Assembly: GCF_000730285.1 (NCBI RefSeq)
Contig: NZ_CP007174.1
Location: forward strand, 2,356,001 to 2,420,000
Source: Candidatus Nitrososphaera evergladensis SR1
Lineage (GTDB): Archaea; Thermoproteota; Nitrososphaeria; Nitrososphaerales; Nitrososphaeraceae
Direction of reading: 5' to 3'
DNA length: 64,000 bases
Part shown: piece after piece, positions 1-64,000 of the stretch
How positions within the stretch are numbered: the first letter of the stretch is position 1
Layout of the letters: every line of letters begins with the position of its first letter
The notes under the pieces: model-generated
Told to the model about the DNA's origin: nothing
Seen by the model: the letters and a program-made list of their open reading frames with translations, nothing else
The model's database searches: none
Program-made: the position numbers and the translations under genes

Positions 1-1023
1 GGTTGGAAGCGCAGTCGCAAGCTGGCGCGGAGACTGCCGCGTCGCCGGCGCAAACACGGCTGCCAGGTAGAACAGGCCCCCGACCCACGCAGACACTGCC
101 ATAAAATGCGTCCAGTCAAGCGCGATCGCAAGCGCGGGCAGAAACGGCGCGGCAGAGTTGTGGCTCAGTATGCTGTTTGAGAACAGCGAGACCGCGCCTG
201 CCGCAAGCGCGGCATACAATAGCAGCAGTTTGCTGCCATTTTTCTTCACCATGTAGGCAAAAATCGCGCCGGCCACTATTGCAGATGTTGCAAGCCGGAT
301 TAGCCACACGGCGCCGGCAGGCGAGGTTGCAACAAGCGACTGTACGGCCTGCCCAAGTGGAGCGCCAGCTGCCACGGCAAGGTTGCCGGCCTGCAAGAGC
401 ATGATTACGGTGGCAGACGCGGCCATGGCGCCTGCGCTTGCAAGCAGGATGATTGAAAACCTGCGAGACGGACGGCCTTCAAGCTTTTTCTGCAGGATCG
501 CGTGTGCCATCGCCCCGCCGACTATTGCCGCCTGCGCCACCAGCAGAGGCCACTTGGCAAGCGCGTCTTCAGACGACGTGACGTACCGCGTCTCGCTTGG
601 CGTCTGCTGCTGCGGCATTACCTCGTGGCCCACGCCAAAGACGTATGCGCCTTCCGTGATGTGCCCGTCGTCAAGTGACATCGTAAACCATGACACGGTG
701 TAGATCCCGTCCTTGACCTTGTTCGTGTCGATTGTCACAGCGGCCTGCCTGCCGTTTTCGCCAATGACTGAAAAGTCGTTGTTGTCGACGCGCTGGTCCT
801 GCGCGTCTGCGACTCGGATGTAGCTTACCTTTGGGTCCGGGCGCTCTGAAAAGGATATTGCAAGCTGTCGCGGAAGCTCGGACTTTTCATGGAACTGCGC
901 GTTTGGCCCAATGGAATATTTCGCCGGCACCGCATGGCCAAACGCAGGCTCTACTGTAGGCAGCAGTAGCGCAAGAGCTGCCAGCGCAAAAATAACGAGG
1001 AAGGACAGGCGATGGCTCGACAT
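1..1023 (-). CDS. CopC-CopD fusion protein (C-terminus cut off by window edge)
   Basis: The frame is open from an ATG at 1023 to the window edge, so 341 codons are visible. A signal peptide (about residues 1-29, ending AFG) puts His30 at the mature N-terminus, and a DGH motif (SLDDGHITEG) follows about 90 residues later. Together these form the Cu(II) site of CopC-like domains. At least four membrane helices of CopD type follow (for example WPLLVAQAAIVGG and LDWTHFMAVSAWVGGLF). The predicted role is copper binding outside the cell and copper movement across the membrane. It is related to the first two-thirds of the protein at 1901-4837, from which it is separated by one gene on the same strand. 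Substrate and direction of transport cannot be read from sequence. Confidence 0.85.
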   Translation of the reverse strand, partial: MSSHRLSFLVIFALAALALLLPTVEPAFGHAVPAKYSIGPNAQFHEKSELPRQLAISFSERPDPKVSYIRVADAQDQRVDNNDFSVIGENGRQAAVTIDTNKVKDGIYTVSWFTMSLDDGHITEGAYVFGVGHEVMPQQQTPSETRYVTSSEDALAKWPLLVAQAAIVGGAMAHAILQKKLEGRPSRRFSIILLASAGAMAASATVIMLLQAGNLAVAAGAPLGQAVQSLVATSPAGAVWLIRLATSAIVAGAIFAYMVKKNGSKLLLLYAALAAGAVSLFSNSILSHNSAAPFLPALAIALDWTHFMAVSAWVGGLFYLAAVFAPATRQSPRQLATALPT

Positions 1024-1058
1024 GGCTCTTTTAGCACACGAAAAAAAGAGATGCGGCT

Positions 1059-1817
1059 TTACTTGCCCCGCCGCGCCACTGCCACTGCGCCTATCGCTAT
1101 GCCCACTATGCCAAGGCCGACTCCTGCCCACGCCATCATCATGTTGCCACCGTCATTGTTGCTTGATGTTGCTGTAGTCGGCGCCTTGACGGATGCCACG
1201 TCGCTCTGGAGCTGCGTTATGGCCTTGCTCACGTCGTTGTTCTGCATGTACGGCTCGGGGAACCCTGCGTCAGTGCGCTGCTCAAAGCAACCATAGCCCC
1301 CAGTTACTCCCTTTCTCACTACGCCTTCTGACACCGTGACAGTCGAGTTGTTTGACTGCGCGCCAGCCTCACCTGCAGGCGTGCACGAGAACGTGAGGTT
1401 GACCGGCGTGTTGTTTATCGTCCCAAAAATGTGGTACGTGTACGTCGTCGCAATGGTAGGGTAGAATGGCGCGCTGTACTGGCCCGGCGAATTGAACACG
1501 GGCTCTAGTGGCATCTCTTTCTTTTTGTCTCCCGCCCCTATCTCGACTTTTAGCGTCTGCTCAAGGCCGGTGACAGGAGTCGCCCCCGCCGCGCGAGAGT
1601 TCATCGGGTCGCTCGGGTCTGCGTTGAGGACGCGAAGGTCAACTCCAGTCTTGTCGTCAACAAACGCCGGCTCGTTGAGCGAGCCTATTACTATCAAGTA
1701 GTCCTTGCCGCCTATCGTATAGAGCTGGCGCTGGTGCGCAAAGGCCGGTGCCGTAAAAGCGCCTGCCAAGAGAAGCGCGACCGCTACTGTCCCAGCTATA
1801 ATTACTGCGAGTTTCAT
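1059..1817 (-). CDS. Secreted, C-terminally anchored protein of unknown function
   Basis: This 252-residue protein has a clear signal peptide (residues 1-27, ending AFA before HQRQLY), an extracellular domain, and a C-terminal helix (AWAGVGLGIVGIAIGAVAVA) ending in RRGK. That topology means it is anchored outside the membrane. The extracellular part keeps two Cys residues (FSCTP and YGCFEQR) that could form a disulfide. It sits between two CopC/CopD genes on the same strand, so a role with copper or the cell surface is likely but only inferred from context. I do not recognise the domain. Confidence 0.85.
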   Translation of the reverse strand: MKLAVIIAGTVAVALLLAGAFTAPAFAHQRQLYTIGGKDYLIVIGSLNEPAFVDDKTGVDLRVLNADPSDPMNSRAAGATPVTGLEQTLKVEIGAGDKKKEMPLEPVFNSPGQYSAPFYPTIATTYTYHIFGTINNTPVNLTFSCTPAGEAGAQSNNSTVTVSEGVVRKGVTGGYGCFEQRTDAGFPEPYMQNNDVSKAITQLQSDVASVKAPTTATSSNNDGGNMMMAWAGVGLGIVGIAIGAVAVARRGK

Positions 1818-1900
1818 GGATGTATTGCGTGTTATAGAAAATTTAAGAAAAGTGGTACATCCGGCGAATGCACTATTATTTTAAAAAAGAAAAAAAGAAG

Positions 1901-4837
1901 TTAGTGCAGGTTTCTCATAGCCGTACGGACGTTGCGCTTCAAGTCCATCTCGCTCTTGGCGTACATCAGTGCGCTTATCACGATGCCGGCGGCTATTGCA
2001 GGTCCTGCCAGGTCGGCAAGCGAAAAGCCGATGTTGGTTACGGGGCTTTTTGCTTCTTCAGGCGTGCCGTTGTTGCCAGGCTGCGGCGCCGGCGAAGATG
2101 GCTTGGCAGTTATCGTGATGCTTCCAAGCGCAGATCCTTGCTGCTCTGCAAACCAGATCTTGCCCTTGTCGTCAGCGACTAGGTATTGGACGAATGAACC
2201 AGAGGTCGGTATCTTGGCCTCGGTGCTTGCGCCGGTCCTTGGATCGAATACTGCAACCCGGTCTATCGTGTGCTGGGCGACCCATATGTTGCCATAGCTG
2301 TCAGCCGCCATTCCAAAGGGCAGGCCGGCGCTGTTCAGGGCAGGATACTCGTGGAACGTCTCAAAGAGCGGGTTGAACGCTGTGACAGTGTGACCTTCAT
2401 GCTCGGTGATATAGAGGTCGTGGCCGTTTGGATCAGGGAATATGGAAGTAGGCACCACGAGCTTGTTTGAGCCTTTTGGTGCGTATTCTGTGATGTTGCC
2501 GGTGGCAGGGTCTATCATGGCGATCTTGCCAACCGCGGATTCAGGCATCCAGAGTTTGCCGTCACGGTCAACGGTAATGTTTACAGGCCCTGACTGAGGT
2601 GTCGGTATGTTAAATGCAGTGAATTTGCCGGATGCAGGCTCGAACTTGAATACCTTGTTCGACTCTGTTACGGGCATCCACACATTTCCATCGTTGTCGA
2701 TTGCAAGTCCGGCTATTATGCCCTTTTCTGGCAGGGGGAAATTGCGGTTCGTCTTTGTATCAGGATCGTACTGTCCAAGAAGATACTTGGTAGGGTCTAT
2801 GTACCATATCTTGCCATCGCTTCCAAGCCTTACTATCGATGCAATATTGACCCCGCCGGTCAAGTTGTGCACAGTATATTTGCCGGTCGCTATATCGAAC
2901 TGCCATATCCTTCCAGAGCCAATTGTTTGGTCGCCGGCCCATATCGACTGGCGTTTTGCATCAAATATGGGGAACAAGGGTTTGCTACTTTCTGGCGTCT
3001 TGTACTCCTTGACCTCAAAGCCAAGGCTGGATATCGCTGGCCTGACGGGGATGTCAAGGCTTGCCACGATGTTTGACGAAGAGGAGCGCACGCCTTCCAC
3101 CTGTATCGACCACATGCCAGGCAGGCTGAACGCCGCGTCTCCGACGAACGTGCCGTCCTGCTGGCGCGTAGCGTTGATGTTTATCGGGCCTATTCCCTTT
3201 TCAACCTGCGTCAGCTTTATAGTTGCAGCATTTACGTCCGTCGCCGGCTTGCCGTCGCTTCCAGAGAACGCAAGCGTAAACCTGTTCTGGCCCACCGCAA
3301 ACGGGTCTATACCGAGGTTTACACTGCCGGAAGGAGCGTACAGCGTCTGGGTGAATTTTGTAGATGCCGCTGCTGCCGTTTGTTGCTGCGAAGTAGCTGC
3401 AAACGCCGCCTGCTGGTCCACTGGCTGCTTGCCGTACTGGGGGAACTCGCCAGCGGGAAGCGAGCTGTTGGCCATTATCGACACCATGAGGAGCAGCGCT
3501 ATTCCGACTCCGGCCTCTGCCTTCAGGCTCTTGGCAAAGCGACCGTAGCCGTTTGACTGGACGGAAGAGCCCCCGACCATTGCGACCATCGCCTTTTTCT
3601 GTATGACAAACTGCGAGTACCCGCCCATTGCGACCATCACGCCGGCAAGCGCCAGCTTGATCGCAAGGACCTTGCCGTACGTGGATGCAAGCGTCAATGA
3701 AAGGTCGCTCTCGATGAGGAACAGCAGGAGGGGCCCGGTTATGATAGAGATGCCAAGTATCGTGACTACTATGGTTGAAAAGCGCGGTATCAGGATGGAA
3801 ACTGCCGCAGCCCTTGCGCGCTCGTCGGCCATCGCAAGGATTTTTGGCACCGCCACAAAGCCCATCAGTATCAGGCCGCCTATCCAGATGCTGGCCGCCG
3901 TGTTGTGGAAAAAGTCAAGCAGGATGGCAGCTATCTGTCCGGTGGCCGCGCCGTGCGCTATCAGGCTTGATGTCACGAGCACCGCAAGGCCCATTACGAG
4001 TATTGCAAGCATCTCGGCCTTGGTTGGAAGCCCGCCGGTCCTGGCCAGCTTGCGGTACACAAACACCGTAATTATCATGAGAATTGACGACTCGATCATG
4101 CGCGTAGTCCATACGTTGCCAAACTTGGTCGCTATCGCCTGGGCTATCCCCGCGTTGATGTCGATTGCCTGCACGGCTATCATGGCAAAGTTTGAGCCAA
4201 TCACGATTGCCGCGCCGATTATGATGAGTTTTACCATCTTGCGGTCGATTGCGGCGCGTTGAGAGGATATTGCGCTTGCAAGCCACGGCACGCGAGAAAG
4301 CGGCCTCCACAGCCACAGCGAGCCAAACGCTGCGCCGACTACGATAACCTGGCCTACCATGCCGGGGAACCTTGACGCTGACTCTAGCGGAGACAGGACC
4401 TGCGAAGGTGCTGCCGTAGGGCCCACGGAAGGCGTGACTGCGGTTCCAATCCCAAACGTAAATGCGCCTTCTACCACGTGGCCGTCAACTGCAGAAAGCA
4501 CCCTCGTGGTGACGGTATAGACGCCGTCAGGCAGGTTTGGCTGCAGAGATACTCCGAGGCTCGCAGTATCGCCGTTCACAAGGTGCGGGTCGTTCTTGTC
4601 AACTCGTGATCCGTCGGGTCCAAGCACGGATATCGTGCTGTACGAAAGCTCTATCGGCTCTGTGAACGAGACTGTCACTTCAGGTGGTGAGGAAGACAGG
4701 CTCTGAAACGGCTTTGGGGAAGAGCTTACAGTTATCGGGTGGGCAAAGGACTGCTGCGGCGGCATGATTGCAAAGGCAAGCGTCACCGCCAGTAAGGAAG
4801 CGGCAAGAACGTACAGCAGCGATGGCCGAACAGACAA
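1901..4837 (-). CDS. CopC-CopD fused to a Vgb/streptogramin-lyase-like beta-propeller
   Basis: This 978-residue protein has three parts. Residues 1-32 are a signal peptide ending SFA. CopC follows, with His33 at the mature N-terminus and a VDGH motif near residue 117, the usual Cu(II) ligands. A CopD-like membrane domain covers about 155-460. A periplasmic domain and then repeated propeller blades (about 610-930) carry the pattern DxxGxxW (DNDGNVWMP, DRDGKLWMP, DSYGNIWVA, DDKGKIWFA), as in Vgb/NHL proteins. A last helix (about 945-965) and basic tail re-anchor it. CopC and CopD indicate copper handling; the propeller suggests extracellular binding or sensing. The propeller is not evidence for antibiotic lyase activity. 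Confidence 0.88.
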   Translation of the reverse strand: MSVRPSLLYVLAASLLAVTLAFAIMPPQQSFAHPITVSSSPKPFQSLSSSPPEVTVSFTEPIELSYSTISVLGPDGSRVDKNDPHLVNGDTASLGVSLQPNLPDGVYTVTTRVLSAVDGHVVEGAFTFGIGTAVTPSVGPTAAPSQVLSPLESASRFPGMVGQVIVVGAAFGSLWLWRPLSRVPWLASAISSQRAAIDRKMVKLIIIGAAIVIGSNFAMIAVQAIDINAGIAQAIATKFGNVWTTRMIESSILMIITVFVYRKLARTGGLPTKAEMLAILVMGLAVLVTSSLIAHGAATGQIAAILLDFFHNTAASIWIGGLILMGFVAVPKILAMADERARAAAVSILIPRFSTIVVTILGISIITGPLLLFLIESDLSLTLASTYGKVLAIKLALAGVMVAMGGYSQFVIQKKAMVAMVGGSSVQSNGYGRFAKSLKAEAGVGIALLLMVSIMANSSLPAGEFPQYGKQPVDQQAAFAATSQQQTAAAASTKFTQTLYAPSGSVNLGIDPFAVGQNRFTLAFSGSDGKPATDVNAATIKLTQVEKGIGPININATRQQDGTFVGDAAFSLPGMWSIQVEGVRSSSSNIVASLDIPVRPAISSLGFEVKEYKTPESSKPLFPIFDAKRQSIWAGDQTIGSGRIWQFDIATGKYTVHNLTGGVNIASIVRLGSDGKIWYIDPTKYLLGQYDPDTKTNRNFPLPEKGIIAGLAIDNDGNVWMPVTESNKVFKFEPASGKFTAFNIPTPQSGPVNITVDRDGKLWMPESAVGKIAMIDPATGNITEYAPKGSNKLVVPTSIFPDPNGHDLYITEHEGHTVTAFNPLFETFHEYPALNSAGLPFGMAADSYGNIWVAQHTIDRVAVFDPRTGASTEAKIPTSGSFVQYLVADDKGKIWFAEQQGSALGSITITAKPSSPAPQPGNNGTPEEAKSPVTNIGFSLADLAGPAIAAGIVISALMYAKSEMDLKRNVRTAMRNLH

Positions 4838-4940
4838 GGCAATTGTAATAAGTGCCGGACCATATTTGACTCTTGCTTACTTTATGGTACAAACCCCGAA
4901 CAATCATCAAAGATTATAAGCACTGCTGGATAATTTTTCT

Positions 4941-5648
4941 ATGATGCTGATGAAAAAAGCCGCCCTTGTTCTAACACTTGCAATCCCGATCTTGCTTGCC
5001 GCAACGCTTTCTTCTTTTTCTTTTGCCCGCCCTGCGTACGCCCACACTGCAACCAAAGCAGGCGATATCAACATGGAGGTAGGCTGGGGAACAGAGCCGC
5101 CGCTTCTTGGCCAGATGAACACCATCACGGTTGAGGTGACCAAGATCTCTGACGGCAAGCCTGTGGCAAACGCGTTTGCAAACGCAAAGGTGACAGTGAC
5201 AAAGGGCGGCGACAGCAAGGACCTTGAAGTCCTTCCAGGAGAGGCGGCCGGCCTCTATGTTGCGCAGATAATCCCGACGCAGCTCGGCCAGATGACGGTC
5301 AAGATAACCGGCACCATTTCCGGCCAGCAGGTAAACAATCAGGTCAACATTGAAGATGTCGAGGACACCAAGACGCTCAACTTCCCGGCATCAAGCGGCG
5401 ACCCGAACCAGAGCATCCCGCAGGACTTTGTCAACCAGATCCGCACAACCCTGTCCGACGTGAGCGGACAAGTTGATGCTGCCAAGACATCTGCGCAAAA
5501 TGCAACCGACGCTGCCCAAAAGGCTGCACAGGACATTGGAACAATAAAATCTGAAGCCGACAGGGCTTACCTGGTCGGCATGGCAGGAATTGGAGTAGGG
5601 GTCGCAGGCATTGCCATTGCAGCCCGCGCCCTTTCTCGCAAGGCCTAG
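4941..5648 (+). CDS. Secreted protein with C-terminal membrane anchor, YtkA/FixH-like domain possible
   Basis: This 235-residue protein starts MMLMKK at 4941; ATGs at 4944 and 4950 are equally possible. An AT-rich TATA-like element (gattataag, about 4911-4919) lies some 25 bases upstream, as expected for a leaderless gene. The signal peptide ends near residue 34 (AYAH). A beta-rich domain follows (VGWGTEPPLLGQMN, then VTKGG and TQLGQMTVKI), typical in outline of small immunoglobulin-like YtkA/FixH domains. An Ala-rich coiled region and one C-terminal helix with RKA end follow. It is the only plus-strand gene in the copper-related group. Its stop overlaps that of the next gene by four bases. 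Confidence 0.8.
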   Translation: MMLMKKAALVLTLAIPILLAATLSSFSFARPAYAHTATKAGDINMEVGWGTEPPLLGQMNTITVEVTKISDGKPVANAFANAKVTVTKGGDSKDLEVLPGEAAGLYVAQIIPTQLGQMTVKITGTISGQQVNNQVNIEDVEDTKTLNFPASSGDPNQSIPQDFVNQIRTTLSDVSGQVDAAKTSAQNATDAAQKAAQDIGTIKSEADRAYLVGMAGIGVGVAGIAIAARALSRKA

Positions 5649-6178
5649 GCCTCCTTTTTCATTTTCTTTATCCTTGCGACGACTACTGCTCCTCCCATAG
5701 TTACTGCAGCAACTGCGGCCAGCGCGCCTGCTGGAAACTCTGGAACCACATTGATGGAAAGGTCAGTGTGCTCTGGTGTTATAGGCACAGGAGGCAGGCC
5801 GAGGCCAAGAAGCTCAACCCTCACGGTATACTGACCGTTTGATGGAAACTTGTACGGCACAGAAAGCTTTCCTTCCACGTTGTGCAGCACCGGCTGGTTG
5901 ACCTGCTTTGAAGCGCGGAATATCTCGTTTCCGTTCTGGAGTACTACGACATCATAGTCCTGATGCTGGTGAAGAGTTGTGGTGCCGGGATTGTAAAAGC
6001 TCACATTCAGTTTGGCGTTTGCACCATCTGACCATTCAGGCTGAATAGCGATGTCAAGGCTTTTTTTGCCACCAGCGGCTGGCGCTCCTGTCTGCGCGTG
6101 TGCAGCAGGAATCACCGCAAACCCGGCGGCCAGGATTGCGGCAAGTGCGACGGAAAGGTATAGCGTTGTAGACACCAT
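5645..6178 (-). CDS. Secreted protein with PEF-type C-terminal sorting signal
   Basis: This 177-residue protein has a signal peptide (about 1-28, ending AHA), a single beta-rich extracellular domain, and a C-terminal tripartite signal: VPEFPAGALA, a hydrophobic helix and a basic end (KKMKKEA). This matches the PEF/PEFG-CTERM style of archaeal surface proteins processed by archaeosortases. The domain is rich in DYDVVVLQNG- and HNVEG-like strands. It reads in series with the next two minus-strand genes, which share the architecture. Its stop (CTAG) overlaps the convergent gene before it. Molecular function is unknown. Confidence 0.82.
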   Translation of the reverse strand: MVSTTLYLSVALAAILAAGFAVIPAAHAQTGAPAAGGKKSLDIAIQPEWSDGANAKLNVSFYNPGTTTLHQHQDYDVVVLQNGNEIFRASKQVNQPVLHNVEGKLSVPYKFPSNGQYTVRVELLGLGLPPVPITPEHTDLSINVVPEFPAGALAAVAAVTMGGAVVVARIKKMKKEA

Positions 6179-6210
6179 ATTGCACCTAATGCCCCGGCCA
6201 AGGTAATAAA

Positions 6211-6738
6211 TTATAGCCCCTTTTGGAACCTTGCGCGGAAAATCGTCGATACAAGCGCGATGCCGGCGGCAGCGGCTAGTATTATCATGGCAGGCGCAAA
6301 CTCGGGTGTTACCGTCACGTCAAAATTGGCCCCCTCGCCAAGTCCGTCGATGTTTGCAATCTTGATCGTGTACGGCCCCTGTGCAGAAAATTCTACGGTC
6401 TGCGTACTTGCAGCGGCTGCTGCTTCAGAAGTCTGCGAGTGCCGGTGCACCACTTCCTGTCCGCTTGCCGACGAGACTATGATAAAATCGTAGGCGACGT
6501 CTTCCAGCTCTCTGCCGGTTTCAGGCTCGATGAATCGTATTTTGAAGGTGTTGTCTGTGCCAATGTCTGCCGGCGTCCATTCAATCTTTACCAGAAACGT
6601 CCCCTGATCGCTTGTAGATTCCAGCATCACCGGATTCGCGTTACCGGCGGCTTGTGCGAAGGCAGGAGGAGGTTGCAAGAAAAAAGGCAAAGCGAGCAAT
6701 AGTGCTGCCGCAGCAAAATGCACTAACACGGACGACAT
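6211..6738 (-). CDS. Secreted protein with PEF-type C-terminal sorting signal, paralogue of its neighbour
   Basis: This 175-residue protein shares its plan with the downstream gene at 5645-6178: a signal peptide ending AFA near residue 29, then a short beta-sandwich-like domain, then TPEFAPA followed by a hydrophobic helix and a basic tail (RARFQKG). Both have a stretch describing the same strand order (YDF/V-I/V-IVSSASG or VVLQNGN, then VxRHSQ or QVNQP). A tandem duplication is therefore likely. It is expected on the outside of the membrane. No metal ligands stand out apart from one HRH. Function is not recognised. Confidence 0.8.
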   Translation of the reverse strand: MSSVLVHFAAAALLLALPFFLQPPPAFAQAAGNANPVMLESTSDQGTFLVKIEWTPADIGTDNTFKIRFIEPETGRELEDVAYDFIIVSSASGQEVVHRHSQTSEAAAAASTQTVEFSAQGPYTIKIANIDGLGEGANFDVTVTPEFAPAMIILAAAAGIALVSTIFRARFQKGL

Positions 6739-6805
6739 TGTGTTTGTCTGCCAGTTCTAATAAAGAGTGTGGTGTTTGAAAAAGAAAAGGAAAAGGGAGG
6801 AGGTC

Positions 6806-7675
6806 TTATAGCCTAAATCCAAAGGCCTGTCCCTTAAAGCGCGCGACGCCTATCACTGCCACAAGCGACACTGCAAGTACCAGCGCTGCAATCACGCCAA
6901 ACTCTGGCACGACCATGGTTCCAGTGATGTCAACCGATGTAGCGCCGGTCGGTGCTGTGAACTTGATCGTCGTCGAGTCTGTCGAGTTTGTTGACGTAAA
7001 TTGCACGGTCTGGCCGTTTGCGGTGACACTCTGTATGCCACTTATCATGGCTTTTGGCAGCGTCAGTTCCATTTCGCCGGCTTTGTCAAAAGCCACGTTG
7101 ACCGACTTGCCCGCGGTGATAGTTGCAGTAGTCACCTTGGAAGTTGCAGACTTGCTGGTCACTGTGTAGCTCTTGCCGTCAAGCTGAGCTGTGGCCGTTC
7201 CTTGCTGCATGGTTGCGTTTCCGCCGCCAGTAGCGTTGCCACCAGTAGTAGTGTTACCACCAGTAGTAGCGCCGCCTCCGCTGCCTGCCGCTGCTACCTT
7301 GAGATCGCCGACCATTGCAGGGTGGAGCGAGCAAAAGTATGGATAGTCTCCTGCCTCCGTGGCCTTCCATTCAAAAGTCTTGCTTGGAGGTATGAGCACG
7401 GGGCTTCCGTCTTCCTTGAGGCCGAACTTTTTGTCGGCGGTGCCTCCGGTGCCAGAGTTCACAGTGTGCAGAGCGCCATCCTTGTTGGTCCATATCACGG
7501 TATCGCCCACATTAGCCTGCGCCGGGTTTGGAGAAAATGCGTCGTTTGTCTTTGTCGACGCTCCCGGCACGATGGTGATGTTGACAGTGGCTGCAAAGGC
7601 GGCCTGGCTAGGGATAGCCAATACGGCCGCCAGAATAGCCGTCATGCCTACGGCTAGTGCTATCTTTGCGTTCAT
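6806..7675 (-). CDS. Plastocyanin-like cupredoxin with PEFG-CTERM anchor
   Basis: Residues 1-29 are a signal peptide (AFAA). A plastocyanin/azurin-type domain (about 30-130) has all four type-1 copper ligands visible: His70 in GALHTVNS, then Cys115, His118 and Met121 in YFCSLHPAM. A Gly/Thr/Asn-rich linker (about 131-155) leads to a second beta domain (about 156-250). The protein ends with VPEFGVIAAL, a hydrophobic helix and a basic end, a PEFG-CTERM signal. The likely role is as a blue copper electron carrier on the cell surface; ammonia-oxidising archaea use such proteins in place of many cytochromes. The second domain is not recognised. Confidence 0.92.
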   Translation of the reverse strand: MNAKIALAVGMTAILAAVLAIPSQAAFAATVNITIVPGASTKTNDAFSPNPAQANVGDTVIWTNKDGALHTVNSGTGGTADKKFGLKEDGSPVLIPPSKTFEWKATEAGDYPYFCSLHPAMVGDLKVAAAGSGGGATTGGNTTTGGNATGGGNATMQQGTATAQLDGKSYTVTSKSATSKVTTATITAGKSVNVAFDKAGEMELTLPKAMISGIQSVTANGQTVQFTSTNSTDSTTIKFTAPTGATSVDITGTMVVPEFGVIAALVLAVSLVAVIGVARFKGQAFGFRL

Positions 7676-7785
7676 TGATAATTGCGAGTGCGATGGGGTT
7701 AAAAGACTTTTGGATTACTGCTCTGTAGGCAGACCCCAAGTATAAGGCAGGTTTTTAACGCACGCGCCGTTTTATTGGAGATACC

Positions 7786-8700
7786 GTGCGCATAGTCTCG
7801 TTTCTGCCAAGCGCCACAGAGACGCTGTACGAGCTTGGTCTCGGACATCACATAGTCGGCGTGACTCACGAGTGCAAGCACCCGCCTGCCGCGCGGAAAA
7901 AGCCGCAGGTCATACGCCCGTCTTTTGATCCTGCCAGCATGTCTGGAAAAGAAATTGACAGCAAGATAGTCGAGCTTGTGCGGTCGGGAGGCGACATTTA
8001 CATAGTTGACGAAAAGGCGCTAAAAGAAGCCGACCCGGAGCTTATCGTGGCTCAGGGGCTCTGCGAGGTCTGCTCTCCCTTTACAAAAGAGATAGGAAGG
8101 GCGGTAAGCATCCTTGGCGGCAGGCCCGACGTGCTGGTGCTTGACCCGCACGACCTTGACGACGTGCGGGTAAGCATCATGGACGTGGCAGAAAAGGTCG
8201 GCAGGGTAAAGGAGGGCCGCAGGCTGGTGTCGTCGCTTCAAAGGCGCATCGACGCAGTGCGCGCATTGAAAATAAAAAACAGGCCAAAGGTGGCGTGCAT
8301 AGAGTGGGTCGACCCGCCGTTCACCGCCGGTCACTGGGTTCCGCAGATGGTCGAGTACGCAGGCGGCACAAACGGCTTGAGCGCTGCAGGCGAGCAGTCG
8401 CGCAGAACAGATTTGGAAGAGATTTCAAAATTCGACCCCGACATCATTGTCATGATGCCGTGCGGCTTTGGAGTAAAGAGGACGCTTGAAGAAATGAAGG
8501 TCCTCAAGGGAAATGCAAAGTGGGAGTCGCTTCGCGCGGTGAAACAAAAGAACGTCTATGCGGTGGAATCGGGCGCGTATTTCAGCAAGCCCAGCCCGCG
8601 AACCGTCGTCGGCCTGGAGATACTTGCCAAGATAATCCACCCCGAAGCTGCGAGAAAGATAAAGGTGCCAAAGGGCAGTTACAAAAAAGTAGTAAAGTAG
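7786..8700 (+). CDS. BtuF-like cobalamin/periplasmic-binding-fold protein lacking a signal peptide
   Basis: This 304-residue protein begins with a GTG at 7786, preceded by ttggag (7775-7780). The N-terminus RIVSFLPSATETLYELG and the motif HECKHPP are typical of the PeripBP_2 (BtuF/FecB) fold, and DPDIIVMMPCGFG and NVYAVES belong to the second lobe. There is no signal peptide or lipobox, so it is probably cytoplasmic, unlike transport-linked BtuF. Such stand-alone forms are usually annotated as cobalamin-binding proteins. The ligand is inferred from the family. No permease or ATPase gene is next to it. Confidence 0.8.
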   Translation: MRIVSFLPSATETLYELGLGHHIVGVTHECKHPPAARKKPQVIRPSFDPASMSGKEIDSKIVELVRSGGDIYIVDEKALKEADPELIVAQGLCEVCSPFTKEIGRAVSILGGRPDVLVLDPHDLDDVRVSIMDVAEKVGRVKEGRRLVSSLQRRIDAVRALKIKNRPKVACIEWVDPPFTAGHWVPQMVEYAGGTNGLSAAGEQSRRTDLEEISKFDPDIIVMMPCGFGVKRTLEEMKVLKGNAKWESLRAVKQKNVYAVESGAYFSKPSPRTVVGLEILAKIIHPEAARKIKVPKGSYKKVVK

Positions 8701-8706
8701 AGAAAG

Positions 8707-9018
8707 TTATTGGGTCAGCGAGACTTCGATGTAGACGTCGTCAGGGATTTTCAGGCGCATAAGCTGCCTTATTGCCCTGTCGTCGGCGCCCACGTCGATT
8801 ACCCGCCTGTGGATGCGAAGCTCGTACTTGTCGTACGTGTTCGTTCCCTGGCCGCACGGCGACTTTCTCGTCACCACCTTCATGCGCTTGGTCGGCAAGG
8901 GGTGGGGCCCGCGCAGCTTGATGCCGCTCTTTTCCCCGATGCCCTTGATCTCGGTGCACACGCCTTCAAGCGTGGTGAGGTTCGTGCTTGTCAGTTTGAT
9001 TCTTGCTGCCTGTGGCAT
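8707..9018 (-). CDS. rps10: Small ribosomal subunit protein uS10
   Basis: This 103-residue protein has the uS10 pattern throughout: ARIKLTSTNLTTLEGVC at the start, the loop motif KLRGPHPLPTKR (about 34-45), then YELRIHRRVIDV and the C-terminal IKIPDDVYIEVSL-type strand. It follows EF-1alpha on the same strand with a 10-base gap; archaea commonly encode the two together. Length is normal. It acts in the head of the 30S subunit. Confidence 0.97.
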   Translation of the reverse strand: MPQAARIKLTSTNLTTLEGVCTEIKGIGEKSGIKLRGPHPLPTKRMKVVTRKSPCGQGTNTYDKYELRIHRRVIDVGADDRAIRQLMRLKIPDDVYIEVSLTQ

Positions 9019-9028
9019 TGAGATTCAC

Positions 9029-10342
9029 TTACTTTTTGTTCGGGTCGTACTTTTCGGTGATGTTCAGGACGACGCCTGCGGCGATGGTTGTTCCCATGTC
9101 GCGGAGCGCAAACCTGCCGATCTCCGGAAAGTCCTTGAACGTCTCGATTGCAAGCGGCCTGACTGGCTTTATCTTGACGATTGCCGCGTCACCCGTCTTT
9201 AGGAACTTGGGGTTCTCCTCTGTCGTTGCACCGGTCCTTGGGTCAATCTTGCTCACAAAGTGGGAGATTGTCGCCGCGACCTGCGCAGTGTGCGCGTGAA
9301 GCACCGGCGTGTAGCCCGGAGCGATTGCGGTCGGGTGCGAGATGACGATGATGCGTGCCTCAAATTCCTTTGCGACTGCCGGCGGGTTGTCTGACGGGCC
9401 GATAATGTCGCCGCGCTTGATCTGCTTCTTGTCGACGCCTCGGAGGTTAAAGCCGACGTTGTCGCCTGCCTCTGCCGACTCGAGCACTGTGTGGTGAGTC
9501 TCGATGGACTTGATTTCACCGACGGCGCCTGATGGCATGACTACGACCTTGTCGTTTGGCCTCATCTTGCCTGTCTCCACCCTGCCTACCGGCACGGTGC
9601 CGACGCCTGTGATTGTGTAAACGTCCTGTATTGGAACCCTGAGTGGCTTGCCGATTGGCTTCTCTGGCGGCTCGAACGCGTCAAGTGCCTCCGCAAGGGT
9701 CGGGCCCTTGTACCACGGCATGTTCTCGCTCTTCTTGACAAGATTATCGCCCTTCCAGCCGGACACCGGCACAAAGTTGACCTTGGCTATGTTAAAGCCG
9801 ACAGACTTTAGCATCTTCTCTACGTTGTCCCGGACTTCCTTGTAGCGTGCCTCCTGGTAGCCGACATCGTCCATCTTGTTCAATGCGACTACAATCTGGC
9901 CGACGCCGAGCGTCTTGGCAAGGAACGCGTGCTCCCTGCCCTGTCCTCCCGGCTCGATGGATGCCTCTGTCTCACCCGGCTTGACCGAGATGACGAGGAT
10001 GGCCGCGTCAGCCTCTGACGCGCCCGTGATCATGTTCTTGATAAAGTCCTTGTGACCCGGAGCGTCAATCAGCGTGAAAAAGTATTTTCCGGTCTCGAAT
10101 TTCTGGAAAGCAAGGTCGATGGTGATACCTCTTTCGCGTTCGTCCTTGATAGAGTCCATGACCCATGCGTACTTGAAAGTGTCACCCTTGCCGGTTGCCT
10201 CGGATTCTTTTGCATATGCATCAATAGTTCTCTGGTCAATTGCACCGAGATCGACGAGCAAGTGACCGACAGTAGTAGATTTACCATTATCGACGTGGCC
10301 TGTAACCACAATGTTCAGGTGTGGCTTTTTGCTAGCGCTCAT
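9029..10342 (-). CDS. tuf: Translation elongation factor 1-alpha
   Basis: This 437-residue GTPase brings aminoacyl-tRNA to the ribosome. G1 is GHVDNGKST, G3 is DAPGHKDFIKNM and G4 is NKMD; domains II and III follow (GVGTVPVGRVETG and GYTPVLHAHTAQV). An ATG six codons upstream (10360) is possible, but the TATA box at 10364-10377 would then be only a few bases away. The ATG at 10342 sits about 25 bases downstream of it, as a leaderless start requires. It is in an operon with rps10. Confidence 0.97.
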   Translation of the reverse strand: MSASKKPHLNIVVTGHVDNGKSTTVGHLLVDLGAIDQRTIDAYAKESEATGKGDTFKYAWVMDSIKDERERGITIDLAFQKFETGKYFFTLIDAPGHKDFIKNMITGASEADAAILVISVKPGETEASIEPGGQGREHAFLAKTLGVGQIVVALNKMDDVGYQEARYKEVRDNVEKMLKSVGFNIAKVNFVPVSGWKGDNLVKKSENMPWYKGPTLAEALDAFEPPEKPIGKPLRVPIQDVYTITGVGTVPVGRVETGKMRPNDKVVVMPSGAVGEIKSIETHHTVLESAEAGDNVGFNLRGVDKKQIKRGDIIGPSDNPPAVAKEFEARIIVISHPTAIAPGYTPVLHAHTAQVAATISHFVSKIDPRTGATTEENPKFLKTGDAAIVKIKPVRPLAIETFKDFPEIGRFALRDMGTTIAAGVVLNITEKYDPNKK

Positions 10343-10363
10343 AGGGCAAGAACGCTTCATGGG

Positions 10364-10377
10364 CTTTATTTATATTT
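10364..10377 (-). promoter_or_regulatory. TATA box for EF-1alpha/S10
   Basis: On the minus strand the run aaatataaataaag fits an archaeal TATA element. It ends 22 bases before the ATG at 10342, which supports a leaderless transcript and selects the downstream start. Confidence 0.7.
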
Positions 10378-10531
10378 CGCCTGCGATTCTTGCGATTTCT
10401 TGTACGCCTCACTCGCAAATTTTTTGCAGCCCATGCATGTGCGAGAGGCTTGATGTGCAAAATGTTCATTTGAACAGGAGAGAATTATCGGAAGAGTTTT
10501 AAGCCAAGAACCGCGACTTTTTTCTTCAGAC

Positions 10532-11656
10532 ATGCGGATCACGATCAGCGCAATCAAGGCAGACATTGGAGGCATTGGCGGCCACACCCGCCCAAGCGAC
10601 GAGCTCGTTGACGCGGTAAAGAACTTTGTAGCCAAGAACTCAAAGGGGATGCTTATCGATCATTACATCGGCTATAGCGGCGACGACATTCACATCATAA
10701 TGACGCACACGCTTGGAGTCGACAATGAAAAAATCCACAAGCTGGCGTGGGACGCGTTTACAGAGGGCACAAAGGTGGCCAAGGAGCAGGGGCTGTACGG
10801 CGCAGGCCAAGATCTATTGAAGGACTCGTTCTCTGGCAACGTCAAGGGCATGGGCCCGGGGGTAGCAGAGATTGAAATGGAGGAACGCCCAAGCGAGGTG
10901 TTTTGCATTTTTGCAGCCGACAAGACAGAGCCGGGCGCATACAACTTTCCGCTTTGGAGGATGTTTGTCGACGCAAGGAGCAACACCGGGCTTTTGATAA
11001 ACGAGCGCCTTGCAGAGGGCGTCGTATTTCGGATAATGGACGTCATGTCCGGCAAGGTCGCCGATCTAAAGATGTGGCAGGACAAGGCAGAGCTTGAGGC
11101 GGCCCTGATGTATCCCGGCAGGTACGTGGTTTCCGCGGTGTTTTCAGCAGACATGTCTGAGCAGATAGTGTCCGCGTCCACGGACCGCCTGCACAACATC
11201 GCCGGCACGTACGTCGGCAAGGACGACCCGATCATGATAGTAAGGACGCAGAAGAACTTTCCGGCGACCGAAGAGGCGGGAAGCGCGTTTAACGACCCGC
11301 ACTATGTGGCAGGCAACACGAGGGGGAGCCACCACATGCCACTGCAGCCAGTAAAACTCAATTCGCCGGCAAGCCTCAACTACTCCATACCCATCGTATC
11401 ATGCCTGCTTTTCAGTATGCACAACGGCAAGCTGACCGGCCCGCACGATGGCTTTGGCACTGCAGACTGGGACCTCCAGCGCATGTGGGCGGCAGAGCGC
11501 GCCATGATAATGCGCAACCAGGGCTTTATCCATCCTGCAACTCTCATCCCAGAAGAGCTAGAGTACAACAAGGGCTACCAGGCGCGCATGAGCAAGCTGG
11601 AATCCAAGTTCCGCGACCTCGACGCGCAGAAGAAGGGCAAAGCTGGCAAGCGTTGA
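10532..11656 (+). CDS. fbp: Bifunctional fructose-1,6-bisphosphate aldolase/phosphatase
   Basis: This 374-residue protein is of the archaeal FBP aldolase/phosphatase family, which makes fructose-6-phosphate from triose phosphates in two steps on one site. It begins ITISAIKADIGGIGGHTRPS, the metal- and phosphate-binding start of the family, and carries GYSGDDIHIIMTH and the C-terminal TGPHDGFGTADWD. A TATA-like agttttaag lies near 10494-10502, about 30 bases before the ATG. The stop (TGA, 11654-11656) overlaps the TTG start of triosephosphate isomerase, so the two gluconeogenic genes are coupled. The enzyme works only toward sugar formation, as expected in a CO2-fixing archaeon. Confidence 0.95.
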   Translation: MRITISAIKADIGGIGGHTRPSDELVDAVKNFVAKNSKGMLIDHYIGYSGDDIHIIMTHTLGVDNEKIHKLAWDAFTEGTKVAKEQGLYGAGQDLLKDSFSGNVKGMGPGVAEIEMEERPSEVFCIFAADKTEPGAYNFPLWRMFVDARSNTGLLINERLAEGVVFRIMDVMSGKVADLKMWQDKAELEAALMYPGRYVVSAVFSADMSEQIVSASTDRLHNIAGTYVGKDDPIMIVRTQKNFPATEEAGSAFNDPHYVAGNTRGSHHMPLQPVKLNSPASLNYSIPIVSCLLFSMHNGKLTGPHDGFGTADWDLQRMWAAERAMIMRNQGFIHPATLIPEELEYNKGYQARMSKLESKFRDLDAQKKGKAGKR

Positions 11657-12324
11657 ACCGGCCTTTCATCATCAATTTCAAGAATTATGGCGAGGCGTCT
11701 TCGGCAGAAAAGACGCTCGAGCTTGCAATGGCGGCGCAGGACGTTGCAAAAAGACTGGGAGTCGAGGTGGTGGTTGCGCCCCCGCAGCCGGCGCTTGCGC
11801 TCGTCTGCAAAAGCGTTGACATTCCCGTAGTAAGCCAGCACATCGACGACGCGCAGCAAGGCTCGACTACCGGGTTTTTCGTGCCAGAGATCGCAAAATT
11901 GTACGGCGCGTCAGGCTCTTTGATAAACCACAGCGAGCACAGGATCGGCGTTGATATTATCGCAAGCTTGGTAAAGAGGCTGCGCTCGCTGCAGATGACG
12001 TCAATAGTGTGCGCCCGCACGCCTGACGAGGTGGCAGCGATATCGAAAATGGAGCCGGACTTTATCGCAATCGAGCCTCCAGAGCTCATAGGCTCTGGCA
12101 GGGCAGTGTCAAAGGAAAACCCGGCCATCATAACAGATTCGATAAAGGCTGCAGGCGGCAGGTCAAAGGTGATCTGCGGCGCAGGCATCACCGATGAAAG
12201 CGACGTGGCAAAGGCAGTCGAGCTTGGCTCGTACGGCGTGCTGGTCGCTTCTGGCATAATCAAAGCCAAGTCGTGGCCTGACAAGATAGCCGAGCTTGCG
12301 CAGGGCATGAAGAAAATATCGTAA
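11653..12324 (+). CDS. tpiA: Triosephosphate isomerase
   Basis: This 223-residue, short archaeal-type TIM barrel interconverts the two triose phosphates. Visible landmarks are INFKNY (substrate Asn-x-Lys), NHSEHR (catalytic His), AIEPPELIGSG (catalytic Glu), and GAGI and GVLVASGI near the phosphate site. No ATG lies near the conserved N-terminus. The start is a TTG at 11653 that overlaps the preceding TGA (TTGA), so translation is coupled to fbp. Together the two genes form a compact gluconeogenic pair. Confidence 0.93.
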   Translation: MNRPFIINFKNYGEASSAEKTLELAMAAQDVAKRLGVEVVVAPPQPALALVCKSVDIPVVSQHIDDAQQGSTTGFFVPEIAKLYGASGSLINHSEHRIGVDIIASLVKRLRSLQMTSIVCARTPDEVAAISKMEPDFIAIEPPELIGSGRAVSKENPAIITDSIKAAGGRSKVICGAGITDESDVAKAVELGSYGVLVASGIIKAKSWPDKIAELAQGMKKIS

Positions 12325-12412
12325 TAATAATAGAAGATACGCAGAGTAAAGAGATTCTGTAAAGATCTGGAAAATTTCTTAAATATTCAGTCTTGCTGAA
12401 GTGCGCACAGAT

Positions 12413-13468
12413 ATGGTCGACGAGGCAAAGTTGAACGAGTTTATCGGCAAGGTGGTAAGCGACATGGGAGGAGGGGCAGGAGTACTCCTCGCATTTGTCG
12501 GCGACAGACTGGGACTGTACAGGGCGATGGCAGGTGCGGGCTCTATTACTGCAGACGCGCTTGCACAAAAAACAGGCACCAACCCGCGCATGATAAGAGA
12601 GTGGCTTGCAAGCCAGGCTGCAGGCGGGTACGTGTCGTACGACGCCAAAACAGGTGAGTACATGCTGCCGGAGGAGCAGGCGATGGCGCTTGCGCAGGAA
12701 GGAGGCCCGGCGTTCATGCAGGGCGGCTTTCAGATATTGGTGTCGCTTTTCAAGGACGAGCAAAAGATAATCGAGGCGGTAAGGACCGGAAGGGGGCTTT
12801 CGTGGGGCGACCACGACAAGTGCCTGTTTGAAGGCACCGAGCGCTTTTTCAGGCCGGCGTACAACGCAAACCTCATCAGGAACTGGATACCGGCACTTGA
12901 CGGCGTGGAGGCCAAGCTGGTAAAGGGCGCCAAGATGGCAGACGTCGGCTGCGGCCATGGCGCATCGACGATACTTTTGGCCAAGGCGTACCCAAACTCC
13001 AAGTTCTACGGGTTTGACTACCACGAGCCTTCCATTGAATGGGCAAAAAAGCAGGCAGAAAAAGAAGGGGTTGCAGACAGGGTGACATTCCAAGTGGCCA
13101 AGTCCACAGACTTTGCTGGCGACGACTATGACGTTGTTGCGTTCTTTGACTGCCTGCACGACATGGCCGACCCATATGGCGCGGCGGCCCACACGTACAG
13201 GGCGCTCAAGAAAAAGGACGGCACGATGTTCATAGTCGAGCCGTACGCCGAAGACAGGCTGGAGGACAACCTCAACCCGCTTGGGAGGCTGTTCTACTCT
13301 GCTTCGACTACCGTATGCGTGCCGGCGTCACTTGCGCAGGGCGGGCCGGGGCTTGGCGCGCAGGCAGGCGAGAAAAGGATACGCGAGGTAGTCGAAAAGG
13401 GCGGCTTTACCAGATTCAGGCGCGCCATGAAAAGCCCAGTGAACCTTGTGTACGAGGCTAGACCCTAG
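12413..13468 (+). CDS. Class I SAM-dependent methyltransferase with N-terminal winged helix
   Basis: This is a 351-residue protein. Residues about 1-95 form a winged-helix/dimerisation domain (LGLYRAMAGAGSITADALAQ, REWLASQAAGGY), and residues about 165-330 a Rossmann methyltransferase with motif I DVGCGHGAS and the acidic FDYHEP. A GTG at 12401 gives a start four codons longer. The TATA-like ttaaatatt (12379-12387) fits the ATG at 12413 better. Related two-domain proteins (Rv2258c-like) methylate small molecules; the substrate here is unknown. The 3' end overlaps the convergent membrane protein gene by 11 bases. Confidence 0.85.
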   Translation: MVDEAKLNEFIGKVVSDMGGGAGVLLAFVGDRLGLYRAMAGAGSITADALAQKTGTNPRMIREWLASQAAGGYVSYDAKTGEYMLPEEQAMALAQEGGPAFMQGGFQILVSLFKDEQKIIEAVRTGRGLSWGDHDKCLFEGTERFFRPAYNANLIRNWIPALDGVEAKLVKGAKMADVGCGHGASTILLAKAYPNSKFYGFDYHEPSIEWAKKQAEKEGVADRVTFQVAKSTDFAGDDYDVVAFFDCLHDMADPYGAAAHTYRALKKKDGTMFIVEPYAEDRLEDNLNPLGRLFYSASTTVCVPASLAQGGPGLGAQAGEKRIREVVEKGGFTRFRRAMKSPVNLVYEARP

Positions 13469-14090
13469 GCCTCGGCAGGTTCCAGTTGTACTTCATCGCA
13501 AACATGCGAAGCCCCGTTACAAGCGCGATGCACGGTATGGCCGCGACGTTGACGTCGACTCCGGCGGCAAGCATCCCAAAAAACACGACCACGCCGGCAA
13601 AGCTTGCAGACGCGTACAGCTCTTTGACAAACACTATCGGCACTTCATTGACAAAAACGTCGCGCAGTATCCCGCCCCCGATTGCGGTCACTATGCCTGC
13701 AAACGCCATCGCAAGGAAATTCATCCCAAACACGCTGTAGGCAAACGACGCGCCGATTATGGTAAAGACGCCAAGGCCTACTGCGTCAAATTTCAGGATA
13801 AGCCCCTCGTAGTGCTTGAACGACCTGTAGAGGAAAAAGATCGCAACTGCCATCCCTATCGTTATTATAACATAGAACGGGTTTGCTATGGCGACGGGCG
13901 GTATCCTGCCAAATATCACGTCCCGGAGCACGCCGCCTGCAACGCCGGTTATCGTGGCAAGTATGATGATTCCGACGATGTCGGACTTATGCTCGACTGC
14001 CTTGAACGCGCCGGTGGCTGCGAACGCGGCAGTCCCAAAGAGGTCTAGGAACTGGATGAGCGTGGAAACGGAAAGGCCGGGGTCCGCCAA
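13458..14090 (-). CDS. TRIC/UPF0126-type membrane protein
   Basis: This 210-residue protein has about six to seven membrane helices in two repeats. Each repeat carries the family motif: GGVLRDVIFGRIPP (about 52-65) and GGGILRDVFVNEVP (about 130-143). This internal duplication with GG.LRD is the hallmark of the UPF0126/TRIC family, which includes prokaryotic TRIC cation channels and proteins annotated as glycine transporters. It lies convergent to the methyltransferase. The transported ion or solute cannot be decided from sequence. Confidence 0.88.
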   Translation of the reverse strand: MADPGLSVSTLIQFLDLFGTAAFAATGAFKAVEHKSDIVGIIILATITGVAGGVLRDVIFGRIPPVAIANPFYVIITIGMAVAIFFLYRSFKHYEGLILKFDAVGLGVFTIIGASFAYSVFGMNFLAMAFAGIVTAIGGGILRDVFVNEVPIVFVKELYASASFAGVVVFFGMLAAGVDVNVAAIPCIALVTGLRMFAMKYNWNLPRPRV

Positions 14091-14191
14091 GGCCGGCTAG
14101 CTCTGGTTAGGCATTGATTTGAAACTATCGGTGTGTACAACGTTCATAACGTTTTAAACCAGCAGTTGGCAAGCTTTATTACAAAAAGAAC

Positions 14192-16876
14192 ATGAGCACA
14201 AGCGCGATTGCCAAGCCGATATACTTCTTTGACGAGGCTGACGGCAAGAACAGGGCACTCCTTGGAGGCAAGGGCGCCGGCCTTGCGGAAATGACAAAGC
14301 TGGGCCTGCCAGTCCCACCCGGCTTTATAATCACGACTGACATTTGCGAAAAGTTCTACGAGGCAGGCAAGCGCCTGCCGGACGGCCTGATGGACGAGGT
14401 GCGCAAGTCCATCCGGCGCCTTGAAACGATAACTGGCAAAAAGTTTGGCGACGCAAAAAACCCGCTTCTTGTCTCCGTCAGGTCAGGCGCGCCGGTGTCG
14501 ATGCCGGGCATGATGGACACGATCCTCAACCTCGGCCTGAACGACCAGACGGTGGAAGGACTTGCCGCGCAGAGCGGCGACGTCAGGTTTGCGCTTGATG
14601 CCTACCGGCGCTTTATCCAGATGTTTGGCAAGATAGTGCTTGGCGCAGACGACAGGCAGTTTGAAAAAGCGTTTGCAGGAAATAATAATAATGGCATCTC
14701 TGGCGAAAAGGCGCTGCGGCAGGTCATCGCGTCGTTCCGCTCGCTGTGCGAGGCAACGGGCAAGAGGTTTCCTGACGACCCGTACAAGCAGATAGAGCTT
14801 GCAATCGACGCGGTGTTTCGCTCGTGGATGGGCAAGCGCGCAGTAGAATACCGCAGGCAGTACGGAATCACGCCGGACATGGCAAACGGCACCGCAGTCA
14901 CGGTCGTGGCGATGGTGTTCGGCAACATGGGAAACGACAGCGCGACAGGCGTCGTGTTTACGCGAAACCCCGAGACAGGCGAGAAAAAGCTGTACGGCGA
15001 CTATTTGGTTAACGCGCAGGGCGAAGACGTCGTGTCGGGCAAGGCAAACCCAAGCCACATCGACCAGATGGAAAGCGAGATGCCGAAGGTGTTCAGCCAG
15101 TTGAGCCAAGTCTGCCAGAAACTGGAAAACCATTTCAGGGAATGCCAAGACGTCGAGTTTACCGTCGAACGCAGCAGGCTGTACATCCTGCAGACAAGGA
15201 CGGCCAAGATGAGCGCAGGTGCAAGCGTCAAGACGTCGGTGGACATGTACCACGAAGGCCTCATCAACAAGGTCGAGGCGCTGCAGCGAATTGACCCGGA
15301 GGGCCTTGAGCAGATACTGTACCCGAGGATCGACAGCCATGTAGTCAGGCAAAAGCCGGTTGCCACAGGGGTTGCGGCATCGCCGGGCGCGGCAAGCGGT
15401 ATCGCCGTTTTTGACGTAGCAAAGGCAGAGGCGATGGGCAAGCGCGGAGACAAAGTCATCCTCGTCAGAGAGGACACCAAGCCGGACGACGTGCCGGCGT
15501 TCTTCCAGTCAGTCGGCATACTCACCACTAGGGGCGGCAAGACCTCGCACGCGGCGGTGGTGGCAAGGGGCATGGGCAAGCCGTGCGTAGTTGGCTGCTC
15601 GCAGATAGAGATAGACCCGGAGGGCGCAAGCTTCTCCGTCAACGGCAGGGTGGCAGTCACAGAAGGCCAAAAGATAACTATTGACGGATCGACAGGCAGG
15701 GTGTATACAGTTGAAGTGCCCACCGTGGCTCCCGAGATAACGTCAGAATTCAAGGAGATCCTGCAGTGGTCGGCCGAGATGAAGGCGATAAGGATCCGCG
15801 CAAACGCCGACACGCCCGAGAGCGCGACTCTGGCAAGGAAGTATGGCGCAGAAGGCATCGGGCTGTGCAGGACAGAGCGCATGTTCAACCAGCACGACAG
15901 GATCGCGCTTTTCACAAAAATGGTCATGGCCGAGACGGAGCAAGAGCGAGAAAAAGCTCTGGCGGAACTTGAGCGCCTGCAAAGGTCCGACTTCAAGGCG
16001 ATATTCAAAGAGATGCAGGGGTTGCCGGTGACTATCAGGCTCCTTGACCCGCCGCTGCACGAGTTCCTTCCAAAGGAAGAAGACCTGATGATGCAGATTT
16101 TCGAGTTAAAGTCGGAGGGCGGGCACAGGGCAGAGGCAGAAATGCTAAAGCGCGAAAAGATGCTCAGGCGCGTGCGCGAGCTTTCCGAGATAAACCCGAT
16201 GCTCGGCCACAGGGGCGTCAGGGTCGGGATAACGTTTCCAGAGATATACGAGATGCAGATACGGGCAGTGTGCGAGGCGGCGGCTGACCTCACAAAAGAA
16301 GGCGTCAGGGTAGAGTCGCAGATAATGGTGCCGCAGGTGGCAACCGTCAACGAGCTTGCAACCGTCAGGCACATGTTCGAGTCTGTAAAACGCGAGGCCG
16401 AGCACAGGCACAGGATCAAACTAAAGATAGTCTTTGGGAGCATGATCGAAGTCGTCAGGTCGTGCCTCGTGGCAGACGAGATTGCTCACGTAGCTGATTT
16501 CCTCAGCTTTGGCACGAACGACCTCACGCAGGCCACGTTCAGCTTTAGCAGGGAGGACGCTGAAGGCAAGTTCCTGCCCTTTTACCTCGAGAAGGGAGTC
16601 ATAGCGGTCAACCCGTTCCAGAGCATAGACCAGAAAGGTGTGGGGCGGCTGATGAAGATGACGATAGAGATGGCAAGGAAGGTGAAAAAGGACATGGAGA
16701 TAGGCATCTGCGGCGAGCACGGAGGCGACCCCAAGTCCATCGAGTTTTGCACCACCATCGGGCTTGACTATGTGAGCGCCTCTTCGCACAGGATACCCAT
16801 CGCCATCCTTGCAGCGGCCCAGTCGGCCATCAGGGGCAACAAGAGCGGCAAGCTGTCCAGATTCCTGACTGATTGA
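14192..16876 (+). CDS. ppdK: Pyruvate, phosphate dikinase
   Basis: This 894-residue, full-length PPDK interconverts pyruvate + ATP + Pi and phosphoenolpyruvate + AMP + PPi. The N-terminal ATP-grasp domain starts GGKGAGLAEMTKLGLPVPPGF and has SVRSGAPVSMPGMMDT. The phosphohistidine domain has GGKTSHAAVVARGMGKPC, with the carrier His at about residue 456. The C-terminal TIM-barrel domain has GLCRTERMF, RLLDPPLHEFLP and SFGTNDLTQ, ending near GICGEHGGDP. TATA-like ttttaaacc lies at 14152-14160. It fits the same gluconeogenic route as the nearby fbp and tpiA genes. Confidence 0.97.
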   Translation: MSTSAIAKPIYFFDEADGKNRALLGGKGAGLAEMTKLGLPVPPGFIITTDICEKFYEAGKRLPDGLMDEVRKSIRRLETITGKKFGDAKNPLLVSVRSGAPVSMPGMMDTILNLGLNDQTVEGLAAQSGDVRFALDAYRRFIQMFGKIVLGADDRQFEKAFAGNNNNGISGEKALRQVIASFRSLCEATGKRFPDDPYKQIELAIDAVFRSWMGKRAVEYRRQYGITPDMANGTAVTVVAMVFGNMGNDSATGVVFTRNPETGEKKLYGDYLVNAQGEDVVSGKANPSHIDQMESEMPKVFSQLSQVCQKLENHFRECQDVEFTVERSRLYILQTRTAKMSAGASVKTSVDMYHEGLINKVEALQRIDPEGLEQILYPRIDSHVVRQKPVATGVAASPGAASGIAVFDVAKAEAMGKRGDKVILVREDTKPDDVPAFFQSVGILTTRGGKTSHAAVVARGMGKPCVVGCSQIEIDPEGASFSVNGRVAVTEGQKITIDGSTGRVYTVEVPTVAPEITSEFKEILQWSAEMKAIRIRANADTPESATLARKYGAEGIGLCRTERMFNQHDRIALFTKMVMAETEQEREKALAELERLQRSDFKAIFKEMQGLPVTIRLLDPPLHEFLPKEEDLMMQIFELKSEGGHRAEAEMLKREKMLRRVRELSEINPMLGHRGVRVGITFPEIYEMQIRAVCEAAADLTKEGVRVESQIMVPQVATVNELATVRHMFESVKREAEHRHRIKLKIVFGSMIEVVRSCLVADEIAHVADFLSFGTNDLTQATFSFSREDAEGKFLPFYLEKGVIAVNPFQSIDQKGVGRLMKMTIEMARKVKKDMEIGICGEHGGDPKSIEFCTTIGLDYVSASSHRIPIAILAAAQSAIRGNKSGKLSRFLTD

Positions 16877-16981
16877 TCAAAAAATGTGGTTGTTTTGTCA
16901 GGTTCAGTCCAAGACACACATCCATACGCCCTATTGGTCAATTGTTGTTAGTGCTGCAGTTGTTGTCGCTATCAGTTGTTG

Positions 16982-18484
16982 CTAGTGTCCAGCGAATCCG
17001 CCTTTGTCTGCCTCTCGCTGTTCCCCAGTCATTACCGCAGGCGCGATTTTTCTCCTTGCCACAGAGAGCGCCATGACAACAGACGCAATTGACACCAGCG
17101 CCGCCGTGAGGAATATCATGTTGTACGCGGCCTCGGTCGGAAACGTGCCTGGAACTCCCGGGACGGTCCCCTGGTCCATCTGCTGGAACATTCCGGCAAA
17201 CGACGGGCCAATCGACATTCCGACTAGGTTGAGGAGCATCGCCATCCCAAGGGCAATTCCGGTCACCTGCATCGGCACCGAAAGGAGTATCACGTTAAAC
17301 GCGCCGGTGATTGAAAGCGAGAGCCCGGCTGCGATTATCCCAAGCCCAACCGATACAATGTCTTCTGTCGAATGGAACGCCAACAGGCTAAAGAATCCCA
17401 TAGTGCTGATTGCAGTGCCTATCAACAATAGCCTGACGTTGCCGACTTTATTCAAGAGGAATCCCGACATTATCGTCCCTGCAAGCAGTACGATCATGAA
17501 GGGAAGCTGAACCCTTGCGGAGGTTATCGCGTCCCCTCCAAACCCAAGCGGCTCGGGGCTCCTCACCATGACAGGGATAGTCTGGTACACCATGAACATG
17601 GACATGAAGACCAGCATGATGACGATGACGGGAGGGAGGAAGAGCTTGCTGGTCATTATCTTCAGGTCTAGCAGAGGCATCTGCACTCTCTTTTCGATGG
17701 CGATAAATGCCGCAAGAGATGCCCCGGATGCCGCAAAGAGGCCTGCAAGCTGGTACACTGAATTGTCGCTGTTGGTTTCAAGCAGCGATATGCCTGCCAG
17801 AAATGTGACTATCGTGGCGGCAAGTGCTAGTGTTCCTTTTATGTCGATTTTCTGGGCATTTGATAGATTACCGCTGCCGCCCGCTTCCATTGTCGGCATT
17901 GGGATATGCCGGACGTGCACGAACTTTACTATCACAAGCAAGAGCGCAATTGCGGCAGGCAGTATCGCCAGAAACGTCGCCTGCCATCCAAAGTTCTGGA
18001 TTATGGCCGCGCCGGCTACCAGGCCGATGACGGCTCCGCCGGAAAATGTAGAGCTGAATATGGTCTGGCCTATTGCAAGCTTTTTCTCCGGAAGGACTTC
18101 TCTGATGATTCCAAAAGCAATAGGGAACATCGCCATCCCGACTCCCTGCGCCACTCTCGCCGCGACCATTATTTCGATGCTGTGGGCAAACCGTCCTGAA
18201 AGGATGCCCATTGCATAGACTGCCATCACTATGAGCAGTATCTTTTTCTTGCCATAGATGTCAGAGAGCTTGCCGGCAATCGGCGTCATGACCGCTCCCG
18301 CAATTATGTAAGATGCAAGTATCCACGACGAGGTGCTGTACGAGATGTGGAAATCGCGGATGAAATCCGGGATCGCTGGCAGTATCATCGTCTCGTCAAA
18401 CATGACAATCAGGCCAAGGCAGCTCAGGATTATGAGCGTCCTCCATCCCGAGCTATTCACGTCTTGTTTTTCTACGCTACCCAC
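16982..18484 (-). CDS. MFS transporter, 14-helix drug/proton antiporter type
   Basis: This 500-residue protein has about 14 hydrophobic helices. Motif A is GKLSDIYGKKK after the second helix, and DETMILPAIPDF in helix 1 is the D1 motif of the DHA2 (EmrB/QacA) branch. These are proton-coupled exporters of drugs or organic compounds. The start ATG at 18484 gives a short hydrophilic N-terminus. The space downstream, 16877-16981, holds no gene. Substrate is unknown. No regulator of the MarR/TetR type is adjacent. Confidence 0.87.
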   Translation of the reverse strand: MGSVEKQDVNSSGWRTLIILSCLGLIVMFDETMILPAIPDFIRDFHISYSTSSWILASYIIAGAVMTPIAGKLSDIYGKKKILLIVMAVYAMGILSGRFAHSIEIMVAARVAQGVGMAMFPIAFGIIREVLPEKKLAIGQTIFSSTFSGGAVIGLVAGAAIIQNFGWQATFLAILPAAIALLLVIVKFVHVRHIPMPTMEAGGSGNLSNAQKIDIKGTLALAATIVTFLAGISLLETNSDNSVYQLAGLFAASGASLAAFIAIEKRVQMPLLDLKIMTSKLFLPPVIVIMLVFMSMFMVYQTIPVMVRSPEPLGFGGDAITSARVQLPFMIVLLAGTIMSGFLLNKVGNVRLLLIGTAISTMGFFSLLAFHSTEDIVSVGLGIIAAGLSLSITGAFNVILLSVPMQVTGIALGMAMLLNLVGMSIGPSFAGMFQQMDQGTVPGVPGTFPTEAAYNMIFLTAALVSIASVVMALSVARRKIAPAVMTGEQREADKGGFAGH

Positions 18485-18859
18485 TCGCTTTTCAACTACC
18501 TACACGTATTCTAGAACCGGCTCGAAAGCCAAAGAGCTGTAAAGGTGCTAGGCAACGTCAAGCAAATCCCAGGCTCTCTGTCTTGCGCTGTCACGGAACG
18601 GTTATCTTGTGCCTTCTGATAATTAAACGTTTGATTCTTCAATCTCGGGTGTTTCTCAAACCGCGGCACGAATTGCCTCAGGTTTTGCGTAGCGGATCCG
18701 GCTTTATCGTTCACAGGTGTATGTTCTTGGATAGCATATAATGGATTCCGCCCCAAGGGGAGGTTTTACTTGCCGACTCTTGCAGGATCTAGAGAAATAA
18801 AATACGGCATCTGGCGGGCGGACAGCTTGAAAAGCTTTTCAAGCCTCTGCAAATGTCAT
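18485..18859. other. Intergenic space with no convincing gene
   Basis: A minus-strand frame of 81 codons (18511-18756) is open here, but it has no recognisable domain and odd composition, so I do not call it a gene. The main structure is a perfect 20-base palindrome near the end. The stretch may be a decayed gene or a long promoter region of the MFS gene. Confidence 0.4.
18825..18844. repeat. Perfect 20-base palindrome GCTTGAAAAGCTTTTCAAGC
   Basis: The ten bases GCTTGAAAAG are followed directly by their reverse complement. With no loop this looks more like a dimeric regulator site than a hairpin terminator. It lies 15 bases after the stop of the minus-strand methyltransferase, so terminator function for that gene is also possible. 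Confidence 0.5.
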
Positions 18860-19666
18860 CTAGTTCTTTTTGCCAACGATCATGGATATTGGGAAATAGA
18901 AATGGATCTTGTTTTCTTTTAGGTGGCTCCTCATGCCCAGGTTGTCCTTGGTCAAGTCTTGCTTGAACAAGAGGCGGATTTTGTCTGCATCGTTCTGGCT
19001 TGGACTGGACGCTTGAAGAATGCTTTCCAGCTCGACTTCCAAATCATGATGCTCGATTTCAATATCTGTCAGGCCTGCTTCCCTCATGATGTTTTCCAGT
19101 TCTGTCAGTGTTAATGCCCCCACGTGCGACGAATCGCGCAGTTTCTCTACGCGGTTGTAGGCGTCCACCTTGTCAGGGTCAGGCGTCACGTCAATGACCA
19201 GGATCTTTCCTTTGCTGGCACACACGCGCTCCATCTCTTGCAACACTTTTTTTGGCTCAAGTAAGTGATGGAAACTGTACCTTGTCACCACCATGGAAAA
19301 CGACGAATCGTCAAAAGGAAGCGGTTTAGAGACGTCGCCAATCTTCCAGGTTATGTTTTTTAGTTGTTTTTCCTGTTGCGCTTGTTTTGCCTGCTCTATC
19401 ATTGCAGGGGTCAGGTCAATTCCGGTCACATGGGAGACAAACTGTGCAAATTCACACGACACTATCCCGGTGCCGCAGGCCACGTCTAGGACCGTATCAT
19501 CTGGCTGCGGCTTGCTTAATTTTAGCATCAGCTCCTTTCCATGCTGGTTTGAATGCTCCGACAATTGATGATAGTGAGCCGCGTTTTTTGTAAACTGCGA
19601 GATTATAGACGCGTTATGAGATTTGTCGTCATCATCATGATCAATCTGTTTGGCACCCATTTCCAC
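18860..19666 (-). CDS. Class I SAM-dependent methyltransferase (UbiE-like)
   Basis: This 268-residue protein has motif I VLDVACGTGIVS (about 59-70), the acidic GIDLTPAMIEQA, post-I PLPFDDSSFSMVVTRYSFHHL, and a C-terminal helical region. This order fits the UbiE/Methyltransf_11 group that methylates quinones or other small lipophilic substrates. Upstream is a stretch with TATA-like elements (19667-19820) shared with the divergent rpoP gene. The substrate is not known. The Asp-rich DHDDDDK near the N-terminus is unusual but likely disordered. Confidence 0.85.
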   Translation of the reverse strand: MEMGAKQIDHDDDDKSHNASIISQFTKNAAHYHQLSEHSNQHGKELMLKLSKPQPDDTVLDVACGTGIVSCEFAQFVSHVTGIDLTPAMIEQAKQAQQEKQLKNITWKIGDVSKPLPFDDSSFSMVVTRYSFHHLLEPKKVLQEMERVCASKGKILVIDVTPDPDKVDAYNRVEKLRDSSHVGALTLTELENIMREAGLTDIEIEHHDLEVELESILQASSPSQNDADKIRLLFKQDLTKDNLGMRSHLKENKIHFYFPISMIVGKKN

Positions 19667-19820
19667 TTCTCTAAACCATACATAGGATATAAACCAGATT
19701 TGTGCTCGGACCGTACAATTATCTCCAGTCTGGCTGCATAACTATTATTGCCATACTTCAAACCAAGACATAATTAATTAAAGCTTAAAATGTGGGGGAG
19801 AGAACGTCAATTGCGTACAT

Positions 19821-19985
19821 ATGTCTTCTGAAGGTACTGGCAGCGTAACCTACGAGTGCATGCGCTGTGGCACGCCCGTGACTGTCGAGGAGCTGTCACG
19901 CCTGCCAGAGATAAAGTGCATCTGCGGCTTTAGGGTGTTCCGCAAGGCAAGGCCGCCAATAGTAAAGCAGCTAAAGGCTGTCTAG
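19821..19985 (+). CDS. rpoP: DNA-directed RNA polymerase subunit P (Rpo12/RpoP)
   Basis: This is a 54-residue zinc-ribbon protein. The pattern YECMRCG then KCICGFRVF gives two CxxC knuckles (residues 13/16 and 33/35), followed by the basic RKARPPIVKQLKA tail that is typical of archaeal and eukaryotic RPB12/Rpo12. Rpo12 helps assemble the Rpo3-Rpo10-Rpo11-Rpo12 platform of RNA polymerase. Its stop overlaps the convergent zinc-finger gene by four bases. Confidence 0.9.
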   Translation: MSSEGTGSVTYECMRCGTPVTVEELSRLPEIKCICGFRVFRKARPPIVKQLKAV

Positions 19986-20212
19986 CTGTTACTTTTCTTT
20001 TTCCTGTCGTCAAGCATCCTGTTGTACGAATGGAACTTTTTTGCGTGGTCGCGCATCTGCTCCATGCCGTCAAAGCCCATGCCGCACTTTTCGCAGACGT
20101 ACTGCTTGTTTTCATGCGCCACCTGCTGGTGCTGCATGAATTCTTCGACCTTGCGAAACTTTTTGCCGCACTTTTCGCATTCGTGCTTTGCGGTAAAGAA
20201 AAAACCTGCCAT
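19982..20212 (-). CDS. Small protein with two C2H2 zinc fingers
   Basis: This 76-residue protein carries HECEKCGKKFRKVEEFMQHQQVAH and YVCEKCGMGFDGMEQMRDHAKKFH in sequence (described here by their C-x2-C...H-x4-H spacing, Cys12/15 and Cys40/43). Tandem C2H2 fingers are rare in prokaryotes but occur in archaea as short DNA- or RNA-binding proteins. It begins directly after the stop of the upstream zinc-ribbon gene (TAA then ATG on the minus strand), so the two are one transcript. A role in transcription is only suggested by the rpoP neighbour. Confidence 0.82.
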   Translation of the reverse strand: MAGFFFTAKHECEKCGKKFRKVEEFMQHQQVAHENKQYVCEKCGMGFDGMEQMRDHAKKFHSYNRMLDDRKKKSNS

Positions 20213-20650
20213 TTACTTCCCCTGGCTGTTCCTTGCATCCCAGCATTTCCGGCACATCTGCCCCTTGATCTTCCAGGCAGGCTTGGGGTTGTAGCGGATA
20301 AATCCCATCTTGGCCCCGCAAGTGGCGCAAAAGTTCAGCCTTTTGGTGTACTCGGCCTCCTTTTTGTTAAAGCAAGGCTGGCACAAAAGCGTCCCGGGTT
20401 CCATTTCCCACTGCCAGCGCGCCTTGACTGCGACGTCGCCAAGCTCTGCCTTGCACACGGCGCAGTGGTCCGGCTCTTCTTGTTTTTGCTGCTGCGATGG
20501 CCTCGACGCAAACTCTTTCATCTTTTCGATGTGGCAGTCGCTGCACAAATAGCCCTCTATCTGCCATTCATCCTTGGGCTTGTACTTGTGTTTCAGCTCC
20601 CTGCCGCAAAGGGCGCACATGACTGGCTCTCTTTTACCACCAAAGAGCAA
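20213..20650 (-). CDS. Zinc-ribbon protein with three CxxC-pair modules
   Basis: This 145-residue protein contains three repeats of a four-Cys module: CALCGRE...CSDCH, then CAVCKAE...CQPCF, then CATCGAK...CRKCW. Each repeat has a conserved W-containing linker (DEWQIEGYLC, WQWEMEPGTLLC, PAWKIKGQMC). That is three treble-clef-like zinc sites in tandem. It is co-transcribed with the downstream C2H2 protein. It may bind nucleic acid or protein; no enzyme motif is present. Confidence 0.8.
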   Translation of the reverse strand: MLFGGKREPVMCALCGRELKHKYKPKDEWQIEGYLCSDCHIEKMKEFASRPSQQQKQEEPDHCAVCKAELGDVAVKARWQWEMEPGTLLCQPCFNKKEAEYTKRLNFCATCGAKMGFIRYNPKPAWKIKGQMCRKCWDARNSQGK

Positions 20651-20806
20651 GATATAGCTGCTCTTGGCACAACGGGTAAAAAAAGTATGCGTGAGCAGGC
20701 GGCAAGATGAAAAATTGCATGAACGGTTAATATGACATAATATAATTGTGCAGTCTACAAAATATTTTAATAAAAGAACTCCCTACCCCGTCTCGGTATC
20801 TAAATT

Positions 20807-21151
20807 ATGAAGAAAATCGAAGCTGTGGTCCCTCATGCGCGCGTCGAAAGGGCGTTTGCCGCCCTCAAGGAGCTTGACCTTGGCGGCATCACGTATTTCG
20901 AGTCAAAGGGCCGGGGAGAGATTCCGCGCCCCAAGATCCACTCTGGCAGGGGAACGGGCACCTACACCCCCGAGTTCAACGTCAACTCGACCATAATGGT
21001 GGTTGTAAAGGACTCGATGGTGGAAAAAGTGATTGAAAAGATACTGGAAAGCACCAGCTCGGGGCTAAAGGGCGAAGGCAAGATATTCATCTCTGAAATT
21101 GAAGACGTTATAGACGTAGGGACGAAAAAGCGCGGAGAATCGGCTCTCTAG
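20807..21151 (+). CDS. P-II nitrogen regulatory protein
   Basis: This 114-residue protein has the PII fold: it begins KKIEAVVPHARVERAFAAL, has a T-loop region between residues 36 and 55 (GRGEIPRPKIHS...TYTP), the B-loop LKGEGKIFISEI and the C-loop VGTKKRGESAL. PII proteins sense ATP/ADP and 2-oxoglutarate and bind partners such as AmtB. The T-loop has Tyr52 but differs from the classic uridylylated loop. TATA-like aatattttaataaa lies at about 20760-20773. A second, different PII gene lies 1.2 kb away on the other strand. Confidence 0.92.
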   Translation: MKKIEAVVPHARVERAFAALKELDLGGITYFESKGRGEIPRPKIHSGRGTGTYTPEFNVNSTIMVVVKDSMVEKVIEKILESTSSGLKGEGKIFISEIEDVIDVGTKKRGESAL

Positions 21152-21169
21152 TGTGTATAAAAAAGAGAG

Positions 21170-21325
21170 CTAGGTTGAAGCCAGCAACAGCTCTTCAATA
21201 GCCTGGCTTGCGTTTAACATGCCCTTTTTCTTGGCATATTCCTCGACCACCTTCAGCTGGTCGGGTGTGAAGCATATCGGCATCGTCCTCTTGCCTTGTT
21301 CTTCAGGTATAGTAGTTGCTTGCAT
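21170..21325 (-). CDS. Small ribbon-helix-helix-like protein
   Basis: This 51-residue protein is read from the ATG at 21325. A TATA-like ttataatc (minus strand, 21349-21356) lies 24-31 bases upstream and favours this start over an in-frame one at 21373. The sequence MPICFTPDQLKVVEEYAKKKGM then NASQAIEELLL has the strand-helix-helix outline of CopG/Arc-type DNA-binding proteins. No toxin partner is next to it. A local regulator is likely. Confidence 0.65.
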   Translation of the reverse strand: MQATTIPEEQGKRTMPICFTPDQLKVVEEYAKKKGMLNASQAIEELLLAST

Positions 21326-21597
21326 GTCACATACTAGAGGGGGCAAGATTATAACTCTTTTCTTCTTCGACACTGGTGAAAAATCGGATGAAAACCGACT
21401 GCTGCTGGATTCGGGTCATGGCGTGTTGAATCAGGGTGATGCTAGAATTTTGCAAGTAGATAAACCAAGAATGACAATTTCATCAAATACTAATAGCAAA
21501 CCTTTTCGTGTAATAAAATATGACCATGATTGACGCAAGACGCTTGGCAATCAGAACAAAATCGATATTCCAGCCACTCAGTCAACAGGAGGCAGCC

Positions 21598-21711
21598 ATG
21601 AACATCACCCGCGTTCCGCTTCTCGTCATCCTCGTCGTCTTGGCGCAGCACGCGAGCATCATCATGTCGTCGGGAGGTAGTTCTGACGGAGGGCACCATG
21701 GCACAGGTTGA
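21598..21711 (+). CDS. 37-residue hydrophobic peptide coupled to the DUF1326 gene
   Basis: The ATG at 21598 is preceded by a strong bacterial-type Shine-Dalgarno sequence (aggagg, 21587-21592). The peptide MNITRVPLLVILVVLAQHAS plus a Ser/Gly-rich end contains one hydrophobic segment. It ends 14 bases inside the next gene. Its strong SD and coupling suggest it came in with the DUF1326 gene. It could be a leader peptide or the remnant of a larger gene. Function unknown. Confidence 0.5.
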   Translation: MNITRVPLLVILVVLAQHASIIMSSGGSSDGGHHGTG

Positions 21712-22342
21712 CTGGTACATCGAAGGAGTCGAGTTCAGCAATTGCAACTGCGACTACGCCTGTCCTTGTCAGTTCGAGTCACGCCGGCCCACACACGGAT
21801 ACTGTCGCGGCTTCGCGGCCGTCCGCATCGATAAGGGCCACTTTGGAGATGTGGTGCTCGATGGCCTCGGCGCAGCCCTCCTCTACGCTTTTCCGGGACC
21901 GATCTACGAGGGCAACGGCGAGTGTCAGGCCGTCATCGATGAGCGGGCGGACGGCAAGCAACGAGACGCTCTTGCTACCGTCCTGTACGGTGGCGAGACC
22001 AACGAGGGGGCGACCCATTGGTGGGTCTATCGGATGATGTCAAGCATCGTCCATCCCCCGCTTTTCAAACACATCGAGTTTGACATGAATATCGAGCGCC
22101 GAAAAGCACGCATCGTGATCCCCGATGTGCTCGAGTCCACCGCCCGTCCGATCCGAAGCCCTGCGACTGGGGCTGAGCATCGCGTCCGCATTAACCTCCC
22201 GAATGGGATCGAGTTCGACCTCGCAGAGATCGGCAGTGGCATCACCAAGACGATGGCCTCAATCGCCCTCGACCTCAAGGACACCTACTGTCATTTCACT
22301 GTTCTGCGCCAGTCGGGCAAGGGGGTGGTCCACTCACGATAG
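21698..22342 (+). CDS. DUF1326 family protein, bacterial-type and probably acquired
   Basis: This 214-residue protein begins VDWYIEGVEFSNCNCDYACPCQF, the Cys-rich start of DUF1326; GGETNEGATHWW and IEFDMNIERRKARI fit the rest. The start at 21698 has an SD-like ggaggg (21688-21693), unusual next to the leaderless genes around it. Codon use is also foreign: Arg is written almost only as CGN (cgc, cgt, cgg, cga), while neighbours use many AGG codons. It sits between two PII genes. Proteobacteria often pair DUF1326 with DUF2182; no DUF2182 gene is present. Function is not established. Confidence 0.85.
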   Translation: MAQVDWYIEGVEFSNCNCDYACPCQFESRRPTHGYCRGFAAVRIDKGHFGDVVLDGLGAALLYAFPGPIYEGNGECQAVIDERADGKQRDALATVLYGGETNEGATHWWVYRMMSSIVHPPLFKHIEFDMNIERRKARIVIPDVLESTARPIRSPATGAEHRVRINLPNGIEFDLAEIGSGITKTMASIALDLKDTYCHFTVLRQSGKGVVHSR

Positions 22343-22368
22343 AATCCAACCGTGTGTCTGCACTTCTT

Positions 22369-22713
22369 CTAGAGAGCTTCGTCGCCAGTCTCTTTGCTTC
22401 CAATGTCGTACGCTTCTGCCACGTCGTAGACAAATATCTTGCCGTCAGATGCCGAGCCGGTGCTAATGTTTTTGAGGATGTCGTCAATTATCGGCTTTGC
22501 CATCGAGTCGGCCACCAGCACCTCAATTTTTGTGCGGAACCCAAACTCCGGCACGTAGCGCATGACGCCCCTTCCGACTGCGACAGGCTCTCTTTTTGCG
22601 CGGCCCCTGCCTTTTATGTCGTAAAACGACATTCCTCCGACCTTGTGCTTGTGGAGGATCTCGTTAACCTCTTCGAGACGCTCGTGTGGAATTATCAGGT
22701 CCAGCCTCTTCAT
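22369..22713 (-). CDS. P-II nitrogen regulatory protein, second copy
   Basis: This 114-residue PII protein starts KRLDLIIPHERLEEVNEIL, has the T-loop region with KGRGRAKREPVAVGRG, the B-loop SASDGKIFVYDV and the C-loop IGSKETGDEAL. It is clearly distinct from the PII at 20807-21151, so the two likely have different partners or conditions. The upstream space (22714-22861) is very AT-rich, with several TATA-like elements. No ammonium transporter gene is adjacent, unlike many GlnK genes. Confidence 0.92.
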   Translation of the reverse strand: MKRLDLIIPHERLEEVNEILHKHKVGGMSFYDIKGRGRAKREPVAVGRGVMRYVPEFGFRTKIEVLVADSMAKPIIDDILKNISTGSASDGKIFVYDVAEAYDIGSKETGDEAL

Positions 22714-22861
22714 GTTTCTCTCTACAACCCAATTACTGTCGGCAAAACGTAATAAGCATTGCTAAACTAACAAATTATAAAATTATCATAAAATTTCTGT
22801 TTAAAGATATAATATAAAAAACAGAGGGATGAGAGGAAAAAAGAAAAGCCTCTCCGCCATG

Positions 22862-23461
22862 TCAGGGCGACTTTATTGTCCCGCCATTGACGATGGTTCC
22901 GCTGTTTTCAATGTGGCTCTTGCTGTCGATTACCCCGCTGTTGAAAAGAGTGCCGGCGTTTGCAAGGGAGCCAGTGTGGATAAAGCCGCTGTTGCTCAGT
23001 ATGCCCGTCTTGGCGTTCTCGATGCCCCCGGGGGACGAGATTGCAATTGTAGCTGCGTTGTTCAGGACGCCATCGTTCAGAATGCTACCGCTTCCACCGA
23101 CTTTGCCGGTGTTGTCAAAAGTGCCCTTGTTGTGGATCTTGGCTCCGGCGGCGATGTTGATCGCGCCACCGCCACTGTTCTGTATTGCGCCCTGGTTGAC
23201 CAGCACTATCCCAGAGTCAACCGCAATCGCGCTGTTGCCGGAAAGGGCCAGAGCGGATCCTGCAGGAATGGCGCACTGGTGCTCAGAGGAGTTCCACGTT
23301 GCGTTCCCTCCGGACAGTGGGAGGGCTTTGCAGGACGCTTCGCCGCTGATGTGAAAAGTAGCCGCAAATGCTGGCGAAGGCAAGGCTATCGCAGGCACCG
23401 CCGCTATTATTAGCAGCAGTGCGATCGTCACGGCGAACGCTGGTATTGTTGTCGTCGTCAT
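22862..23461 (-). CDS. Secreted Asn/Gly-repeat protein, probable beta-helix
   Basis: Read from MTTTTIPAF at 23461 this is a 199-residue protein; an in-frame start at 23512 would precede the signal peptide with a basic segment. The signal peptide ends AFAA. After a small domain with two Cys (EASCKAL, HQCAIP), about 13 short repeats of the kind (I/L)xNxGxI follow (NQGAIQNSG, NKGTFDNTG, NDGVLNNAA, NSGVIDSKS, NSGTIVNGG). Such Asn ladders form right-handed beta-helices in adhesins. There is no membrane anchor, so it is released or bound to the cell surface. Confidence 0.8.
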   Translation of the reverse strand: MTTTTIPAFAVTIALLLIIAAVPAIALPSPAFAATFHISGEASCKALPLSGGNATWNSSEHQCAIPAGSALALSGNSAIAVDSGIVLVNQGAIQNSGGGAINIAAGAKIHNKGTFDNTGKVGGSGSILNDGVLNNAATIAISSPGGIENAKTGILSNSGFIHTGSLANAGTLFNSGVIDSKSHIENSGTIVNGGTIKSP

Positions 23462-23593
23462 CGATATTGCCGCGTTAATTTTTTTTCTTGTTCTTCTGCC
23501 TTCCATGCACATCTCGGTGTCTTGCAGGCGGCAGTTCCTAATATTTACTAGGTAATTACAATGCAGACAAATTTTCAGTATTTCTGTTATAGC

Positions 23594-24358
23594 CTATTGC
23601 TTGGCTGTTACGCCGCCGTCGACCACAAGTATCGTCCCGGTCACCCACTTGGCGTCGTCTGATGCCAGGTACGACACCGCGCTTGCGACATCCTCCGGCT
23701 CGCCTATCTTGCGCAACGGAAAAGTCGATTCAAGCACCTTTTTGGCGTTTTCGTCCTGCAGGTACGGCTCTATCATCGAGCTTCGGATGGTGGAGGGCGC
23801 GACGCAGTTGGACCTGATCCCGTACTGACCGTACTCGACTGCGATGCTCCTTGTGAACATTATCACGCCGGCCTTGGTTGCGCCATAGACTGCAAGGGGC
23901 ACCTTGGGTATGGAGCGTATGCCAAGCACCGACGAGACGTTGACGATGCTCCCGCCCTTGTTGCCGTTCATCATCACCGGGATGACTGCCTTGGTCATCT
24001 GGAACGTGCCTATCAGGTTGGTGTCGACAAGCCCGCTCCACTGGTCTTCTGTCATCTCGTGGAAGCACACGGGGTCGTTTATGCTGCCCGCGTTGTTGAC
24101 CAGGATGTCTATTCTGTCAAAGGACGATATAGTCTGCTCGACCGCGCTGAGCACCTCCGCCTCTTTTGTGATGTCGGCTGCAACTGTCAGCGTGTTTTCC
24201 TTGTTCCCTGCCTCGGCAGCCGCCTTGGCAAGGCGGTCTCTGTTTCTTCCAATGAGGACCACCTTGCAGCCTTCTGAAACCAGCCTCTTTACTATAGCCC
24301 GCCCAACGCCGCCTCCAGCACCAGTGACGATAGCAACCTTGCCTTGAAGAAGGACCAT
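23594..24358 (-). CDS. Short-chain dehydrogenase/reductase
   Basis: This 254-residue classical SDR has the cofactor motif VTGAGGGVGRA (TGxxxGxG), NNAGS, the catalytic Ser in NVSSVLG and the catalytic YxxxK in VYGATKAG. The C-terminus PEDVASAVSYLASDDAKWVTGTILVVDGG is typical of the FabG/glucose dehydrogenase-like group. Arg and Asn after beta-2 (LIGRNRDR) suggest NADP preference. The substrate is unknown, and genomic context gives no pathway. Confidence 0.92.
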   Translation of the reverse strand: MVLLQGKVAIVTGAGGGVGRAIVKRLVSEGCKVVLIGRNRDRLAKAAAEAGNKENTLTVAADITKEAEVLSAVEQTISSFDRIDILVNNAGSINDPVCFHEMTEDQWSGLVDTNLIGTFQMTKAVIPVMMNGNKGGSIVNVSSVLGIRSIPKVPLAVYGATKAGVIMFTRSIAVEYGQYGIRSNCVAPSTIRSSMIEPYLQDENAKKVLESTFPLRKIGEPEDVASAVSYLASDDAKWVTGTILVVDGGVTAKQ

Positions 24359-24424
24359 ATATGACGGCTAATTGGCAGCCTAAACTTTTAAAGTGTTTGA
24401 AAGCAGGTTCTCACGCTGCAAGAA

Positions 24425-25384
24425 CTATTTATTCTCTCTCTTGACCGCCTTTGCCACGGCTGCCTCCAGCTCTCCGACAATTGCAGAAATGTCAGACGGA
24501 TCGCTCTTGAAGGTGGCGCCTGCGGCATAGTCGTGGCCGCCGCCCTCTGGCAGGTACGATGCCACCTGTCGGCATGATATGCGGTCATTGTTCCGGCGTA
24601 TGCTCACCTTGCCTTTTGCGCTGTAAAACATGGCAAGGTCGGCGCCGGTCGCGGCAAACACCTCTTCAGAGAAAAGGCTGCTGTTGAGGTACGGCGACGA
24701 CTGGACGTATGCCACCTTTATTCCGTCAATCGGCCGGACCTGCAATGTCGAAAGCGCCTGCACCTTGGCCTCGTCGCGCAGCTTGGAATACCGGGCATAG
24801 TCTTCGTGCATGTCCGTGTCCCACAGGATGCCCTTTGCCGACTTTTTTGCAAGGGCTGACAGCCGCTCGTAAAAGTCCGGGAAATTCTGGTAGTAGCGTA
24901 TAAGCTCTGTAATGGGCGTGAGGTACTGGTCCTTGGTGAAAAAATCCATCGTGTGGGCCATGCTTGCCAGCTTTTTTGCAAGGTCGTTTTCCGGCACCAG
25001 CCTTTCGTACATCAGGTCCGCTGCACATTTTGCGCCTGATGGGTCGTGCACCAGCTCGGCGTACTCCTTTACGGCGTCGATTGCGGCCTGCGACCAGGGG
25101 TGGTGGTCCACCCACATCAGCTTCCACCCGTTGCGCGACGCGTCTGCAAATATCTGCCTGCACGTCTCTATCGCGTCGTCGTTTAAGCCAAGGTCCGCGA
25201 CTATGACAAGCCCGCGCTCTTTGGAAAAGTGTGTCGCAGAGTAGAGAAAGTTGCCCATCTTTTGCATGTTCTCGACGCCATAGCCGAGGAACACCGTTGC
25301 CGCCTGCGGGTAGCGCATGAGGCCGATTGCGGCAGAGTAGAGCCCGTCAAGGTCAGACTCGTGGGAAAATATGAAAACCTTCAT
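24425..25384 (-). CDS. DHH-family phosphoesterase
   Basis: This 319-residue protein has the DHH catalytic residues HESDLDG (motif I), VADLG (motif II) and VDHHPW (motif III). The C-terminal DHHA1-like RNA/nucleotide-binding part has GGGHDYAAGA. The family cleaves short RNAs or cyclic dinucleotides such as c-di-AMP. The start is set at 25384 because ATG overlaps the stop of the upstream HAD gene (ATGA), giving translational coupling. A start four codons earlier is possible. Confidence 0.88.
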   Translation of the reverse strand: MKVFIFSHESDLDGLYSAAIGLMRYPQAATVFLGYGVENMQKMGNFLYSATHFSKERGLVIVADLGLNDDAIETCRQIFADASRNGWKLMWVDHHPWSQAAIDAVKEYAELVHDPSGAKCAADLMYERLVPENDLAKKLASMAHTMDFFTKDQYLTPITELIRYYQNFPDFYERLSALAKKSAKGILWDTDMHEDYARYSKLRDEAKVQALSTLQVRPIDGIKVAYVQSSPYLNSSLFSEEVFAATGADLAMFYSAKGKVSIRRNNDRISCRQVASYLPEGGGHDYAAGATFKSDPSDISAIVGELEAAVAKAVKRENK

Positions 25385-26040
25385 TGTCGCAGGCACATTT
25401 CCTTTAGCAGACCCTTTAATGAACTTGTTTTTTCAAATATCCTGTCTTTTGCGATGACGCCTTCAAAATCAGAGCGCAAAAGGAGCGTGTTGTTCAGGGC
25501 GACGTAGCACTGTATGCCAGCGTTGTTTGCCGCGCGCACGCCCAAGGGCGCATTTTCCACCACTGCTGCGTCCTTGGCTGATACGTGCAGTTTGGAAAGC
25601 GCGGTATTAAACGCAAGCGGGTCGGGCTTGCCGCGCTTGATGTCGTCTGCCGTTATGATGACGTCGAATTTTTCTTTTCCGATTGTCTCGTCAAGCACCG
25701 ACTCGACATCGTGCTTGTTGGAGCCGCTCACGACCGCCTTGGCACATGCAAGGCTCTCAATCATCTCCTTTACGCCTTCAAACGCTTTTGGCCTCTCCTT
25801 CGTTTCTTTGAACAGTCGGTCTTTTTCTGCAATTACCTTCTTGGCAAGCGACGCGTCGGAATTGTGGTCTGCAAGTATCTTTTCTGCAAGCTCTGCCCCG
25901 CGCATACCTTCAAGGACGTATATCACGCGCTTTTCAACTTGGATGTTGGCGACATTCTGAAAAGCCTGCACCCACGCCTGCGAATGCGACGGCATGGAAT
26001 CTACCAGCACGCCGTCAAGATCAAAGATTATTCCCCGCAC
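25381..26040 (-). CDS. HAD-superfamily hydrolase, beta-phosphoglucomutase-like
   Basis: This 219-residue protein has motif I FDLDGVLVDS, motif II VVSGSN, motif III KRGKPDP and motif IV VVENAPLGVRAA, with a helical cap typical of the GPH/beta-PGM group. The group acts on small phosphorylated sugars or glycolate phosphate. It overlaps the downstream DHH gene by four bases, so the two are made together. That pairing suggests nucleotide or phosphate salvage, which is an inference. Confidence 0.88.
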   Translation of the reverse strand: MRGIIFDLDGVLVDSMPSHSQAWVQAFQNVANIQVEKRVIYVLEGMRGAELAEKILADHNSDASLAKKVIAEKDRLFKETKERPKAFEGVKEMIESLACAKAVVSGSNKHDVESVLDETIGKEKFDVIITADDIKRGKPDPLAFNTALSKLHVSAKDAAVVENAPLGVRAANNAGIQCYVALNNTLLLRSDFEGVIAKDRIFEKTSSLKGLLKEMCLRQ

Positions 26041-26126
26041 GACGGAGAAAAAGATCCGGATGCGCTATAAATTTGACACTACAAAATTTGTTCATAGCAA
26101 AAGAACTGCGCAAGGCAAACTTACTT

Positions 26127-26573
26127 TTACGGAACAGATACCCCACATCTATCCCTATCAATTATGTTTGATACGAGCTGGTCAAAGCTGTCTCCACGCA
26201 ATTCAGAGGAAAGCTCTGTCATAGAAACAAGACACTCGTACATCGTAAAGTCTGCAAAACGGCTATTGTAATTCTGTAAAGCAGTATCAAGCATTATTAT
26301 CTTGCATGAATCGTTCGTCACTCCTTCAACGGTTATCACCCAAGCCCTTCCATTTTCTCTCAGGATTGCGATCTTGTTGGGTGCCTCGCAATTTCGGATG
26401 ATCCTTTCTCCACATCCGGAATCGATGCAGCTGGCGCCCGCTGACATTGATTGCCAAGATCCAACATCATTGTTAGCTATAGTGATTTGGATAGGAAGAA
26501 ACTGGCTTGCAAGGATTAGAGAGACTATGGCAGCAAGTCCAAGCGCCATTGCCAGTACAATCTTGTCTATCAC
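26127..26573 (-). CDS. Hypothetical protein with N-terminal membrane helix
   Basis: This 148-residue protein begins with GTG at 26573. Residues 3-27 form a hydrophobic helix (IVLAMALGLAAIVSLILASQF), followed by an extracellular-type domain with four Cys: CIDSGCGERIIRNCE and DSCKI. No domain is recognised. It stands between the HAD gene and a cytosolic hypothetical, without tight spacing to either. Confidence 0.65.
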   Translation of the reverse strand: MIDKIVLAMALGLAAIVSLILASQFLPIQITIANNDVGSWQSMSAGASCIDSGCGERIIRNCEAPNKIAILRENGRAWVITVEGVTNDSCKIIMLDTALQNYNSRFADFTMYECLVSMTELSSELRGDSFDQLVSNIIDRDRCGVSVP

Positions 26574-26654
26574 ATCATCATCGCTTCAAAATACGTCTAT
26601 AAAAGAAGTAACCGGGAATTGCCGTGTTCCACTGGAAGCACGCCCCTCCCCTAT

Positions 26655-27071
26655 CTACCGGTATCTTTCCATCCACTCGTCGTTTCTGTAGTGGTCAGGG
26701 TTGAGCCTGAAGCCCTGCGTCTGCTCGTACGGGACGTCCTTGAGCTTTAGGTTATAGTCCAGCTTTTTCTTTTTCATTATTTTTGCGAGCCAGAGCACAA
26801 AGCGGTCCTCGATGGTGTTTGCCTCCTGCTTGTTGATGTCAGGATAGACGTCAATGAGCACCTCGACAAAATCAGGCTCAAAATACAGCATGAAAAAGTC
26901 CCATCCGAGGGCCTTGCCGGCGGACGAGCACTCGACGTTTCCCTTTGTGTGCGCGCCCCATTCCAGGCCGCCGATAAATTCCATTATCCGGGCGTGTTCC
27001 TTCTCAAAGTCGATGCAGGCGCCCTGGATCGCTATCATTGGTGGCTTGTCTGCAAACTTGCGGTTCACCAA
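26655..27071 (-). CDS. Conserved-looking hypothetical cytosolic protein
   Basis: This 138-residue protein is read from GTG at 27071; an ATG at 27038 (MIAIQGACID) is an alternative start. It is acidic and aromatic-rich (GGLEWGAHTKGN, LGWDFFMLYFEP, EDRFVLWLAKIMKKKKL), with no signal peptide or membrane segment. No known motif is seen. It is on the same strand as LysRS, 50 bases downstream of it, and may share its transcript. Confidence 0.65.
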   Translation of the reverse strand: MVNRKFADKPPMIAIQGACIDFEKEHARIMEFIGGLEWGAHTKGNVECSSAGKALGWDFFMLYFEPDFVEVLIDVYPDINKQEANTIEDRFVLWLAKIMKKKKLDYNLKLKDVPYEQTQGFRLNPDHYRNDEWMERYR

Positions 27072-27123
27072 GTCTACCTTAGATTCCCCGGCACTCTATT
27101 TAAATAGATTGATTGATTTCAGG

Positions 27124-28770
27124 CTAGAGGTAGCGCTTTAGCACCGAGGACACGCGTTCTGCGCCCAAGTCGAGGAAATAGTTGCCGATCCTCGGACCCC
27201 TGTCAGCGTTTAGGAACATCCTGTACAGCAGCGTGAAGAACTCTTTTGGCTCCATGCCGTTTGCCCGGGCGATGTCAAACACCCTTGACTGGAGGGCCTT
27301 GGCGTTTTCCGGCGTCTCTTGTACGCCTGCAAATTCTTCATTCATGACGCCAATAAGCTCTGTCACCGCCTTTCTCTGGTTGTCTGTCAATTGCACCTCG
27401 AATTTTTCGTCGCCGACGCGGCTGGCGTTATCGTCTGCCCAGTTTGCCGCAAGCTGGATCTTGCGCATTATCGCGTCGCTCTTTTCCTTGACCATGCCGT
27501 ACTTTCCAAGACGCGCAAACACCTTTTCAAGCCTGTCAGGGTCGCTTGGGTATATCGACGCCTGCTGCACGAGAAAGTGGTAGGGCGCATGCGGCGCAGG
27601 CTGCTTTGGAGGGTTTAGCTTGTTGATGTATTCGTATATGCCCTTTATCTTGGTCAGTTTCGCCTGGTTGTCCTCCTTTACCTTTCCAAAGTAGAGGCCC
27701 TCGTACGAGTCGTACTCGTCCATCAAGGCCGGCACGTCTTCAAGCCCGACGTGGTGCGTGCCGGCGATGCGCTTGAACAGCAAAAGCAGTATTGATTCCG
27801 GCGTTCCGTACCTCAGCCACATCTGCGGGGTCAGGACGTTGCCGGCAGACTTGCTTATCTTTTTGCCAGACTTGTCAAGGAACATCTCGTACTTCACGTG
27901 CAGTGGGTGCGGGTGCCCAAGTATCTCGTCGCAGACCCAGTCGTTTACCCGTACGGAATCCATGATGTCCTTGCCGTACGCCTCAAAGCGGACGTCAAAC
28001 GCCTGCCAGCGCGCGGCAAACTCGACCTTCCATGCAAGCTTGCCCTCGCCTTTTGTGATGTCGGCCTCGCCTTTGTGGCCGCAGCCGGCAACTTCATTCT
28101 TGCCTATCCTGCTTCCCTTGCAGGCGTACGTCACTTTTTTCTCGTCAGGCATGTACTTTTCAGCGGCCGCGGTGTACAGCCGGCCGCAGCTGGAGCACAC
28201 TGGAAAGTAGGGAAGCACGCTTACGTACTTGTCCTGCCCCACAAACTCGGCTATCTTTTTTCCTAGCTTTTCGCTGCTCTGCAGTATCCTGTCTATCTGG
28301 CTGACAAGTTTTCCAGACTTGTACGCTTCGCGCCCGCTCTGGAACCGGTATTTTATCCCGGCCCCGTCAAGGCCGTCAAGGAGCAGGCTGCTCATGTGCG
28401 CGCCGTACGACGCATGGCAATTGCCGAAAGGATCCGGGATCTCCGACACGGGCCTTGCGATGTGCTCCTTGAGCCAGTCGGGCAGGCCGGCGGGTATCTT
28501 GCGCAGGCCGTCCATGTCGTCAGAGTAAGCAATCAATTCAGCCTTGTAGCCCATGTTCTGTAGCGCAAGCGCGATTCCGTACGCCCTAACTGCGTCTCCC
28601 ATGCTCCCGATGTGCGGGATGCCGGAGGCTCCAAGGCCGCTTTCCACCCTTATCAGGTCGAGCTTGCGGCCCAGCTTTTTCTCCCTCTTTATCAGGGTGT
28701 CTGCTACCTTGTCAAGCCACGTACCCTTGCCAATTACCGATTGATGATTGTGATTATCCTCTTCCTTCAT
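27124..28770 (-). CDS. lysS: Lysyl-tRNA synthetase, class I
   Basis: This 548-residue enzyme is the archaeal class I type, not the usual class II. HIGH is present as PHIGSMGD (about residue 53) and KMSKS as KKISKSAGN (about 286). A zinc-like knuckle (CSSCGRLY, with a CGHKG site downstream) lies in the connective region, and the C-terminal helical anticodon domain is complete. Elp3 ends two bases upstream, so tRNA charging and wobble modification are co-expressed. Confidence 0.95.
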   Translation of the reverse strand: MKEEDNHNHQSVIGKGTWLDKVADTLIKREKKLGRKLDLIRVESGLGASGIPHIGSMGDAVRAYGIALALQNMGYKAELIAYSDDMDGLRKIPAGLPDWLKEHIARPVSEIPDPFGNCHASYGAHMSSLLLDGLDGAGIKYRFQSGREAYKSGKLVSQIDRILQSSEKLGKKIAEFVGQDKYVSVLPYFPVCSSCGRLYTAAAEKYMPDEKKVTYACKGSRIGKNEVAGCGHKGEADITKGEGKLAWKVEFAARWQAFDVRFEAYGKDIMDSVRVNDWVCDEILGHPHPLHVKYEMFLDKSGKKISKSAGNVLTPQMWLRYGTPESILLLLFKRIAGTHHVGLEDVPALMDEYDSYEGLYFGKVKEDNQAKLTKIKGIYEYINKLNPPKQPAPHAPYHFLVQQASIYPSDPDRLEKVFARLGKYGMVKEKSDAIMRKIQLAANWADDNASRVGDEKFEVQLTDNQRKAVTELIGVMNEEFAGVQETPENAKALQSRVFDIARANGMEPKEFFTLLYRMFLNADRGPRIGNYFLDLGAERVSSVLKRYL

Positions 28771-28772
28771 CT

Positions 28773-30377
28773 CTATAGCACCTTTGAAACGTAGGGCCCG
28801 TCTTGACGGTATCCTAGTCGTGTTTTATAGTATTCCCTTGTCCCGACTGCGCTGATGACCGCGATTTTCTTTGCGCCCAGCTCGTCCCTTGCAATCCTTT
28901 CTGCTTCCTGCATCAGCTTCATACCATAGCCCCGGTGCTGGTACGACGAGCTGTCGGCTTCAAGGCCTACTCCAAGCGCCTGCCCGTACACGTGCAGCTC
29001 GCGCACTATTGCAGCATCATCTTGCAACTCTTGCCGGTGCGGGCGGTTCACTTTTCTCAGGCGCAAAAAGCCAAGGATAGTTTCGCTGTCGGCGCTTTCG
29101 TACGACAGGAAAATTTCCCTGCCGCCAGACGCGGCATAATCAGCCCTCTTCATCACAACTTCATCTTCTGCAGGATACCGTCTCTGCAGGCCGGCCTCCC
29201 TGCATCTTATGCACGCGCAATTATGGCCTTCTCTTTTCAGGCGCGCAAGCACTATTTGCCGCAGGTTGCCGCTCTTTGGCCCCGCCATGATATCATCCGA
29301 CTCTATCTCGCGCTGTACGCGCATTATACGCACGTACTGCGGAACCATTTTCTTCATTTCCACAATCACGCTTACAAGGTCGTCATCAGAATACGCGTGG
29401 TACTTGCCGGCATTGTAAAGCTGGTACAGGCCGGTGTGCTCCAGCACAAGCGTCGGGTAGACCTTGAGCATGTCCGGCTTGAATGCCTCGTCCTCAAACA
29501 GCCGCTTGAAATCTGCAATGTCTTTATCCGGCGAAGAGCCGGGGAGCCCGGGCATCATGTGCGCCACTATCTTGTAGCCCGAGTCGCGGGCTATGCGAAA
29601 CGCATCAATGACGTCGTCAAGGGTGTGGCCCCTGTTCACCAGACGGTAGACCTTGTTATCCAGCGATTGCACGCCGATTTCTACGCGCGTGACTCCAAGC
29701 TCCAGCATCAGGTTGACGTGCGGCTCTTTGCAATAGTCGGGCTTGGTTTCAACTGTAAAGCCGACGCAGCGGTTCTCTGCGCGCTCGTTTGCGGCTATTG
29801 CATCCTGCAGGCTTTGCGATCTAGAGCCGTTCAATGCGTCGTAGCATGACTTGGCAAACTCGCGCTGATAGTCCTCCGGCATAAACGGAAAGGTGCCGCC
29901 CACGATGACAATCTCTGACTTGCCAGTGTCATGCCCCCTTGCCTGCAGCTGCTTCATCTTTGAGGAGACCTGCTCGTACGGGTCGAACTGGAATTTCTGC
30001 GCGGCCCTTGTGGCCGGCTCCGTCCCCGTGTACGAGAGCGGCGTGTTGAACTCGATTCCGCCGGGGCAATAGATGCACTTGCCGTGCGGGCATTCGTACG
30101 GCTTGGGCATCACCGCTATCACGGCCACGCCGGAGGCGGTCTTGGCCGGCTTGACCATCAGCAGCTTGCGATACCTGCTGCCTCTTGGCAGGTAGCTGAT
30201 GATGTGCTCGTTTTTCGGCATCGTCGACAGGTGAAAAGAAGACGCGACATCCCTGACTATTTGGCGCACCTCGCCTGCCGACAACAACAGCGACGACTGT
30301 TTTTCAGCAATGAGCGCGGCTATGGTTCTGCACGCCTGCTGGTAGTTCGGGTCAGAGTCGGCCGCCGTGGCAAGCAA
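28773..30377 (-). CDS. elp3: Elp3: tRNA U34 carboxymethylation radical-SAM/GNAT enzyme
   Basis: This 534-residue protein places cm5-type groups on wobble uridine. The radical SAM cluster motif is CPHGKCIYCPGG (about residue 98), with VETKPDYC, RVEIGVQSL and GYKIVAHMMPGLPGS downstream. The GNAT acetyltransferase half (about 390-534) has the acetyl-CoA loop QHRGYGMKLM and a C-terminal TRLGYRQDGPYVSK. It starts at TTG (30377). It lies in an operon with lysS. Confidence 0.94.
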   Translation of the reverse strand: MLATAADSDPNYQQACRTIAALIAEKQSSLLLSAGEVRQIVRDVASSFHLSTMPKNEHIISYLPRGSRYRKLLMVKPAKTASGVAVIAVMPKPYECPHGKCIYCPGGIEFNTPLSYTGTEPATRAAQKFQFDPYEQVSSKMKQLQARGHDTGKSEIVIVGGTFPFMPEDYQREFAKSCYDALNGSRSQSLQDAIAANERAENRCVGFTVETKPDYCKEPHVNLMLELGVTRVEIGVQSLDNKVYRLVNRGHTLDDVIDAFRIARDSGYKIVAHMMPGLPGSSPDKDIADFKRLFEDEAFKPDMLKVYPTLVLEHTGLYQLYNAGKYHAYSDDDLVSVIVEMKKMVPQYVRIMRVQREIESDDIMAGPKSGNLRQIVLARLKREGHNCACIRCREAGLQRRYPAEDEVVMKRADYAASGGREIFLSYESADSETILGFLRLRKVNRPHRQELQDDAAIVRELHVYGQALGVGLEADSSSYQHRGYGMKLMQEAERIARDELGAKKIAVISAVGTREYYKTRLGYRQDGPYVSKVL

Positions 30378-30425
30378 TATTTTTCAAAAATGCCTTTGTT
30401 CGCATATTAATTTTTGGAAAGCCGT

Positions 30426-31463
30426 CTAGAGCTTGCTCTTCTTTTTTCCTTCCAGCGTTGCGACGACGCCTGCGCCTTTCTCAATCCTGCCAATGGCCTT
30501 GCAGCCCATCTTGTATCTCTTGAATGTGCGGATGACCTGCTCGGCACTTGCCTTTGGCGCAATGACGCAAAAGCCTGTCCCCATGTTGAACGTGCGGTAC
30601 ATCTCGCCTGTCTCTATGTTGCCGTCTACCTGTATCTGCCGGAATATGCCCGTTGGGGCAGGCAGATCGTCAAGGCAGTACTGCACGTTCTTGTTCAGGC
30701 GCGGGAGCTTTGTAAAAGAGCCTCCGGTGATGTTGGCAAGGCCGTGCACCGCGATTTTCTTTTTGAAAAGCTCCATCACTGGTTTTACGTAGATCCGGGT
30801 TGGAATCAATAGTTCTTCTCCCACAGTCTGGACAAGGTGCTCGGCGTTGTCGTCGACGGAGTATTTTGACAGCAACACCTTGCGCGCAAGCGTATAGCCG
30901 TTTGAATGCAGCCCGCTGCTCTCCACGCCAAGGACGACGTCGCCGGGCTTGATCGCGCTGCCAAGGAGCGGCTTGCCGCCATCCACGGTCCCAAGGACCA
31001 TGCCAGCAAGGTCAAACGCGTTTTCCTCGCCTGCAATGACGTCCGGCAGGACAGCAGTCTCGCCTCCCACGATTGCCATCTGCGACTGCCTTGCACCTTC
31101 CACAAGCCCGTGCGCGATTTGCTCAAGCAGTTTTTCGTTTGCCTGCCTGAGCGCGATATAATCGATGAAGGCCACCGGCTTTGCCCCGACGCATATGATG
31201 TCGTTTACGTTCATTGCGACGCAGTCGATGCCCACGGTGTCAAATTTGTTCATGAGCTGCGCGACCAGCACCTTTGTGCCCACGCCGTCAGAATGCAGCG
31301 CAAGCGTCTGCGAGCCAAGCCTGACAAGCCCCGCGTAATGCCCAAAGCCGGAAAGCACCTTTCCGGCAGAGATCATATTGTGAGTGGCAGAAATGATGTC
31401 GCCTATCGACTTTTGCGCGGTGCGGATCTTGCCGACATCGACGCCGGCGTCGCGGTACGTCAT
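30426..31463 (-). CDS. purM: Phosphoribosylformylglycinamidine cyclo-ligase
   Basis: This 345-residue protein is AIR synthetase, fifth step of purine synthesis. It begins MTYRDAGVD with the YxxAGVD start of PurM, then HSDGVGTKVLVAQ and DCVAMNVNDI, with SSGLHSNGYTLAR in the C-terminal half. An in-frame TTG at 31475 is possible, but the ATG at 31463 gives the normal N-terminus. TATA-like tttataac (minus, 31499-31506) lies upstream. No other purine gene is nearby. Confidence 0.94.
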   Translation of the reverse strand: MTYRDAGVDVGKIRTAQKSIGDIISATHNMISAGKVLSGFGHYAGLVRLGSQTLALHSDGVGTKVLVAQLMNKFDTVGIDCVAMNVNDIICVGAKPVAFIDYIALRQANEKLLEQIAHGLVEGARQSQMAIVGGETAVLPDVIAGEENAFDLAGMVLGTVDGGKPLLGSAIKPGDVVLGVESSGLHSNGYTLARKVLLSKYSVDDNAEHLVQTVGEELLIPTRIYVKPVMELFKKKIAVHGLANITGGSFTKLPRLNKNVQYCLDDLPAPTGIFRQIQVDGNIETGEMYRTFNMGTGFCVIAPKASAEQVIRTFKRYKMGCKAIGRIEKGAGVVATLEGKKKSKL

Positions 31464-31740
31464 CCTATCTTTCAATGCAGCTGGATAGGGCCAAGCACGT
31501 TATAAATAATAATACAATATTATTTCTTTGTCAGCCTTTTCTTTTTTGGACAAGCGCGGTGTGTCTTTGGACATGAATAGTTCAGTACGGCAAAACACCA
31601 TCATATGGAAGAGTCTGCAATTACGGGCAGTAGCAACAATCGGTTTGAGCAGTTCTTGCAGCACCCTCAAATATTTCTCATGCGCATATACACTGTATGC
31701 GCGCGCATCAAGGGTAGCGCATGGCGGTGTTTGACACCAG

Positions 31741-32052
31741 ATGAAAATGAAAATGTGGACTCTGACCATCATCTTCAAGAGAAATGACGAGGTGAGAGGA
31801 AAGAAGCTCTACATAAAATTGCTTGATTTTCTTAAAGACGCAGGGATTCTAGGCGCGACGGTGTGGACGGGTGTCGACGGGTTTGGCAAGCGCGGCAGGT
31901 CGTCTACCAAGCTTGAGGGGATTACAGTAAACATGCCCGTCTTGATCGAGATCATCGACGAGCGCTCCAAGATAGAGCCAATCCTTCCACAGATCAAGAG
32001 GATGGTCGGGGACAATGGAATCCTAACCATACAGGAAGTTCTTGCACTATAG
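31741..32052 (+). CDS. DUF190 (PII-like) protein
   Basis: This 103-residue protein starts at one of three close ATGs (31741, 31747, 31753); MWTLTII at 31753 best matches relatives. The pattern KKLYIKLLDFLKDAGILGATVWTGVDGFGKRG then LPVLIEIIDERSKIEPILPQI-type helix is the DUF190 fold. It resembles PII but lacks its T-loop. DUF190 genes often accompany fluoride exporter CrcB; no crcB is in the window. The ligand is unknown. Confidence 0.85.
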   Translation: MKMKMWTLTIIFKRNDEVRGKKLYIKLLDFLKDAGILGATVWTGVDGFGKRGRSSTKLEGITVNMPVLIEIIDERSKIEPILPQIKRMVGDNGILTIQEVLAL

Positions 32053-32152
32053 TTCGTTTCCAAAATGAAGGCACGAATTGAGCTTGCGCTGAAAGATACA
32101 TACACACGCAGCCCGGACAGCATAAATCCGGCGCATACGGTGGCCAACCCTG

Positions 32153-32353
32153 ATGGCGGAAAGCGAAACGATGCAGGCGGTTATGGATCACGATCACATC
32201 ACTGTAAGCATCGCAGTATTTGGAGGCGTGCTTGTCACAAGGGTGTTTGAGGGCAGCGGCTGCTACGACCAGTTTGTGGATTTTCTCAAGAGCCAGTTTG
32301 ACAGGGGAAGCGCGATACGCTCTTCCATCATCATTGCGGCAGACAGCAGATAA
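32153..32353 (+). CDS. Small hypothetical protein
   Basis: This 66-residue frame follows DUF190 after 100 bases on the same strand. It starts MAESETMQAVMDHDHI and contains a strand-rich core (TVSIAVFGGVLVTRVF) and DQFVDFLKSQF. It is supported by archaeal-looking codons and a TATA-like cataaatcc at 32119-32127. No homologous domain is recognised, so it is a moderate call. Confidence 0.5.
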   Translation: MAESETMQAVMDHDHITVSIAVFGGVLVTRVFEGSGCYDQFVDFLKSQFDRGSAIRSSIIIAADSR

Positions 32354-32404
32354 TGGCCAAGAAGGCTTAATAGCAAATTATCTACACAATATACATGACG
32401 CCAA

Positions 32405-32557
32405 TTGAACGCGTTTGACAAGAGCAGGATAAGCATCACGGCCTGGTGCGAGGATTGCGAGTGCGTGTTTGACAACAACTGGGAAGTCGAAGCCCACAGG
32501 CAGGACAAAGGCCACAGAGTCAGAGTGACCGAGTTCTGGGTCACTGGCAGAAGATGA
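32405..32557 (+). CDS. 50-residue single zinc-finger protein starting at TTG
   Basis: The frame begins at TTG 32405; a stop at 32396-32398 excludes any earlier start. A TATA-like aaattatct (about 32375-32383) lies some 22-30 bases upstream, as expected for a leaderless gene. The protein has AWCEDCECVFDNNWEVEAHRQDKGHRV, here Cys15/Cys18 and His31/His37, a C2H2 finger. It ends just before the convergent ureD. Function is unknown; a nucleic-acid-binding role is inferred. Confidence 0.65.
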   Translation: MNAFDKSRISITAWCEDCECVFDNNWEVEAHRQDKGHRVRVTEFWVTGRR

Positions 32558-32571
32558 CAACAAAAAGTAGT

Positions 32572-33525
32572 TTACGCTTTTCTGATGCCGCTAAACGGCG
32601 CATGAAGGATGGTCTTTCTTGCCGCCCTTACGACTTCAAACACCGCGTTGCGCAGCAGGCTTGCCGTGTCTCCAAGCATCCTGACTATAACCCCCGAGTT
32701 GTTCGGGAGGATGCTTGCGCCAAAGTAGAGGTCCTTTGAATAGCCGGCCAGGCCCGAGTTTATCTTGTCATGCAGTTCAGCAACATATTTCGAGGGCGCA
32801 AGCACGTACGTGCTTCCCACGGTATCATAGTTATCCAGCACTCCAAAAGCCTTCATGCTCCGCTTTTTTGGCTCCATGATGGCAACGTCTACAAACCTCA
32901 TGTCGCCGTCCTGGTTTGTGGCCTGGGTCTTCATGTAGCAGATGTCGTAGGCAAACGACTCGCCCCTTGCAACCCTGCCGGGCGTCATTATCTCCGAGTA
33001 CAGCATTGTAGCGCTGTCGTGGACGCGCAGGTTGGCAACCTGGTAGAAACGCGAATCAACATACGGTATTATCTGGTCTGGAATGTACTCAAAATAGCAC
33101 CCTTCCCCAACGTCGACGTTCACTATCTGCGTTGCAAAGTTCTTTTCCATCCTGTAGATCCGCGTGGCTCCCTGCGTGGTAATGTGCGCAAGTGCGTTGT
33201 TGCGAAGCGTGATGTCCATTCTGTACCTGTCGCCCTGCAGGATGCCGCCAGACGGCGATATGATGTAAAGGTACGCCATTGACGGCAGCGCCTCTTCGAG
33301 GTACAGGGCGCGCCCCGTGTAGAGCGGAACCCGGGAGTACTGCTCTTTCACGGAGGTCTTGCCGTTATGCTCGTCCTTTTCCAGCCTCAAGATCAGGCCG
33401 CCGAGCTTGCCGGGGTTTCCCACGCCAAGCTGGTCCAGCTTTGATCCGTACGCCTGCACTTCAGGCGGTATCGCGTCTGGGATATAGTACGCCAGATCGT
33501 TGACGGTAGTTTTTGCCATCATCAA
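32572..33525 (-). CDS. ureD: Urease accessory protein UreD (UreH)
   Basis: This 317-residue protein carries the UreD pattern: ISPSGGILQGDRYRMDITL (about 87-105), ITTQGATRIYRM (about 114-125), YIPDQIIPYVDSRF and SEIMTPGRVARGESFAYD. UreD docks on apo-urease and, with UreF and UreG, delivers nickel. Its ATG overlaps the ureG stop (TGATG). It is the last gene of urease locus 1 and the only ureD in the window, so it must serve both ureases. Confidence 0.93.
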   Translation of the reverse strand: MMMAKTTVNDLAYYIPDAIPPEVQAYGSKLDQLGVGNPGKLGGLILRLEKDEHNGKTSVKEQYSRVPLYTGRALYLEEALPSMAYLYIISPSGGILQGDRYRMDITLRNNALAHITTQGATRIYRMEKNFATQIVNVDVGEGCYFEYIPDQIIPYVDSRFYQVANLRVHDSATMLYSEIMTPGRVARGESFAYDICYMKTQATNQDGDMRFVDVAIMEPKKRSMKAFGVLDNYDTVGSTYVLAPSKYVAELHDKINSGLAGYSKDLYFGASILPNNSGVIVRMLGDTASLLRNAVFEVVRAARKTILHAPFSGIRKA

Positions 33526-34190
33526 ACAGCTGCAGCCTTTGGTGGTGATTCAAACAGGACGTCTCTTATGATGTGATCTGCAACCTGCTGGACGCCCTGG
33601 CCGGACTTGCAGTTGACAAACACGTACGGCTTGCCGCCCCGGATTGCCTTTGCATCGCCTTCCATCACGGCAAGGTCGGCGCCAACGTAGGGAGCAAGGT
33701 CTATCTTGTTTATGACCAAGAGGTCGCAGGTCTCTATCCCAAGCCCCCTCTTTCTCGGATACTTGTCGCCTCCGGACACGTCTATTATATAGATGAAATA
33801 GTCTGCAAGTGCAGGGCTGAAGGTAGTGGTGATGTTGTCTCCGCCGCTTTCAATCAGTATGAGGTCAAGGTAGCCGTGCTTGGACTCCATTTCCTCCACG
33901 ACCGAAATGTTCATCGACGGGTCTTCCCTGACTGCAGTGTGCGGGCATCCGCCCGTTGCCAGCCCTATAACCAGCTCTTCAGGCATCAGGTGCTGCCGGG
34001 TGGCAAGGTTCTTTCGCATCCTGTCTGCGTCTTCACGTGAAATCACGTCGTTTGAAATGATGCCAGCCTTGTACCCCTTTGACGCTAAAATCGGCACCAC
34101 CATCTCTATCAGCATGGTTTTTCCAGATCCGACCGGGCCTCCGATCCCCACCCGCGGAATCCTTTTTGCTGTTGCGGTATTGCTGCTCAT
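33522..34190 (-). CDS. ureG: Urease accessory GTPase UreG
   Basis: This 222-residue GTPase carries Ni to the urease maturation complex. The P-loop is GIGGPVGSGKTMLIE (about 17-31), the metal-binding CPH is in GGCPHTAVREDPSMN (about 79-93), switch residues are in LILIESGGDNITTTFSP, and the base-recognition motif is VINKIDLAPYVGAD. All residues expected for Ni and GTP binding are present. Overlap with ureD and close spacing to ureF show one operon. Confidence 0.96.
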   Translation of the reverse strand: MSSNTATAKRIPRVGIGGPVGSGKTMLIEMVVPILASKGYKAGIISNDVISREDADRMRKNLATRQHLMPEELVIGLATGGCPHTAVREDPSMNISVVEEMESKHGYLDLILIESGGDNITTTFSPALADYFIYIIDVSGGDKYPRKRGLGIETCDLLVINKIDLAPYVGADLAVMEGDAKAIRGGKPYVFVNCKSGQGVQQVADHIIRDVLFESPPKAAAV

Positions 34191-34232
34191 ATGTTTATTC
34201 TATCACTCACTAGCAATTTTAGTGCTCCCGGA

Positions 34233-34934
34233 TCAAGTAATAAACATTTTAGAGGCCATCTTTTCGTGCGACATCTGCACAATGTCGATCTGCGGGGCAA
34301 ACTGCCACATTCCCTCGACTGGCCTGCCTATGTTTTCGTTTACGGTCCTGACTATCACGGGCTTGAGCTCGTCGATAATCTTTTGGCCTTCGAAATGCTG
34401 GAACATGCCAAGCCGAAGAGCCGCTCCCACCATGCCTACTGAAAACGAGTACAGCATGGCAAGCCCTGCCTTCCTCTTTGGGATGGACAGCGCGTTGCAC
34501 GCAACAGCCAGCGCGACAGGGTACGGGCCAAAAGCATGGCCGCTCTTTATCGCCGCGGCGTATTCGTTGAGCACCGTGTTTTCAGTCACGAAAAAGTTTG
34601 TGCACCGAAGCATCTGGGTCCCGGACCTTGCCGAGGCGTTTCTTATCTCCTGGACCAGCTTCATCGAATGCAGGATCTTGTCGACCCGGATGACATTTTG
34701 GACGTCTGACTTAGACGCATATTCGTAGGCGTTGCCAAGCGCCGCGCAGTCTGCCGGGCCCATCTGGTGCTCTATGAATATTTTGACGAGAGCAAAAAGT
34801 TCTGACACTTTGAGTTTCTTGCCGCTGTAAAAGAGCGCTTCAAGCCCGTTTGAGGTCGTGTACATTCCAGTTGGAAAGAACGAGTCGGCAAGCTGCATCA
34901 TGCTCAGGTCCGCAATGTCACTGCTAGTGCTCAT
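34233..34934 (-). CDS. ureF: Urease accessory protein UreF
   Basis: This 233-residue helical protein has the typical start LMQLADSFFPTGMYTTSNGLE-like segment (here MMQLADSFFPTG, about 12-23) and AGVGLGLAP-type helices represented by GHAFGPYPVALAVA. UreF controls UreG GTP hydrolysis and bridges UreD. The ATG at 34934 is favoured because it overlaps the end of ureE by 11 bases; an in-frame ATG at 34961 would lengthen the overlap. Confidence 0.92.
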   Translation of the reverse strand: MSTSSDIADLSMMQLADSFFPTGMYTTSNGLEALFYSGKKLKVSELFALVKIFIEHQMGPADCAALGNAYEYASKSDVQNVIRVDKILHSMKLVQEIRNASARSGTQMLRCTNFFVTENTVLNEYAAAIKSGHAFGPYPVALAVACNALSIPKRKAGLAMLYSFSVGMVGAALRLGMFQHFEGQKIIDELKPVIVRTVNENIGRPVEGMWQFAPQIDIVQMSHEKMASKMFIT

Positions 34935-35448
34935 GTACGTCCATTCCCTCCTCTGGCTCAAACACCATCTTGGCGCTCTTTATTTCCAGGTGCTCGTTCA
35001 TGTGCCCGAAAAGCTTGCGGAACATGTCAAGCTCGCTGTCGGTCTGTATGGGAAAGTAGATCTTGTTGTCCTCAAGCTTGATCGGCCTGTGCAGGTTTCC
35101 GATGGTGTGGCCTATCCTCACGGGCACCTCTATCAGGTCGTCTTTGTGCAGGGTATTTTCCTTGACTTGCACCACTGCAACATTTTCCGGCTCTAGCTCG
35201 ACTACCACCATCATCTTCTTGTCGTCTGTCAAGAGTACCACGTCGCCGTGCCGAAGCCTGCTCCCTGGCGGCAGGGTGATTGCGATGTCCGTGCCCTTGT
35301 CAGAAGTTTTGCGCATCCTTACCCTCTGGGACTCTAGGCGGCTTATCCGTACTGTCTCGCCGGGGATCTGGCGGTATTTTTCCTTCAGCGAATTGTCACG
35401 GTAAATGTTGCCAAGAATGGAAGTTGCAGTAATCATCGCTGTCGTCAT
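34924..35448 (-). CDS. ureE: Urease accessory metallochaperone UreE
   Basis: This 174-residue protein has an N-terminal domain with RISRLESQRVRMRKTSDKGTDIAI and LRHGDVV, then a ferredoxin-like domain with GHTIGNLHRPIKLEDNKIYFP, where the conserved His of the GN.H motif binds Ni. The tail VHEH has two His but lacks the long His-run of bacterial UreE. It gives nickel to UreG. Confidence 0.93.
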   Translation of the reverse strand: MTTAMITATSILGNIYRDNSLKEKYRQIPGETVRISRLESQRVRMRKTSDKGTDIAITLPPGSRLRHGDVVLLTDDKKMMVVVELEPENVAVVQVKENTLHKDDLIEVPVRIGHTIGNLHRPIKLEDNKIYFPIQTDSELDMFRKLFGHMNEHLEIKSAKMVFEPEEGMDVHEH

Positions 35449-35451
35449 TAT

Positions 35452-35853
35452 TTACTCGCTCAACCCCTTTTTCTTTTTGTCTGATGCTGATGATGATTTT
35501 GTTTCTGCCATCATCATGCCTTTCTTCTGTACTGCTTTTATCATGTCTGTCAGCCTCTGGGTATAGTCGACTGTCCCATAGTGCTTGTAGGCCGACCTGT
35601 CGACGGTCGCAAAGATCATGCCGTTGTCATCCATTTGTACGGGGGCGCCTTTTTCAAATTTTTCTGCGATGATGCAGGTCGTCACCCTGTGGTCCGGAAA
35701 GTCAAGGTTCAGGTGGGAGGCAGGGTCGACAAGGCCCGACATCGAGTCTATCTTGCCTGCAAGCACCGTGACGTGCCTTACCTGAGTAGGGTCTATCACC
35801 TTCATGTCTTCCTTGTCCACGTTTGCTTCTTCGACGCAGTGGCGGATTTGCAA
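35452..35853 (-). CDS. Hypothetical protein inside urease operon 1
   Basis: This 133-residue protein is read from TTG at 35853; an ATG at 35805 (MKVIDPTQ) is an alternative. It lies tightly between the thermosome (14 bases) and ureE (3 bases). Sequence includes HVTVLAGKIDSMSGL, HRVTTCIIAEKFEKGAPV, one Cys in the core and a Lys/Ser-rich tail. There is no membrane segment. I do not recognise the family. The position suggests a role in urease expression or maturation, by inference. Confidence 0.7.
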   Translation of the reverse strand: MQIRHCVEEANVDKEDMKVIDPTQVRHVTVLAGKIDSMSGLVDPASHLNLDFPDHRVTTCIIAEKFEKGAPVQMDDNGMIFATVDRSAYKHYGTVDYTQRLTDMIKAVQKKGMMMAETKSSSASDKKKKGLSE

Positions 35854-35867
35854 TTTTTGCTATCATC

Positions 35868-37442
35868 TCACCTTTTTGTTTCTGTCATTGCCTGCGGGCT
35901 CAGGTCTTCTGCTGCAAGGTTCCTGTCTATGCGCAGGACCGACTTGGCTATCTCGCCGGCGGCCTTTAGCGCCATCGTCTTGACCATGAGCGGGTCTACG
36001 ACCCCGATCTTCCACATGTCCACCGGCTCTCCGGAATTGATGTCGATTCCATAACCGGGCGGAGATGTCTTGGCAGTCATGACCCTTTCAAGGCCGTTAA
36101 AACCCGCGTTGGTAAGTATCTGCCGCATTATGCTTTCAAGCGCGGAGGCCACCACTTCAAGGCCCACCTGCTCAAGCCCCTTGAGCCTTGCGTTTTTTAC
36201 CTTGTCCATTATGTGTAGTTCTGCGGCGCCTCCTCCTGGCACTATGCCCGTGTTAAGGGCTGCTTCGGCTGCGTTTACGCCGTCAATTGCCGCCCGCCAC
36301 CTCTCAAGCGACGTTTCCTTGGTCGTCCCAGAGACAACCATCGTCACCATGTTCTTGCCGGCGCCGCCCTCGATGTATATTATGCTGTTGTCCTCGTCTT
36401 CGTATACCCGCTCGGCCCTGCCCAGGATGTCCTGCCTTTTCAGGTCGTCAGCCACCCTCACGGGCTTGGCGCCGGTGTATCTTGTCAGGTGATCAATTTC
36501 TTCCACAGAGACCCTTGCGGCAAAGACGCCTTTTGCCACGAGCAGGTCCTCGACAGCCTGGTCCACCTCCGGCGACGCGATCAGGACTGCGTTGGTGCCG
36601 GTCTTGAGCATTGCGTCGACCATTTCCCGGGACTTGGCCATCCTGTCGTTTTCCATTAGCAGGATCTCCTGATAGTTCTTGTTCTCCTTTATCCACGATT
36701 CCTTGACGGGCTTTAGGTCCATCTTTGTGATCAGTATCCTTGCGCCCCTTACTTCCTGCGGGATCTCAGGGTCAAGCCTCTTTCGCTCAAGCACTATGCC
36801 ATTGACCACCTGGTCTTCCATGCTGGTCTTGCGAAGCACCATTATAGCCTTGCCAAAGTCGTACTCGCCGTTGTACTTGGCGTTCTCGCCTACTGTACGG
36901 AGGGCGGTGATGACCATCTTGGCAAGCCGGGCGCCGTCCAGTTTTGAAGAGAGCGACGTCGTGACGACGTGCTCCAGTTCCAGGTCGTTGATGGTTATTG
37001 CCTTGGCGTCTTCCTCAAGGAGATGGCAGGCGTGCCTGACGCCGCTTTCAATGCCCTCCACCACCTTGGTCGGGTGGACTCCAAGTTCCTTTATCAGCCT
37101 CTTGCCTTCCTTTATCATCTCTGCAGACATTACCACTGCCGTGGTCGTCCCGTCCCCGACCAGCTGCTCCTGCCTCTCTGCTATCTCTACTATCATCCTT
37201 GCAACAGGGTGGATGGCCTTGAGCGACAGCAAAATTGTGACGCCGTCGTTTGAGACGTGCCTGTTCATCGCCTGGTCTATAAGCAGTTTGTCCAGGCCCT
37301 TTGGGCCCAGGGTAGTCCTCACGCAGTCGGCCACTGCCATGACCGCGCTTGAATTTGACTCCAGAGCGTTGTACTCTACGTGCTCTGCTATTGGACGCCA
37401 GACTCCATAATTAGGTGCAGACATATTGGCTGCCGTTTGCAT
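35868..37442 (-). CDS. Group II chaperonin (thermosome) subunit within the urease operon
   Basis: Read from the ATG at 37442 (TATA-like atacctttat just upstream) this is a 524-residue thermosome subunit; ATGs at 37424 or further upstream are alternatives. ATP-site motifs are TLGPKGLDKLL, NDGVTILL and VGDGTTTAVV, with VPGGGAAELH near the C-terminus. The end is EDLSPQAMTETKR, without the usual GGM repeats. It lies between ureC and the accessory genes. It is divergent from the second thermosome in this window (55456-57165). A dedicated role in folding urease is an inference from position. Confidence 0.9.
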   Translation of the reverse strand: MQTAANMSAPNYGVWRPIAEHVEYNALESNSSAVMAVADCVRTTLGPKGLDKLLIDQAMNRHVSNDGVTILLSLKAIHPVARMIVEIAERQEQLVGDGTTTAVVMSAEMIKEGKRLIKELGVHPTKVVEGIESGVRHACHLLEEDAKAITINDLELEHVVTTSLSSKLDGARLAKMVITALRTVGENAKYNGEYDFGKAIMVLRKTSMEDQVVNGIVLERKRLDPEIPQEVRGARILITKMDLKPVKESWIKENKNYQEILLMENDRMAKSREMVDAMLKTGTNAVLIASPEVDQAVEDLLVAKGVFAARVSVEEIDHLTRYTGAKPVRVADDLKRQDILGRAERVYEDEDNSIIYIEGGAGKNMVTMVVSGTTKETSLERWRAAIDGVNAAEAALNTGIVPGGGAAELHIMDKVKNARLKGLEQVGLEVVASALESIMRQILTNAGFNGLERVMTAKTSPPGYGIDINSGEPVDMWKIGVVDPLMVKTMALKAAGEIAKSVLRIDRNLAAEDLSPQAMTETKR

Positions 37443-37580
37443 TTCGGTCGAGATAAAGGTATATTGCGTTTGTATGCAAAAATTGAGCATTTCGACCAAA
37501 GGATTGAAAAGAAATAGAGAGAGAGAAAGGCAGAGTAGGGGCTGTTATGCCCACCACGCTACTAATTTTCTTTCCTTCTC

Positions 37581-39308
37581 TTAAGCCATAAAGTACCTCT
37601 GCGCCAGCGACAGCTCGTCGGCAGGTCCCACCGTTGCGATCTTGCCGTCCAGCTTGACCTCGTACGTCTCCGGGTCTATGGTTATCTTGGGCGTCTCGTC
37701 GTTCCACATCATGTTCTTCTTGCTGATGTTCCTGCAGTTCTTGACCGGCAGGCATACCTTTTCCAGGCCCAGCTTTTGCGGTACGCCCAGCTCCATTGCC
37801 CTCTTTGACGTAAAGGTGTAGCTCGTCTTGTGGACTGCCTTGCCAAAGGCGCCAAACATCGGCCGGTAGTACACAGGCTCGGGGGTCGGAAGCGACGCAT
37901 TGGGATCGCCCATTATCGACCATGCGATAAAGCCGCCTTTCAGGACCATCTTGGGCTTGGCAGGGAAGAATGCCATTGGATACATCACAATGTCCGCGTA
38001 CTTGCCCACTTCAAGCGATCCAAGGTAGTCAGAGACTCCGTGCGTTATGGCCGGGTTTATGGTGGTCTTGGCGATGTACCTCTTTGCCCTAAAGTTGTCG
38101 TTGTCGCCGGTCTCCTGCGGTAGTCTTCCTTTCATCTTTTTCATCTTGTCTGCAGTCTGCCACGCGCGGATGACGACCTCCCCTATCCTCCCCATCGCCT
38201 GGCTGTCTGACGAATACATGGAAAGCACGCCTTCATCGTGCAGGACGTCTTCTGCGGCGATGGTTTCTGCCCTGATCCTAGAGTCGGCAAACGCGACGTC
38301 TTCGGCGACTGCAGGGTTCAGGTGGTGACAGAACATCAGCATGTCCAGGTGCTCGTCCACGGTGTTCTTGGTGTACGGCCTTGTGGGGTTTGTCGACGAC
38401 GGCAGCGCAAACATTTCTCCGGCTATTTTCATGATGTCCGGCGCATGGCCTCCGCCGGCTCCCTCCGTGTGGTACGTGTGGACCACCCTGCCGTCAATGG
38501 CGTTGATGGTGTCTTCGACGTACGCGCACTCGTTTATAGAGTCGGTGTGGATTGCCACCTGCGTGTCGGTAAGGTCTGCCGCCCTGAGCGAGGCATCCAG
38601 AACTGCCGCAGTGGTGCCCCAGTCCTCGTGATCCTTTAGGCCGCAGGCGCCTGCATCGATCTGCTCAAGCTGGGTCGCAAGCGTCGGGTGCGAATCGTTT
38701 CCCTTGCCCAGAAAGCCCCAGTTCATAGGGGTGTCCTCGACTGCCTCCATCATCCTGCTTATGTTGTACACGCCGGGCGTGCACGTTGTCGCGTTTGTGC
38801 CGTCTGCCGGGCCCGTGCCTCCGCCTATCATGTTGCAGATGCCGCCGCTTATGCCGTCTATGTACTGCTGTGGCGAGATCATGTGTATGTGCGTGTCAAA
38901 GTGGCCGGCTGTGCATATTGTGTGCTCGCCTGCGGTGGCTTCCGTGCAGGCTGACACCACCATGTTCGGGTTTACCCCGTCCATCGTGAGCGGGTTGCCG
39001 GCTTTTCCAACGCCGGCTATCTTGCCGTCTTTGATGCCGATGTCGGCCTTTACTATTCCAAGCACTGGATCTAAAATGACTGCGTTTGTTATGACAAAGT
39101 CCAGGGCGCCATTCTTATTTGTAACGCCGGACGTCTGGGCAAGGCCGTCTCTAAGGGTCTTGCCTCCGCCAAAGACACACTCGTCTCCAGGCGTTATCAG
39201 GTCTTTTTCTATCTGTATCACAAGATCCGTGTCTCCGATCCTCACCTTGTCGCCGGTGGTCGGTCCGAACAGGTCGGTGTATTGTTTGCGGGTTAGTTTC
39301 AGGACCAT
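37581..39308 (-). CDS. ureC: Urease subunit alpha, locus 1
   Basis: This 575-residue catalytic subunit hydrolyses urea to ammonia and carbamate. All nickel ligands are visible: His140 and His142 (DTHIHM), carbamylated Lys225 ([11 protein letters not shown]), His254 (VAIHTD), His280 ([11 protein letters not shown]) and Asp368 (SSDSQAMGR), plus the mobile-flap His of FCHHLNP. The N-terminus [16 protein letters not shown] is normal. Upstream ureB ends 20 bases away. It is full-length and should be active once nickel is loaded by UreDEFG. Confidence 0.97.
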
Positions 39309-39328
39309 GTTGTCATATTCCTCCTATA

Positions 39329-39790
39329 TTATGCTCCGTTAAAGCCCTGCTTCTGGGCTTTTTCGACTGCTGCGCGCATGACCATGCTGGAGTTCAGGCT
39401 TCCCATAGTCAGGCCGTTGAATCCATAGCATACTCGCGCTCCTCCTATCTCGCACAGCTCTACATCTTTGCTGTCTCCCGGCTCAAACCTTATCGAAGTG
39501 CCAGCAGGTATGTTGAGCCTGTAGCCAAACGCCTTTTCCCTTGGGAAGTCAAGTGCCCTGTTTACTTCAAAGAAATGCGTGTGCGAACCTATCTGGCATG
39601 GCCTGTCCCCCTTGTTCTTTACGGTGATTTTTACCGTCTTTCTGTTTGTGTTGCACATCACCGGGTCGGGAGCCAGAATGTATTCACCGGGCATCATTGG
39701 GCTTGATGTAACCTCCTCTTTTTTGGAGACCCGCTGCTGTTGACTTGCTGCCTTTCTTTTTTTTGTTGTTTTACCATTTTTCTTCACCAT
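39329..39790 (-). CDS. ureB: Urease subunit beta, locus 1
   Basis: This 153-residue protein has the beta-subunit core [32 protein letters not shown] and GDSKDVELCEIGG. It carries about 30 extra N-terminal residues rich in Lys, Gln and Ser (KKNGKTTKKRKAASQQQ) that the second UreB lacks. A start inside the frame at MMPGEY would give normal length, so the extension needs protein evidence. It lies between ureA and ureC. Confidence 0.95.
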   Translation of the reverse strand: MVKKNGKTTKKRKAASQQQRVSKKEEVTSSPMMPGEYILAPDPVMCNTNRKTVKITVKNKGDRPCQIGSHTHFFEVNRALDFPREKAFGYRLNIPAGTSIRFEPGDSKDVELCEIGGARVCYGFNGLTMGSLNSSMVMRAAVEKAQKQGFNGA

Positions 39791-39809
39791 TTACCTACAC
39801 TCATCATAA

Positions 39810-40112
39810 TTATTGGACTGGATCATGCACGGTGACCAGCTTTGTGCCGTCCGGAAAAGTTGCCTCCACTTGGACTGTGTGAATCATGTCCGGTACGCCG
39901 GCCATCACGTCGTTTTTCTTCAGTATGGTTCTGGCAGACTGCATCAGCTGTGCGACGGTTTTTCCTTCTCTTGCGCCCTCCACGACATAGTTGGCTATAT
40001 AAGCAACTGTCTCTGGATAATTCAGTTTTATACCTCGCTTTTTCCTTCCTTCAGCGATCTGGGCAGCCGTCCAGATCCACATCTTTTCCATCTCTCTTGG
40101 TGCAAGCATCAT
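39810..40112 (-). CDS. ureA: Urease subunit gamma, locus 1
   Basis: This 100-residue gamma subunit carries [57 protein letters not shown] (listed in parts), the family pattern. Transcription probably begins at a TATA-like gttatttatt on the minus strand (40176-40185), leaving a leader of some 40 bases. It heads the operon ureA-B-C-thermosome-hypothetical-E-F-G-D. Confidence 0.96.
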
Positions 40113-40244
40113 TTTTGCATGACCTCAGAGTTCGGTAGAGTAGTGAACTATTTTAGATTTAGAAGCAAGCAGCCCAATAAATAACGCACACCTACACCTG
40201 CCACCCACACAAATGCGCACATGCACAGGATAACCGGCGATTTA

Positions 40245-40257
40245 GCCGACGTCGACT
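40245..40257. promoter_or_regulatory. 13-base element gccgacgtcgact upstream of ureA
   Basis: The core CGACGTCG is an 8-base palindrome about 135 bases before the ureA ATG. The same 13 bases occur in the opposite orientation at 42201-42213, upstream of the UT urea channel. Both lie 65-71 bases from a shared TAACGCACA that adjoins an AT-rich box. Confidence 0.4.
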
Positions 40258-40284
40258 GAATTTTTTTATCGGTTTGCCGTTATG

Positions 40285-40878
40285 TTACTTTTCTACTATC
40301 TTTATTGGAAGGGCGACTCCAAGCCAGAAAGAGACAGACTCGTACAGCCCGTTCTTGTTCACGGGCAGCGTAAAATCATGGATCTTGCCGTCGTCTGTCA
40401 TGATGGTCAAAAAGTTTGACACTATGGCCCGGCCCATCATGTTGGTCACCATCGTTTCCCACCCCTTGCGGAGCGCAAGCTCGCGTATGTCAGAATACCA
40501 GACAAAGTAGTCCAAGTTCTCGTTTTGGAGAAGGTCTTCGGGGGTAAAGTTTGCCTGTTTTCGGATCTTTGAGGCATCGCCTGTATTCTTTTTCATGGTC
40601 AGCAAGTACGGGTACGGCGCAAGACCGGCCACGTACCCAAAGTCGGCAAATTTTGCAAGGAAGCTCTTCCTTGACACGATGACCCGCTCGGTGGTAAAGT
40701 CAAGCGTCAGGTTGTTTGACCAGCCGCCTTTGCTCTCGGAACTCAGCCTCAGTATGACTTCTTCCATGCGGTTTTCCTTGCACCATGCCATGTAGGTCCT
40801 CACCTTTTCCGAGTCGGACATGCCGGGCAATTTTCCCTTGTACCGTTTTTTGAATGCCTCAAAAATTTGCGGGTTCAT
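40285..40878 (-). CDS. Hypothetical protein between urease and urea channel
   Basis: This 197-residue protein is soluble and rich in aromatic and basic residues (FEAFKKRYKGKLPGMS, YLLTMKKNTGDASK, FVWYSDIRELALRKGW, TIMTDDGKIHDFTLPVN). It has no signal peptide or membrane helix and no motif I know. It follows the UT gene on the same strand after 84 bases, and its position between transporter and urease operon suggests a linked role. It may be a lineage-specific gene. Confidence 0.75.
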   Translation of the reverse strand: MNPQIFEAFKKRYKGKLPGMSDSEKVRTYMAWCKENRMEEVILRLSSESKGGWSNNLTLDFTTERVIVSRKSFLAKFADFGYVAGLAPYPYLLTMKKNTGDASKIRKQANFTPEDLLQNENLDYFVWYSDIRELALRKGWETMVTNMMGRAIVSNFLTIMTDDGKIHDFTLPVNKNGLYESVSFWLGVALPIKIVEK

Positions 40879-40962
40879 TTCTCACTTGCCACGCACACAT
40901 ATGTAGAGAGACATCGCGTCGACGAAAAAAATTCGGGCGCCGGGACGACAACTCTCCCTTCC

Positions 40963-42078
40963 TCATGGCCTTGACCACCCTATCCCGGCGGGAATGTGCA
41001 TGAACCCCGAAGTCGCAAGAAGGAAGACCCATGCCGTAAAGACGAACGGGCCTGTAAGCGCAGGCAGGCCCCACTGGCCAAAGAACCTCTGCAGTCCGGG
41101 CATCAGAAACGAACAGCCTATTGTTGCAAACACGGCCATCATGAAAGACTGGGGCGTCAGCGGGACAAAGCTCGTCAGCGCTATCATTACCAGCACCTGA
41201 TTGAATCCGTGCAGCCCCATTCTTACCTCTGCGGTAGGCAGTTTTGTCAGTATGGCCATCGCCGCGCCGATGCCCGAACCAAGAAGGGCCATCAGCCCTG
41301 CCAGGTACAGCGGCGAAAACGGGTCCCACTGCGACGTGTAGGCGTTGGTGAACCACGGCCTATCCTGCACGCCGCTGATAAGGGGGGCAAGCTCGAAAGC
41401 AAGCGTCAAGCCGACTACCCAGAATACACCGGTCTTCCAGTTTTCAACAAACGTGACCTGCGATACGCCCTTGAGGGTCGCTATCATAAACTCCTTTGCA
41501 GTCCACCTGAAATTTTCGCCCGTGTTGTTGGGGTTGCTGCTATCCCTTATCAGCTCCTCCTTGGGCTGCGGAGCAGGAGCAGGCCATATGTCGTGGCCAA
41601 ACCTCTTTGTAGCGTACATCATGGCCCACGTGGTAAATATGAACGACGACGTAAAGCCGGGTATTGCCCAGGAACTGGCGGTGCCGTTCAGTGCGAACAT
41701 GTCTCCCATCAGGTGCGCAAAAGCCATCCACGTAAACGCGGTGATGGCAGCGCCAAAGACGGAGATGAAGAAGGTGGCCCTGTTGGCCTTGACAAACGGC
41801 CCCGACCAGAACGCCATGCCGGTGAGTATAGAGTTGTAGCCGAACAGGCCAAACGTCACAAGGTCGTATGACGCGCCTGCCAATATTGCGACGCCCGCGC
41901 CAATAAGGCCGGACAGCACCATCATCCCGCCTGCCTTGCGCGATGCCAGGAACACGCCTCCAAGAATCAGTATGCCGGTTATTGGAGAGCTGAAAAGCGG
42001 CACTTCCGAGATCCCGTTAAAGAGGGTGAAGAAGAAATCCAGTCCGGGATTCCCAGTAGAGAACGTTGGGATAGCCAT
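40963..42078 (-). CDS. UT-family urea channel
   Basis: This 371-residue membrane protein has about ten helices in two repeats. Each repeat has the urea-transporter motif around LxGxN: GLFGYNSILTGMAF (about 76-89) and MGLHGFNQVLVMIAL (about 287-301). The N-terminus contains FFFTLFNGISEVPLFSSPITG. UT proteins let urea diffuse down its gradient. A TATA-like aataaatt lies about 50 bases before the ATG. Placement upstream of urease locus 1 supports urea as substrate. Confidence 0.92.
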   Translation of the reverse strand: MAIPTFSTGNPGLDFFFTLFNGISEVPLFSSPITGILILGGVFLASRKAGGMMVLSGLIGAGVAILAGASYDLVTFGLFGYNSILTGMAFWSGPFVKANRATFFISVFGAAITAFTWMAFAHLMGDMFALNGTASSWAIPGFTSSFIFTTWAMMYATKRFGHDIWPAPAPQPKEELIRDSSNPNNTGENFRWTAKEFMIATLKGVSQVTFVENWKTGVFWVVGLTLAFELAPLISGVQDRPWFTNAYTSQWDPFSPLYLAGLMALLGSGIGAAMAILTKLPTAEVRMGLHGFNQVLVMIALTSFVPLTPQSFMMAVFATIGCSFLMPGLQRFFGQWGLPALTGPFVFTAWVFLLATSGFMHIPAGIGWSRP

Positions 42079-42200
42079 TGATTTCCAGTGCGAAGAGTGC
42101 GGTTTAACAATTTGTCAGCAAGATGAATTTATTAACGCACATGGTAGCCGAAGCGAAAATGCGTGTGCATGTACAGTTACAATCGGGATAACGAAAAATT

Positions 42201-42213
42201 AGTCGACGTCGGC
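42201..42213. promoter_or_regulatory. 13-base element upstream of the UT gene (inverted copy)
   Basis: agtcgacgtcggc is the reverse complement of the element before ureA. It lies about 123-135 bases before the UT ATG and 71 bases from TAACGCACA (42133-42141), an arrangement close to that of the urease promoter. Confidence 0.4.
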
Positions 42214-42335
42214 AAGTTTCTTCTTTCTGAATAAGGAGAGAGAGAGAGATACCATCCCAAGGTCGATATCAAAGAGAGACACATCCCTCTGGTCTGACCG
42301 CGTAAGGCCTTGTGTCAGTTGTCACGCCATCTATC

Positions 42336-44669
42336 TCATTTCATCAACACCACGGGCGTTGACGAGGCCTTTAGCACCTTCCGAGTCACGCTTCCCATCT
42401 CGGTTGCGCTGTTTATTCCGTTAATCCCCATCACTATCATGCTTGCCCCGATTTTTTCCGCAACTTCAATTATCTTGGAGGCAGGGTCCCCCATCTTTAC
42501 AATCCTCACGTATTCCCCCGCCCTGCGCGGGACTATCACGCTGTTGAGCAGGATCCTTCCCTCCTTTTCCATCTTGGAGGTCAGCTCCTCATCGACAGAT
42601 TCGTCACCGCCTTCTTCCTCTTCTGACCACTCGATCACGTAGAGCAGGTATATCTTGGCCTCGTTTATGCCATAGATGTTCGTTGCATAGTTGAGGGCGC
42701 GCAGCGACTGCCCAGACCCGTCTATCGGCACGAGGATTCTTTTGGAATAGTATGTTTCATCGGCAGCGGCGTTTGCTGACTTGTGAGACCTTTCCGCAAC
42801 GATGTCCTGAGTGGCGATTGCGTTTGTCTTTTGCCCCATGATGCGAAGGGCCTTGGTGATCCCGACTCTGGCCTCGATCAGGGGCAGAAATATGATAACC
42901 GCCGCTGCAGTCGCCGCCCACGCGACTGCAATTCCAACCCAGACAGCATAGGTTGTCTCAGAAAAGACATAGCCGGAAAGGTAAAGCGGCATCGGCCAGG
43001 CCACGACCAGAACTATTGTGAGGGCGATGGCAACCTTGTAGCCGAACTTTAGGGACTTTTTCAGATATTCCTCGTTTTCGCCTTCAAACAATCCCTTGAT
43101 CTTGCCGTCGACAACCAGTATCTTTTGCTTCATGAGGCTCAGGTCAAAGTTGCCGGGCCGAACAGTACTGCCTATGAGGGCGACGGCCGCTCCAATGGAT
43201 ATGGACGAGAGGTTGCCTGCAAGAAGAGGTATGTTGTGTCCTGTGGACTGGACCGATATTTCGCCATAGAGCACGTACGCTGTTCCTATCCAGACGCTGA
43301 CGCCGCATACAAGGCCGGCAAGAGCGCCGGCCGTGGCGGCGACTCGGTTTGTCTTTTTCCACAGGACAAGCGTGACTGGGATCACGGCAGAGCCAATCAG
43401 GACCCCCATTGCAAGGTAGACGTACTGGAGGCTCACTCCGATCTGGAGGAGCGCCAGCGCCAGCACTCCCATGCCTATGCCAAAGGCCACTATCGAGTAG
43501 CGCGAGATGCGCATCAGCTCCCTCCCGCTTGCCGACGGCTTTAGGTAGGTCCGGTAAACGTCGTAGGTGACAAGCGACGAGGCCGCGACAAGTTCTGCCG
43601 AGCCGGCCGAAGTGACGGCTGTGAACAGTATCGTGAGTATGAGTATCGCTCCCAGTTCGCCAAGGACGTGCGAGGCGGCCGTTGGAGCCACCAGCCCCAT
43701 GCTTATCTCTTCTGGCGAAAGCTGCACGTTGACTGCGACCGCCGCAAGTCCAAGGGTCGTGGCAAGCGTGAACGGTATTGCAAACCATGCAAGGCCGCCC
43801 ACAAGAAAACCCCTGAACGCAGAGCGGGGTCCTGCCGCTATGGCCCGCTGCCAGTACGCCTGGTCCACAAAAACGGTCCCGAAATTTCCCGTTATGTTTA
43901 TCACGCCAAATATCAGGGCTCCAGTCGACGCCAGCGTCAGGTACGAGCCGGTCGCGTTTCCGTCCACGGGCCGAAGAGCCGCCGCGGCGCTCAGCTTTTC
44001 AAACATGCCAGAAATCCCGCCTATCTGTGGATTGAGAAAGTACACGGCCGTGACAAAGACCAGAACCACGATAAAGAGAAAGACGGTGTTCATGTACTCT
44101 GCAAGAAAGGTTGCCTTGAGCCCGCCGGAGAACGTGTAGATTATCACGCCAACCGGGATGAGAAAGGCGGCAAGTGAGATGTTTATTCCGGTCAGCGAGC
44201 TTAATGCCGCGGCGCCTCCCAGGACAAGCATCGCGGTGACGACCGTGTTGGTCAATAGCGCAAAGAAGAGGAACACCTTGTGTGAGCCCTTGCCAAACCG
44301 GGCGTAGATTATCTCTGGAAAAGTGTGCGACGACGGAGCGTTGCGCTTGAGCGCCGTGGCAAGGATTGCAAACAGGACTACCTGTATGCTGGCCCCCGCC
44401 GCGTACCAGAACGGCCCGCTGATTCCAAACTGGTAGGCCACCGTAGATGACTGGAGGAGGGTTGCCGCCCACGTCCATGCCGACACCACCGACGACGCTA
44501 TCAGCCCGACCTTGACGGACCTTCCCGCCGTCGAGAACCACTCAAAAGTTTTCTTTGTGCCCAGCCACTTGGTTTCCACCCTCACCAGCAGGATAACTGC
44601 AAGCGCCATGACCAGTCCCACCCCAAGAAGGATAAAGTACCCCAGGCCTTCAGAGAGGACCACGGCCAT
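42336..44669 (-). CDS. DUR3-like Na+/urea symporter fused to a universal-stress domain
   Basis: This 777-residue protein has two parts. Residues about 1-600 form an SSS-family transporter of about 14-15 helices with SVVSAWTWAATLLQSSTVAYQFG at the start, the region that characterises DUR3-like urea symporters, and LVTYDVYRTYLKPSA. Residues about 635-777 form a UspA domain (ILVPIDGSGQSLRAL, MGDPASKIIEVAEK, IVMGINGINSATEMGSVTRKVL). The G-2x-G-9x-G(S/T) ATP-binding pattern is only partly kept. The fusion suggests cytosolic nucleotide sensing by the transporter. Active urea uptake is inferred from family and location. Confidence 0.88.
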   Translation of the reverse strand: MAVVLSEGLGYFILLGVGLVMALAVILLVRVETKWLGTKKTFEWFSTAGRSVKVGLIASSVVSAWTWAATLLQSSTVAYQFGISGPFWYAAGASIQVVLFAILATALKRNAPSSHTFPEIIYARFGKGSHKVFLFFALLTNTVVTAMLVLGGAAALSSLTGINISLAAFLIPVGVIIYTFSGGLKATFLAEYMNTVFLFIVVLVFVTAVYFLNPQIGGISGMFEKLSAAAALRPVDGNATGSYLTLASTGALIFGVINITGNFGTVFVDQAYWQRAIAAGPRSAFRGFLVGGLAWFAIPFTLATTLGLAAVAVNVQLSPEEISMGLVAPTAASHVLGELGAILILTILFTAVTSAGSAELVAASSLVTYDVYRTYLKPSASGRELMRISRYSIVAFGIGMGVLALALLQIGVSLQYVYLAMGVLIGSAVIPVTLVLWKKTNRVAATAGALAGLVCGVSVWIGTAYVLYGEISVQSTGHNIPLLAGNLSSISIGAAVALIGSTVRPGNFDLSLMKQKILVVDGKIKGLFEGENEEYLKKSLKFGYKVAIALTIVLVVAWPMPLYLSGYVFSETTYAVWVGIAVAWAATAAAVIIFLPLIEARVGITKALRIMGQKTNAIATQDIVAERSHKSANAAADETYYSKRILVPIDGSGQSLRALNYATNIYGINEAKIYLLYVIEWSEEEEGGDESVDEELTSKMEKEGRILLNSVIVPRRAGEYVRIVKMGDPASKIIEVAEKIGASMIVMGINGINSATEMGSVTRKVLKASSTPVVLMK

Positions 44670-44812
44670 ATGCCCGTAAGAATGTCAACAAAAATTTAAA
44701 GGTGTATAAAGCAAGGTCCCTTGCCCGCCATACTTTGTAATAAACGTACAACTGGGCAGTACCTTTCAAAATTACTTGAAAAACATCTATATACAAACTA
44801 TGTTAACCCCAC

Positions 44813-45355
44813 ATGATGCCGGACGACACTGACGAACTTATCCTCTCGGCGCTGAGCAGAAATGCAAAGCAAGACCCCCTGGAGATCTGGGACTTTTTGA
44901 AAGGGCACGGCCACGACGTCCCGATCGAGGAAATCGAGTCAAGGATAACCAAGCTTGAAGATGAAGGCGTCATAACCGGCTACACGATATCGGTAGACAC
45001 CAGGAAGCTCAGGCGCAGGGTCATCAGGGTCGTGCTTGCAACATTCAAGACTTCGCAGCACCTTCCAAAAAGACTCGAAGGGCTGAAAAAGTACGTGGCC
45101 GACGCGCCCTTTGTGCTGTTCTCCGGGCGCACGAGGGGAGGATACGACTGGATATGCGTCCAGGCTTTTCCGTCAGAGGAGATGGCCGACGAAGAAAGCG
45201 ACATTTACAGGAACCTTTTTGGCGACATCATACAGTCCTACCAGGTGTACGATTTTATGCCCGTGAAAGACCCGTCCTTCCACTCGCTTGCGTACACAAG
45301 CAAGGAATACAAAAAGTTCCTTGACGAATGGATACCGCCGTTTCTGCCCAGATAA
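44813..45355 (+). CDS. Lrp/AsnC-family transcriptional regulator
   Basis: This 180-residue protein has an N-terminal winged helix (DDTDELILSALSRNAKQD, then EEIESRITKLEDEGVITGYTISV) and a C-terminal RAM-type domain (VIRVVLATFKT, FVLFSGRTRGGYDWICVQAF). A TATA box ctatatac (44787-44794) places transcription start at or near the ATG, a leaderless gene. It is divergent from the DUR3-USP symporter across a 143-base spacer and could control it and the urease operon; that link is an inference. Confidence 0.87.
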   Translation: MMPDDTDELILSALSRNAKQDPLEIWDFLKGHGHDVPIEEIESRITKLEDEGVITGYTISVDTRKLRRRVIRVVLATFKTSQHLPKRLEGLKKYVADAPFVLFSGRTRGGYDWICVQAFPSEEMADEESDIYRNLFGDIIQSYQVYDFMPVKDPSFHSLAYTSKEYKKFLDEWIPPFLPR

Positions 45356-45365
45356 TCCTCTCTAG

Positions 45366-46229
45366 CTAGTTTCGGTGCTGTTTTGCGCTGCTGTTCTTGA
45401 AGCGTATGCTGTCATCTATCAGCGAATGAATCTTGAGCCTGATTCCCATCAAAAAGTTGATGATTTCGGCTCGCTGGTCCGGCTCGACGGTGCTGTGCAC
45501 CTCGTTTATGAGGTTGTCTATTCTGTTCAACGCGATCTTTAGTGTCAGGTACGTCTTTCTGGCAATGACCGGCGCCCTGGCCTTTGCGGCGACGACAAGC
45601 TCGTCCTGGCTTTCCTGATTTAGCGCGTTCTTTAGCTCGCGGATCTGCCTTACCGTCAGGTCGTTGTTCATGATGTGCTCCACTATCATGGACTGTTTTT
45701 CGCTAGAGATCTGGGCTATCTCGATTGCCTGGCTCACGTTGATGGACCTGTTTGCTATCTTTTCCTTGATCTCGTCAGGGAGCCTCAGCAGCTGCATGTG
45801 GTGGGAGACGTACTCTTCGCTCTTGCCTATCTTTTTTGCAAGCTCTGTCACCCCGCCCCATCCAAAATCCACGATGTACCTCCGGAACGCTTCGGCCTCT
45901 TCCAGCGGGTCCATCGATTTTCTCTGGACGTTTTCGGTGAGCTGGATTTCGTACGACTGCTTGTCGGTCAGCTCCCTTATTTTTGCCGAAATGAACCGCC
46001 ACCGGAGGTTCTTGCAGGCGTGATACCTCCTGTGGCCTGCCACGATTTCAAAGCCGGCGGTAAGCGGCCTGATGAGTATTGGCTGCAAAAGCCCGTGCTC
46101 GCGGATGCTGTTGACCAGCGTCTCGAAATCTGGATCATCTTTCTGAAATGTGTCACGGATTGCAAACTGCGACGGCCGGATCATCTTCATCTCAATTTGC
46201 TCGACAACACTCGAATCGATAAATTCCAT
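45366..46229 (-). CDS. ParB-like partition/nuclease-fold protein (first copy)
   Basis: This 287-residue protein has the ParB N-terminal domain with LVNSIREHGLLQPILIR, the CTP-binding GHRR in EIVAGHRRYHACK, and TENVQRKSMDPLEEAEAF. A helix-turn-helix follows (GGVTELAKKIGKSEEYVSHHMQLLRL). The C-terminal half is helical without a clear dimer motif. No ParA gene is in the window. A second ParB-like gene lies 5 kb to the right. The sequence upstream is very AT-rich. Confidence 0.88.
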   Translation of the reverse strand: MEFIDSSVVEQIEMKMIRPSQFAIRDTFQKDDPDFETLVNSIREHGLLQPILIRPLTAGFEIVAGHRRYHACKNLRWRFISAKIRELTDKQSYEIQLTENVQRKSMDPLEEAEAFRRYIVDFGWGGVTELAKKIGKSEEYVSHHMQLLRLPDEIKEKIANRSINVSQAIEIAQISSEKQSMIVEHIMNNDLTVRQIRELKNALNQESQDELVVAAKARAPVIARKTYLTLKIALNRIDNLINEVHSTVEPDQRAEIINFLMGIRLKIHSLIDDSIRFKNSSAKQHRN

Positions 46230-46633
46230 TGTAATGTTACTTTTTCGATGCTACTTATCTTTTGCTTATCCTATCATAAATCCTGAAAATTATGATATGT
46301 TGTACAATATTTCTAAATAACCTTATAGAATTTTGTAGTTAGAATAGCAACATAAAATTTCTATTATTACTTATATTTTTTCTATATCTTATTACAATTT
46401 ATATTATTTTGCATAGCATGTTTTTGCATTAGGATTTGATCCAGTAAAAAGGAACCTGCAATATCTTCATGCACAATGCATATGGCTGCTTTTCCAGCCG
46501 CCAAGTCTTTTGCAAGTCACCGCCCGGCATTTTTGCCAGCCGCGGGACAAGCTGCAGGAAGGCTAGCTATCTAGTTCAAAGATTCCTGCCGCTTAAACTG
46601 AGCACAAAGAATGCAAAAGAGTTTTGCAGCATC
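46230..46633. other. AT-rich intergenic stretch next to parB
   Basis: From about 46240 to 46440 the sequence is almost entirely A/T with many short TA-rich runs (ttatattattt, ttattacttatat), unlike the GC-rich surroundings. It includes the promoter of the ParB-like gene. The rest, to 46633, is normal composition with no convincing gene. A centromere-like or origin-like role is possible but no Cdc6 gene or repeated ORB element is seen. Confidence 0.4.
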
Positions 46634-46837
46634 TCAGTGAAGATAAGATTCGCCGCTCTTCATGATGCGCTTGGCCTCATTAAGCGAAAGCATACCCTTT
46701 GCAACCATTATCCTCAAAAGCGTGGGCACGACGTTTTCCATGTTGTAGGGAAGACGGGTATCCATGAACAGCGATAGCGAGGGTAGCTCTTCGTCTGAAA
46801 TGTTAGAATTGTTCTTCTCGGTCTCTCGGGACAACAT
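46634..46837 (-). CDS. Small SHOCT-like hypothetical protein
   Basis: This 67-residue protein has a Ser/Glu-rich start (SRETEKNNSNISDEELPS) and a C-terminal LLRIMVAKGMLSLNEAKRIM, resembling the short amphipathic SHOCT module that ends many proteins. A TATA-like acataaatac (minus, about 46855-46866) lies 20-30 bases upstream, supporting a leaderless start. The opposite strand has a longer frame (46469-46777), but this one has the better promoter. Confidence 0.55.
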   Translation of the reverse strand: MLSRETEKNNSNISDEELPSLSLFMDTRLPYNMENVVPTLLRIMVAKGMLSLNEAKRIMKSGESYLH

Positions 46838-46925
46838 ATGACAATTACAAAGTTGTCGTATTTATGTAATACTTTTTTATAAGTATACTACGTAATTTTG
46901 TGAAAACAATCGAGAAACAGGCAAA

Positions 46926-46934
46926 GTAGTTTAC
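46926..46934 (+). promoter_or_regulatory. GTAG[A/T]TTAC motif site
   Basis: gtagtttac, followed by gga, in the spacer between the universal stress protein and the small SHOCT-like gene. Confidence 0.4.
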
Positions 46935-47046
46935 GGATAAGATCGGCAATTGCCTATGGCAATCAGAGAAAAAGACGAGAATGGGGCGGCTATGGCGTGT
47001 GCTGCTGCAAAAGACAAAATCATCAGGCATAAAATGAAAAAAGAGA

Positions 47047-47526
47047 CTAGCGCACGACAAGGACAGGGCACGGCGAATGGTTTATCACGGCGTTAGTGAC
47101 GCTCCCAACCAAAAGTTTCTTGAACGTGGACTGGCCCCTTGAGCCCATGACGATGAGATCCGCGCCATTTTTCTTGGCATATTCTGTTATCACGCCCACT
47201 TCGTGGGTGCCGTCGTCAGACAGTATTTCAGTCTTGGCGCTGATGCCTTGGCCGGCGGCATTGTCCATTATCTTGGACATCCATTCTTCGGCGGACTTTA
47301 TTCTGGCTCTTTGAAAACCCTCGACGAGCCGGACGTTTCCGTACCGGGCCTGGAGTCCTATGGCGCCCCCCTGCTTGACGTTTTCAACGACGTGCATTAT
47401 GACCAGCTTGGCGCCTTCCATCTTGGCCAGGTGCATTGCGTACTGCGCCGCTTTGTTAGAAACAGGCGACCCGTCAACGGGAACAAGAATCTTTTTCACC
47501 GAGACCTCCGAGCCGGTCATGATCAT
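47047..47526 (-). CDS. Universal stress protein (UspA)
   Basis: This 159-residue protein has VKKILVPVDGSPVSNKAAQYAMHLA at the start and the nucleotide loop LIVMGSRGQSTFKKLLVGSVTNAVINHSPCPVLVV at the end, with G-2x-G-9x-G(S/N) spacing for ATP binding. It is a stand-alone relative of the domain fused to the DUR3-like transporter. An ATG two codons later is an alternative start. A GTAGATTAC site lies about 40 bases upstream. Confidence 0.93.
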   Translation of the reverse strand: MIMTGSEVSVKKILVPVDGSPVSNKAAQYAMHLAKMEGAKLVIMHVVENVKQGGAIGLQARYGNVRLVEGFQRARIKSAEEWMSKIMDNAAGQGISAKTEILSDDGTHEVGVITEYAKKNGADLIVMGSRGQSTFKKLLVGSVTNAVINHSPCPVLVVR

Positions 47527-47565
47527 TATTTTGAGATCGCCTAGAAAAGCCTTGCCTGTTTAGTC

Positions 47566-47574
47566 GTAGATTAC
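47566..47574 (+). promoter_or_regulatory. GTAG[A/T]TTAC motif site
   Basis: cgtagattacgta, about 40 bases upstream of the universal stress protein start. Confidence 0.45.
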
Positions 47575-47594
47575 GTATGACATCATCATCTTCA

Positions 47595-48098
47595 TCATCG
47601 GCCTTGCAATAGCACATAATCGCGTCCAAACACAAAGCCAATCCACATCACCGCGCCCTTTTGGAACACGACTGCCATCTGCGATATAATCTCGCCAGGC
47701 GCAACGTCGCTTTTTCCTTCCTTTTGCGCGAGGGTTATTTCATCAGGCTGCACAAACAGCGGCACCTTTACTTCCGGCAGGCCTTTTCCCTTGCGCATGT
47801 GATTCAACATTTTCAGTACCAGTTCAAGGTCATGCTTGACGTCGGGAAGCAGCAGGTTTTCTTTGTATACAGCAGCAATGTTTGCATTGTTTTTGACTCT
47901 TGTGACCCTAAACACTGCAGGAAGTTTTTTCCACTCGGGATAAAATTCAGCCAACGCGGACACTAGCTCGTCAATTTCGCCTTGAAAGGCCGACAGGTCG
48001 TCTTTGCTTCCGCGCTTTTGCCGCGCGATTATTTTTTTGATCTCGGATTTTACCTGCGAAACGTCGTTGAGCGGCCTGGCGCTGCTAAAGAGCATCAC
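47595..48098 (-). CDS. Hypothetical cytosolic protein
   Basis: This 167-residue protein has an N-terminal helical part (NDVSQVKSEIKKIIARQKRGSKDD) and a C-terminal beta-rich part (AVVFQKGAVMWIGFVFGRDYVLLQ). There is no signal peptide or membrane anchor, and no motif is recognised. Upstream spacing to the next genes is loose. Its reality is supported by length and normal codon use. Confidence 0.7.
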   Translation of the reverse strand: MMLFSSARPLNDVSQVKSEIKKIIARQKRGSKDDLSAFQGEIDELVSALAEFYPEWKKLPAVFRVTRVKNNANIAAVYKENLLLPDVKHDLELVLKMLNHMRKGKGLPEVKVPLFVQPDEITLAQKEGKSDVAPGEIISQMAVVFQKGAVMWIGFVFGRDYVLLQGR

Positions 48099-48169
48099 AC
48101 AGATAGGCGACGCTTGCTTTTCAATGTTGCCGTTGCGTAGAAATGAAAAAGATGATGCAGGAAAAAAAG

Positions 48170-48352
48170 CTACTGCTGATTGTTATTGTTGTTATTGTGC
48201 GCCCTGTGCAGGGATTCCGGCCTTTCGTACGTGGCGCTTTCAATCCTTTCAAGGTCGCGCTCTATGCCCGGCTGGAACTTGCTCTTTGCGTACCAGACGG
48301 CAGCGGCGCTTCCCCCTATTATCGCTGCAACTGTGATCGCTTCCTCGAACAT
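48170..48352 (-). CDS. 60-residue single-helix membrane protein
   Basis: The frame encodes an N-terminal hydrophobic helix (AITVAAIIGGSAAAVWYA), then a polar tail with PGIERDLERIESATYERPESL and a run of Asn. A TATA-like gtttatatg (minus, about 48384-48392) lies about 35 bases upstream. It may be a small regulatory membrane peptide. Function unknown. Confidence 0.55.
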   Translation of the reverse strand: MFEEAITVAAIIGGSAAAVWYAKSKFQPGIERDLERIESATYERPESLHRAHNNNNNNQQ

Positions 48353-48529
48353 ATATGCAAGATTCTATGACAATTGTTTGCATATAAACCATGATTGTAT
48401 GATAATATAGAAAACCACAAATATTATGCTACAGAAATTCTGCATTATTATTTGCAAGATACAAGAATTATCACGCTACAAGCTTGCAAACAGCATATTT
48501 ATTGCAACTTGCATCATCAGGGAGAATTT

Positions 48530-48538
48530 GTAAACTAC
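48530..48538 (-). promoter_or_regulatory. GTAG[A/T]TTAC motif site
   Basis: On the minus strand ccgtagtttac, in the spacer between the triple-repeat RHH-like protein and the small membrane protein. Confidence 0.4.
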
Positions 48539-48559
48539 GGACGCATATGTGCATTTTTG

Positions 48560-49081
48560 CTACAAGGTCAGCATGCGCTTGGCCTCGCTGACCCTGTCGA
48601 GCAGCTGCCTTAGAAAAACGTCGGCAAACTGGTCAAACGTGAACACGGAATATTTCTGGCGGTACTCTTGCTTGCGCTTTTGGTACTCTTCCTCCAGCCA
48701 CCGGAAATCCGACTCTTTCAGCTTGACGATGAAATTCTGCGACTTGGCCTTTGACTCAAACATGTTGAGCATAAAGTAGCTGGCAAACTGGGTAAAGCTG
48801 TTTGCGCGGTATCGGCGGTTGTATTCCTCTTTGTATTTTTCATAGTTTTCATCAAGCCACGCCTTGACGTCTGACCTGATGGTAAGCGACGTGTAGCGGC
48901 CGCCAAAATCCTCCCTTATGGCGCACGTATCCACTGTGTAATAGCCGCGCTTTATCTCGTTCATCAGGATGATGAGGGCGCTGGGGAGGAACATGCCTGG
49001 ATAGTACTCGTCTGTTATCTGCTGCAGCTTTGCCAGGATGGCCGGCTTTAGGCCTATCGTGGCGTATCCTTGGCTAGGCAT
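48560..49081 (-). CDS. Protein of three tandem ribbon-helix-helix-like units
   Basis: This 173-residue protein shows one pattern three times: a short strand (YATIGLKP, YTSLTIRS, NFIVKLKE), an acidic/aromatic helix (LQQITDEYYPG, WLDENYEKYKEEY, WLEEEYQKRKQEY) and a helix with an aromatic-Gln-Phe/Leu core (LPSALIILMNEI, FTQFASYFMLNMF, FDQFADVFLRQLL). That is the layout of ribbon-helix-helix DNA-binding domains, which normally act as two-chain dimers. The start has a leaderless-type promoter (tatttaac near 49105-49112). No toxin or other partner is next to it. Confidence 0.72.
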   Translation of the reverse strand: MPSQGYATIGLKPAILAKLQQITDEYYPGMFLPSALIILMNEIKRGYYTVDTCAIREDFGGRYTSLTIRSDVKAWLDENYEKYKEEYNRRYRANSFTQFASYFMLNMFESKAKSQNFIVKLKESDFRWLEEEYQKRKQEYRQKYSVFTFDQFADVFLRQLLDRVSEAKRMLTL

Positions 49082-49115
49082 ATAAAAGATTCAAGCCCTC
49101 TGGCAGTTAAATAAC

Positions 49116-49135
49116 CTTCTTTTTATAAAAAGAAG
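49116..49135. repeat. Perfect 20-base palindrome CTTCTTTTTATAAAAAGAAG
   Basis: It lies just upstream of the TATA region of the triple RHH-like gene and 24 bases after the SSS symporter stop. It could be an operator for the RHH-like protein or a T-rich terminator of the symporter gene. Confidence 0.45.
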
Positions 49136-49158
49136 AGGTTTTGGAGCCCGTCTTTCTC

Positions 49159-50682
49159 TTACCTCCCCACGGGCTCCATGTAGCCCTTCAGGTCCTCGCC
49201 CTTGACGACGTCTTCTTCTGGCGGGACGTATTCGATGACGCCGTGCCTCTGCGCGCCGGGGTACCTTTTCTGCGTGGCAAGCGCGACTATGACAAACGCC
49301 GCAAACGATATTGGCGGAGGTATCATCGTGTCCAGGCCTGCAAGGTCTGGAGGCATGGTCAAGAACAGCAAGAGCCGGATGGAAGAGCCCACGATGAGCG
49401 ACGTGATCGCGGCAGGCATGTTGGCCTTTTTCCAGAACAGCCCAAGCGTGAGCGGGGCCCACGCTCCGGCAAACACAATGTCAAACGCAAGCACTAGATA
49501 GATTCCCGGCTGCGGGAGCAGGTATCCAAGGATAAACGCCGCAACCATCATCGGAATGGTAAAGAGGCGCGTTGTCATGAGCAGTTTCTTGTCCTCCATG
49601 CCGGGGCGCTTGAGCATCCTGCGCAGGATGTCGCGCTGGATGATGTTTCTTGACATGACTGACGATATGGCAAGGAGCCCGCCGTTGGCTGTCGACATTG
49701 ACGCGCCAAGCACGCCCATCATGAGCGCGGCCCCTATTGGAAACGGCATGTGGTTTATCGCAAGCTCCGGGTACGCGGTGAACGGGTCTGCGATGTTTGG
49801 AAGGACAAAGAGCGCGATTATGCCCATCATGCTGGTCGGTATGACAGTAAACAGGGTGAGGCCGGCGCCCATGAACGCCCCGCGCTGCGCAGTCCTGCCA
49901 TCCCTTGCCGCAAAGACGCGCTCCATAAAGTCAAGCGCCACAATGTCGCCAAGGCCAAGCGCCATTATGCTTGCCCAGTTGACGTACGCGCCGTTTGCTG
50001 GGTCGACAAGCCCTGACAAGTCAAGGTATGCAGGCGGCGCGTTGCCAAGGATGGTCCCAAAGTCGACGCCGTAAAAGCCGCCCGCAAAAAACAGGAACGC
50101 AGCCCAGAACGCCCCTATTGCAAGATATATCTGGAAAATGTCAGTATAGGCAGACGAAAAGAGGCCGCCTGCGTACGTGTATACTAGGACTATCAGCGCG
50201 GCGATTAGCATCCCCCAGAAAAGGTCGATCCCAAAGACAGATTGCAGGATAAAACCACTCGCCGCAAAGTTGCCGGCGACAAGCACGATGAAACTTATCA
50301 TCATGAGCACGCCGGAGATGCCCTCGGCGCCGTTGCCAAAGCGCCGGTAGTAAAAGTCAGGCAGCGTCAAGAGAGCCATCTTGTTCAGCCTCTTGCCGTA
50401 AACAGTCCCCGTAAGTATGAGGCATACGCCAAGGCCAATCGGGATCGCCGCGCCGGCCCAGAACCCAAACTGGTATACCAAGGACACGTTGCCAAGCGAC
50501 GAGTTGCCGTCAATCGACTGGGCGGCAAGCATCGTCCCCACGAAAAACAGTGGGAGACTTTTTCCGGCGACCATGTACCTCTTGCTGCTTTTCTTTACAA
50601 GCCTCGATGTCAGCGTGCCGACGACAAGCGACAGCACAAGAAATGCCGCAATAGCTATTCCAAACCCATCCAGCCCAGCCAT
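49159..50682 (-). CDS. Sodium:solute symporter (SSS family)
   Basis: This 507-residue protein has about 13 helices of the SSS fold. Landmarks are KRYMVAGKSLPLFFVGTMLAAQSIDGNSSLG, the helix VLVYTYAGGLFSSAYTDIFQ and MMGVLGASMSTANGGLLAISS. It lacks the USP fusion of the DUR3-like gene at 42336. The solute is unknown; location near a ureohydrolase and ureases suggests a nitrogenous compound. An AT-rich promoter (tatatatttagtaaata on the plus strand) lies directly upstream. Confidence 0.85.
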   Translation of the reverse strand: MAGLDGFGIAIAAFLVLSLVVGTLTSRLVKKSSKRYMVAGKSLPLFFVGTMLAAQSIDGNSSLGNVSLVYQFGFWAGAAIPIGLGVCLILTGTVYGKRLNKMALLTLPDFYYRRFGNGAEGISGVLMMISFIVLVAGNFAASGFILQSVFGIDLFWGMLIAALIVLVYTYAGGLFSSAYTDIFQIYLAIGAFWAAFLFFAGGFYGVDFGTILGNAPPAYLDLSGLVDPANGAYVNWASIMALGLGDIVALDFMERVFAARDGRTAQRGAFMGAGLTLFTVIPTSMMGIIALFVLPNIADPFTAYPELAINHMPFPIGAALMMGVLGASMSTANGGLLAISSVMSRNIIQRDILRRMLKRPGMEDKKLLMTTRLFTIPMMVAAFILGYLLPQPGIYLVLAFDIVFAGAWAPLTLGLFWKKANMPAAITSLIVGSSIRLLLFLTMPPDLAGLDTMIPPPISFAAFVIVALATQKRYPGAQRHGVIEYVPPEEDVVKGEDLKGYMEPVGR

Positions 50683-50765
50683 ACCCTTATCTTATATATT
50701 TAGTAAATATATAAGATTTGCTAAGATAAAAGGTTCGACTGTCGAACACGTACGCATCTACGCGA

Positions 50766-51041
50766 CTAGGCGCACTTGCAGATGCCAAGCATCTTTAGAA
50801 CATAGAAGGAAAAACTGATGTCCTCTTTGGCGATGTCAGGGATAGGTTCGCCTGCTTCATGCTTCAGGTCCTGAAGAAAGTCATAGATCTCGTCTACGGT
50901 GACTGGAGCGTTAGGATAGCCAACCTTTTCATTCACCGTGTTGTACATGGAAATATAATAGCTAAGGAAGGTAGTCTTCATCAAAGTCTTGTCCGCGCCG
51001 GCAGTCGCTCGGACCACCCGGGACGTGCTTCCTCCTTTCAT
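50766..51041 (-). CDS. Hypothetical 91-residue protein
   Basis: It begins MKGGSTSRVVRATAGADKT and has a helical core (LSYYISMYNTVNEKVG, VTVDEIYDFLQDLKHEAGEP) and a Cys pair at the end (ICKCA). A TATA-like gcttatatc (minus, about 51065-51073) lies upstream, and a GTAGTTTAC site 22 bases beyond it. It is divergent from the second ParB-like gene. No domain is recognised. Confidence 0.55.
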   Translation of the reverse strand: MKGGSTSRVVRATAGADKTLMKTTFLSYYISMYNTVNEKVGYPNAPVTVDEIYDFLQDLKHEAGEPIPDIAKEDISFSFYVLKMLGICKCA

Positions 51042-51086
51042 GCTTCAAGGGTGCCTGCGAACGATATAAGCATTGAGATAAAAACT

Positions 51087-51095
51087 GTAAACTAC
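51087..51095 (-). promoter_or_regulatory. GTAG[A/T]TTAC motif site
   Basis: On the minus strand tacgtagtttacag, in the divergent spacer between the 91-residue protein and the second ParB-like gene, about 22 bases upstream of the former's TATA box. Confidence 0.45.
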
Positions 51096-51119
51096 GTATC
51101 CAGCCTCGCAGCATGATGC

Positions 51120-51128
51120 GTAGACTAC
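51120..51128 (+). promoter_or_regulatory. Variant motif GTAGACTAC
   Basis: One base differs from the GTAG[A/T]TTAC sites, and here the element is a near-perfect inverted repeat (GTAG-A-CTAC). It lies in the same divergent spacer. Confidence 0.35.
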
Positions 51129-51197
51129 AGCTTGTCGGGAAAAACCGCCGGAACGTCCATTATTGCAGGCGTTTTGCGGGATAATTTATAAATATAC

Positions 51198-51206
51198 GTA
51201 GATTAC
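51198..51206 (+). promoter_or_regulatory. GTAG[A/T]TTAC motif site at the parB promoter
   Basis: acgtagattac lies directly after the TATA box (aatttataaatata, 51183-51195) and 14 bases before the ATG of the second ParB-like gene. A protein bound here would block transcription start, so this site looks like an operator. Confidence 0.5.
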
Positions 51207-51219
51207 TAATACTTTTGCG

Positions 51220-51978
51220 ATGCAGGTCAAGAACATCCCTGTCAACATGATAGACATAGCAGAAGAAAACGTCAGAAAGGACCACTCTTTTGGGGAGGAC
51301 GACAAGGACAGGCTCATCAAAGAACATTTGTCAAAGTTTGACCTGCTGCAGCCGGTCGTGGTTCGCTTTGACGACAAGAGCAGGCGCTACAAGCTGCTGA
51401 TAGGGCGCAGGCGCTTTTTTGCGCTCAGCGCCAAGGGCGAGACGCAGATACCGGCGGTCGTCACTGAACTGGAGGGCGCAGAAGCAGAGGCTGCGTCGCT
51501 TTTTGAGAACCTTATTCGCAAGGACCTGTCGCCGCTTGAAAAGGCCAGGATGGTCAAGAGGCTTGTTGACACCACCAAGGCAGGCATCACGGGCGTTGCG
51601 GCAAAGTACGGCCTGCCAAAGAGCACGGTAAGCGAGTGGCTCAGCATATTGTCATTGCCGCAGGTGCTGCAGGACAACATCGAGCAGGGCAGGATAACGT
51701 CGTACGAGGCCATCAGGATAGCAAGAAAGCCAAAGACCGTGCAAGAGAAACTGGTAGCTGCGGCACAGGAGGGCAGGCTGCAGGAAGAGATGGCGCAGGC
51801 AGGCGTAAAGCGCGGGGCGCCAAGGGGTCTGCTGACGATTCGCATCGTGTTTGACCCGAGGAGGAAATCCGACAAGCAGCTGTGGGAAAAGCTCAACGCA
51901 AAGGCAGAGGAGAGCGGCCTTGACGTCACCGACTATGCAAGGAGCATCCTTTCAGGGCACGTGCAGAGAGACACGTAG
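51220..51978 (+). CDS. ParB-like partition protein (second copy)
   Basis: This 252-residue protein has the ParB domain with LSKFDLLQPVVVR and the CTP-binding box LLIGRRRFFAL (GRRR for GHRR), then LFENLIRKDLSPLEKARM and a helix-turn-helix (GVAAKYGLPKSTVSEWLSILSL). The C-terminus differs from the first copy. A strong TATA box lies at 51183-51195 and a GTAGATTAC motif just after it, suggesting autoregulation. The stop codon falls within another copy of the motif. No ParA is seen. Confidence 0.87.
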   Translation: MQVKNIPVNMIDIAEENVRKDHSFGEDDKDRLIKEHLSKFDLLQPVVVRFDDKSRRYKLLIGRRRFFALSAKGETQIPAVVTELEGAEAEAASLFENLIRKDLSPLEKARMVKRLVDTTKAGITGVAAKYGLPKSTVSEWLSILSLPQVLQDNIEQGRITSYEAIRIARKPKTVQEKLVAAAQEGRLQEEMAQAGVKRGAPRGLLTIRIVFDPRRKSDKQLWEKLNAKAEESGLDVTDYARSILSGHVQRDT

Positions 51979-51983
51979 ATTAC
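51975..51983 (+). promoter_or_regulatory. GTAG[A/T]TTAC motif site at the parB stop codon
   Basis: acgtagattacgt overlaps the TAG stop of the second ParB-like gene (51976-51978). It is 43 bases from another copy and about 95 bases before the ureohydrolase start. Confidence 0.45.
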
Positions 51984-52017
51984 GTTCTTTGGCAGGCGCG
52001 TGCGCAAAAAGCGGCAC

Positions 52018-52026
52018 GTAGATTAC
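52018..52026 (+). promoter_or_regulatory. GTAG[A/T]TTAC motif site before the ureohydrolase
   Basis: acgtagattactt lies just before the AT-rich promoter (atatttaag, ttacttata) of the ureohydrolase. Confidence 0.45.
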
Positions 52027-52077
52027 TTAGCAATATTTAAGAAATACTTACTAATTACTTATAGGTGCTGAAAAGGC

Positions 52078-53226
52078 ATGGGAATGGAATTCTACGGTGA
52101 TTCGTACAAGGGAAATGACGAGCCGATTTTTGTAGGCATACCAACCTTCCTGAAGCTGCCCTGGCTCAAGAGCAAGGCAGAGCTGGAAAAAGTCAGGCCG
52201 GACGTGGCCATCATAGGAGAGCCGTTTGACTTTGGCACCACCATCCGCCCGGGGGCGAGGTACGGCCCAAGGGCAATCCGCGCGGCCTCGACCGTCCCGT
52301 CCCCGCCGTACGAGCACTTTAACATAGAGACAGGCGTCGACCCGTTTGGCGTGTTCAGGTCTGTAGACTATGGCGACGTCAACATATCGCCCGGTGACGT
52401 GGTAGAGTCGCACAGGCGCATGACGGAGAAGGTCAAGGAAGTGCTTGACATCGACGGCATCCCGGTGATGCTTGGCGGAGATCATTCAATTACGTTTGCC
52501 AACGTGCGCGCCTTTGCAAAAAAGTACAAGAACATCGGCATGATCCACATCGACACCCACGCAGACTGCGCGCCGCAAGGGTTGACGGGCTTCAAGTACG
52601 ACCACGGCGCCCACATCCGCAGGATAATGGAGCTTGGGTGCCTAAAGGGCAAAAACTACACGCTCATCGGCCCGAGGGGTTACTGGCCCGGGCCGGACCT
52701 GTACAAGTGGATGGCCGACCAGGACTTTCAGTGGTTCACGATGCTTGACGTGGAGGAGCTGGGAATAGACAAGATAGCAAAAGAGGCGGCAGACAGGGCA
52801 AACGACAACGTCGACGCAGTCTATATCAGCTGGGACATTGACACGTTTGACCCCGCGTACGCGCCGGGAACAGGCGAGCCGGAGCCAAACGGCCTGACGT
52901 CAAGGGAGGGAATGCGCCTCATGCGCCTGCTTTCGACGTCGTTTGATCCGGACAGGTTTGCGTTTGACCTGGTCGAAGTCGCGCCCAACTATGACGTAAG
53001 CGACGGCAGCTCGTACAACGGAGGCATCACGTCTGGCCTTGCCAACAGGCTCATAGTTGAACTGCTTGCAGGATTGTCGCTGACAAAGAAGGGCAAGACC
53101 GAGGGGAGCCCGGTGAGGCCCAAGTTCTACCGCGGCAAGGGCCACACGTACGACTTTGGCAACGGCCCAAAGGCCAAGGTGCCAAAGAGGCCGCCCTTGG
53201 CCTACGGCCCAAAGATAAAGAGGTAG
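52078..53226 (+). CDS. Arginase/agmatinase-family ureohydrolase
   Basis: This 382-residue enzyme has all metal-binding motifs of the family: GGDHS (about residue 138), HIDTHAD (about 159-165) and SWDIDTFDPAYAPGTGEPEP (about 249-268). It is longer than most agmatinases, having an N-terminal extension (PTFLKLPWLKSKAEL) and a basic Pro-rich tail. Products would be urea and an amine or ammonia. Candidates for the substrate are agmatine, another guanidino acid, or guanidine itself; nickel-dependent guanidine hydrolases belong to this family, and the nickel genes nearby make that option worth testing. It is followed after three bases by a urease-gamma-like gene. Confidence 0.9.
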   Translation: MGMEFYGDSYKGNDEPIFVGIPTFLKLPWLKSKAELEKVRPDVAIIGEPFDFGTTIRPGARYGPRAIRAASTVPSPPYEHFNIETGVDPFGVFRSVDYGDVNISPGDVVESHRRMTEKVKEVLDIDGIPVMLGGDHSITFANVRAFAKKYKNIGMIHIDTHADCAPQGLTGFKYDHGAHIRRIMELGCLKGKNYTLIGPRGYWPGPDLYKWMADQDFQWFTMLDVEELGIDKIAKEAADRANDNVDAVYISWDIDTFDPAYAPGTGEPEPNGLTSREGMRLMRLLSTSFDPDRFAFDLVEVAPNYDVSDGSSYNGGITSGLANRLIVELLAGLSLTKKGKTEGSPVRPKFYRGKGHTYDFGNGPKAKVPKRPPLAYGPKIKR

Positions 53227-53229
53227 CAG

Positions 53230-53628
53230 ATGATCTACATCAAGGCGGTTGCAAAGGGCGAGCCCGACGCGGCTCCCCTTGCCAAGTTTTTTCAATACAT
53301 TGATTCGACTGACGAACTTATCCTGAAGCATTCCATAGAGATGGTAAAGGACAAGATGGACAGGAACTTGAAGCTGAACGTGAACGAGGCGTTTTTGCTG
53401 TACGCGTATTTCGTGGCAACACAGGTGCGCGCCAAGAAAAAGGCGGCCGAGATCGAAAAAGACGCCAATTCGCTCCTTTCCTCGGACCAAGTCATGATAG
53501 GCGTCCCGGAGACTTTACGGACTATTACGTTTGACGCCATAGTCGACGGGAAAAGGGAGTGGATAACTTTGCAAGAGCCCATGTCCGTTTCAAGCTACGT
53601 AATGGCCAACAATTCAAGCGGTAGCTAG
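53230..53628 (+). CDS. Divergent urease gamma (UreA)-like protein coupled to the ureohydrolase
   Basis: This 132-residue protein aligns without gaps to UreA of this window: after the shared LKLN it keeps the same spacing for 68 residues, including GVPE at the same place and TLQEP where UreA has TVHNP. About a quarter of positions are identical to the locus 2 UreA. It has an extra N-terminus of about 30 residues (IYIKAVAKGEPDAAPLAK) and a short tail. It lies three bases after the ureohydrolase, so the two are co-translated. A role as partner or scaffold for the ureohydrolase, or as a modified urease subunit, is inferred. Confidence 0.72.
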   Translation: MIYIKAVAKGEPDAAPLAKFFQYIDSTDELILKHSIEMVKDKMDRNLKLNVNEAFLLYAYFVATQVRAKKKAAEIEKDANSLLSSDQVMIGVPETLRTITFDAIVDGKREWITLQEPMSVSSYVMANNSSGS

Positions 53629-53714
53629 CTGTAGCCAAGTTGTTTTTTGTTTTCTTGTGTTAAAGGAAAAAGAGAGAGTGTGTGTCTGTGTCCATTTGAC
53701 AGACATACAGCGAC

Positions 53715-54569
53715 TCAGTTGTGCGAGTGGTGCGGGTCGGTCGTCTTGTCTTCTTTTTGCATGATCAAGTCCGCGCGGCCTGCCTTTCTTCGGGCGGCAA
53801 ACGAATAGCCAAACGAGCCGGCTATTATCACGCCTGCCAGCACGGGCCCGGCCAGCTCCGGGATTATCTCTGCGCCGGTGAGGTTCTCGTACGTTGCCAA
53901 TGCGGCAACAGCCATCGCGGCCCCACTCAGGGCGTAGGACATGTACCTGAACCCCTTTGTGTCAAATATACGCGACAGCGCCGAGCGCAGCAGTATGCTG
54001 TCAAGCGTATCCAAGGGGATCATGCCAAGCGCAAAGAACCCTGCAAGGGTCAGGGCCACCTGTACGCCAAGCGTCGCAGACGCCACTGCCGACAGCGTGA
54101 TTGCCGAAATCTGCGTTGCAGTGTCAAAGCCAAGGCCGAATACCATTCCCGTGACAAGCGACGACACGAACGGGTTGTACGAGCCGGTCCTTGCCAGCAC
54201 CTTGCTTGCAAGGATCGCAGAGCCGGTCTTGCCCCATTTTTTCATGGCATAGATGTTTATAGCTCCTATGGTCCCAAGAGCCGCTGCTCCGATGATCCCT
54301 CCCCAGAAAGCCAGCACGTCGGCGCCGGCGATGCCGCCTATGACGAATATGATAAACACCATCTCGGCCAGCACGGATATCATGTGGCCTACGCTAAAGC
54401 CGGCCCCCACCCACCTTGACTTGCGCGATGCGTTGTGAAGCCTTACCATGTTGTCAATAGCGGTAATGTGATCCGCGTCAAGCGCATGGCGCAGGCCGAG
54501 CAACACCATGGTAGGGATAGAGACTGCGACGAACGTTGCAATGTCGCCTTCTACCAATTGCGGCAACAT
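53715..54569 (-). CDS. NiCoT-family nickel/cobalt transporter
   Basis: This 284-residue membrane protein has the signature LGLRHALDADHITAIDN in helix 2 (about 24-40), then GFSVGHMISVL and FGLGFDTATQI. These residues bind Ni or Co in NiCoT permeases. The C-terminus ends HHSHN. The ATG at 54569 lies 14 bases from a strong NikR-type operator. With NikR upstream and ureases on both sides, nickel is the likely ion. Confidence 0.93.
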   Translation of the reverse strand: MLPQLVEGDIATFVAVSIPTMVLLGLRHALDADHITAIDNMVRLHNASRKSRWVGAGFSVGHMISVLAEMVFIIFVIGGIAGADVLAFWGGIIGAAALGTIGAINIYAMKKWGKTGSAILASKVLARTGSYNPFVSSLVTGMVFGLGFDTATQISAITLSAVASATLGVQVALTLAGFFALGMIPLDTLDSILLRSALSRIFDTKGFRYMSYALSGAAMAVAALATYENLTGAEIIPELAGPVLAGVIIAGSFGYSFAARRKAGRADLIMQKEDKTTDPHHSHN

Positions 54570-54582
54570 CCTCCAACCAGGC

Positions 54583-54610
54583 GTATTACTGTTTTACATC
54601 CTAGTAATAC
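54583..54610. promoter_or_regulatory. NikR-type operator upstream of the nickel transporter
   Basis: GTATTACT (54583-54590) and AGTAATAC (54603-54610) form a perfect 8-base inverted repeat with 12 bases between them. The outer six bases of each arm give a 6-16-6 layout (28 in total), the same as the known NikR operator geometry. It lies 14 bases upstream of the NiCoT ATG, where a bound repressor would stop transcription. Confidence 0.65.
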
Positions 54611-54754
54611 TGATCGCATACATTGTAATTCGGTCGCATGTATAAAAATATGCCATCATTATCTGTAAAGTGCTAAAGCTTGCTTGGAAACGGATGCGTA
54701 GAATACATACGAGCTTTCTGCCGACATCGGCTAAATGCTCGTATATACGTATAT

Positions 54755-55201
54755 TCAGACGACTGAAACAAAATGCACTTTCAGGCTTTTTATCCCGCGG
54801 CTTTCCGACAGCTTTTTGGCAAGCTCCTTTATCCGCCTTATTTCGCCCCTCACCATCACAGTCTCTAGGCAGTTGTCGTGGTCAAGGTGCAGATGCGTCG
54901 AGGCGCTGATGATGTCGCTGTAATGGTGCTGTACGTGCGTGGACTCGGAATCGTGGTTGTACGCGTGGTTGTCGTACAGCATCATTATTGCGCCTGCGCC
55001 GTTTCGGCTGTCCTCGCCCTTGTCCCAGTCATACTGGGCTATGAACGAGTGCAGGGCGGCCTGTATGGCCTTGGACCTGTCTGAAAACCCGGCCTTCTTC
55101 ATCGACCTGTCAAATTCGGACAGCAGGTCCGGCGAAAGGGACATGCTTATGCGGTCGACGGGCTCTTTTTTCCGGTGGCTGTGCGAATGGCGCTTTGGCA
55201 A
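54755..55201 (-). CDS. nikR: Nickel-responsive regulator NikR
   Basis: This 148-residue protein has an N-terminal ribbon-helix-helix (DRISMSLSPDLLSEFDRSMKKAGFSDRSKAI) and a C-terminal ACT-like domain. The four Ni ligands of NikR are kept with the right spacing: His92 (HHYSD), His103 and His105 (STHLHLDH) and Cys111 (DNCLE). The N-terminus has extra His (HSHSH). It represses nickel uptake when nickel is sufficient; the clear target here is the NiCoT gene just downstream. Confidence 0.93.
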   Translation of the reverse strand: MPKRHSHSHRKKEPVDRISMSLSPDLLSEFDRSMKKAGFSDRSKAIQAALHSFIAQYDWDKGEDSRNGAGAIMMLYDNHAYNHDSESTHVQHHYSDIISASTHLHLDHDNCLETVMVRGEIRRIKELAKKLSESRGIKSLKVHFVSVV

Positions 55202-55249
55202 GGATATGCATGGTTGATATAGTCTTGAGCAATTTTAAAGTTTAAAAAG

Positions 55250-55279
55250 AGTAATACTTTTTATCTAAAATTTATTACT
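55250..55279. promoter_or_regulatory. NikR half-sites upstream of nikR
   Basis: AGTAATA (55250-55256) and TATTACT (55273-55279) match the arms of the operator at the nickel transporter, but in reversed order, separated by 16 bases. They lie about 50-80 bases upstream of nikR and could allow weak autoregulation. Confidence 0.35.
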
Positions 55280-55302
55280 GAGTACAGTACATCTGCAATT
55301 GC

Positions 55303-55462
55303 ATGGCGCCCAAGCCGGTTATCGTCAAGCTTGCAAAGAAAAGAGGTAGCAGGGACGGGCGCATACAGCGATGAAAAATACGTCTTTATCAAGATGCCGG
55401 GCAGCATCGATTCTGCAAGGAAGGTTCCAAAAGAAGCTAGAAAAAATAACGTGTCTCAATAG
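55303..55462 (+). pseudogene. Short frame, possibly a frameshifted small gene
   Basis: From the ATG at 55303 (MAPKPVIVKLAKKRG) the frame stops after 23 codons. A +1 shift continues as AYSDEKYVFIKMPGSIDSARK to a TAG at 55460-55462, and this second frame could also begin at TTG 55331. A TATA-like aaatttatt (55267-55275) fits the ATG. Either a sequencing error or a real frameshift could explain it. The product is unknown, and the end overlaps the thermosome. Confidence 0.35.
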
Positions 55463-57165
55463 TAGTGGTGCATCGGGCGCTGCTGCCTGCCCAGCTTGTC
55501 AAAGTGGTCGTGTGCCTGCTTGCCTCCGCGGTGCGAGTGGGTTGTGCCGTCAGAGTGGGTGTGGGTATAGTAGGCAGGCTTGGCCATCACCACGTCATCA
55601 ACGCGCAAGAGCAAGTCGGCAACCTCAGCCGCCGTATTCATTACCTGCTCCTTGACTGCAAGCGGTTCTATGACGCCAAGCGCAAGCATGTCGTCCTGCA
55701 CCCTGCGTGAGAAAGCGTTTACGCCGCACCAGCCTTTTCCGTCCTTGGCGCCGGCAGCGCGCAGCTGAGCCTGTGCGTCAATGACGTCCATGCCGGCGTT
55801 TGCAGCAATTGTCAGCGGGATCTCTTCGAGCGCGTCTGCAAATTTCAGGATTGCAAGCTGCTCCCTGCCCTCCACAGTCCTGGCGCTTTCCCTCACCGCC
55901 CTTGCGGCAAGGGCCTCTGCAGCGCCCCCGCCTGCAACCACTAGGGGACTTGCGACAAAGTCGCGCAAGACGTTTAGCGCGTCAAGGATGGAGCGGTGGA
56001 ACTCGTCAAGCACCTTGGCAGAGCCGGCGCGCAAAAGTATCGTGACAGAGCGGGGGTTTCTGCACTCCTCCACAAAGACCATCCTGTCATCTCCTACAAA
56101 CCTTTCACAGACCCTGCCTGCAAAGCCAAGGTCCGACTGCGAAATGCTGTCAAGGTCCCTCGTTATTTTTGCGCCCGTGGCTTTTTCCAGCCACCACAGG
56201 TCGTTTTCTTTTACCCTGCGTACAGACATGATGCCGGCGTGCGCAAGCATGGTCTGCGCAAGGGTGTTGATGCCCCCGCGCGATATCACTACGTTTGCGC
56301 CCGAATCGATTACGGCTTGCACCTTCTTTCGCAGCTCAAACGCCTGCTCGTCAAGGTATGCCCTGATCTGCGCTGGAATTGTGATCCCTATTTCCGCGTC
56401 GGTGCGCGTGTTCTTTTTGTCAAGGTCGTAATCGATAAGGAGGACTTTGGCGTTTTCAACGGACTTGGGCATGGCCGAGCTGTCGACCGTCTTGTCGATG
56501 ACGACGCCGGCGACAAGCTGCGTGTCTTGTACGCTGCCGGGCTTTTGCTCCACCTTGACGTCGTCGATTTCCACCTTGGCGGATGCAGGGTTGCAAACTG
56601 CCATTATTGCGTCAACCACAAGTTTTGCGATTCGCTCCTTTTCCATGCAGGACGATATAGCCTTTGATTCCATGCACGTCATGGCAAGGCGCTCCATCGT
56701 CTTTCTGTCAGAATTTGTGTACTTTACCGCGTTTGACAAAAGGGCATTCGTCGCAGTGGCAAGGGCCCGGCGGTAGCCGTCAGAAATAGTCGACGGAAGG
56801 ACGCCAAGCTCTAGCAGCTCCTCGGCATTTGCCACAAGAGCGCCTGCAAGGACGACCACCGAAGTCGTTCCGTCGCCCACCGCATTGTCAACCGCGTTTG
56901 AAGCCTCGATGAGCACCTTTGCGGCAGGATGCTCGACATCGATCTTGCGCAAAAGTGTCGCCCCGTCTTTTGTCAGCGTCACCTCGCCCATGATGTCAAC
57001 AAATACCTTGTCCATGCCACAAGGTCCAAGCAGCCCCTTGACCATCTCCGAGATGAGCCTAGCGGCAAGCATGTTGTACCTGCGCGCTTCGCCTCCGCTT
57101 GTCCTTTTTACCCCTTCTCCAAACAGCCGCTGTTGCTGCTGGTTTTTTGTCTGCGCGGCCATCAT
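55456..57165 (-). CDS. Group II chaperonin (thermosome) with histidine-rich tail
   Basis: This 569-residue chaperonin has LLGPCGMDKVFVD, TKDGATLLRK and VGDGTTSVVVLAGAL in the ATP site and VVAGGGAAEALAARA. The last 36 residues contain eight His (THTHSDGTTHSHRGG, AHDH, MHHYY), replacing the GGM tails of ordinary thermosomes. A His-rich tail inside the folding chamber could bind Ni. The gene is divergent from ureABC locus 2 and next to nikR, so a nickel-linked folding role is plausible but not proven. It is a different branch from the urease-operon thermosome at 35868. Confidence 0.9.
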   Translation of the reverse strand: MMAAQTKNQQQQRLFGEGVKRTSGGEARRYNMLAARLISEMVKGLLGPCGMDKVFVDIMGEVTLTKDGATLLRKIDVEHPAAKVLIEASNAVDNAVGDGTTSVVVLAGALVANAEELLELGVLPSTISDGYRRALATATNALLSNAVKYTNSDRKTMERLAMTCMESKAISSCMEKERIAKLVVDAIMAVCNPASAKVEIDDVKVEQKPGSVQDTQLVAGVVIDKTVDSSAMPKSVENAKVLLIDYDLDKKNTRTDAEIGITIPAQIRAYLDEQAFELRKKVQAVIDSGANVVISRGGINTLAQTMLAHAGIMSVRRVKENDLWWLEKATGAKITRDLDSISQSDLGFAGRVCERFVGDDRMVFVEECRNPRSVTILLRAGSAKVLDEFHRSILDALNVLRDFVASPLVVAGGGAAEALAARAVRESARTVEGREQLAILKFADALEEIPLTIAANAGMDVIDAQAQLRAAGAKDGKGWCGVNAFSRRVQDDMLALGVIEPLAVKEQVMNTAAEVADLLLRVDDVVMAKPAYYTHTHSDGTTHSHRGGKQAHDHFDKLGRQQRPMHHYY

Positions 57166-57324
57166 AGAATGTACATCATGCTCCTGCAGCAGTCACTTGA
57201 TCCGACGACAACGATGGCAAAACCAAGTGGTGGCATGTCTCTCTGGTGTTTGTCTGACGCTTCTTTGTATTTATGCAGTTCTCGCCGGTCTGTATAATAC
57301 GAAACCGTGCGCGCAAACGCGCAA

Positions 57325-57333
57325 GTAGTTTAC
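57325..57333 (+). promoter_or_regulatory. GTAG[A/T]TTAC motif site before ureABC locus 2
   Basis: agtagtttacgca lies about 20 bases upstream of the TATA box (atcataaatac, about 57350-57360) of ureA locus 2, in the spacer shared with the divergent thermosome. Confidence 0.45.
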
Positions 57334-57386
57334 GCATAAAACGACACCAATCATAAATACATGTTCTATAGTAATTTGTAATTGAA

Positions 57387-57689
57387 ATGATGTTTGCTCC
57401 ACGAGAGATAGACAAGCTGTACATTTTCATGGCGGCAGAGGTGGCGCGAAAAAGGCGTGCAAGGGGACTAAAGCTGAACTACCCGGAGACAGTGGCGCTC
57501 ATTTCCGACCACATTGTAGAAGGGGCGCGCGACGGCAGGTCGGTGCCAGAGCTGATGAGATCGGGCAGGCAGGTGCTTTCAAGGCAGGATGTGCTCCCCG
57601 GCGTTCCAGAGCTTGTCAAGCAGGTGCAGGTGGAGGCGACGTTTGACGACGGCACGAAACTAGTGACCGTGCACAACCCCATAGTGTGA
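57387..57689 (+). CDS. ureA: Urease subunit gamma, locus 2
   Basis: This 100-residue UreA has [38 protein letters not shown] and [21 protein letters not shown] (in parts). The start at 57387, or the ATG at 57390, lies about 27-30 bases after a TATA box, so the message is leaderless. Its stop overlaps the GTG start of ureB (GTGA). Confidence 0.95.
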
Positions 57690-58069
57690 GTGATCTCTTT
57701 CTGATGCCGGGAGAATATTTCATCATTTCAGACAAGCTGGTGATGGCAAACCCCGGCAGGAGAACAACCAGGGTCAGCGTGAGCAACACAGGCAGCAGGC
57801 CGGTGCAGGTTGGCTCGCACACGCACTTTTTCGAGGTAAACAAGGCGCTCTCGTTCCCGCGGGAAAAGGCGTACGGGTTTCACCTGAACATCCCGGCAGG
57901 GACGTCGCTGCGCTTTGAGCCCGGCGATACGCGAGAAGTCGAGCTTGTAGAGTACGGGGGCAGGAAAATAGTGCATGGCTTTTCCGGCCTTGTTAACGGC
58001 AAACTGTCGGCGGCAAAAAAGAAAGAGGCATTGGCAAAAGCAAGGGCAAGGGGGTTTGCGGGCGCCTGA
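57686..58069 (+). CDS. ureB: Urease subunit beta, locus 2
   Basis: This 127-residue protein begins at GTG 57686, overlapping the ureA stop. The core is [45 protein letters not shown] and [13 protein letters not shown]. It lacks the Lys-rich N-terminal extension of the locus 1 copy. Its TGA (58067-58069) overlaps the presumed CTG start of ureC. Confidence 0.95.
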
Positions 58070-59778
58070 CGCTTGAAATCCCGCGCAGGCAGTACGTCGA
58101 CCTGTACGGTCCTACCAAAGGCGACAAGGTGAGGCTTGCGGACACTGACCTGATAATAGAGGTTGAAAGGGACCTGCTTTTTCCCGGCGACGAGCTGATG
58201 TTTGGCGGCGGAAAAAGCGTCCGCGACGGGGCTGGCCAGGCAAGCGGGATAACAAGCAGGCAGGCGCTCGACCTTGTCATAACAAACGCGATAGTGATGG
58301 ACCCGGTGCTTGGAATCGTAAAGGCAGACATCGGGATAAAGAACGGCAAGATAGCTGGAATTGGCAAGGCTGGCAACCCGGACGTCATGGACAACGTCGA
58401 CATGATAGTTTCCTCGGCTACTGAAGTAATCGCCGGCGAGCATACGATATGCACGCCCGGCACGATTGACACGCACATTCACTTTATCTCACCCCAGCAG
58501 GCAACAGAGGCAATATGCGCCGGCACGACTACGATGATAGGCGGAGGCACGGGCCCCGCAGACGGCACAAACGCGACAACGTGCACGCCGGGGCCATGGA
58601 ATATCCACAGGATGCTTGAAGCACTCGACGAGCTCCCGCTGAACTTTGGGCTCCTTGGCAAGGGAAACGACTCGCGCGAGCCGGCGCTCATCGAGCAGAT
58701 AGCGGCTGGCGCCTGCGGGCTGAAACTTCACGAAGATTGGGGCTCTACGCCGGCAGCAATTGACGCCGCGCTCCAAGTCGCAGACAGGACAGACACGCAG
58801 GTGGCAATCCACACCGACACGCTCAACGAGTGCGGCTTTGTGGACGACACGATTGAAGCAATAGCTGGGCGCACCATCCACACGTACCACACGGAGGGAG
58901 CCGGCGGAGGCCATGCGCCGGACATTTTAAAAATTGCCGGCGAGAACAACATACTGCCGTCGTCGACAAACCCGACAAGGCCATTTACCGCAAACACGCT
59001 TGAAGAGCACCTTGACATGATGATGGTGTGCCACCACCTGAACCCCTCGATACCAGAGGATGTTGCGTTTGCTGAATCCCGAATACGCGCCGAGACCATA
59101 GCGGCAGAAGATGTCCTGCACGACATTGGCGCGCTTTCCATGTATTCGTCAGACAGCCAGGCGATGGGCAGGGTGGGAGAGGTCACGTCAAGGGCGTGGC
59201 AGACTGCAGACAAGATGAAAAAGATGGCCGGCAGGCTGAAAGGCGAAAAGGGAAACAACGACAACCTGCGCGCAAAGAGATACCTGGCAAAGCTCACGAT
59301 AAACCCGGCGATAGCCCACGGCATCTCTTCCTACGTCGGCTCGCTTGAAAATGGCAAGATAGCAGACATTGTCATCTGGACGCCGCAGTTCTTTGGGGTA
59401 AAGCCAAAGATGGTGGTAAAGGGAGGGTTTATCGCGTATTCGCTCATGGGCGACCCAAGCGCGTCGATACCGACTCCAGAGCCTGTCTATTACAGGCCGA
59501 TGTTTGGGTCGATGGGCGCGGCAAAATATTCCACGTCGTTTACGTTCACGTCAAAGCTGGCAATCAGAAACGGCGTCCGCAAAAAACTTGGACTGAAGAA
59601 AAAGCTGTTGCCCGTGAAAAACTGCCGCAAAATCGGCAAGCGCGACATGCTGTACAACGACCTTGCGCCAAAGATAGACGTCGACCCAGAGACGTACGAG
59701 GTAAGGGTGGACGGCAAGGTGGCGGCAAGCGAGCCGGCAAAGAGCCTTTCAATGTCAAGACTCTACAACCTCTTTTAG
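58066..59778 (+). CDS. ureC: Urease subunit alpha, locus 2, probable CTG start
   Basis: Read from CTG at 58066 this is a 570-residue catalytic subunit. Nickel-site motifs are all present: [22 protein letters not shown] (Lys), [24 protein letters not shown] and SSDSQAMGR. No ATG, GTG or TTG lies between an in-frame stop at 57994 and the GTG at 58129, which would remove 21 conserved residues ([13 protein letters not shown]). The CTG aligns exactly with Met1 of the locus 1 UreC and overlaps the ureB stop as CTGA. No accessory ure genes follow, so UreDEFG of locus 1 must serve it. Confidence 0.93.
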
Positions 59779-59832
59779 AGTTCGGCAGCCGAATGTGAAT
59801 ATTTATATACTTAGTAAGTAGATAAAAGAGCC

Positions 59833-60087
59833 ATGACTCCTGTAAGGAATCAAAAAGACGTCGAAAAAGCAGCAAGCCGCGCCATCGAGGCCCTCTACGG
59901 GCCAGAGGTCAAGGACCTGAAGATAAGGGTGCTATTGCCGTTCCCAAACGAGCATAAACAGGAGGGCTGGGACGCAAATGTTACTTTCCTGCTGAAGGGG
60001 ATGCAGTACACGGTCGACCTCCTGATAAACCAGGACGATGGCCAGATAACAAACGCAAGGCTCATCGACACGATGATGCCCATCTAA
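59833..60087 (+). CDS. Small hypothetical protein
   Basis: This 84-residue protein starts with ATG about 20 bases after a clear TATA box (gaatatttatatac, 59793-59806). It has a helix (VEKAASRAIEALYGPEVKDL), then strands (KIRVLLPF, ANVTFLLKGMQYTVDLLINQDDG). It is soluble. No family is recognised. The strong leaderless promoter makes it a real gene. Confidence 0.72.
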   Translation: MTPVRNQKDVEKAASRAIEALYGPEVKDLKIRVLLPFPNEHKQEGWDANVTFLLKGMQYTVDLLINQDDGQITNARLIDTMMPI

Positions 60088-60119
60088 ACTTTTTTGGCAA
60101 CGATAGATTGTGAAATAGT

Positions 60120-61322
60120 CTAGGATCGGTTTGCCTCTACGCCGATGTTAAACGTGCCAAGGTAGCCCGGCCCATTGTCTTTTGTAAGGTTGAGCATCAG
60201 GTGGGAGCCCGTGTTGCTTTGCAGCATGCCGTCAGTTGACGGTCCGGTGTAGATAAAGTCCTGATTGTTTTTGAGGGGGCGGGGACCGTGGTCGCTGTAC
60301 GGGGCCTGCGCTTCTATCTTGTCTGAAACAGAGTCGTCAAGGTAAAACTGCGACGTCCACTCGAACGTCTTTGCAGAACCCTCAAAGGTGCGGACCTTGA
60401 CGTGGATGTGCAGAGCCCTGCCCTCGTACCAGCCGGGGTAGACGGTGGTGAACCGGACCGTGCCGTTACCGTCAGTCAGCTGGTATCCCCGGAGGAACTT
60501 TTTCCCTTCAGTGCCAATGCTTGCAATGTCAGAGTAAAGCCCTTGGGAGTTTGTCTGCCAAATGTCTACCTGCGCGTTGCGGAGAGGGATGCAGGAGCCA
60601 TTGTCAACGTCATAGACATTAAGCAAAAGTCGCAGCGGGACGCCGTCTTGGACCGAGCCGTCGGACGGGTCCGGCCGGATGTCAGAGCGTTCCAGCTTTT
60701 CATCGACAAAGTACGGGCCTTCTATCTGCTGCGGCGTGTCTTCGACTTCAATCAGCGACGGAGTCAGGGTGCATTTTTGTACAGCAGCGACAGGTTGGGA
60801 GGCGCTGCCGGGCTGACTTGTCGGCCCCATTGGGCGACCCATCGACATTGGTACAAACGATCCTGCCAGTATTATTGCCGCAACGACCCCGACAAGAGCC
60901 AAGAGCTGATTGTTGTTTTTCTTCTCTGCAGGCGCAGCCCTGTAGTCAACGACCTGTTTGCGGATTTCATAAACCAGAATTGCAGCCAAGAGCCCGACAA
61001 AGGCCGCCTGAGAGACTTCGATGGCTATGGCTATCGGGTTGACGGGGCCTCCTCTTCCTGTAATCGGGTTGCCCGGCATCCTGGTTATGGCCCATAACGC
61101 AATAAGCACCAGCGTCCCTGCAATGCCTGTGTAATACCACGGCCTGCCCCACCTTCTCACCACAGGTATTATCCAGAACACCTGCGCGATTCCCCCTACG
61201 ACGAACAGGATGCCGCCTGCAGCGTTGAACTCCAGGCTGCCAGGACCAAGGGTAAGGTGCAACACGCCAGCTATGGCGGTGGCAGCGGCTGCCACATAGT
61301 ACAACGCGCTAGAGTAGGCCAT
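60120..61322 (-). CDS. Membrane-anchored intradiol ring-cleavage dioxygenase-like protein
   Basis: This 400-residue protein has four to five N-terminal membrane helices (residues about 5-165) and an extracellular C-terminal domain (about 195-400) of the intradiol dioxygenase type. EGPYFVDEKLERSDIR starts the domain, and the Fe(III) ligands appear as Tyr in NSQGLYSD, Tyr in VYPGWYEGR and the two His of ALHIHVKV. The usual enzymes open catechol rings in the cytosol. A membrane-attached, outward-facing form in an ammonia oxidiser has no obvious substrate. Confidence 0.85.
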   Translation of the reverse strand: MAYSSALYYVAAAATAIAGVLHLTLGPGSLEFNAAGGILFVVGGIAQVFWIIPVVRRWGRPWYYTGIAGTLVLIALWAITRMPGNPITGRGGPVNPIAIAIEVSQAAFVGLLAAILVYEIRKQVVDYRAAPAEKKNNNQLLALVGVVAAIILAGSFVPMSMGRPMGPTSQPGSASQPVAAVQKCTLTPSLIEVEDTPQQIEGPYFVDEKLERSDIRPDPSDGSVQDGVPLRLLLNVYDVDNGSCIPLRNAQVDIWQTNSQGLYSDIASIGTEGKKFLRGYQLTDGNGTVRFTTVYPGWYEGRALHIHVKVRTFEGSAKTFEWTSQFYLDDSVSDKIEAQAPYSDHGPRPLKNNQDFIYTGPSTDGMLQSNTGSHLMLNLTKDNGPGYLGTFNIGVEANRS

Positions 61323-61536
61323 GTTAGTTACCGGATATTTCAGAATGCGCTACGGCGGTATATTAAAGCCACATACGCACGCACAAAAATATCTGCCGTT
61401 CAAAGGCTATTGCTAGATACTATAGCTAATCTTGACGATTATTGAAATAAAAATAAAAACTAGCGACAAGTCCAAGCGTGAAAACCAAGGGGAACCATAA
61501 TGCTTAATATAGAAAAGTTGCGAGAGCTCACTCGTA

Positions 61537-62721
61537 TTGGATGCACGAAACATCGGCCTGCGCAACATCGAGGTCGCCGATACCAAGATATGCTCAATTG
61601 ACGGCGAGAACGGGAAGCTGATTTACCGCGGATTTGACATACTTGACCTTGTAAACCATTCCACCTTTGAAGAAACGTCTTACCTCCTGCTTTTTGGCGA
61701 GCTCCCAAGCCCGGAGCAGCTGACAGACTTTGGCCGCAGGCTGCGCGAGGCGCGCGGCATACCCGAGCCGATGATAAAGAGCATGAAAAACCGTCCCAAG
61801 AGGGCGCAACCGATGGACGTGCTCCAGTCGTGCGTTGCCGAGCTTGCAGACTATGACCTCAACATCGATGATTTCTCAAAGGAGGCGCACACGAGGCGCG
61901 CCATTACGCTCATTGCAAAGATCCCCTCAATCGTTGCGGCATGGAACCGCGTACGGACCGGCCAGCACGTGGTCGACCCGATGGAAGAGGGCTCTCACGC
62001 AGCCAATTTCCTCTACATGCTGAGAGGCGTCGAGCCGTCGGCTGAGGAGGCCAAGGTGATGGACATCTGCTTCATACTGCACGCCGAGCACAGCTTTAAC
62101 GCATCCACTTTTGCGGCACGCGAGATATCGTCTACGAGGGCCAGCATGTACGCGGCAATAAGCGGCGCGGTGGGCGCGCTGTCCGGCGAACTGCACGGCG
62201 GCGCAAACGTGCAGGTCATGAAGATGCTTTTAGAGATAGGCGACCCGGCAAACGTGGAAAAATGGGTTGCAAGCCGCCTGTCGTCGGGAGGCAGAATAAT
62301 GGGCATGGGCCACGCAGTGTACCGCACCACGGATCCCCGCGCCGACATCCTCTCAAGGCTCTCAAAGGCGATTTCAAAGGAAAAGAACAACAAGTGGTTC
62401 GAGATAACCGAGCGTGCCGAAAAGGCGACAAAGAAATGGATGCTTGAAAACAAAGGACAGGCAATCTATCCAAACGTGGACCTCTACAGCGCCTCAATAT
62501 ACTACAGCATGGGAATCCCGATGGACCTCAACACACCGATATTTGCAATATCCAGGATATCAGGCTGGGCGTCGCACGTCATCGAGGAAAAGTTTGCAGA
62601 GGCGGCACCCAAGCCGGCGCTCTACCGGCCAAAGGCAGTGTACATCGGCCGGTACTGCGGCCCTATGGGCTGCGAGTACGTCCCGCTTTCAGAGCGCAAA
62701 CAACAGCAGCAGGTCGCCTAG
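61537..62721 (+). CDS. gltA: Citrate synthase
   Basis: This 394-residue enzyme condenses acetyl-CoA and oxaloacetate. Visible landmarks are YRGFDILDLVNHSTFEE, LHAEHSFNASTFAAR, LSGELHGGANVQVMKML (catalytic His), MGMGHAVYRTTDPRA (catalytic His) and the catalytic Asp region NVDLYSASIYY. The start is a TTG at 61537, some 25 bases after a TATA-like tgcttaatatag (61501-61512), fitting a leaderless message. The last bases overlap a convergent small gene. Confidence 0.95.
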   Translation: MDARNIGLRNIEVADTKICSIDGENGKLIYRGFDILDLVNHSTFEETSYLLLFGELPSPEQLTDFGRRLREARGIPEPMIKSMKNRPKRAQPMDVLQSCVAELADYDLNIDDFSKEAHTRRAITLIAKIPSIVAAWNRVRTGQHVVDPMEEGSHAANFLYMLRGVEPSAEEAKVMDICFILHAEHSFNASTFAAREISSTRASMYAAISGAVGALSGELHGGANVQVMKMLLEIGDPANVEKWVASRLSSGGRIMGMGHAVYRTTDPRADILSRLSKAISKEKNNKWFEITERAEKATKKWMLENKGQAIYPNVDLYSASIYYSMGIPMDLNTPIFAISRISGWASHVIEEKFAEAAPKPALYRPKAVYIGRYCGPMGCEYVPLSERKQQQQVA

Positions 62722-63014
62722 TTGCCGGCAACAGACCTTGCCTTCATCCACTCTCTTGCCCTGCGCTCTGCCATGTGCTTTTTCAGGATGATAAGCGCCA
62801 TCTCGTAGAACGTGACGCCGTTTCTGCGCGACTGCATGTCTATCCATTTCAGGCCTTCTGCAAGCTCGGGATCTCCCTCGGCGCTGACTACGAGGTCGTC
62901 AACAATCTTCATAAAGTTCTCGTCGTCGGCTTCGCTTGCAATCATGTCAGTAATGTCAGGTAGCCGGATAGCGTTTTGATGCCGCAGTTCAAGCAGTATT
63001 GACACACTGCACAT
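62718..63014 (-). CDS. Small hypothetical protein
   Basis: This 98-residue protein is read from the ATG at 63014; a TTG at 63053 would add 13 residues. It is acidic in the middle (IASEADDENFMKIVDDLVVSAEGD) and helical at the end (FYEMALIILKKHMAERRAREW). It overlaps the end of gltA by four bases in convergent orientation. No domain is recognised. Confidence 0.6.
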   Translation of the reverse strand: MCSVSILLELRHQNAIRLPDITDMIASEADDENFMKIVDDLVVSAEGDPELAEGLKWIDMQSRRNGVTFYEMALIILKKHMAERRAREWMKARSVAGN

Positions 63015-63197
63015 ATTATTTTGACACAAGCAGAAAAGCGAATAATCGAGCAAATGTTTGCAGAATACCGAAAATCATGCTCGATTTTGAAAATTTCGCA
63101 TTGCGCCTTCAAATACTTAAATAAGCCCCCGGTTTGATTTGTATGTCAAATGGTTTCTGGGAATGAGGCGAGGGGCCCCGATGGAGGCTCTTGCTAA

Positions 63198-64000
63198 TTG
63201 AGAATAAAGTTTGGTTTTACGCAGGGTCTCAACGTTGCAAGGCTTGGCCTTGACGAGACCCAGATCCTCACAGCAGCGCAGATGGCAGACAGGCTGGACT
63301 ATGACTCGGTGTGGGCGATGGACCACTCTAACGTGCCGCAGTGGAAGAACGCAGTGGTAAACGACGCCTGGCTCATGCTTGCAGCGATAGGCGCGGTGAC
63401 AAGAAACGTCGAGCTTGGGACGTGCGTCACCGACGCAATACGCAGGCACCCGTCCGCAATAGCGCTGTCGACGATTACGCTTGACAGGATAACAAACGGC
63501 AGGGGCGTGCTTGGCATCGGCGCCGGCGAGGCCCAGAACGTCGTCGACTTTGGAATCGAGTTTTCCAAGCCGGTCACGAAATTCAGGGAGCAGCTTGAAG
63601 TCATTGAAAAGCTCTTCGAGTCAGACCCGGACAACCGCGTCAACTACGAGGGCCAGTACTACAAGCTCGTAAACGCCTGCCTGCAGGCTGCAAGCGTCAG
63701 AAAGCCAAGGCCGCCCGTGTACATTGCCGCAGGCGCGCCAAAGACGCTTGAGCTGTGCGCCACGTACGGCGACGGATGGATCCCGATCGGCTACACGCCA
63801 GAATTGTTCAAGGCGCACGCCAGCATCATCAAGGATCACGCAAAGAGGCTCGGCCGCGACCTTTCAGGCTTCCAGTTTGCAAACGACGTCGACATTTACT
63901 TCTCCGAAGACGGCGAGGAGGCATGGAACAAGATGAAAAATGCAGTAAAGGTCAGCCTCTACAAGCCGGAGCTGCTAAAAGTGCACAACATCCCCCAGTC
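63198..64000 (+). CDS. F420/LLM-class oxidoreductase, Mer-like, cut by the window end
   Basis: About 267 codons are visible from a TTG at 63198, with an SD-like ggaggc at 63183-63188. The order RIKFGFTQGLN, YDSVWAMDHSN, LGTCVTDAIRRHPSAIALSTITLDRITNGRGVLGIGAG (in parts) and PPVYIAAGAPKTLELCATYGDGWIP belongs to bacterial-luciferase-like flavin/F420 enzymes of the methylenetetrahydromethanopterin reductase group. The C-terminus is outside the window. In ammonia oxidisers these are common and their substrates mostly unknown. Confidence 0.88.
   Translation, partial: MRIKFGFTQGLNVARLGLDETQILTAAQMADRLDYDSVWAMDHSNVPQWKNAVVNDAWLMLAAIGAVTRNVELGTCVTDAIRRHPSAIALSTITLDRITNGRGVLGIGAGEAQNVVDFGIEFSKPVTKFREQLEVIEKLFESDPDNRVNYEGQYYKLVNACLQAASVRKPRPPVYIAAGAPKTLELCATYGDGWIPIGYTPELFKAHASIIKDHAKRLGRDLSGFQFANDVDIYFSEDGEEAWNKMKNAVKVSLYKPELLKVHNIPQ

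Follow-up and report, generated by a model that had tools for sequence, protein, structure and literature searches.

A urease gamma-like protein as the likely partner of a ureohydrolase in ammonia-oxidizing archaea

Why should a gene resembling that of the urease gamma subunit (UreA) directly follow a gene encoding a ureohydrolase? The question is raised by a 64,000-nucleotide stretch of DNA (the window) from Candidatus Nitrososphaera evergladensis SR1, whose genome is a single contig of 2.95 Mb. Here a ureohydrolase of 382 residues (UHase; 52078..53226, plus strand) is followed by a UreA-like protein of 132 residues (53230..53628, plus strand). UreA is familiar as a component of urease, and the exclusive, co-translated link of its relative to UHase suggests that a urease subunit has been reused in another nitrogen enzyme. 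The UreA-like protein is most likely the partner protein of the ureohydrolase in many ammonia-oxidizing archaea. No description of such a pair was found in the literature searched, with most subscription journals lying outside that search.

A diverged relative of urease gamma

The initial annotation had read the protein as a divergent UreA, and the profile searches agree. The Pfam family Urease_gamma (PF00547) matched residues 27-117 with an E-value of 1.5e-12 and 48.2 bits, twice the cut-off of 23.9, and no other Pfam family matched even at E 10. The NCBIfam urease-gamma models also matched (E 1e-11 to 1e-12), yet the scores stayed below all of their equivalog cut-offs (45.6 versus 123 bits, and 44.6 versus 82.3 bits), and by so wide a distance that the protein is a homologue of UreA but no ordinary UreA. 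Urease gamma chains in the PDB were matched by phmmer with an E-value of 2e-8. A gapless alignment with UreA over 72 positions had been proposed, and it proved to be even longer: MAFFT placed residues 28-118 on residues 9-99 of UreA in 91 gapless columns, far above chance, and LKLN (47-50), GVPE (91-94) and T113-x-x-x-P117 had the UreA spacing, as claimed. The AlphaFold model, built from a 61-sequence alignment, had a pLDDT of 91 and a pTM of 0.84, and the 18 best PDB matches found with it by Foldseek were all ureases, with a TM-score of about 0.8 on the urease gamma chain. The 132-residue protein is a true, diverged homologue of urease gamma.

Profile match, alignment and fold are shared with UreA, as are the LN..E, GV-P/A-E and PI motifs; the UreA-like proteins retain N50, E53, the V-M-I-G-V-P-E loop and the terminal P-I. 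They differ from UreA at both ends. Ahead of the UreA-aligned part the model has an additional N-terminal beta-hairpin (residues 2-23), whereas the C-terminal hairpin ([15 protein letters not shown]), invariant in the true UreAs of these archaea, has decayed. In those UreAs the hairpin residues Q81, E83-F86 and D88-H96 are 100% invariant. The UreA residues E45, G46 and A47 are also lost, and no conserved histidine or cysteine was found among the UreA-like proteins. The lost urease hairpin and the lack of a conserved His/Cys speak against both a spare urease subunit and a metal carrier; they favour a binding surface that has been put to new use.

On the phylogenetic tree the UreA-like proteins form one clade (support 100/99) apart from 20 true UreAs. 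The protein of locus L070 (genome G175) is an intermediate that branches between the two groups and shares 43% identity with a real UreA. Two label changes are counted on the tree, because the L070 protein was entered under both labels.

Conservation and neighbourhood of the pair

In the window the UHase stop codon (53224-53226) and the start codon of the UreA-like gene (ATG, 53230) are separated by three bases, as had been noted, in the junction TAG-CAG-ATG (53224..53232, plus strand), and the two genes share a reading frame. Elsewhere the contact is mostly closer: in 46 of the 63 junctions the two genes overlap at their stop and start codons, by 1 or 4 bases, which is the signature of translational coupling. 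Natural fusions of the two proteins were absent among the junctions read.

To see how widely the pair occurs, 400 genomes of the class Nitrososphaeria were surveyed. UHase was present in 86 and the UreA-like protein in 73 of them, and every UreA-like match lay directly 3' of UHase (75/75; none elsewhere). A family search gave the same picture: among the loci read, UHase lay immediately upstream of all UreA-like matches below E 1e-20, and also of a more divergent match (L032). The pair occurs in both main families and, in a single genome (G175, locus L070), in an outlying third one. Thus the claims that the UreA-like gene is fixed to a ureohydrolase, and that this neighbour is conserved in related archaea, both stood.

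Thirteen genomes carry UHase and no UreA-like match. Six of them are cut off by a contig end or contain just a partial UHase (G004, G021, G030, G048, G266, G398), in one (G199) the UreA-like gene contains Ns, and six keep UHase and lack the gene, namely three Nitrosocosmicus-like genomes (G014, G015, G016) and G207, G169 and G291. A decayed 5' remnant of the UreA-like gene is visible in G169, and likewise at locus L142. Since the UreA-like gene has been lost in several lineages, the partner is not strictly essential, and in those lineages, at least, UHase is able to function alone. The only UHase residue that changes with partner loss is position 119 (V to I).

The two proteins differ strongly in rate of change. 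Among the proteins of the neighbourhood UHase is the most conserved (80-98% identity across relatives) and the UreA-like protein the least; between the window and L048 the identities are 93% for UHase, 45% for the UreA-like protein, 81% for UreC2 and 78% for UreA2. Recent horizontal transfer was considered as the cause of UHase identities above 90% and was rejected: amino-acid identity is 91-96% in distant comparisons where fourfold sites are saturated, so that the conservation reflects purifying selection. Compared with the nearest complete relative (L005), the UreA-like gene has dN 0.068 and dS 0.50 (dN/dS about 0.14), and UHase dN 0.009 and dS 0.29 (dN/dS about 0.03). The UreA-like protein thus evolves fast but under purifying selection.

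Upstream of the pair lie a ParB-like DNA-binding protein (51220..51978, plus strand), a neighbour conserved in part of the family, and a sodium:solute symporter (SSS2, PF00474; 49159..50682, minus strand), a conserved neighbour that is usually divergent from UHase and a candidate importer of its substrate. Downstream, a NicO-family nickel transporter (53715..54569, minus strand) is convergent with the UreA-like gene, and a NikR-type nickel-responsive regulator follows (54755..55201, minus strand). NicO comes next after the UreA-like gene in 38 of 79 loci, and in most Nitrosopumilaceae-type loci it lies directly 3' on the same strand; NikR is found near the pair in the window and in a few other loci.

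It had been stated that the UreA-like gene is not in a urease operon. As regards the transcript this is correct, but it is misleading about the surroundings, because two urease operons flank the pair: ureC1-ureB1-ureA1 (37581..40112, minus strand) at a distance of about 13 kb, and ureA2-ureB2-ureC2 (57387..59778, plus strand), a likely consumer of urea, about 3.8 kb downstream. The accessory genes ureDGFE (32572-35448, minus strand), a UT urea transporter and a second symporter also belong to the urease cluster of the window. At locus L070, moreover, UHase, the UreA-like gene, NicO, ureA, ureB and ureC follow one another on one strand, so the description "stand-alone" went too far. With its flanking urease sets, nickel genes and urea transporter, the pair lies within a urea and nickel gene neighbourhood, though outside a urease operon.

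The association with urease extends to the whole survey, urease genes being present in 74 of the 86 UHase-positive and 66 of the 314 UHase-negative genomes (Fisher p 9e-29, with genomes treated as unrelated). The former count is too low, since cut urease genes are also present in G065 and G067. These two belong to a genus (g12, G065-G069) in which searches for the Urease_alpha N-terminal domain and for UreA were empty. A UreA-like protein without urease was considered for this genus and dropped after urease genes turned up: UreD in G065 and G069, and UreC in G065 (truncated where the contig ends) and in G067 (a fragment).

The ureohydrolase and its known relatives

UHase is an intact member of the arginase/agmatinase family (PF00491, E 4.5e-80). 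Its six metal ligands (H136, D159, H161, D163, D253, D255) are present, and they are invariant in 71-72 of 72 UHases. No NCBIfam equivalog cut-off is reached. The agmatinase SpeB belongs to the same superfamily, but against the agmatinase model TIGR01230 UHase scores 156 bits with a cut-off of 174. A second ureohydrolase-family gene is found in the same genome (G000:C1:1810685).

UHase is homologous (E 4e-47) to the nickel-dependent guanidine hydrolase GdmH (Synechocystis, 7esr/7oi1; Nitrospira inopinata, 9fek), with linked nickel genes and urea as the expected product as further likenesses. T97 of GdmH, in the GTT motif, is kept as T55. The specificity residue W305 of GdmH, in contrast, aligns with E267 (on an inferred offset of 2 between chain and native numbering), which is kept in 70 of 72 UHases, the haloarchaeal ones included. 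Assignment of UHase as a guanidine hydrolase by sequence was therefore rejected. No match to a guanidine riboswitch was obtained with Rfam in the 48-62 kb part of the window. A further difference is the partner itself, as the passages of PMC11410670 consulted report no UreA-like protein for GdmH. The metformin hydrolase MetCaCb is also a nickel ureohydrolase, and it requires a second protein for activity (PMC11271267), but that protein is another arginase-family member and not of urease fold.

An SSS transporter clustered with an 'agmatinase' was described in soil archaea of the NS-delta clade (PMC11131427), and this 'agmatinase' is probably the UHase of the present pair. Haloarchaea (Haloglomus and Halonotius; L152, L153) have a UHase homologue that is 54-55% identical and has the same PGTGEPEP motif, with an SSS symporter gene nearby and no UreA-like gene. 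The haloarchaeal ureohydrolase and symporter probably represent the older core of the system.

Role of the UreA-like protein

We consider it somewhat more probable than otherwise that an old ureA paralogue now serves the adjacent UHase, instead of urease, as a structural or assembly subunit, and that UHase is probably nickel-dependent with its urea feeding urease. By translational coupling the two proteins would be made together, and the UreA-like protein would most likely bind UHase as a small subunit. Ureohydrolases of this family assemble as trimers, or as hexamers of trimers. In the urease trimer the threefold core consists of three UreA chains (PMC7547064), and with trimeric ureohydrolases this makes a threefold cap or clamp plausible, in which a UreA-like trimer would sit on the UHase trimer. 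A model of a read-through fusion of the two proteins (TAG read as Q) reached a pTM of 0.60 and a pLDDT of 68 and did not place the two confidently together, the UHase half itself being poorly modelled. The nickel dependence is suggested by the linked NicO and NikR genes and by GdmH and MetCaCb. The substrate may be a small guanidino compound that the neighbouring SSS symporter imports, and the urea released from it would be converted to ammonia by the urease of the flanking operons, in line with the co-occurrence of UHase and urease. Against the subunit reading count the losses of the partner with UHase kept, the partnerless haloarchaeal relatives, and the rapid family-wide change of the UreA-like protein, since so conserved an enzyme would seldom have an obligate subunit that evolves at such a rate.

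The same features bear on three other explanations. The nickel-transporter gene directly after the UreA-like gene in many loci, the NikR gene here and in a few others, and the thermosome gene that often neighbours the pair would suit a protein that aids nickel loading or folding of UHase and then leaves, as GhaA/GhaB do for guanidine hydrolase; both GdmH and MetCaCb depend in vivo on nickel chaperones (PMC11271267). On the other hand, the UreA-like protein has neither a conserved metal-binding His/Cys nor a GTPase domain, and UreA is a structural subunit and no metal carrier, which makes such a transient role unlikely, if the least unlikely of the three. Somewhat more doubtful is an adaptor that binds both UHase and urease, where it would take the place of UreA in part of the trimers, and thereby hands urea straight from one enzyme to the other. 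Its appeal lies in the strong association of UHase with urease genes, the UreA features that are kept (the GVPE loop, LN..E and the terminal PI), and the single-strand arrangement of all the genes at L070, but the hairpin invariant in true UreAs is decayed, E45, G46 and A47 are gone, and UHase persists without the UreA-like protein in G014, G015, G016 and G207 although urease genes remain there.

If the UreA-like gene were a relic of ureA, carried along behind UHase and taking no part in its activity, the fast divergence and the several independent losses with decayed remnants would be accounted for. Such a relic we regard as improbable, since the gene is under purifying selection (dN/dS about 0.14), its conserved motifs and start/stop overlaps are maintained, and the 75/75 linkage holds over the two main families and the outlying one.

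Returning to the subunit, a bolder version of that reading is conceivable, though we hold it with distinctly less confidence: a two-protein ureohydrolase in which a urease-subunit paralogue has become integral to an unrelated enzyme that releases urea; this would define a nickel-linked pathway from guanidino compounds to urea in ammonia-oxidizing archaea. If true, it would place a guanidino-to-urea pathway in a guild reported (PMC11410670) to be without guanidine-degradation genes. The pair also points to a probable further supply of ammonia, from a guanidino compound by way of urea, in soil and aquatic nitrifiers of very high abundance. A natural contrast exists between G042 (probably N. viennensis), which has the pair, and G026 (probably N. 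gargensis), from which it is absent.

Some further observations concern the urease genes of the window. The genome has two complete urease structural operons, whose UreC proteins (37581-39308 and 58129-59778) are about 70% identical, and a single accessory set (ureDGFE) was seen within the annotated part of the window. Thermosome (chaperonin) genes adjoin both clusters (35868-37499 and 55456-57165), and in other genomes the latter often recurs as a conserved neighbour of the pair. Several relatives keep, near the urease/UHase region, three proteins without a Pfam match (40285-40878, 47595-48098 and 48560-49081). The ureC2 frame upstream of its first ATG/GTG/TTG (58129) encodes the expected N-terminus of urease alpha ([28 protein letters not shown]), and the start is probably a CTG overlapping the ureB2 stop (CTGA; window 58066-58132, plus strand). 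Antisense to ureC2, the Rfam family 5_ureB_sRNA (RF02514) matched 58221-58507 on the minus strand with 65.7 bits (cut-off 40), a match most likely due to the conserved coding region of urease alpha rather than to an archaeal antisense RNA.

Follow-up and report, generated by a model that had tools for sequence, protein, structure and literature searches.

Why should an archaeal chaperonin encoded among nickel and urease genes end in a histidine-rich tail, and which enzyme, if any, would such a tail serve? The question arises in a stretch of 64,000 nucleotides of the Candidatus Nitrososphaera evergladensis SR1 chromosome (NZ_CP007174.1, positions 2,356,001 to 2,420,000), which we call the window and number from its first letter. 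Two features define the problem.

55456..57165, minus strand: His-tailed group II chaperonin, 569 aa, ATG start (PF00118, 503.7 bits)
55459..55575, minus strand: His-rich C-terminal tail of this chaperonin, residues 531-569, with 8 His (alignment of 48 orthologues; predicted disordered)

The protein is a group II chaperonin: it exceeds the cut-off of the Cpn60_TCP1 profile, its best match is an archaeal thermosome, and both the GDGT nucleotide motif and the catalytic Asp are found in it. It scores 576.5 bits with the NCBIfam model thermosome_alpha, over the cut-off of 450, and 571.1 with TIGR02339 (thermosome_arch), below that model's cut-off of 671.1. It is about 41-45% identical to the best solved archaeal structures, and its AlphaFold model (mean pLDDT 79) has the group II fold, the top Foldseek matches being Mm-cpn, KS-1 and others of this group. 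Nearly all of residues 525-568 lie at pLDDT below 50 in this model, and the C-terminal tail is predicted to be disordered or flexible. The tails of group II chaperonins point into the folding cavity. The genome, a single contig of 2,954,373 bases, has seven PF00118 genes, and the six other proteins lack a His tail (0, 0, 0, 1, 1 and 0 His in their last 50 residues). The initial annotation described the His tail as a replacement of the GGM repeat, and this is accurate relative to the three paralogues that have GGM tails; the description does not hold for the remaining three, whose tails are short and have no GGM. Among the chaperonins of ammonia-oxidising archaea, the window protein is a dedicated group II paralogue.

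Its sequence ends in ...MAKPAYYTHTHSDGTTHSHRGGKQAHDHFDKLGRQQRPMHHYY. As the initial annotation had counted, there are eight His in the final 36 residues; the whole protein has 11, and none of 20,000 shuffles of the protein matched this concentration. We gathered orthologues from 70 genomes of the family and 400 of the class, which gave 48 full-length proteins, 33 from the window's family and 15, listed by hand, from a second family in its order, probably the Nitrosopumilaceae. Six tail His (H535, H537, H543, H545, H552 and H566) are invariant in the 48 orthologues and two more nearly so (H554 in 47, H567 in 46), counts to be read knowing that the 33 proteins of the first family were selected by length (>500 aa) and by a C-terminal pattern that itself requires His at the fourth-last position and His or Gln at the third-last. 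Five members of that family (L061, L064, L074, L075 and L076) were excluded because they are cut by a contig end or split by a frameshift, and two of these, L074 and L076, show the tail; so does the orthologue of G191, which is not one of the 48 proteins. The spacing of the His is fixed (H-x-H...H-x-H...H-D-H), four other residues (G540, G559, Q562 and R563) are kept in 48/48, and the final two are almost always Tyr. Across orthologues all six Arg codons occur at R563, and both His codons at H566, so selection acts on the protein sequence and not on the DNA. The His tail is a conserved trait of the family, far beyond chance, and in having it where the usual tail would be the protein has the form of a putative His-tailed metal-binding chaperonin.

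A scan of an 84,980-species collection with a tail motif, which favours the window's type of tail, returned 39 confirmed loci. They were all titled Thaumarchaeota or members of that group (e.g. Nitrososphaera, Nitrosocosmicus, Nitrosotalea), one under the title 'Nitrososphaeraceae bacterium', and none of the 39 is bacterial by lineage. In some orthologues the apical domain has a second, longer His-rich insert close to residue 340 of the window protein, with 14-16 His in 40 residues; its carriers, 6 of the 48 (L065, L066, L067, L069, L072 and L078), all belong to the window's genus.

The ATPase is under weaker constraint than the tail in these 48 orthologues, and it is the tail that selection preserves. 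In an ungapped alignment position 395 corresponds to Mm-cpn residue 386, the one altered in the solved structures whose entry titles read 'D386A', and it is occupied by Asp in each of the genome's six other chaperonins. Among the orthologues it is Asp in 27, Asn in 14 and Ser in 7, that is, the catalytic Asp is lost in 21. Asp67 (Mm-cpn 60) is kept in 32 and lost in 16; both Asp are kept in 23 and both are lost in 12, and GDGT is present in 48/48. An ATP-driven folding cycle cannot therefore be general in the family, unless the subunits that miss the catalytic Asp join hetero-oligomers. In many species the His-tailed subunit would then either need canonical partners or have given up ATP-driven cycling.

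Loss of Asp395 and Asp67 beside a fixed tail is what one might expect if a degenerate chaperonin had become a scaffold for a metal store or a detoxification sink and played no part in folding. Sequestration of this kind has been proposed for HspA, the GroES of Helicobacter pylori, whose His-rich C-terminal domain B, with H-D-H...H motifs, is described as binding two Ni per monomer (PMC5116745), and the extra His-rich loops of six orthologues point in the same direction. We nevertheless consider a sink improbable: every orthologue keeps GDGT and 23 keep both Asp, the invariant G, Q and R and the C-terminal YY would not be needed for storage, and a sink is not expected to track one enzyme as closely as this chaperonin tracks AGM, a ureohydrolase encoded nearby. 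The relevant neighbours in the window are these.

49159..50682, minus strand: sodium:solute symporter, conserved in the cluster, a possible importer (PF00474, 104.3 bits)
52078..53226, plus strand: AGM, a ureohydrolase of the arginase/agmatinase superfamily (PF00491, 269.5 bits)
53230..53628, plus strand: urease-gamma-like protein directly 3' of AGM (PF00547, 48.2 bits)
53715..54569, minus strand: nickel permease of the NicO/NiCoT family (PF03824, 75.1 bits)
54755..55201, minus strand: NikR nickel-responsive regulator (PF08753, 89.2 bits; NCBIfam, 125.6, cut-off 111)
57387..57689, plus strand: ureA of urease locus 2 (PF00547, 153.3 bits)
57686..58069, plus strand: ureB of urease locus 2 (PF00699, 138.1 bits)
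58129..59778, plus strand: ureC of urease locus 2 (PF00449, 138.1 bits, and PF01979, 273.3 bits)
59833..60087, plus strand: 84-aa protein conserved in the cluster (22 of the 29 first loci)
35868..37499, minus strand: second, tailless chaperonin within urease operon 1 (PF00118, 355 bits)
32572..35448, minus strand: accessory genes ureE, ureF, ureG and ureD of urease operon 1 (UreE_N, UreF, cobW/UreG and UreD Pfam matches over cut-off)

Open reading frames and Pfam matches confirm that the chaperonin adjoins nikR and is divergent from ureABC locus 2: NikR and then the NicO permease follow it on the same strand, and ureA-ureB-ureC run divergently on its other side. The tailless chaperonin of operon 1 sits between ureC (37581-39308) and ureE (34924-35448). 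Across the 29 first loci of the family, the constant neighbour of the chaperonin is AGM, not urease. AGM is present in 27, and the stretches of the remaining two stop at the chaperonin, at contig ends. The symporter recurs in 21 of the 29 and NikR in only 2; in G041 NikR lies a few genes off. The urease-gamma-like gene adjoins AGM in most loci, those of the second family included, and its product may be a subunit or a maturation factor of AGM. The second family repeats the gene set, and in about half of its 20 stretches the gene of a NicO-like permease comes behind those of AGM and the urease-gamma-like protein. Nine of the 14 aligned NicO-like permeases match PF03824, the others fail to reach 0.01, and the consensus of these permeases has a long His-rich loop. 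Such synteny taken alone could have another cause, a shared nitrogen-use island.

Urease is the other enzyme that such a neighbourhood brings to mind. The tail might hold nickel for urease maturation, with AGM merely a nitrogen-use neighbour, and the arrangement of many loci fits this possibility: in the window the chaperonin and ureABC diverge, in 15 of 39 named loci the chaperonin gene lies directly 3' of ureD on the ureD strand, in 8 of the 39 it is divergent from ureA, and nearly all genomes with the tail are urease genomes. Yet many loci have no urease gene adjoining the chaperonin, urease operon 1 already has a tailless chaperonin of its own, and 67 of the 139 urease genomes lack the tail, of which 61 also lack AGM. 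We therefore regard a role devoted to urease as possible but unlikely.

These last counts come from a profile of 400 genomes of the class, in which we found the tail in 82, AGM in 86 and the urease alpha domain (PF00449) in 139. Tail and AGM occur together in 77 genomes, the tail only in 5, AGM only in 9 and neither in 309 (phi 0.895), against 72, 10, 67 and 251, respectively, for tail and urease (phi 0.566). The 14 genomes in which tail and AGM disagree are mostly fragmented assemblies. Within the urease genomes, tail and AGM agree in 129 of 139, compared with a mean of 90.3 and a maximum of 107 in 10,000 within-genus shuffles of the tail, a control that corrects only in part for the fact that the 400 genomes are related and their counts are not independent events. 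Since 11 genera hold both states, tail and AGM have changed together repeatedly. It is AGM, not urease, that appears and disappears together with the tail, and AGM is by far its better predictor. The initial reading of the tail in terms of urease and nickel is supported in one part, a dedicated group II chaperonin with a conserved His tail among nickel and urease genes, and is not supported as stated in the other: urease is not the distinguishing partner, as shown by its many tailless genomes and by AGM's tracking of the tail, and NikR is a rare neighbour. The urease reading should be extended to AGM or shifted there. It would have been contradicted by a tail found equally in species lacking urease. 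We searched for the tail in genomes with and without urease, and this is not how it is distributed, as 72 of the 82 tail genomes have PF00449.

Among the ten tail genomes without PF00449, three have ureC fragments (G065, G067 and G224) and two have urease accessory genes beside the chaperonin (G001 and G027). A search for UreC in 13 genomes recovered fragments in the same three and none in the other ten, all of them fragmented assemblies. Five genomes of the genus g12, with no PF00449 match, gave the appearance of a tail in a genus without urease. We rejected it after a check for UreD and inspection of the contigs, which show ureC from residue 148 and ureE-F-G-D in G065, and ureF-G-D in G069; PF00449 missed the g12 ureC because this profile is confined to the N-terminal part of UreC, and the contig did not include that part. 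Likewise, apparent cases of AGM genomes without the chaperonin were rejected when the AGM contigs of eight genomes showed orthologues. In G030, G033 and G021, of the same family, the contig stops at AGM, and the tail was later found in G030. One genome does count against the pattern: in G106 (99% complete, in 210 contigs) AGM is present, a tail was not found, and the AGM lacks the His extension described below.

What kind of enzyme is AGM, a highly conserved ureohydrolase? The ligands of the dinuclear site, in the set given by PMC11399263, are H136, D159, H161, D163, D253 and D255, and all six are invariant in the 15 aligned AGMs, as befits a ureohydrolase with an intact metal site. By sequence, its closest solved relatives are a guanidinobutyrase (180 bits) and two entries named 'agmatinase 2' (about 164 bits), with guanidinopropionase also among the nearest. 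The 'agmatinase 2' entries are, according to PMC11410670, guanidinases of Synechocystis (7OI1/7ESR) and Nitrospira inopinata (9FEK). We rejected the identification of AGM as a guanidinase by the residue rule that the same source gives for the N. inopinata enzyme (Thr105, His222, Trp313; PMC11410670): the Thr and His are present (T55 and H176), and the Trp is replaced by Glu (E267) in 15/15. Absence of this Trp leaves the substrate, and by analogy the metal, less certain. The screens described in PMC11410670 and PMC12625717 report no guanidine-degradation genes in the ammonia-oxidising archaea that they covered.

Nickel-dependent ureohydrolases of bacteria are described as matured by HypA and HypB encoded alongside them, with a nickel transporter gene behind (PMC11399263). 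AGM loci do not have the form of such HypA/HypB-assisted operons, as HypA reaches the PF01155 cut-off in none of 17 AGM genomes; three of these show partial matches that fall short. The gene context suggests that AGM is a nickel enzyme. Most ureohydrolases use Mn, and AGM may for this reason be a Mn enzyme. The tail would in that case bind another metal (Mn, Co, Zn or Cu) for an AGM working with Mn or Co, leaving the nickel genes to urease only; the presence of guanidinobutyrase and guanidinopropionase, besides the nickel guanidinases, among its nearest solved relatives is compatible with this. A NicO-like permease adjoins AGM in many loci, and NikR and NicO adjoin the chaperonin in the window, which argues against another metal and makes it, in our judgement, quite improbable.

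An exception proved informative. G175, a 97% complete genome from another family of the order, has four chaperonins, all tailless, and in one stretch it encodes AGM, the urease-gamma-like protein, a NicO-like permease and a complete urease. Its AGM is extended at the C-terminus by a His-rich segment that the other 14 aligned AGMs lack; 12 His fall within its last 75 residues. The order on the one strand of this stretch (L131, 4649-12337) is His-extended AGM, urease-gamma-like gene, NicO-like permease, ureABC and ureEFGD, a compact form of the cluster with no His-tailed chaperonin. The simplest reading is that the system needs a His tail, which may be on the cage or on the enzyme. Support for a tail in cis is limited to this single genome; around it, one other genome of its family was searched, which has no AGM, so that no second cis-tailed AGM was found. 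G175 also bears on the idea that the tail serves for docking or gives structure to the ring, with His that are incidental to metals. The invariant non-His residues G559, Q562 and R563 and the C-terminal YY could be read this way, but neither the fixed spacing of the His, nor the His-rich loops of the permeases, nor a His-rich extension of AGM precisely where the chaperonins are tailless would be expected, and we find the idea hardly credible.

The explanation that we favour, and to which we give about an even chance, is that of a chaperonin holding metal, probably nickel, for AGM, with or without urease as a further beneficiary. It draws on the constraint of the tail, kept through synonymous codon change; on the co-occurrence with AGM together with their synteny; on a nickel context made of NikR, NicO, the NicO-like permeases and the loci adjacent to ureD; on G175, where the His-extended AGM goes with tailless chaperonins; on the second His-rich insert of the apical domain in 6 of 48 orthologues; and on the precedent of HypA/HypB and transporter, set beside 17/17 AGM genomes with no HypA over the cut-off. 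That the tail binds metal is suggested by the pattern of its His and by the gene context. The GGM-type tail would have been replaced by a conserved, probably metal-binding one, and the subunits of the ring would hold metal ions, most likely Ni2+ rather than Mn, Co, Zn or Cu, on flexible C-terminal tails within the cavity or at its floor. The metal would then be handed to a client enzyme folding or assembling in the cavity. The likeliest client would be the neighbouring AGM, a dinuclear metalloenzyme of the arginase superfamily expected to release urea, and urease, the consumer of that urea, might be a second or alternative client.

A bolder form of this proposal, which we offer tentatively, is that the cage might be a metal-insertion chamber, whose tails would load nickel into a new Ni-dependent archaeal ureohydrolase folding inside, replacing HypA/HypB, and that the His tail could change places, lying in trans on the cage or in cis on the enzyme. 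If true, the pair of AGM and chaperonin would open an unrecognised route from guanidino compounds to urea and ammonia in ammonia-oxidising archaea.

How does this chaperonin compare with known systems? With the group II chaperonins (PF00118; Mm-cpn, KS-1, Thermoplasma acidophilum) the window protein shares the whole fold, GDGT and the catalytic Asp, whereas its family differs by a His-rich instead of a GGM tail, by loss of the Asp in 21/48 and by a dedicated neighbourhood. HspA resembles it as a protein of a chaperonin system with 8 C-terminal His and an H-D-H...H motif, in an organism with nickel and urease (PMC5116745). HspA is, however, the lid-forming co-chaperonin of group I, is also Cys-rich and has an unrelated fold; the window protein is a Cpn60 with no GroES fold, and we do not claim that the tails are homologous. 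By analogy, it may work like HspA without being a member of its family. Closer in architecture are the mycobacterial GroEL1 and other His-tailed paralogues of group I, ring subunits in which the GGM tail is replaced by a His-rich one; the proposal for GroEL1 is that it assists the folding of metalloproteins or binds metal (PMC5904260). GroEL1 differs in belonging to group I. To our knowledge, GroEL1-type paralogues of group I have no link to ureohydrolase or urease clusters.

Among archaea, Abby et al. 2018 described a tailless Hsp60 homologue in the urease operon of Nitrososphaerales and Nitrosocaldus and mentioned, without showing it, an extra ureABC set in N. evergladensis and N. viennensis (PMC5797428). 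Their homologue is likewise an archaeal chaperonin encoded with urease genes, and in the window it is the gene at 35868-37499; unlike the chaperonin studied here, of which it is a separate paralogue, it lacks the His tail. The nickel ureohydrolases with HypA/HypB, namely GdmH and metformin hydrolase, provide the other parallel, as a ureohydrolase gene beside genes for a His-rich nickel chaperone and a transporter (PMC11399263). The AGM loci differ from them by the His-tailed chaperonin, the urease-gamma-like protein, the lack of a HypA over the cut-off and the lack of the guanidinase Trp.

Our literature search found no published description of a His-tailed group II chaperonin. The parts are known from group I, and the group II case is new as far as we found in print. 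If our reading is right, it offers a test case for the metallation of clients by a chaperonin cavity and explains how ureohydrolases mature without HypA in these archaea. It would also point to an uncharacterised ureohydrolase cluster of ammonia-oxidising archaea that the screens for guanidine use, as described, did not flag (PMC11410670, PMC12625717).

Some further observations concern the cluster itself. The conserved 84-aa protein has no Pfam or NCBIfam family and no Foldseek match in the PDB at E<=0.001; its model (pLDDT 92.5) has one helix and four strands and is cystatin-like. Between its gene and that of citrate synthase lies a 400-residue open reading frame (60120-61322), absent in the close relative L038. 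NikR has an additional N-terminal HSHSH stretch ahead of the homology to its family. An imperfect palindrome, AGTAATACTTTTTA/TAAAATTTATTACT, lies at 55250-55279, just upstream of nikR; it is a possible regulator site and a hint of nikR's own promoter. A search for palindromes between the chaperonin and ureA led nowhere. G066 has two copies of AGM on separate contigs (L057 and L081). Finally, adjacent pairs of deoxyhypusine synthase homologues (PF01916) occur near the AGM cluster in the second family (L122, at 3288-5403, L124, L125, L128 and L135), which might hint at a polyamine-like substrate.
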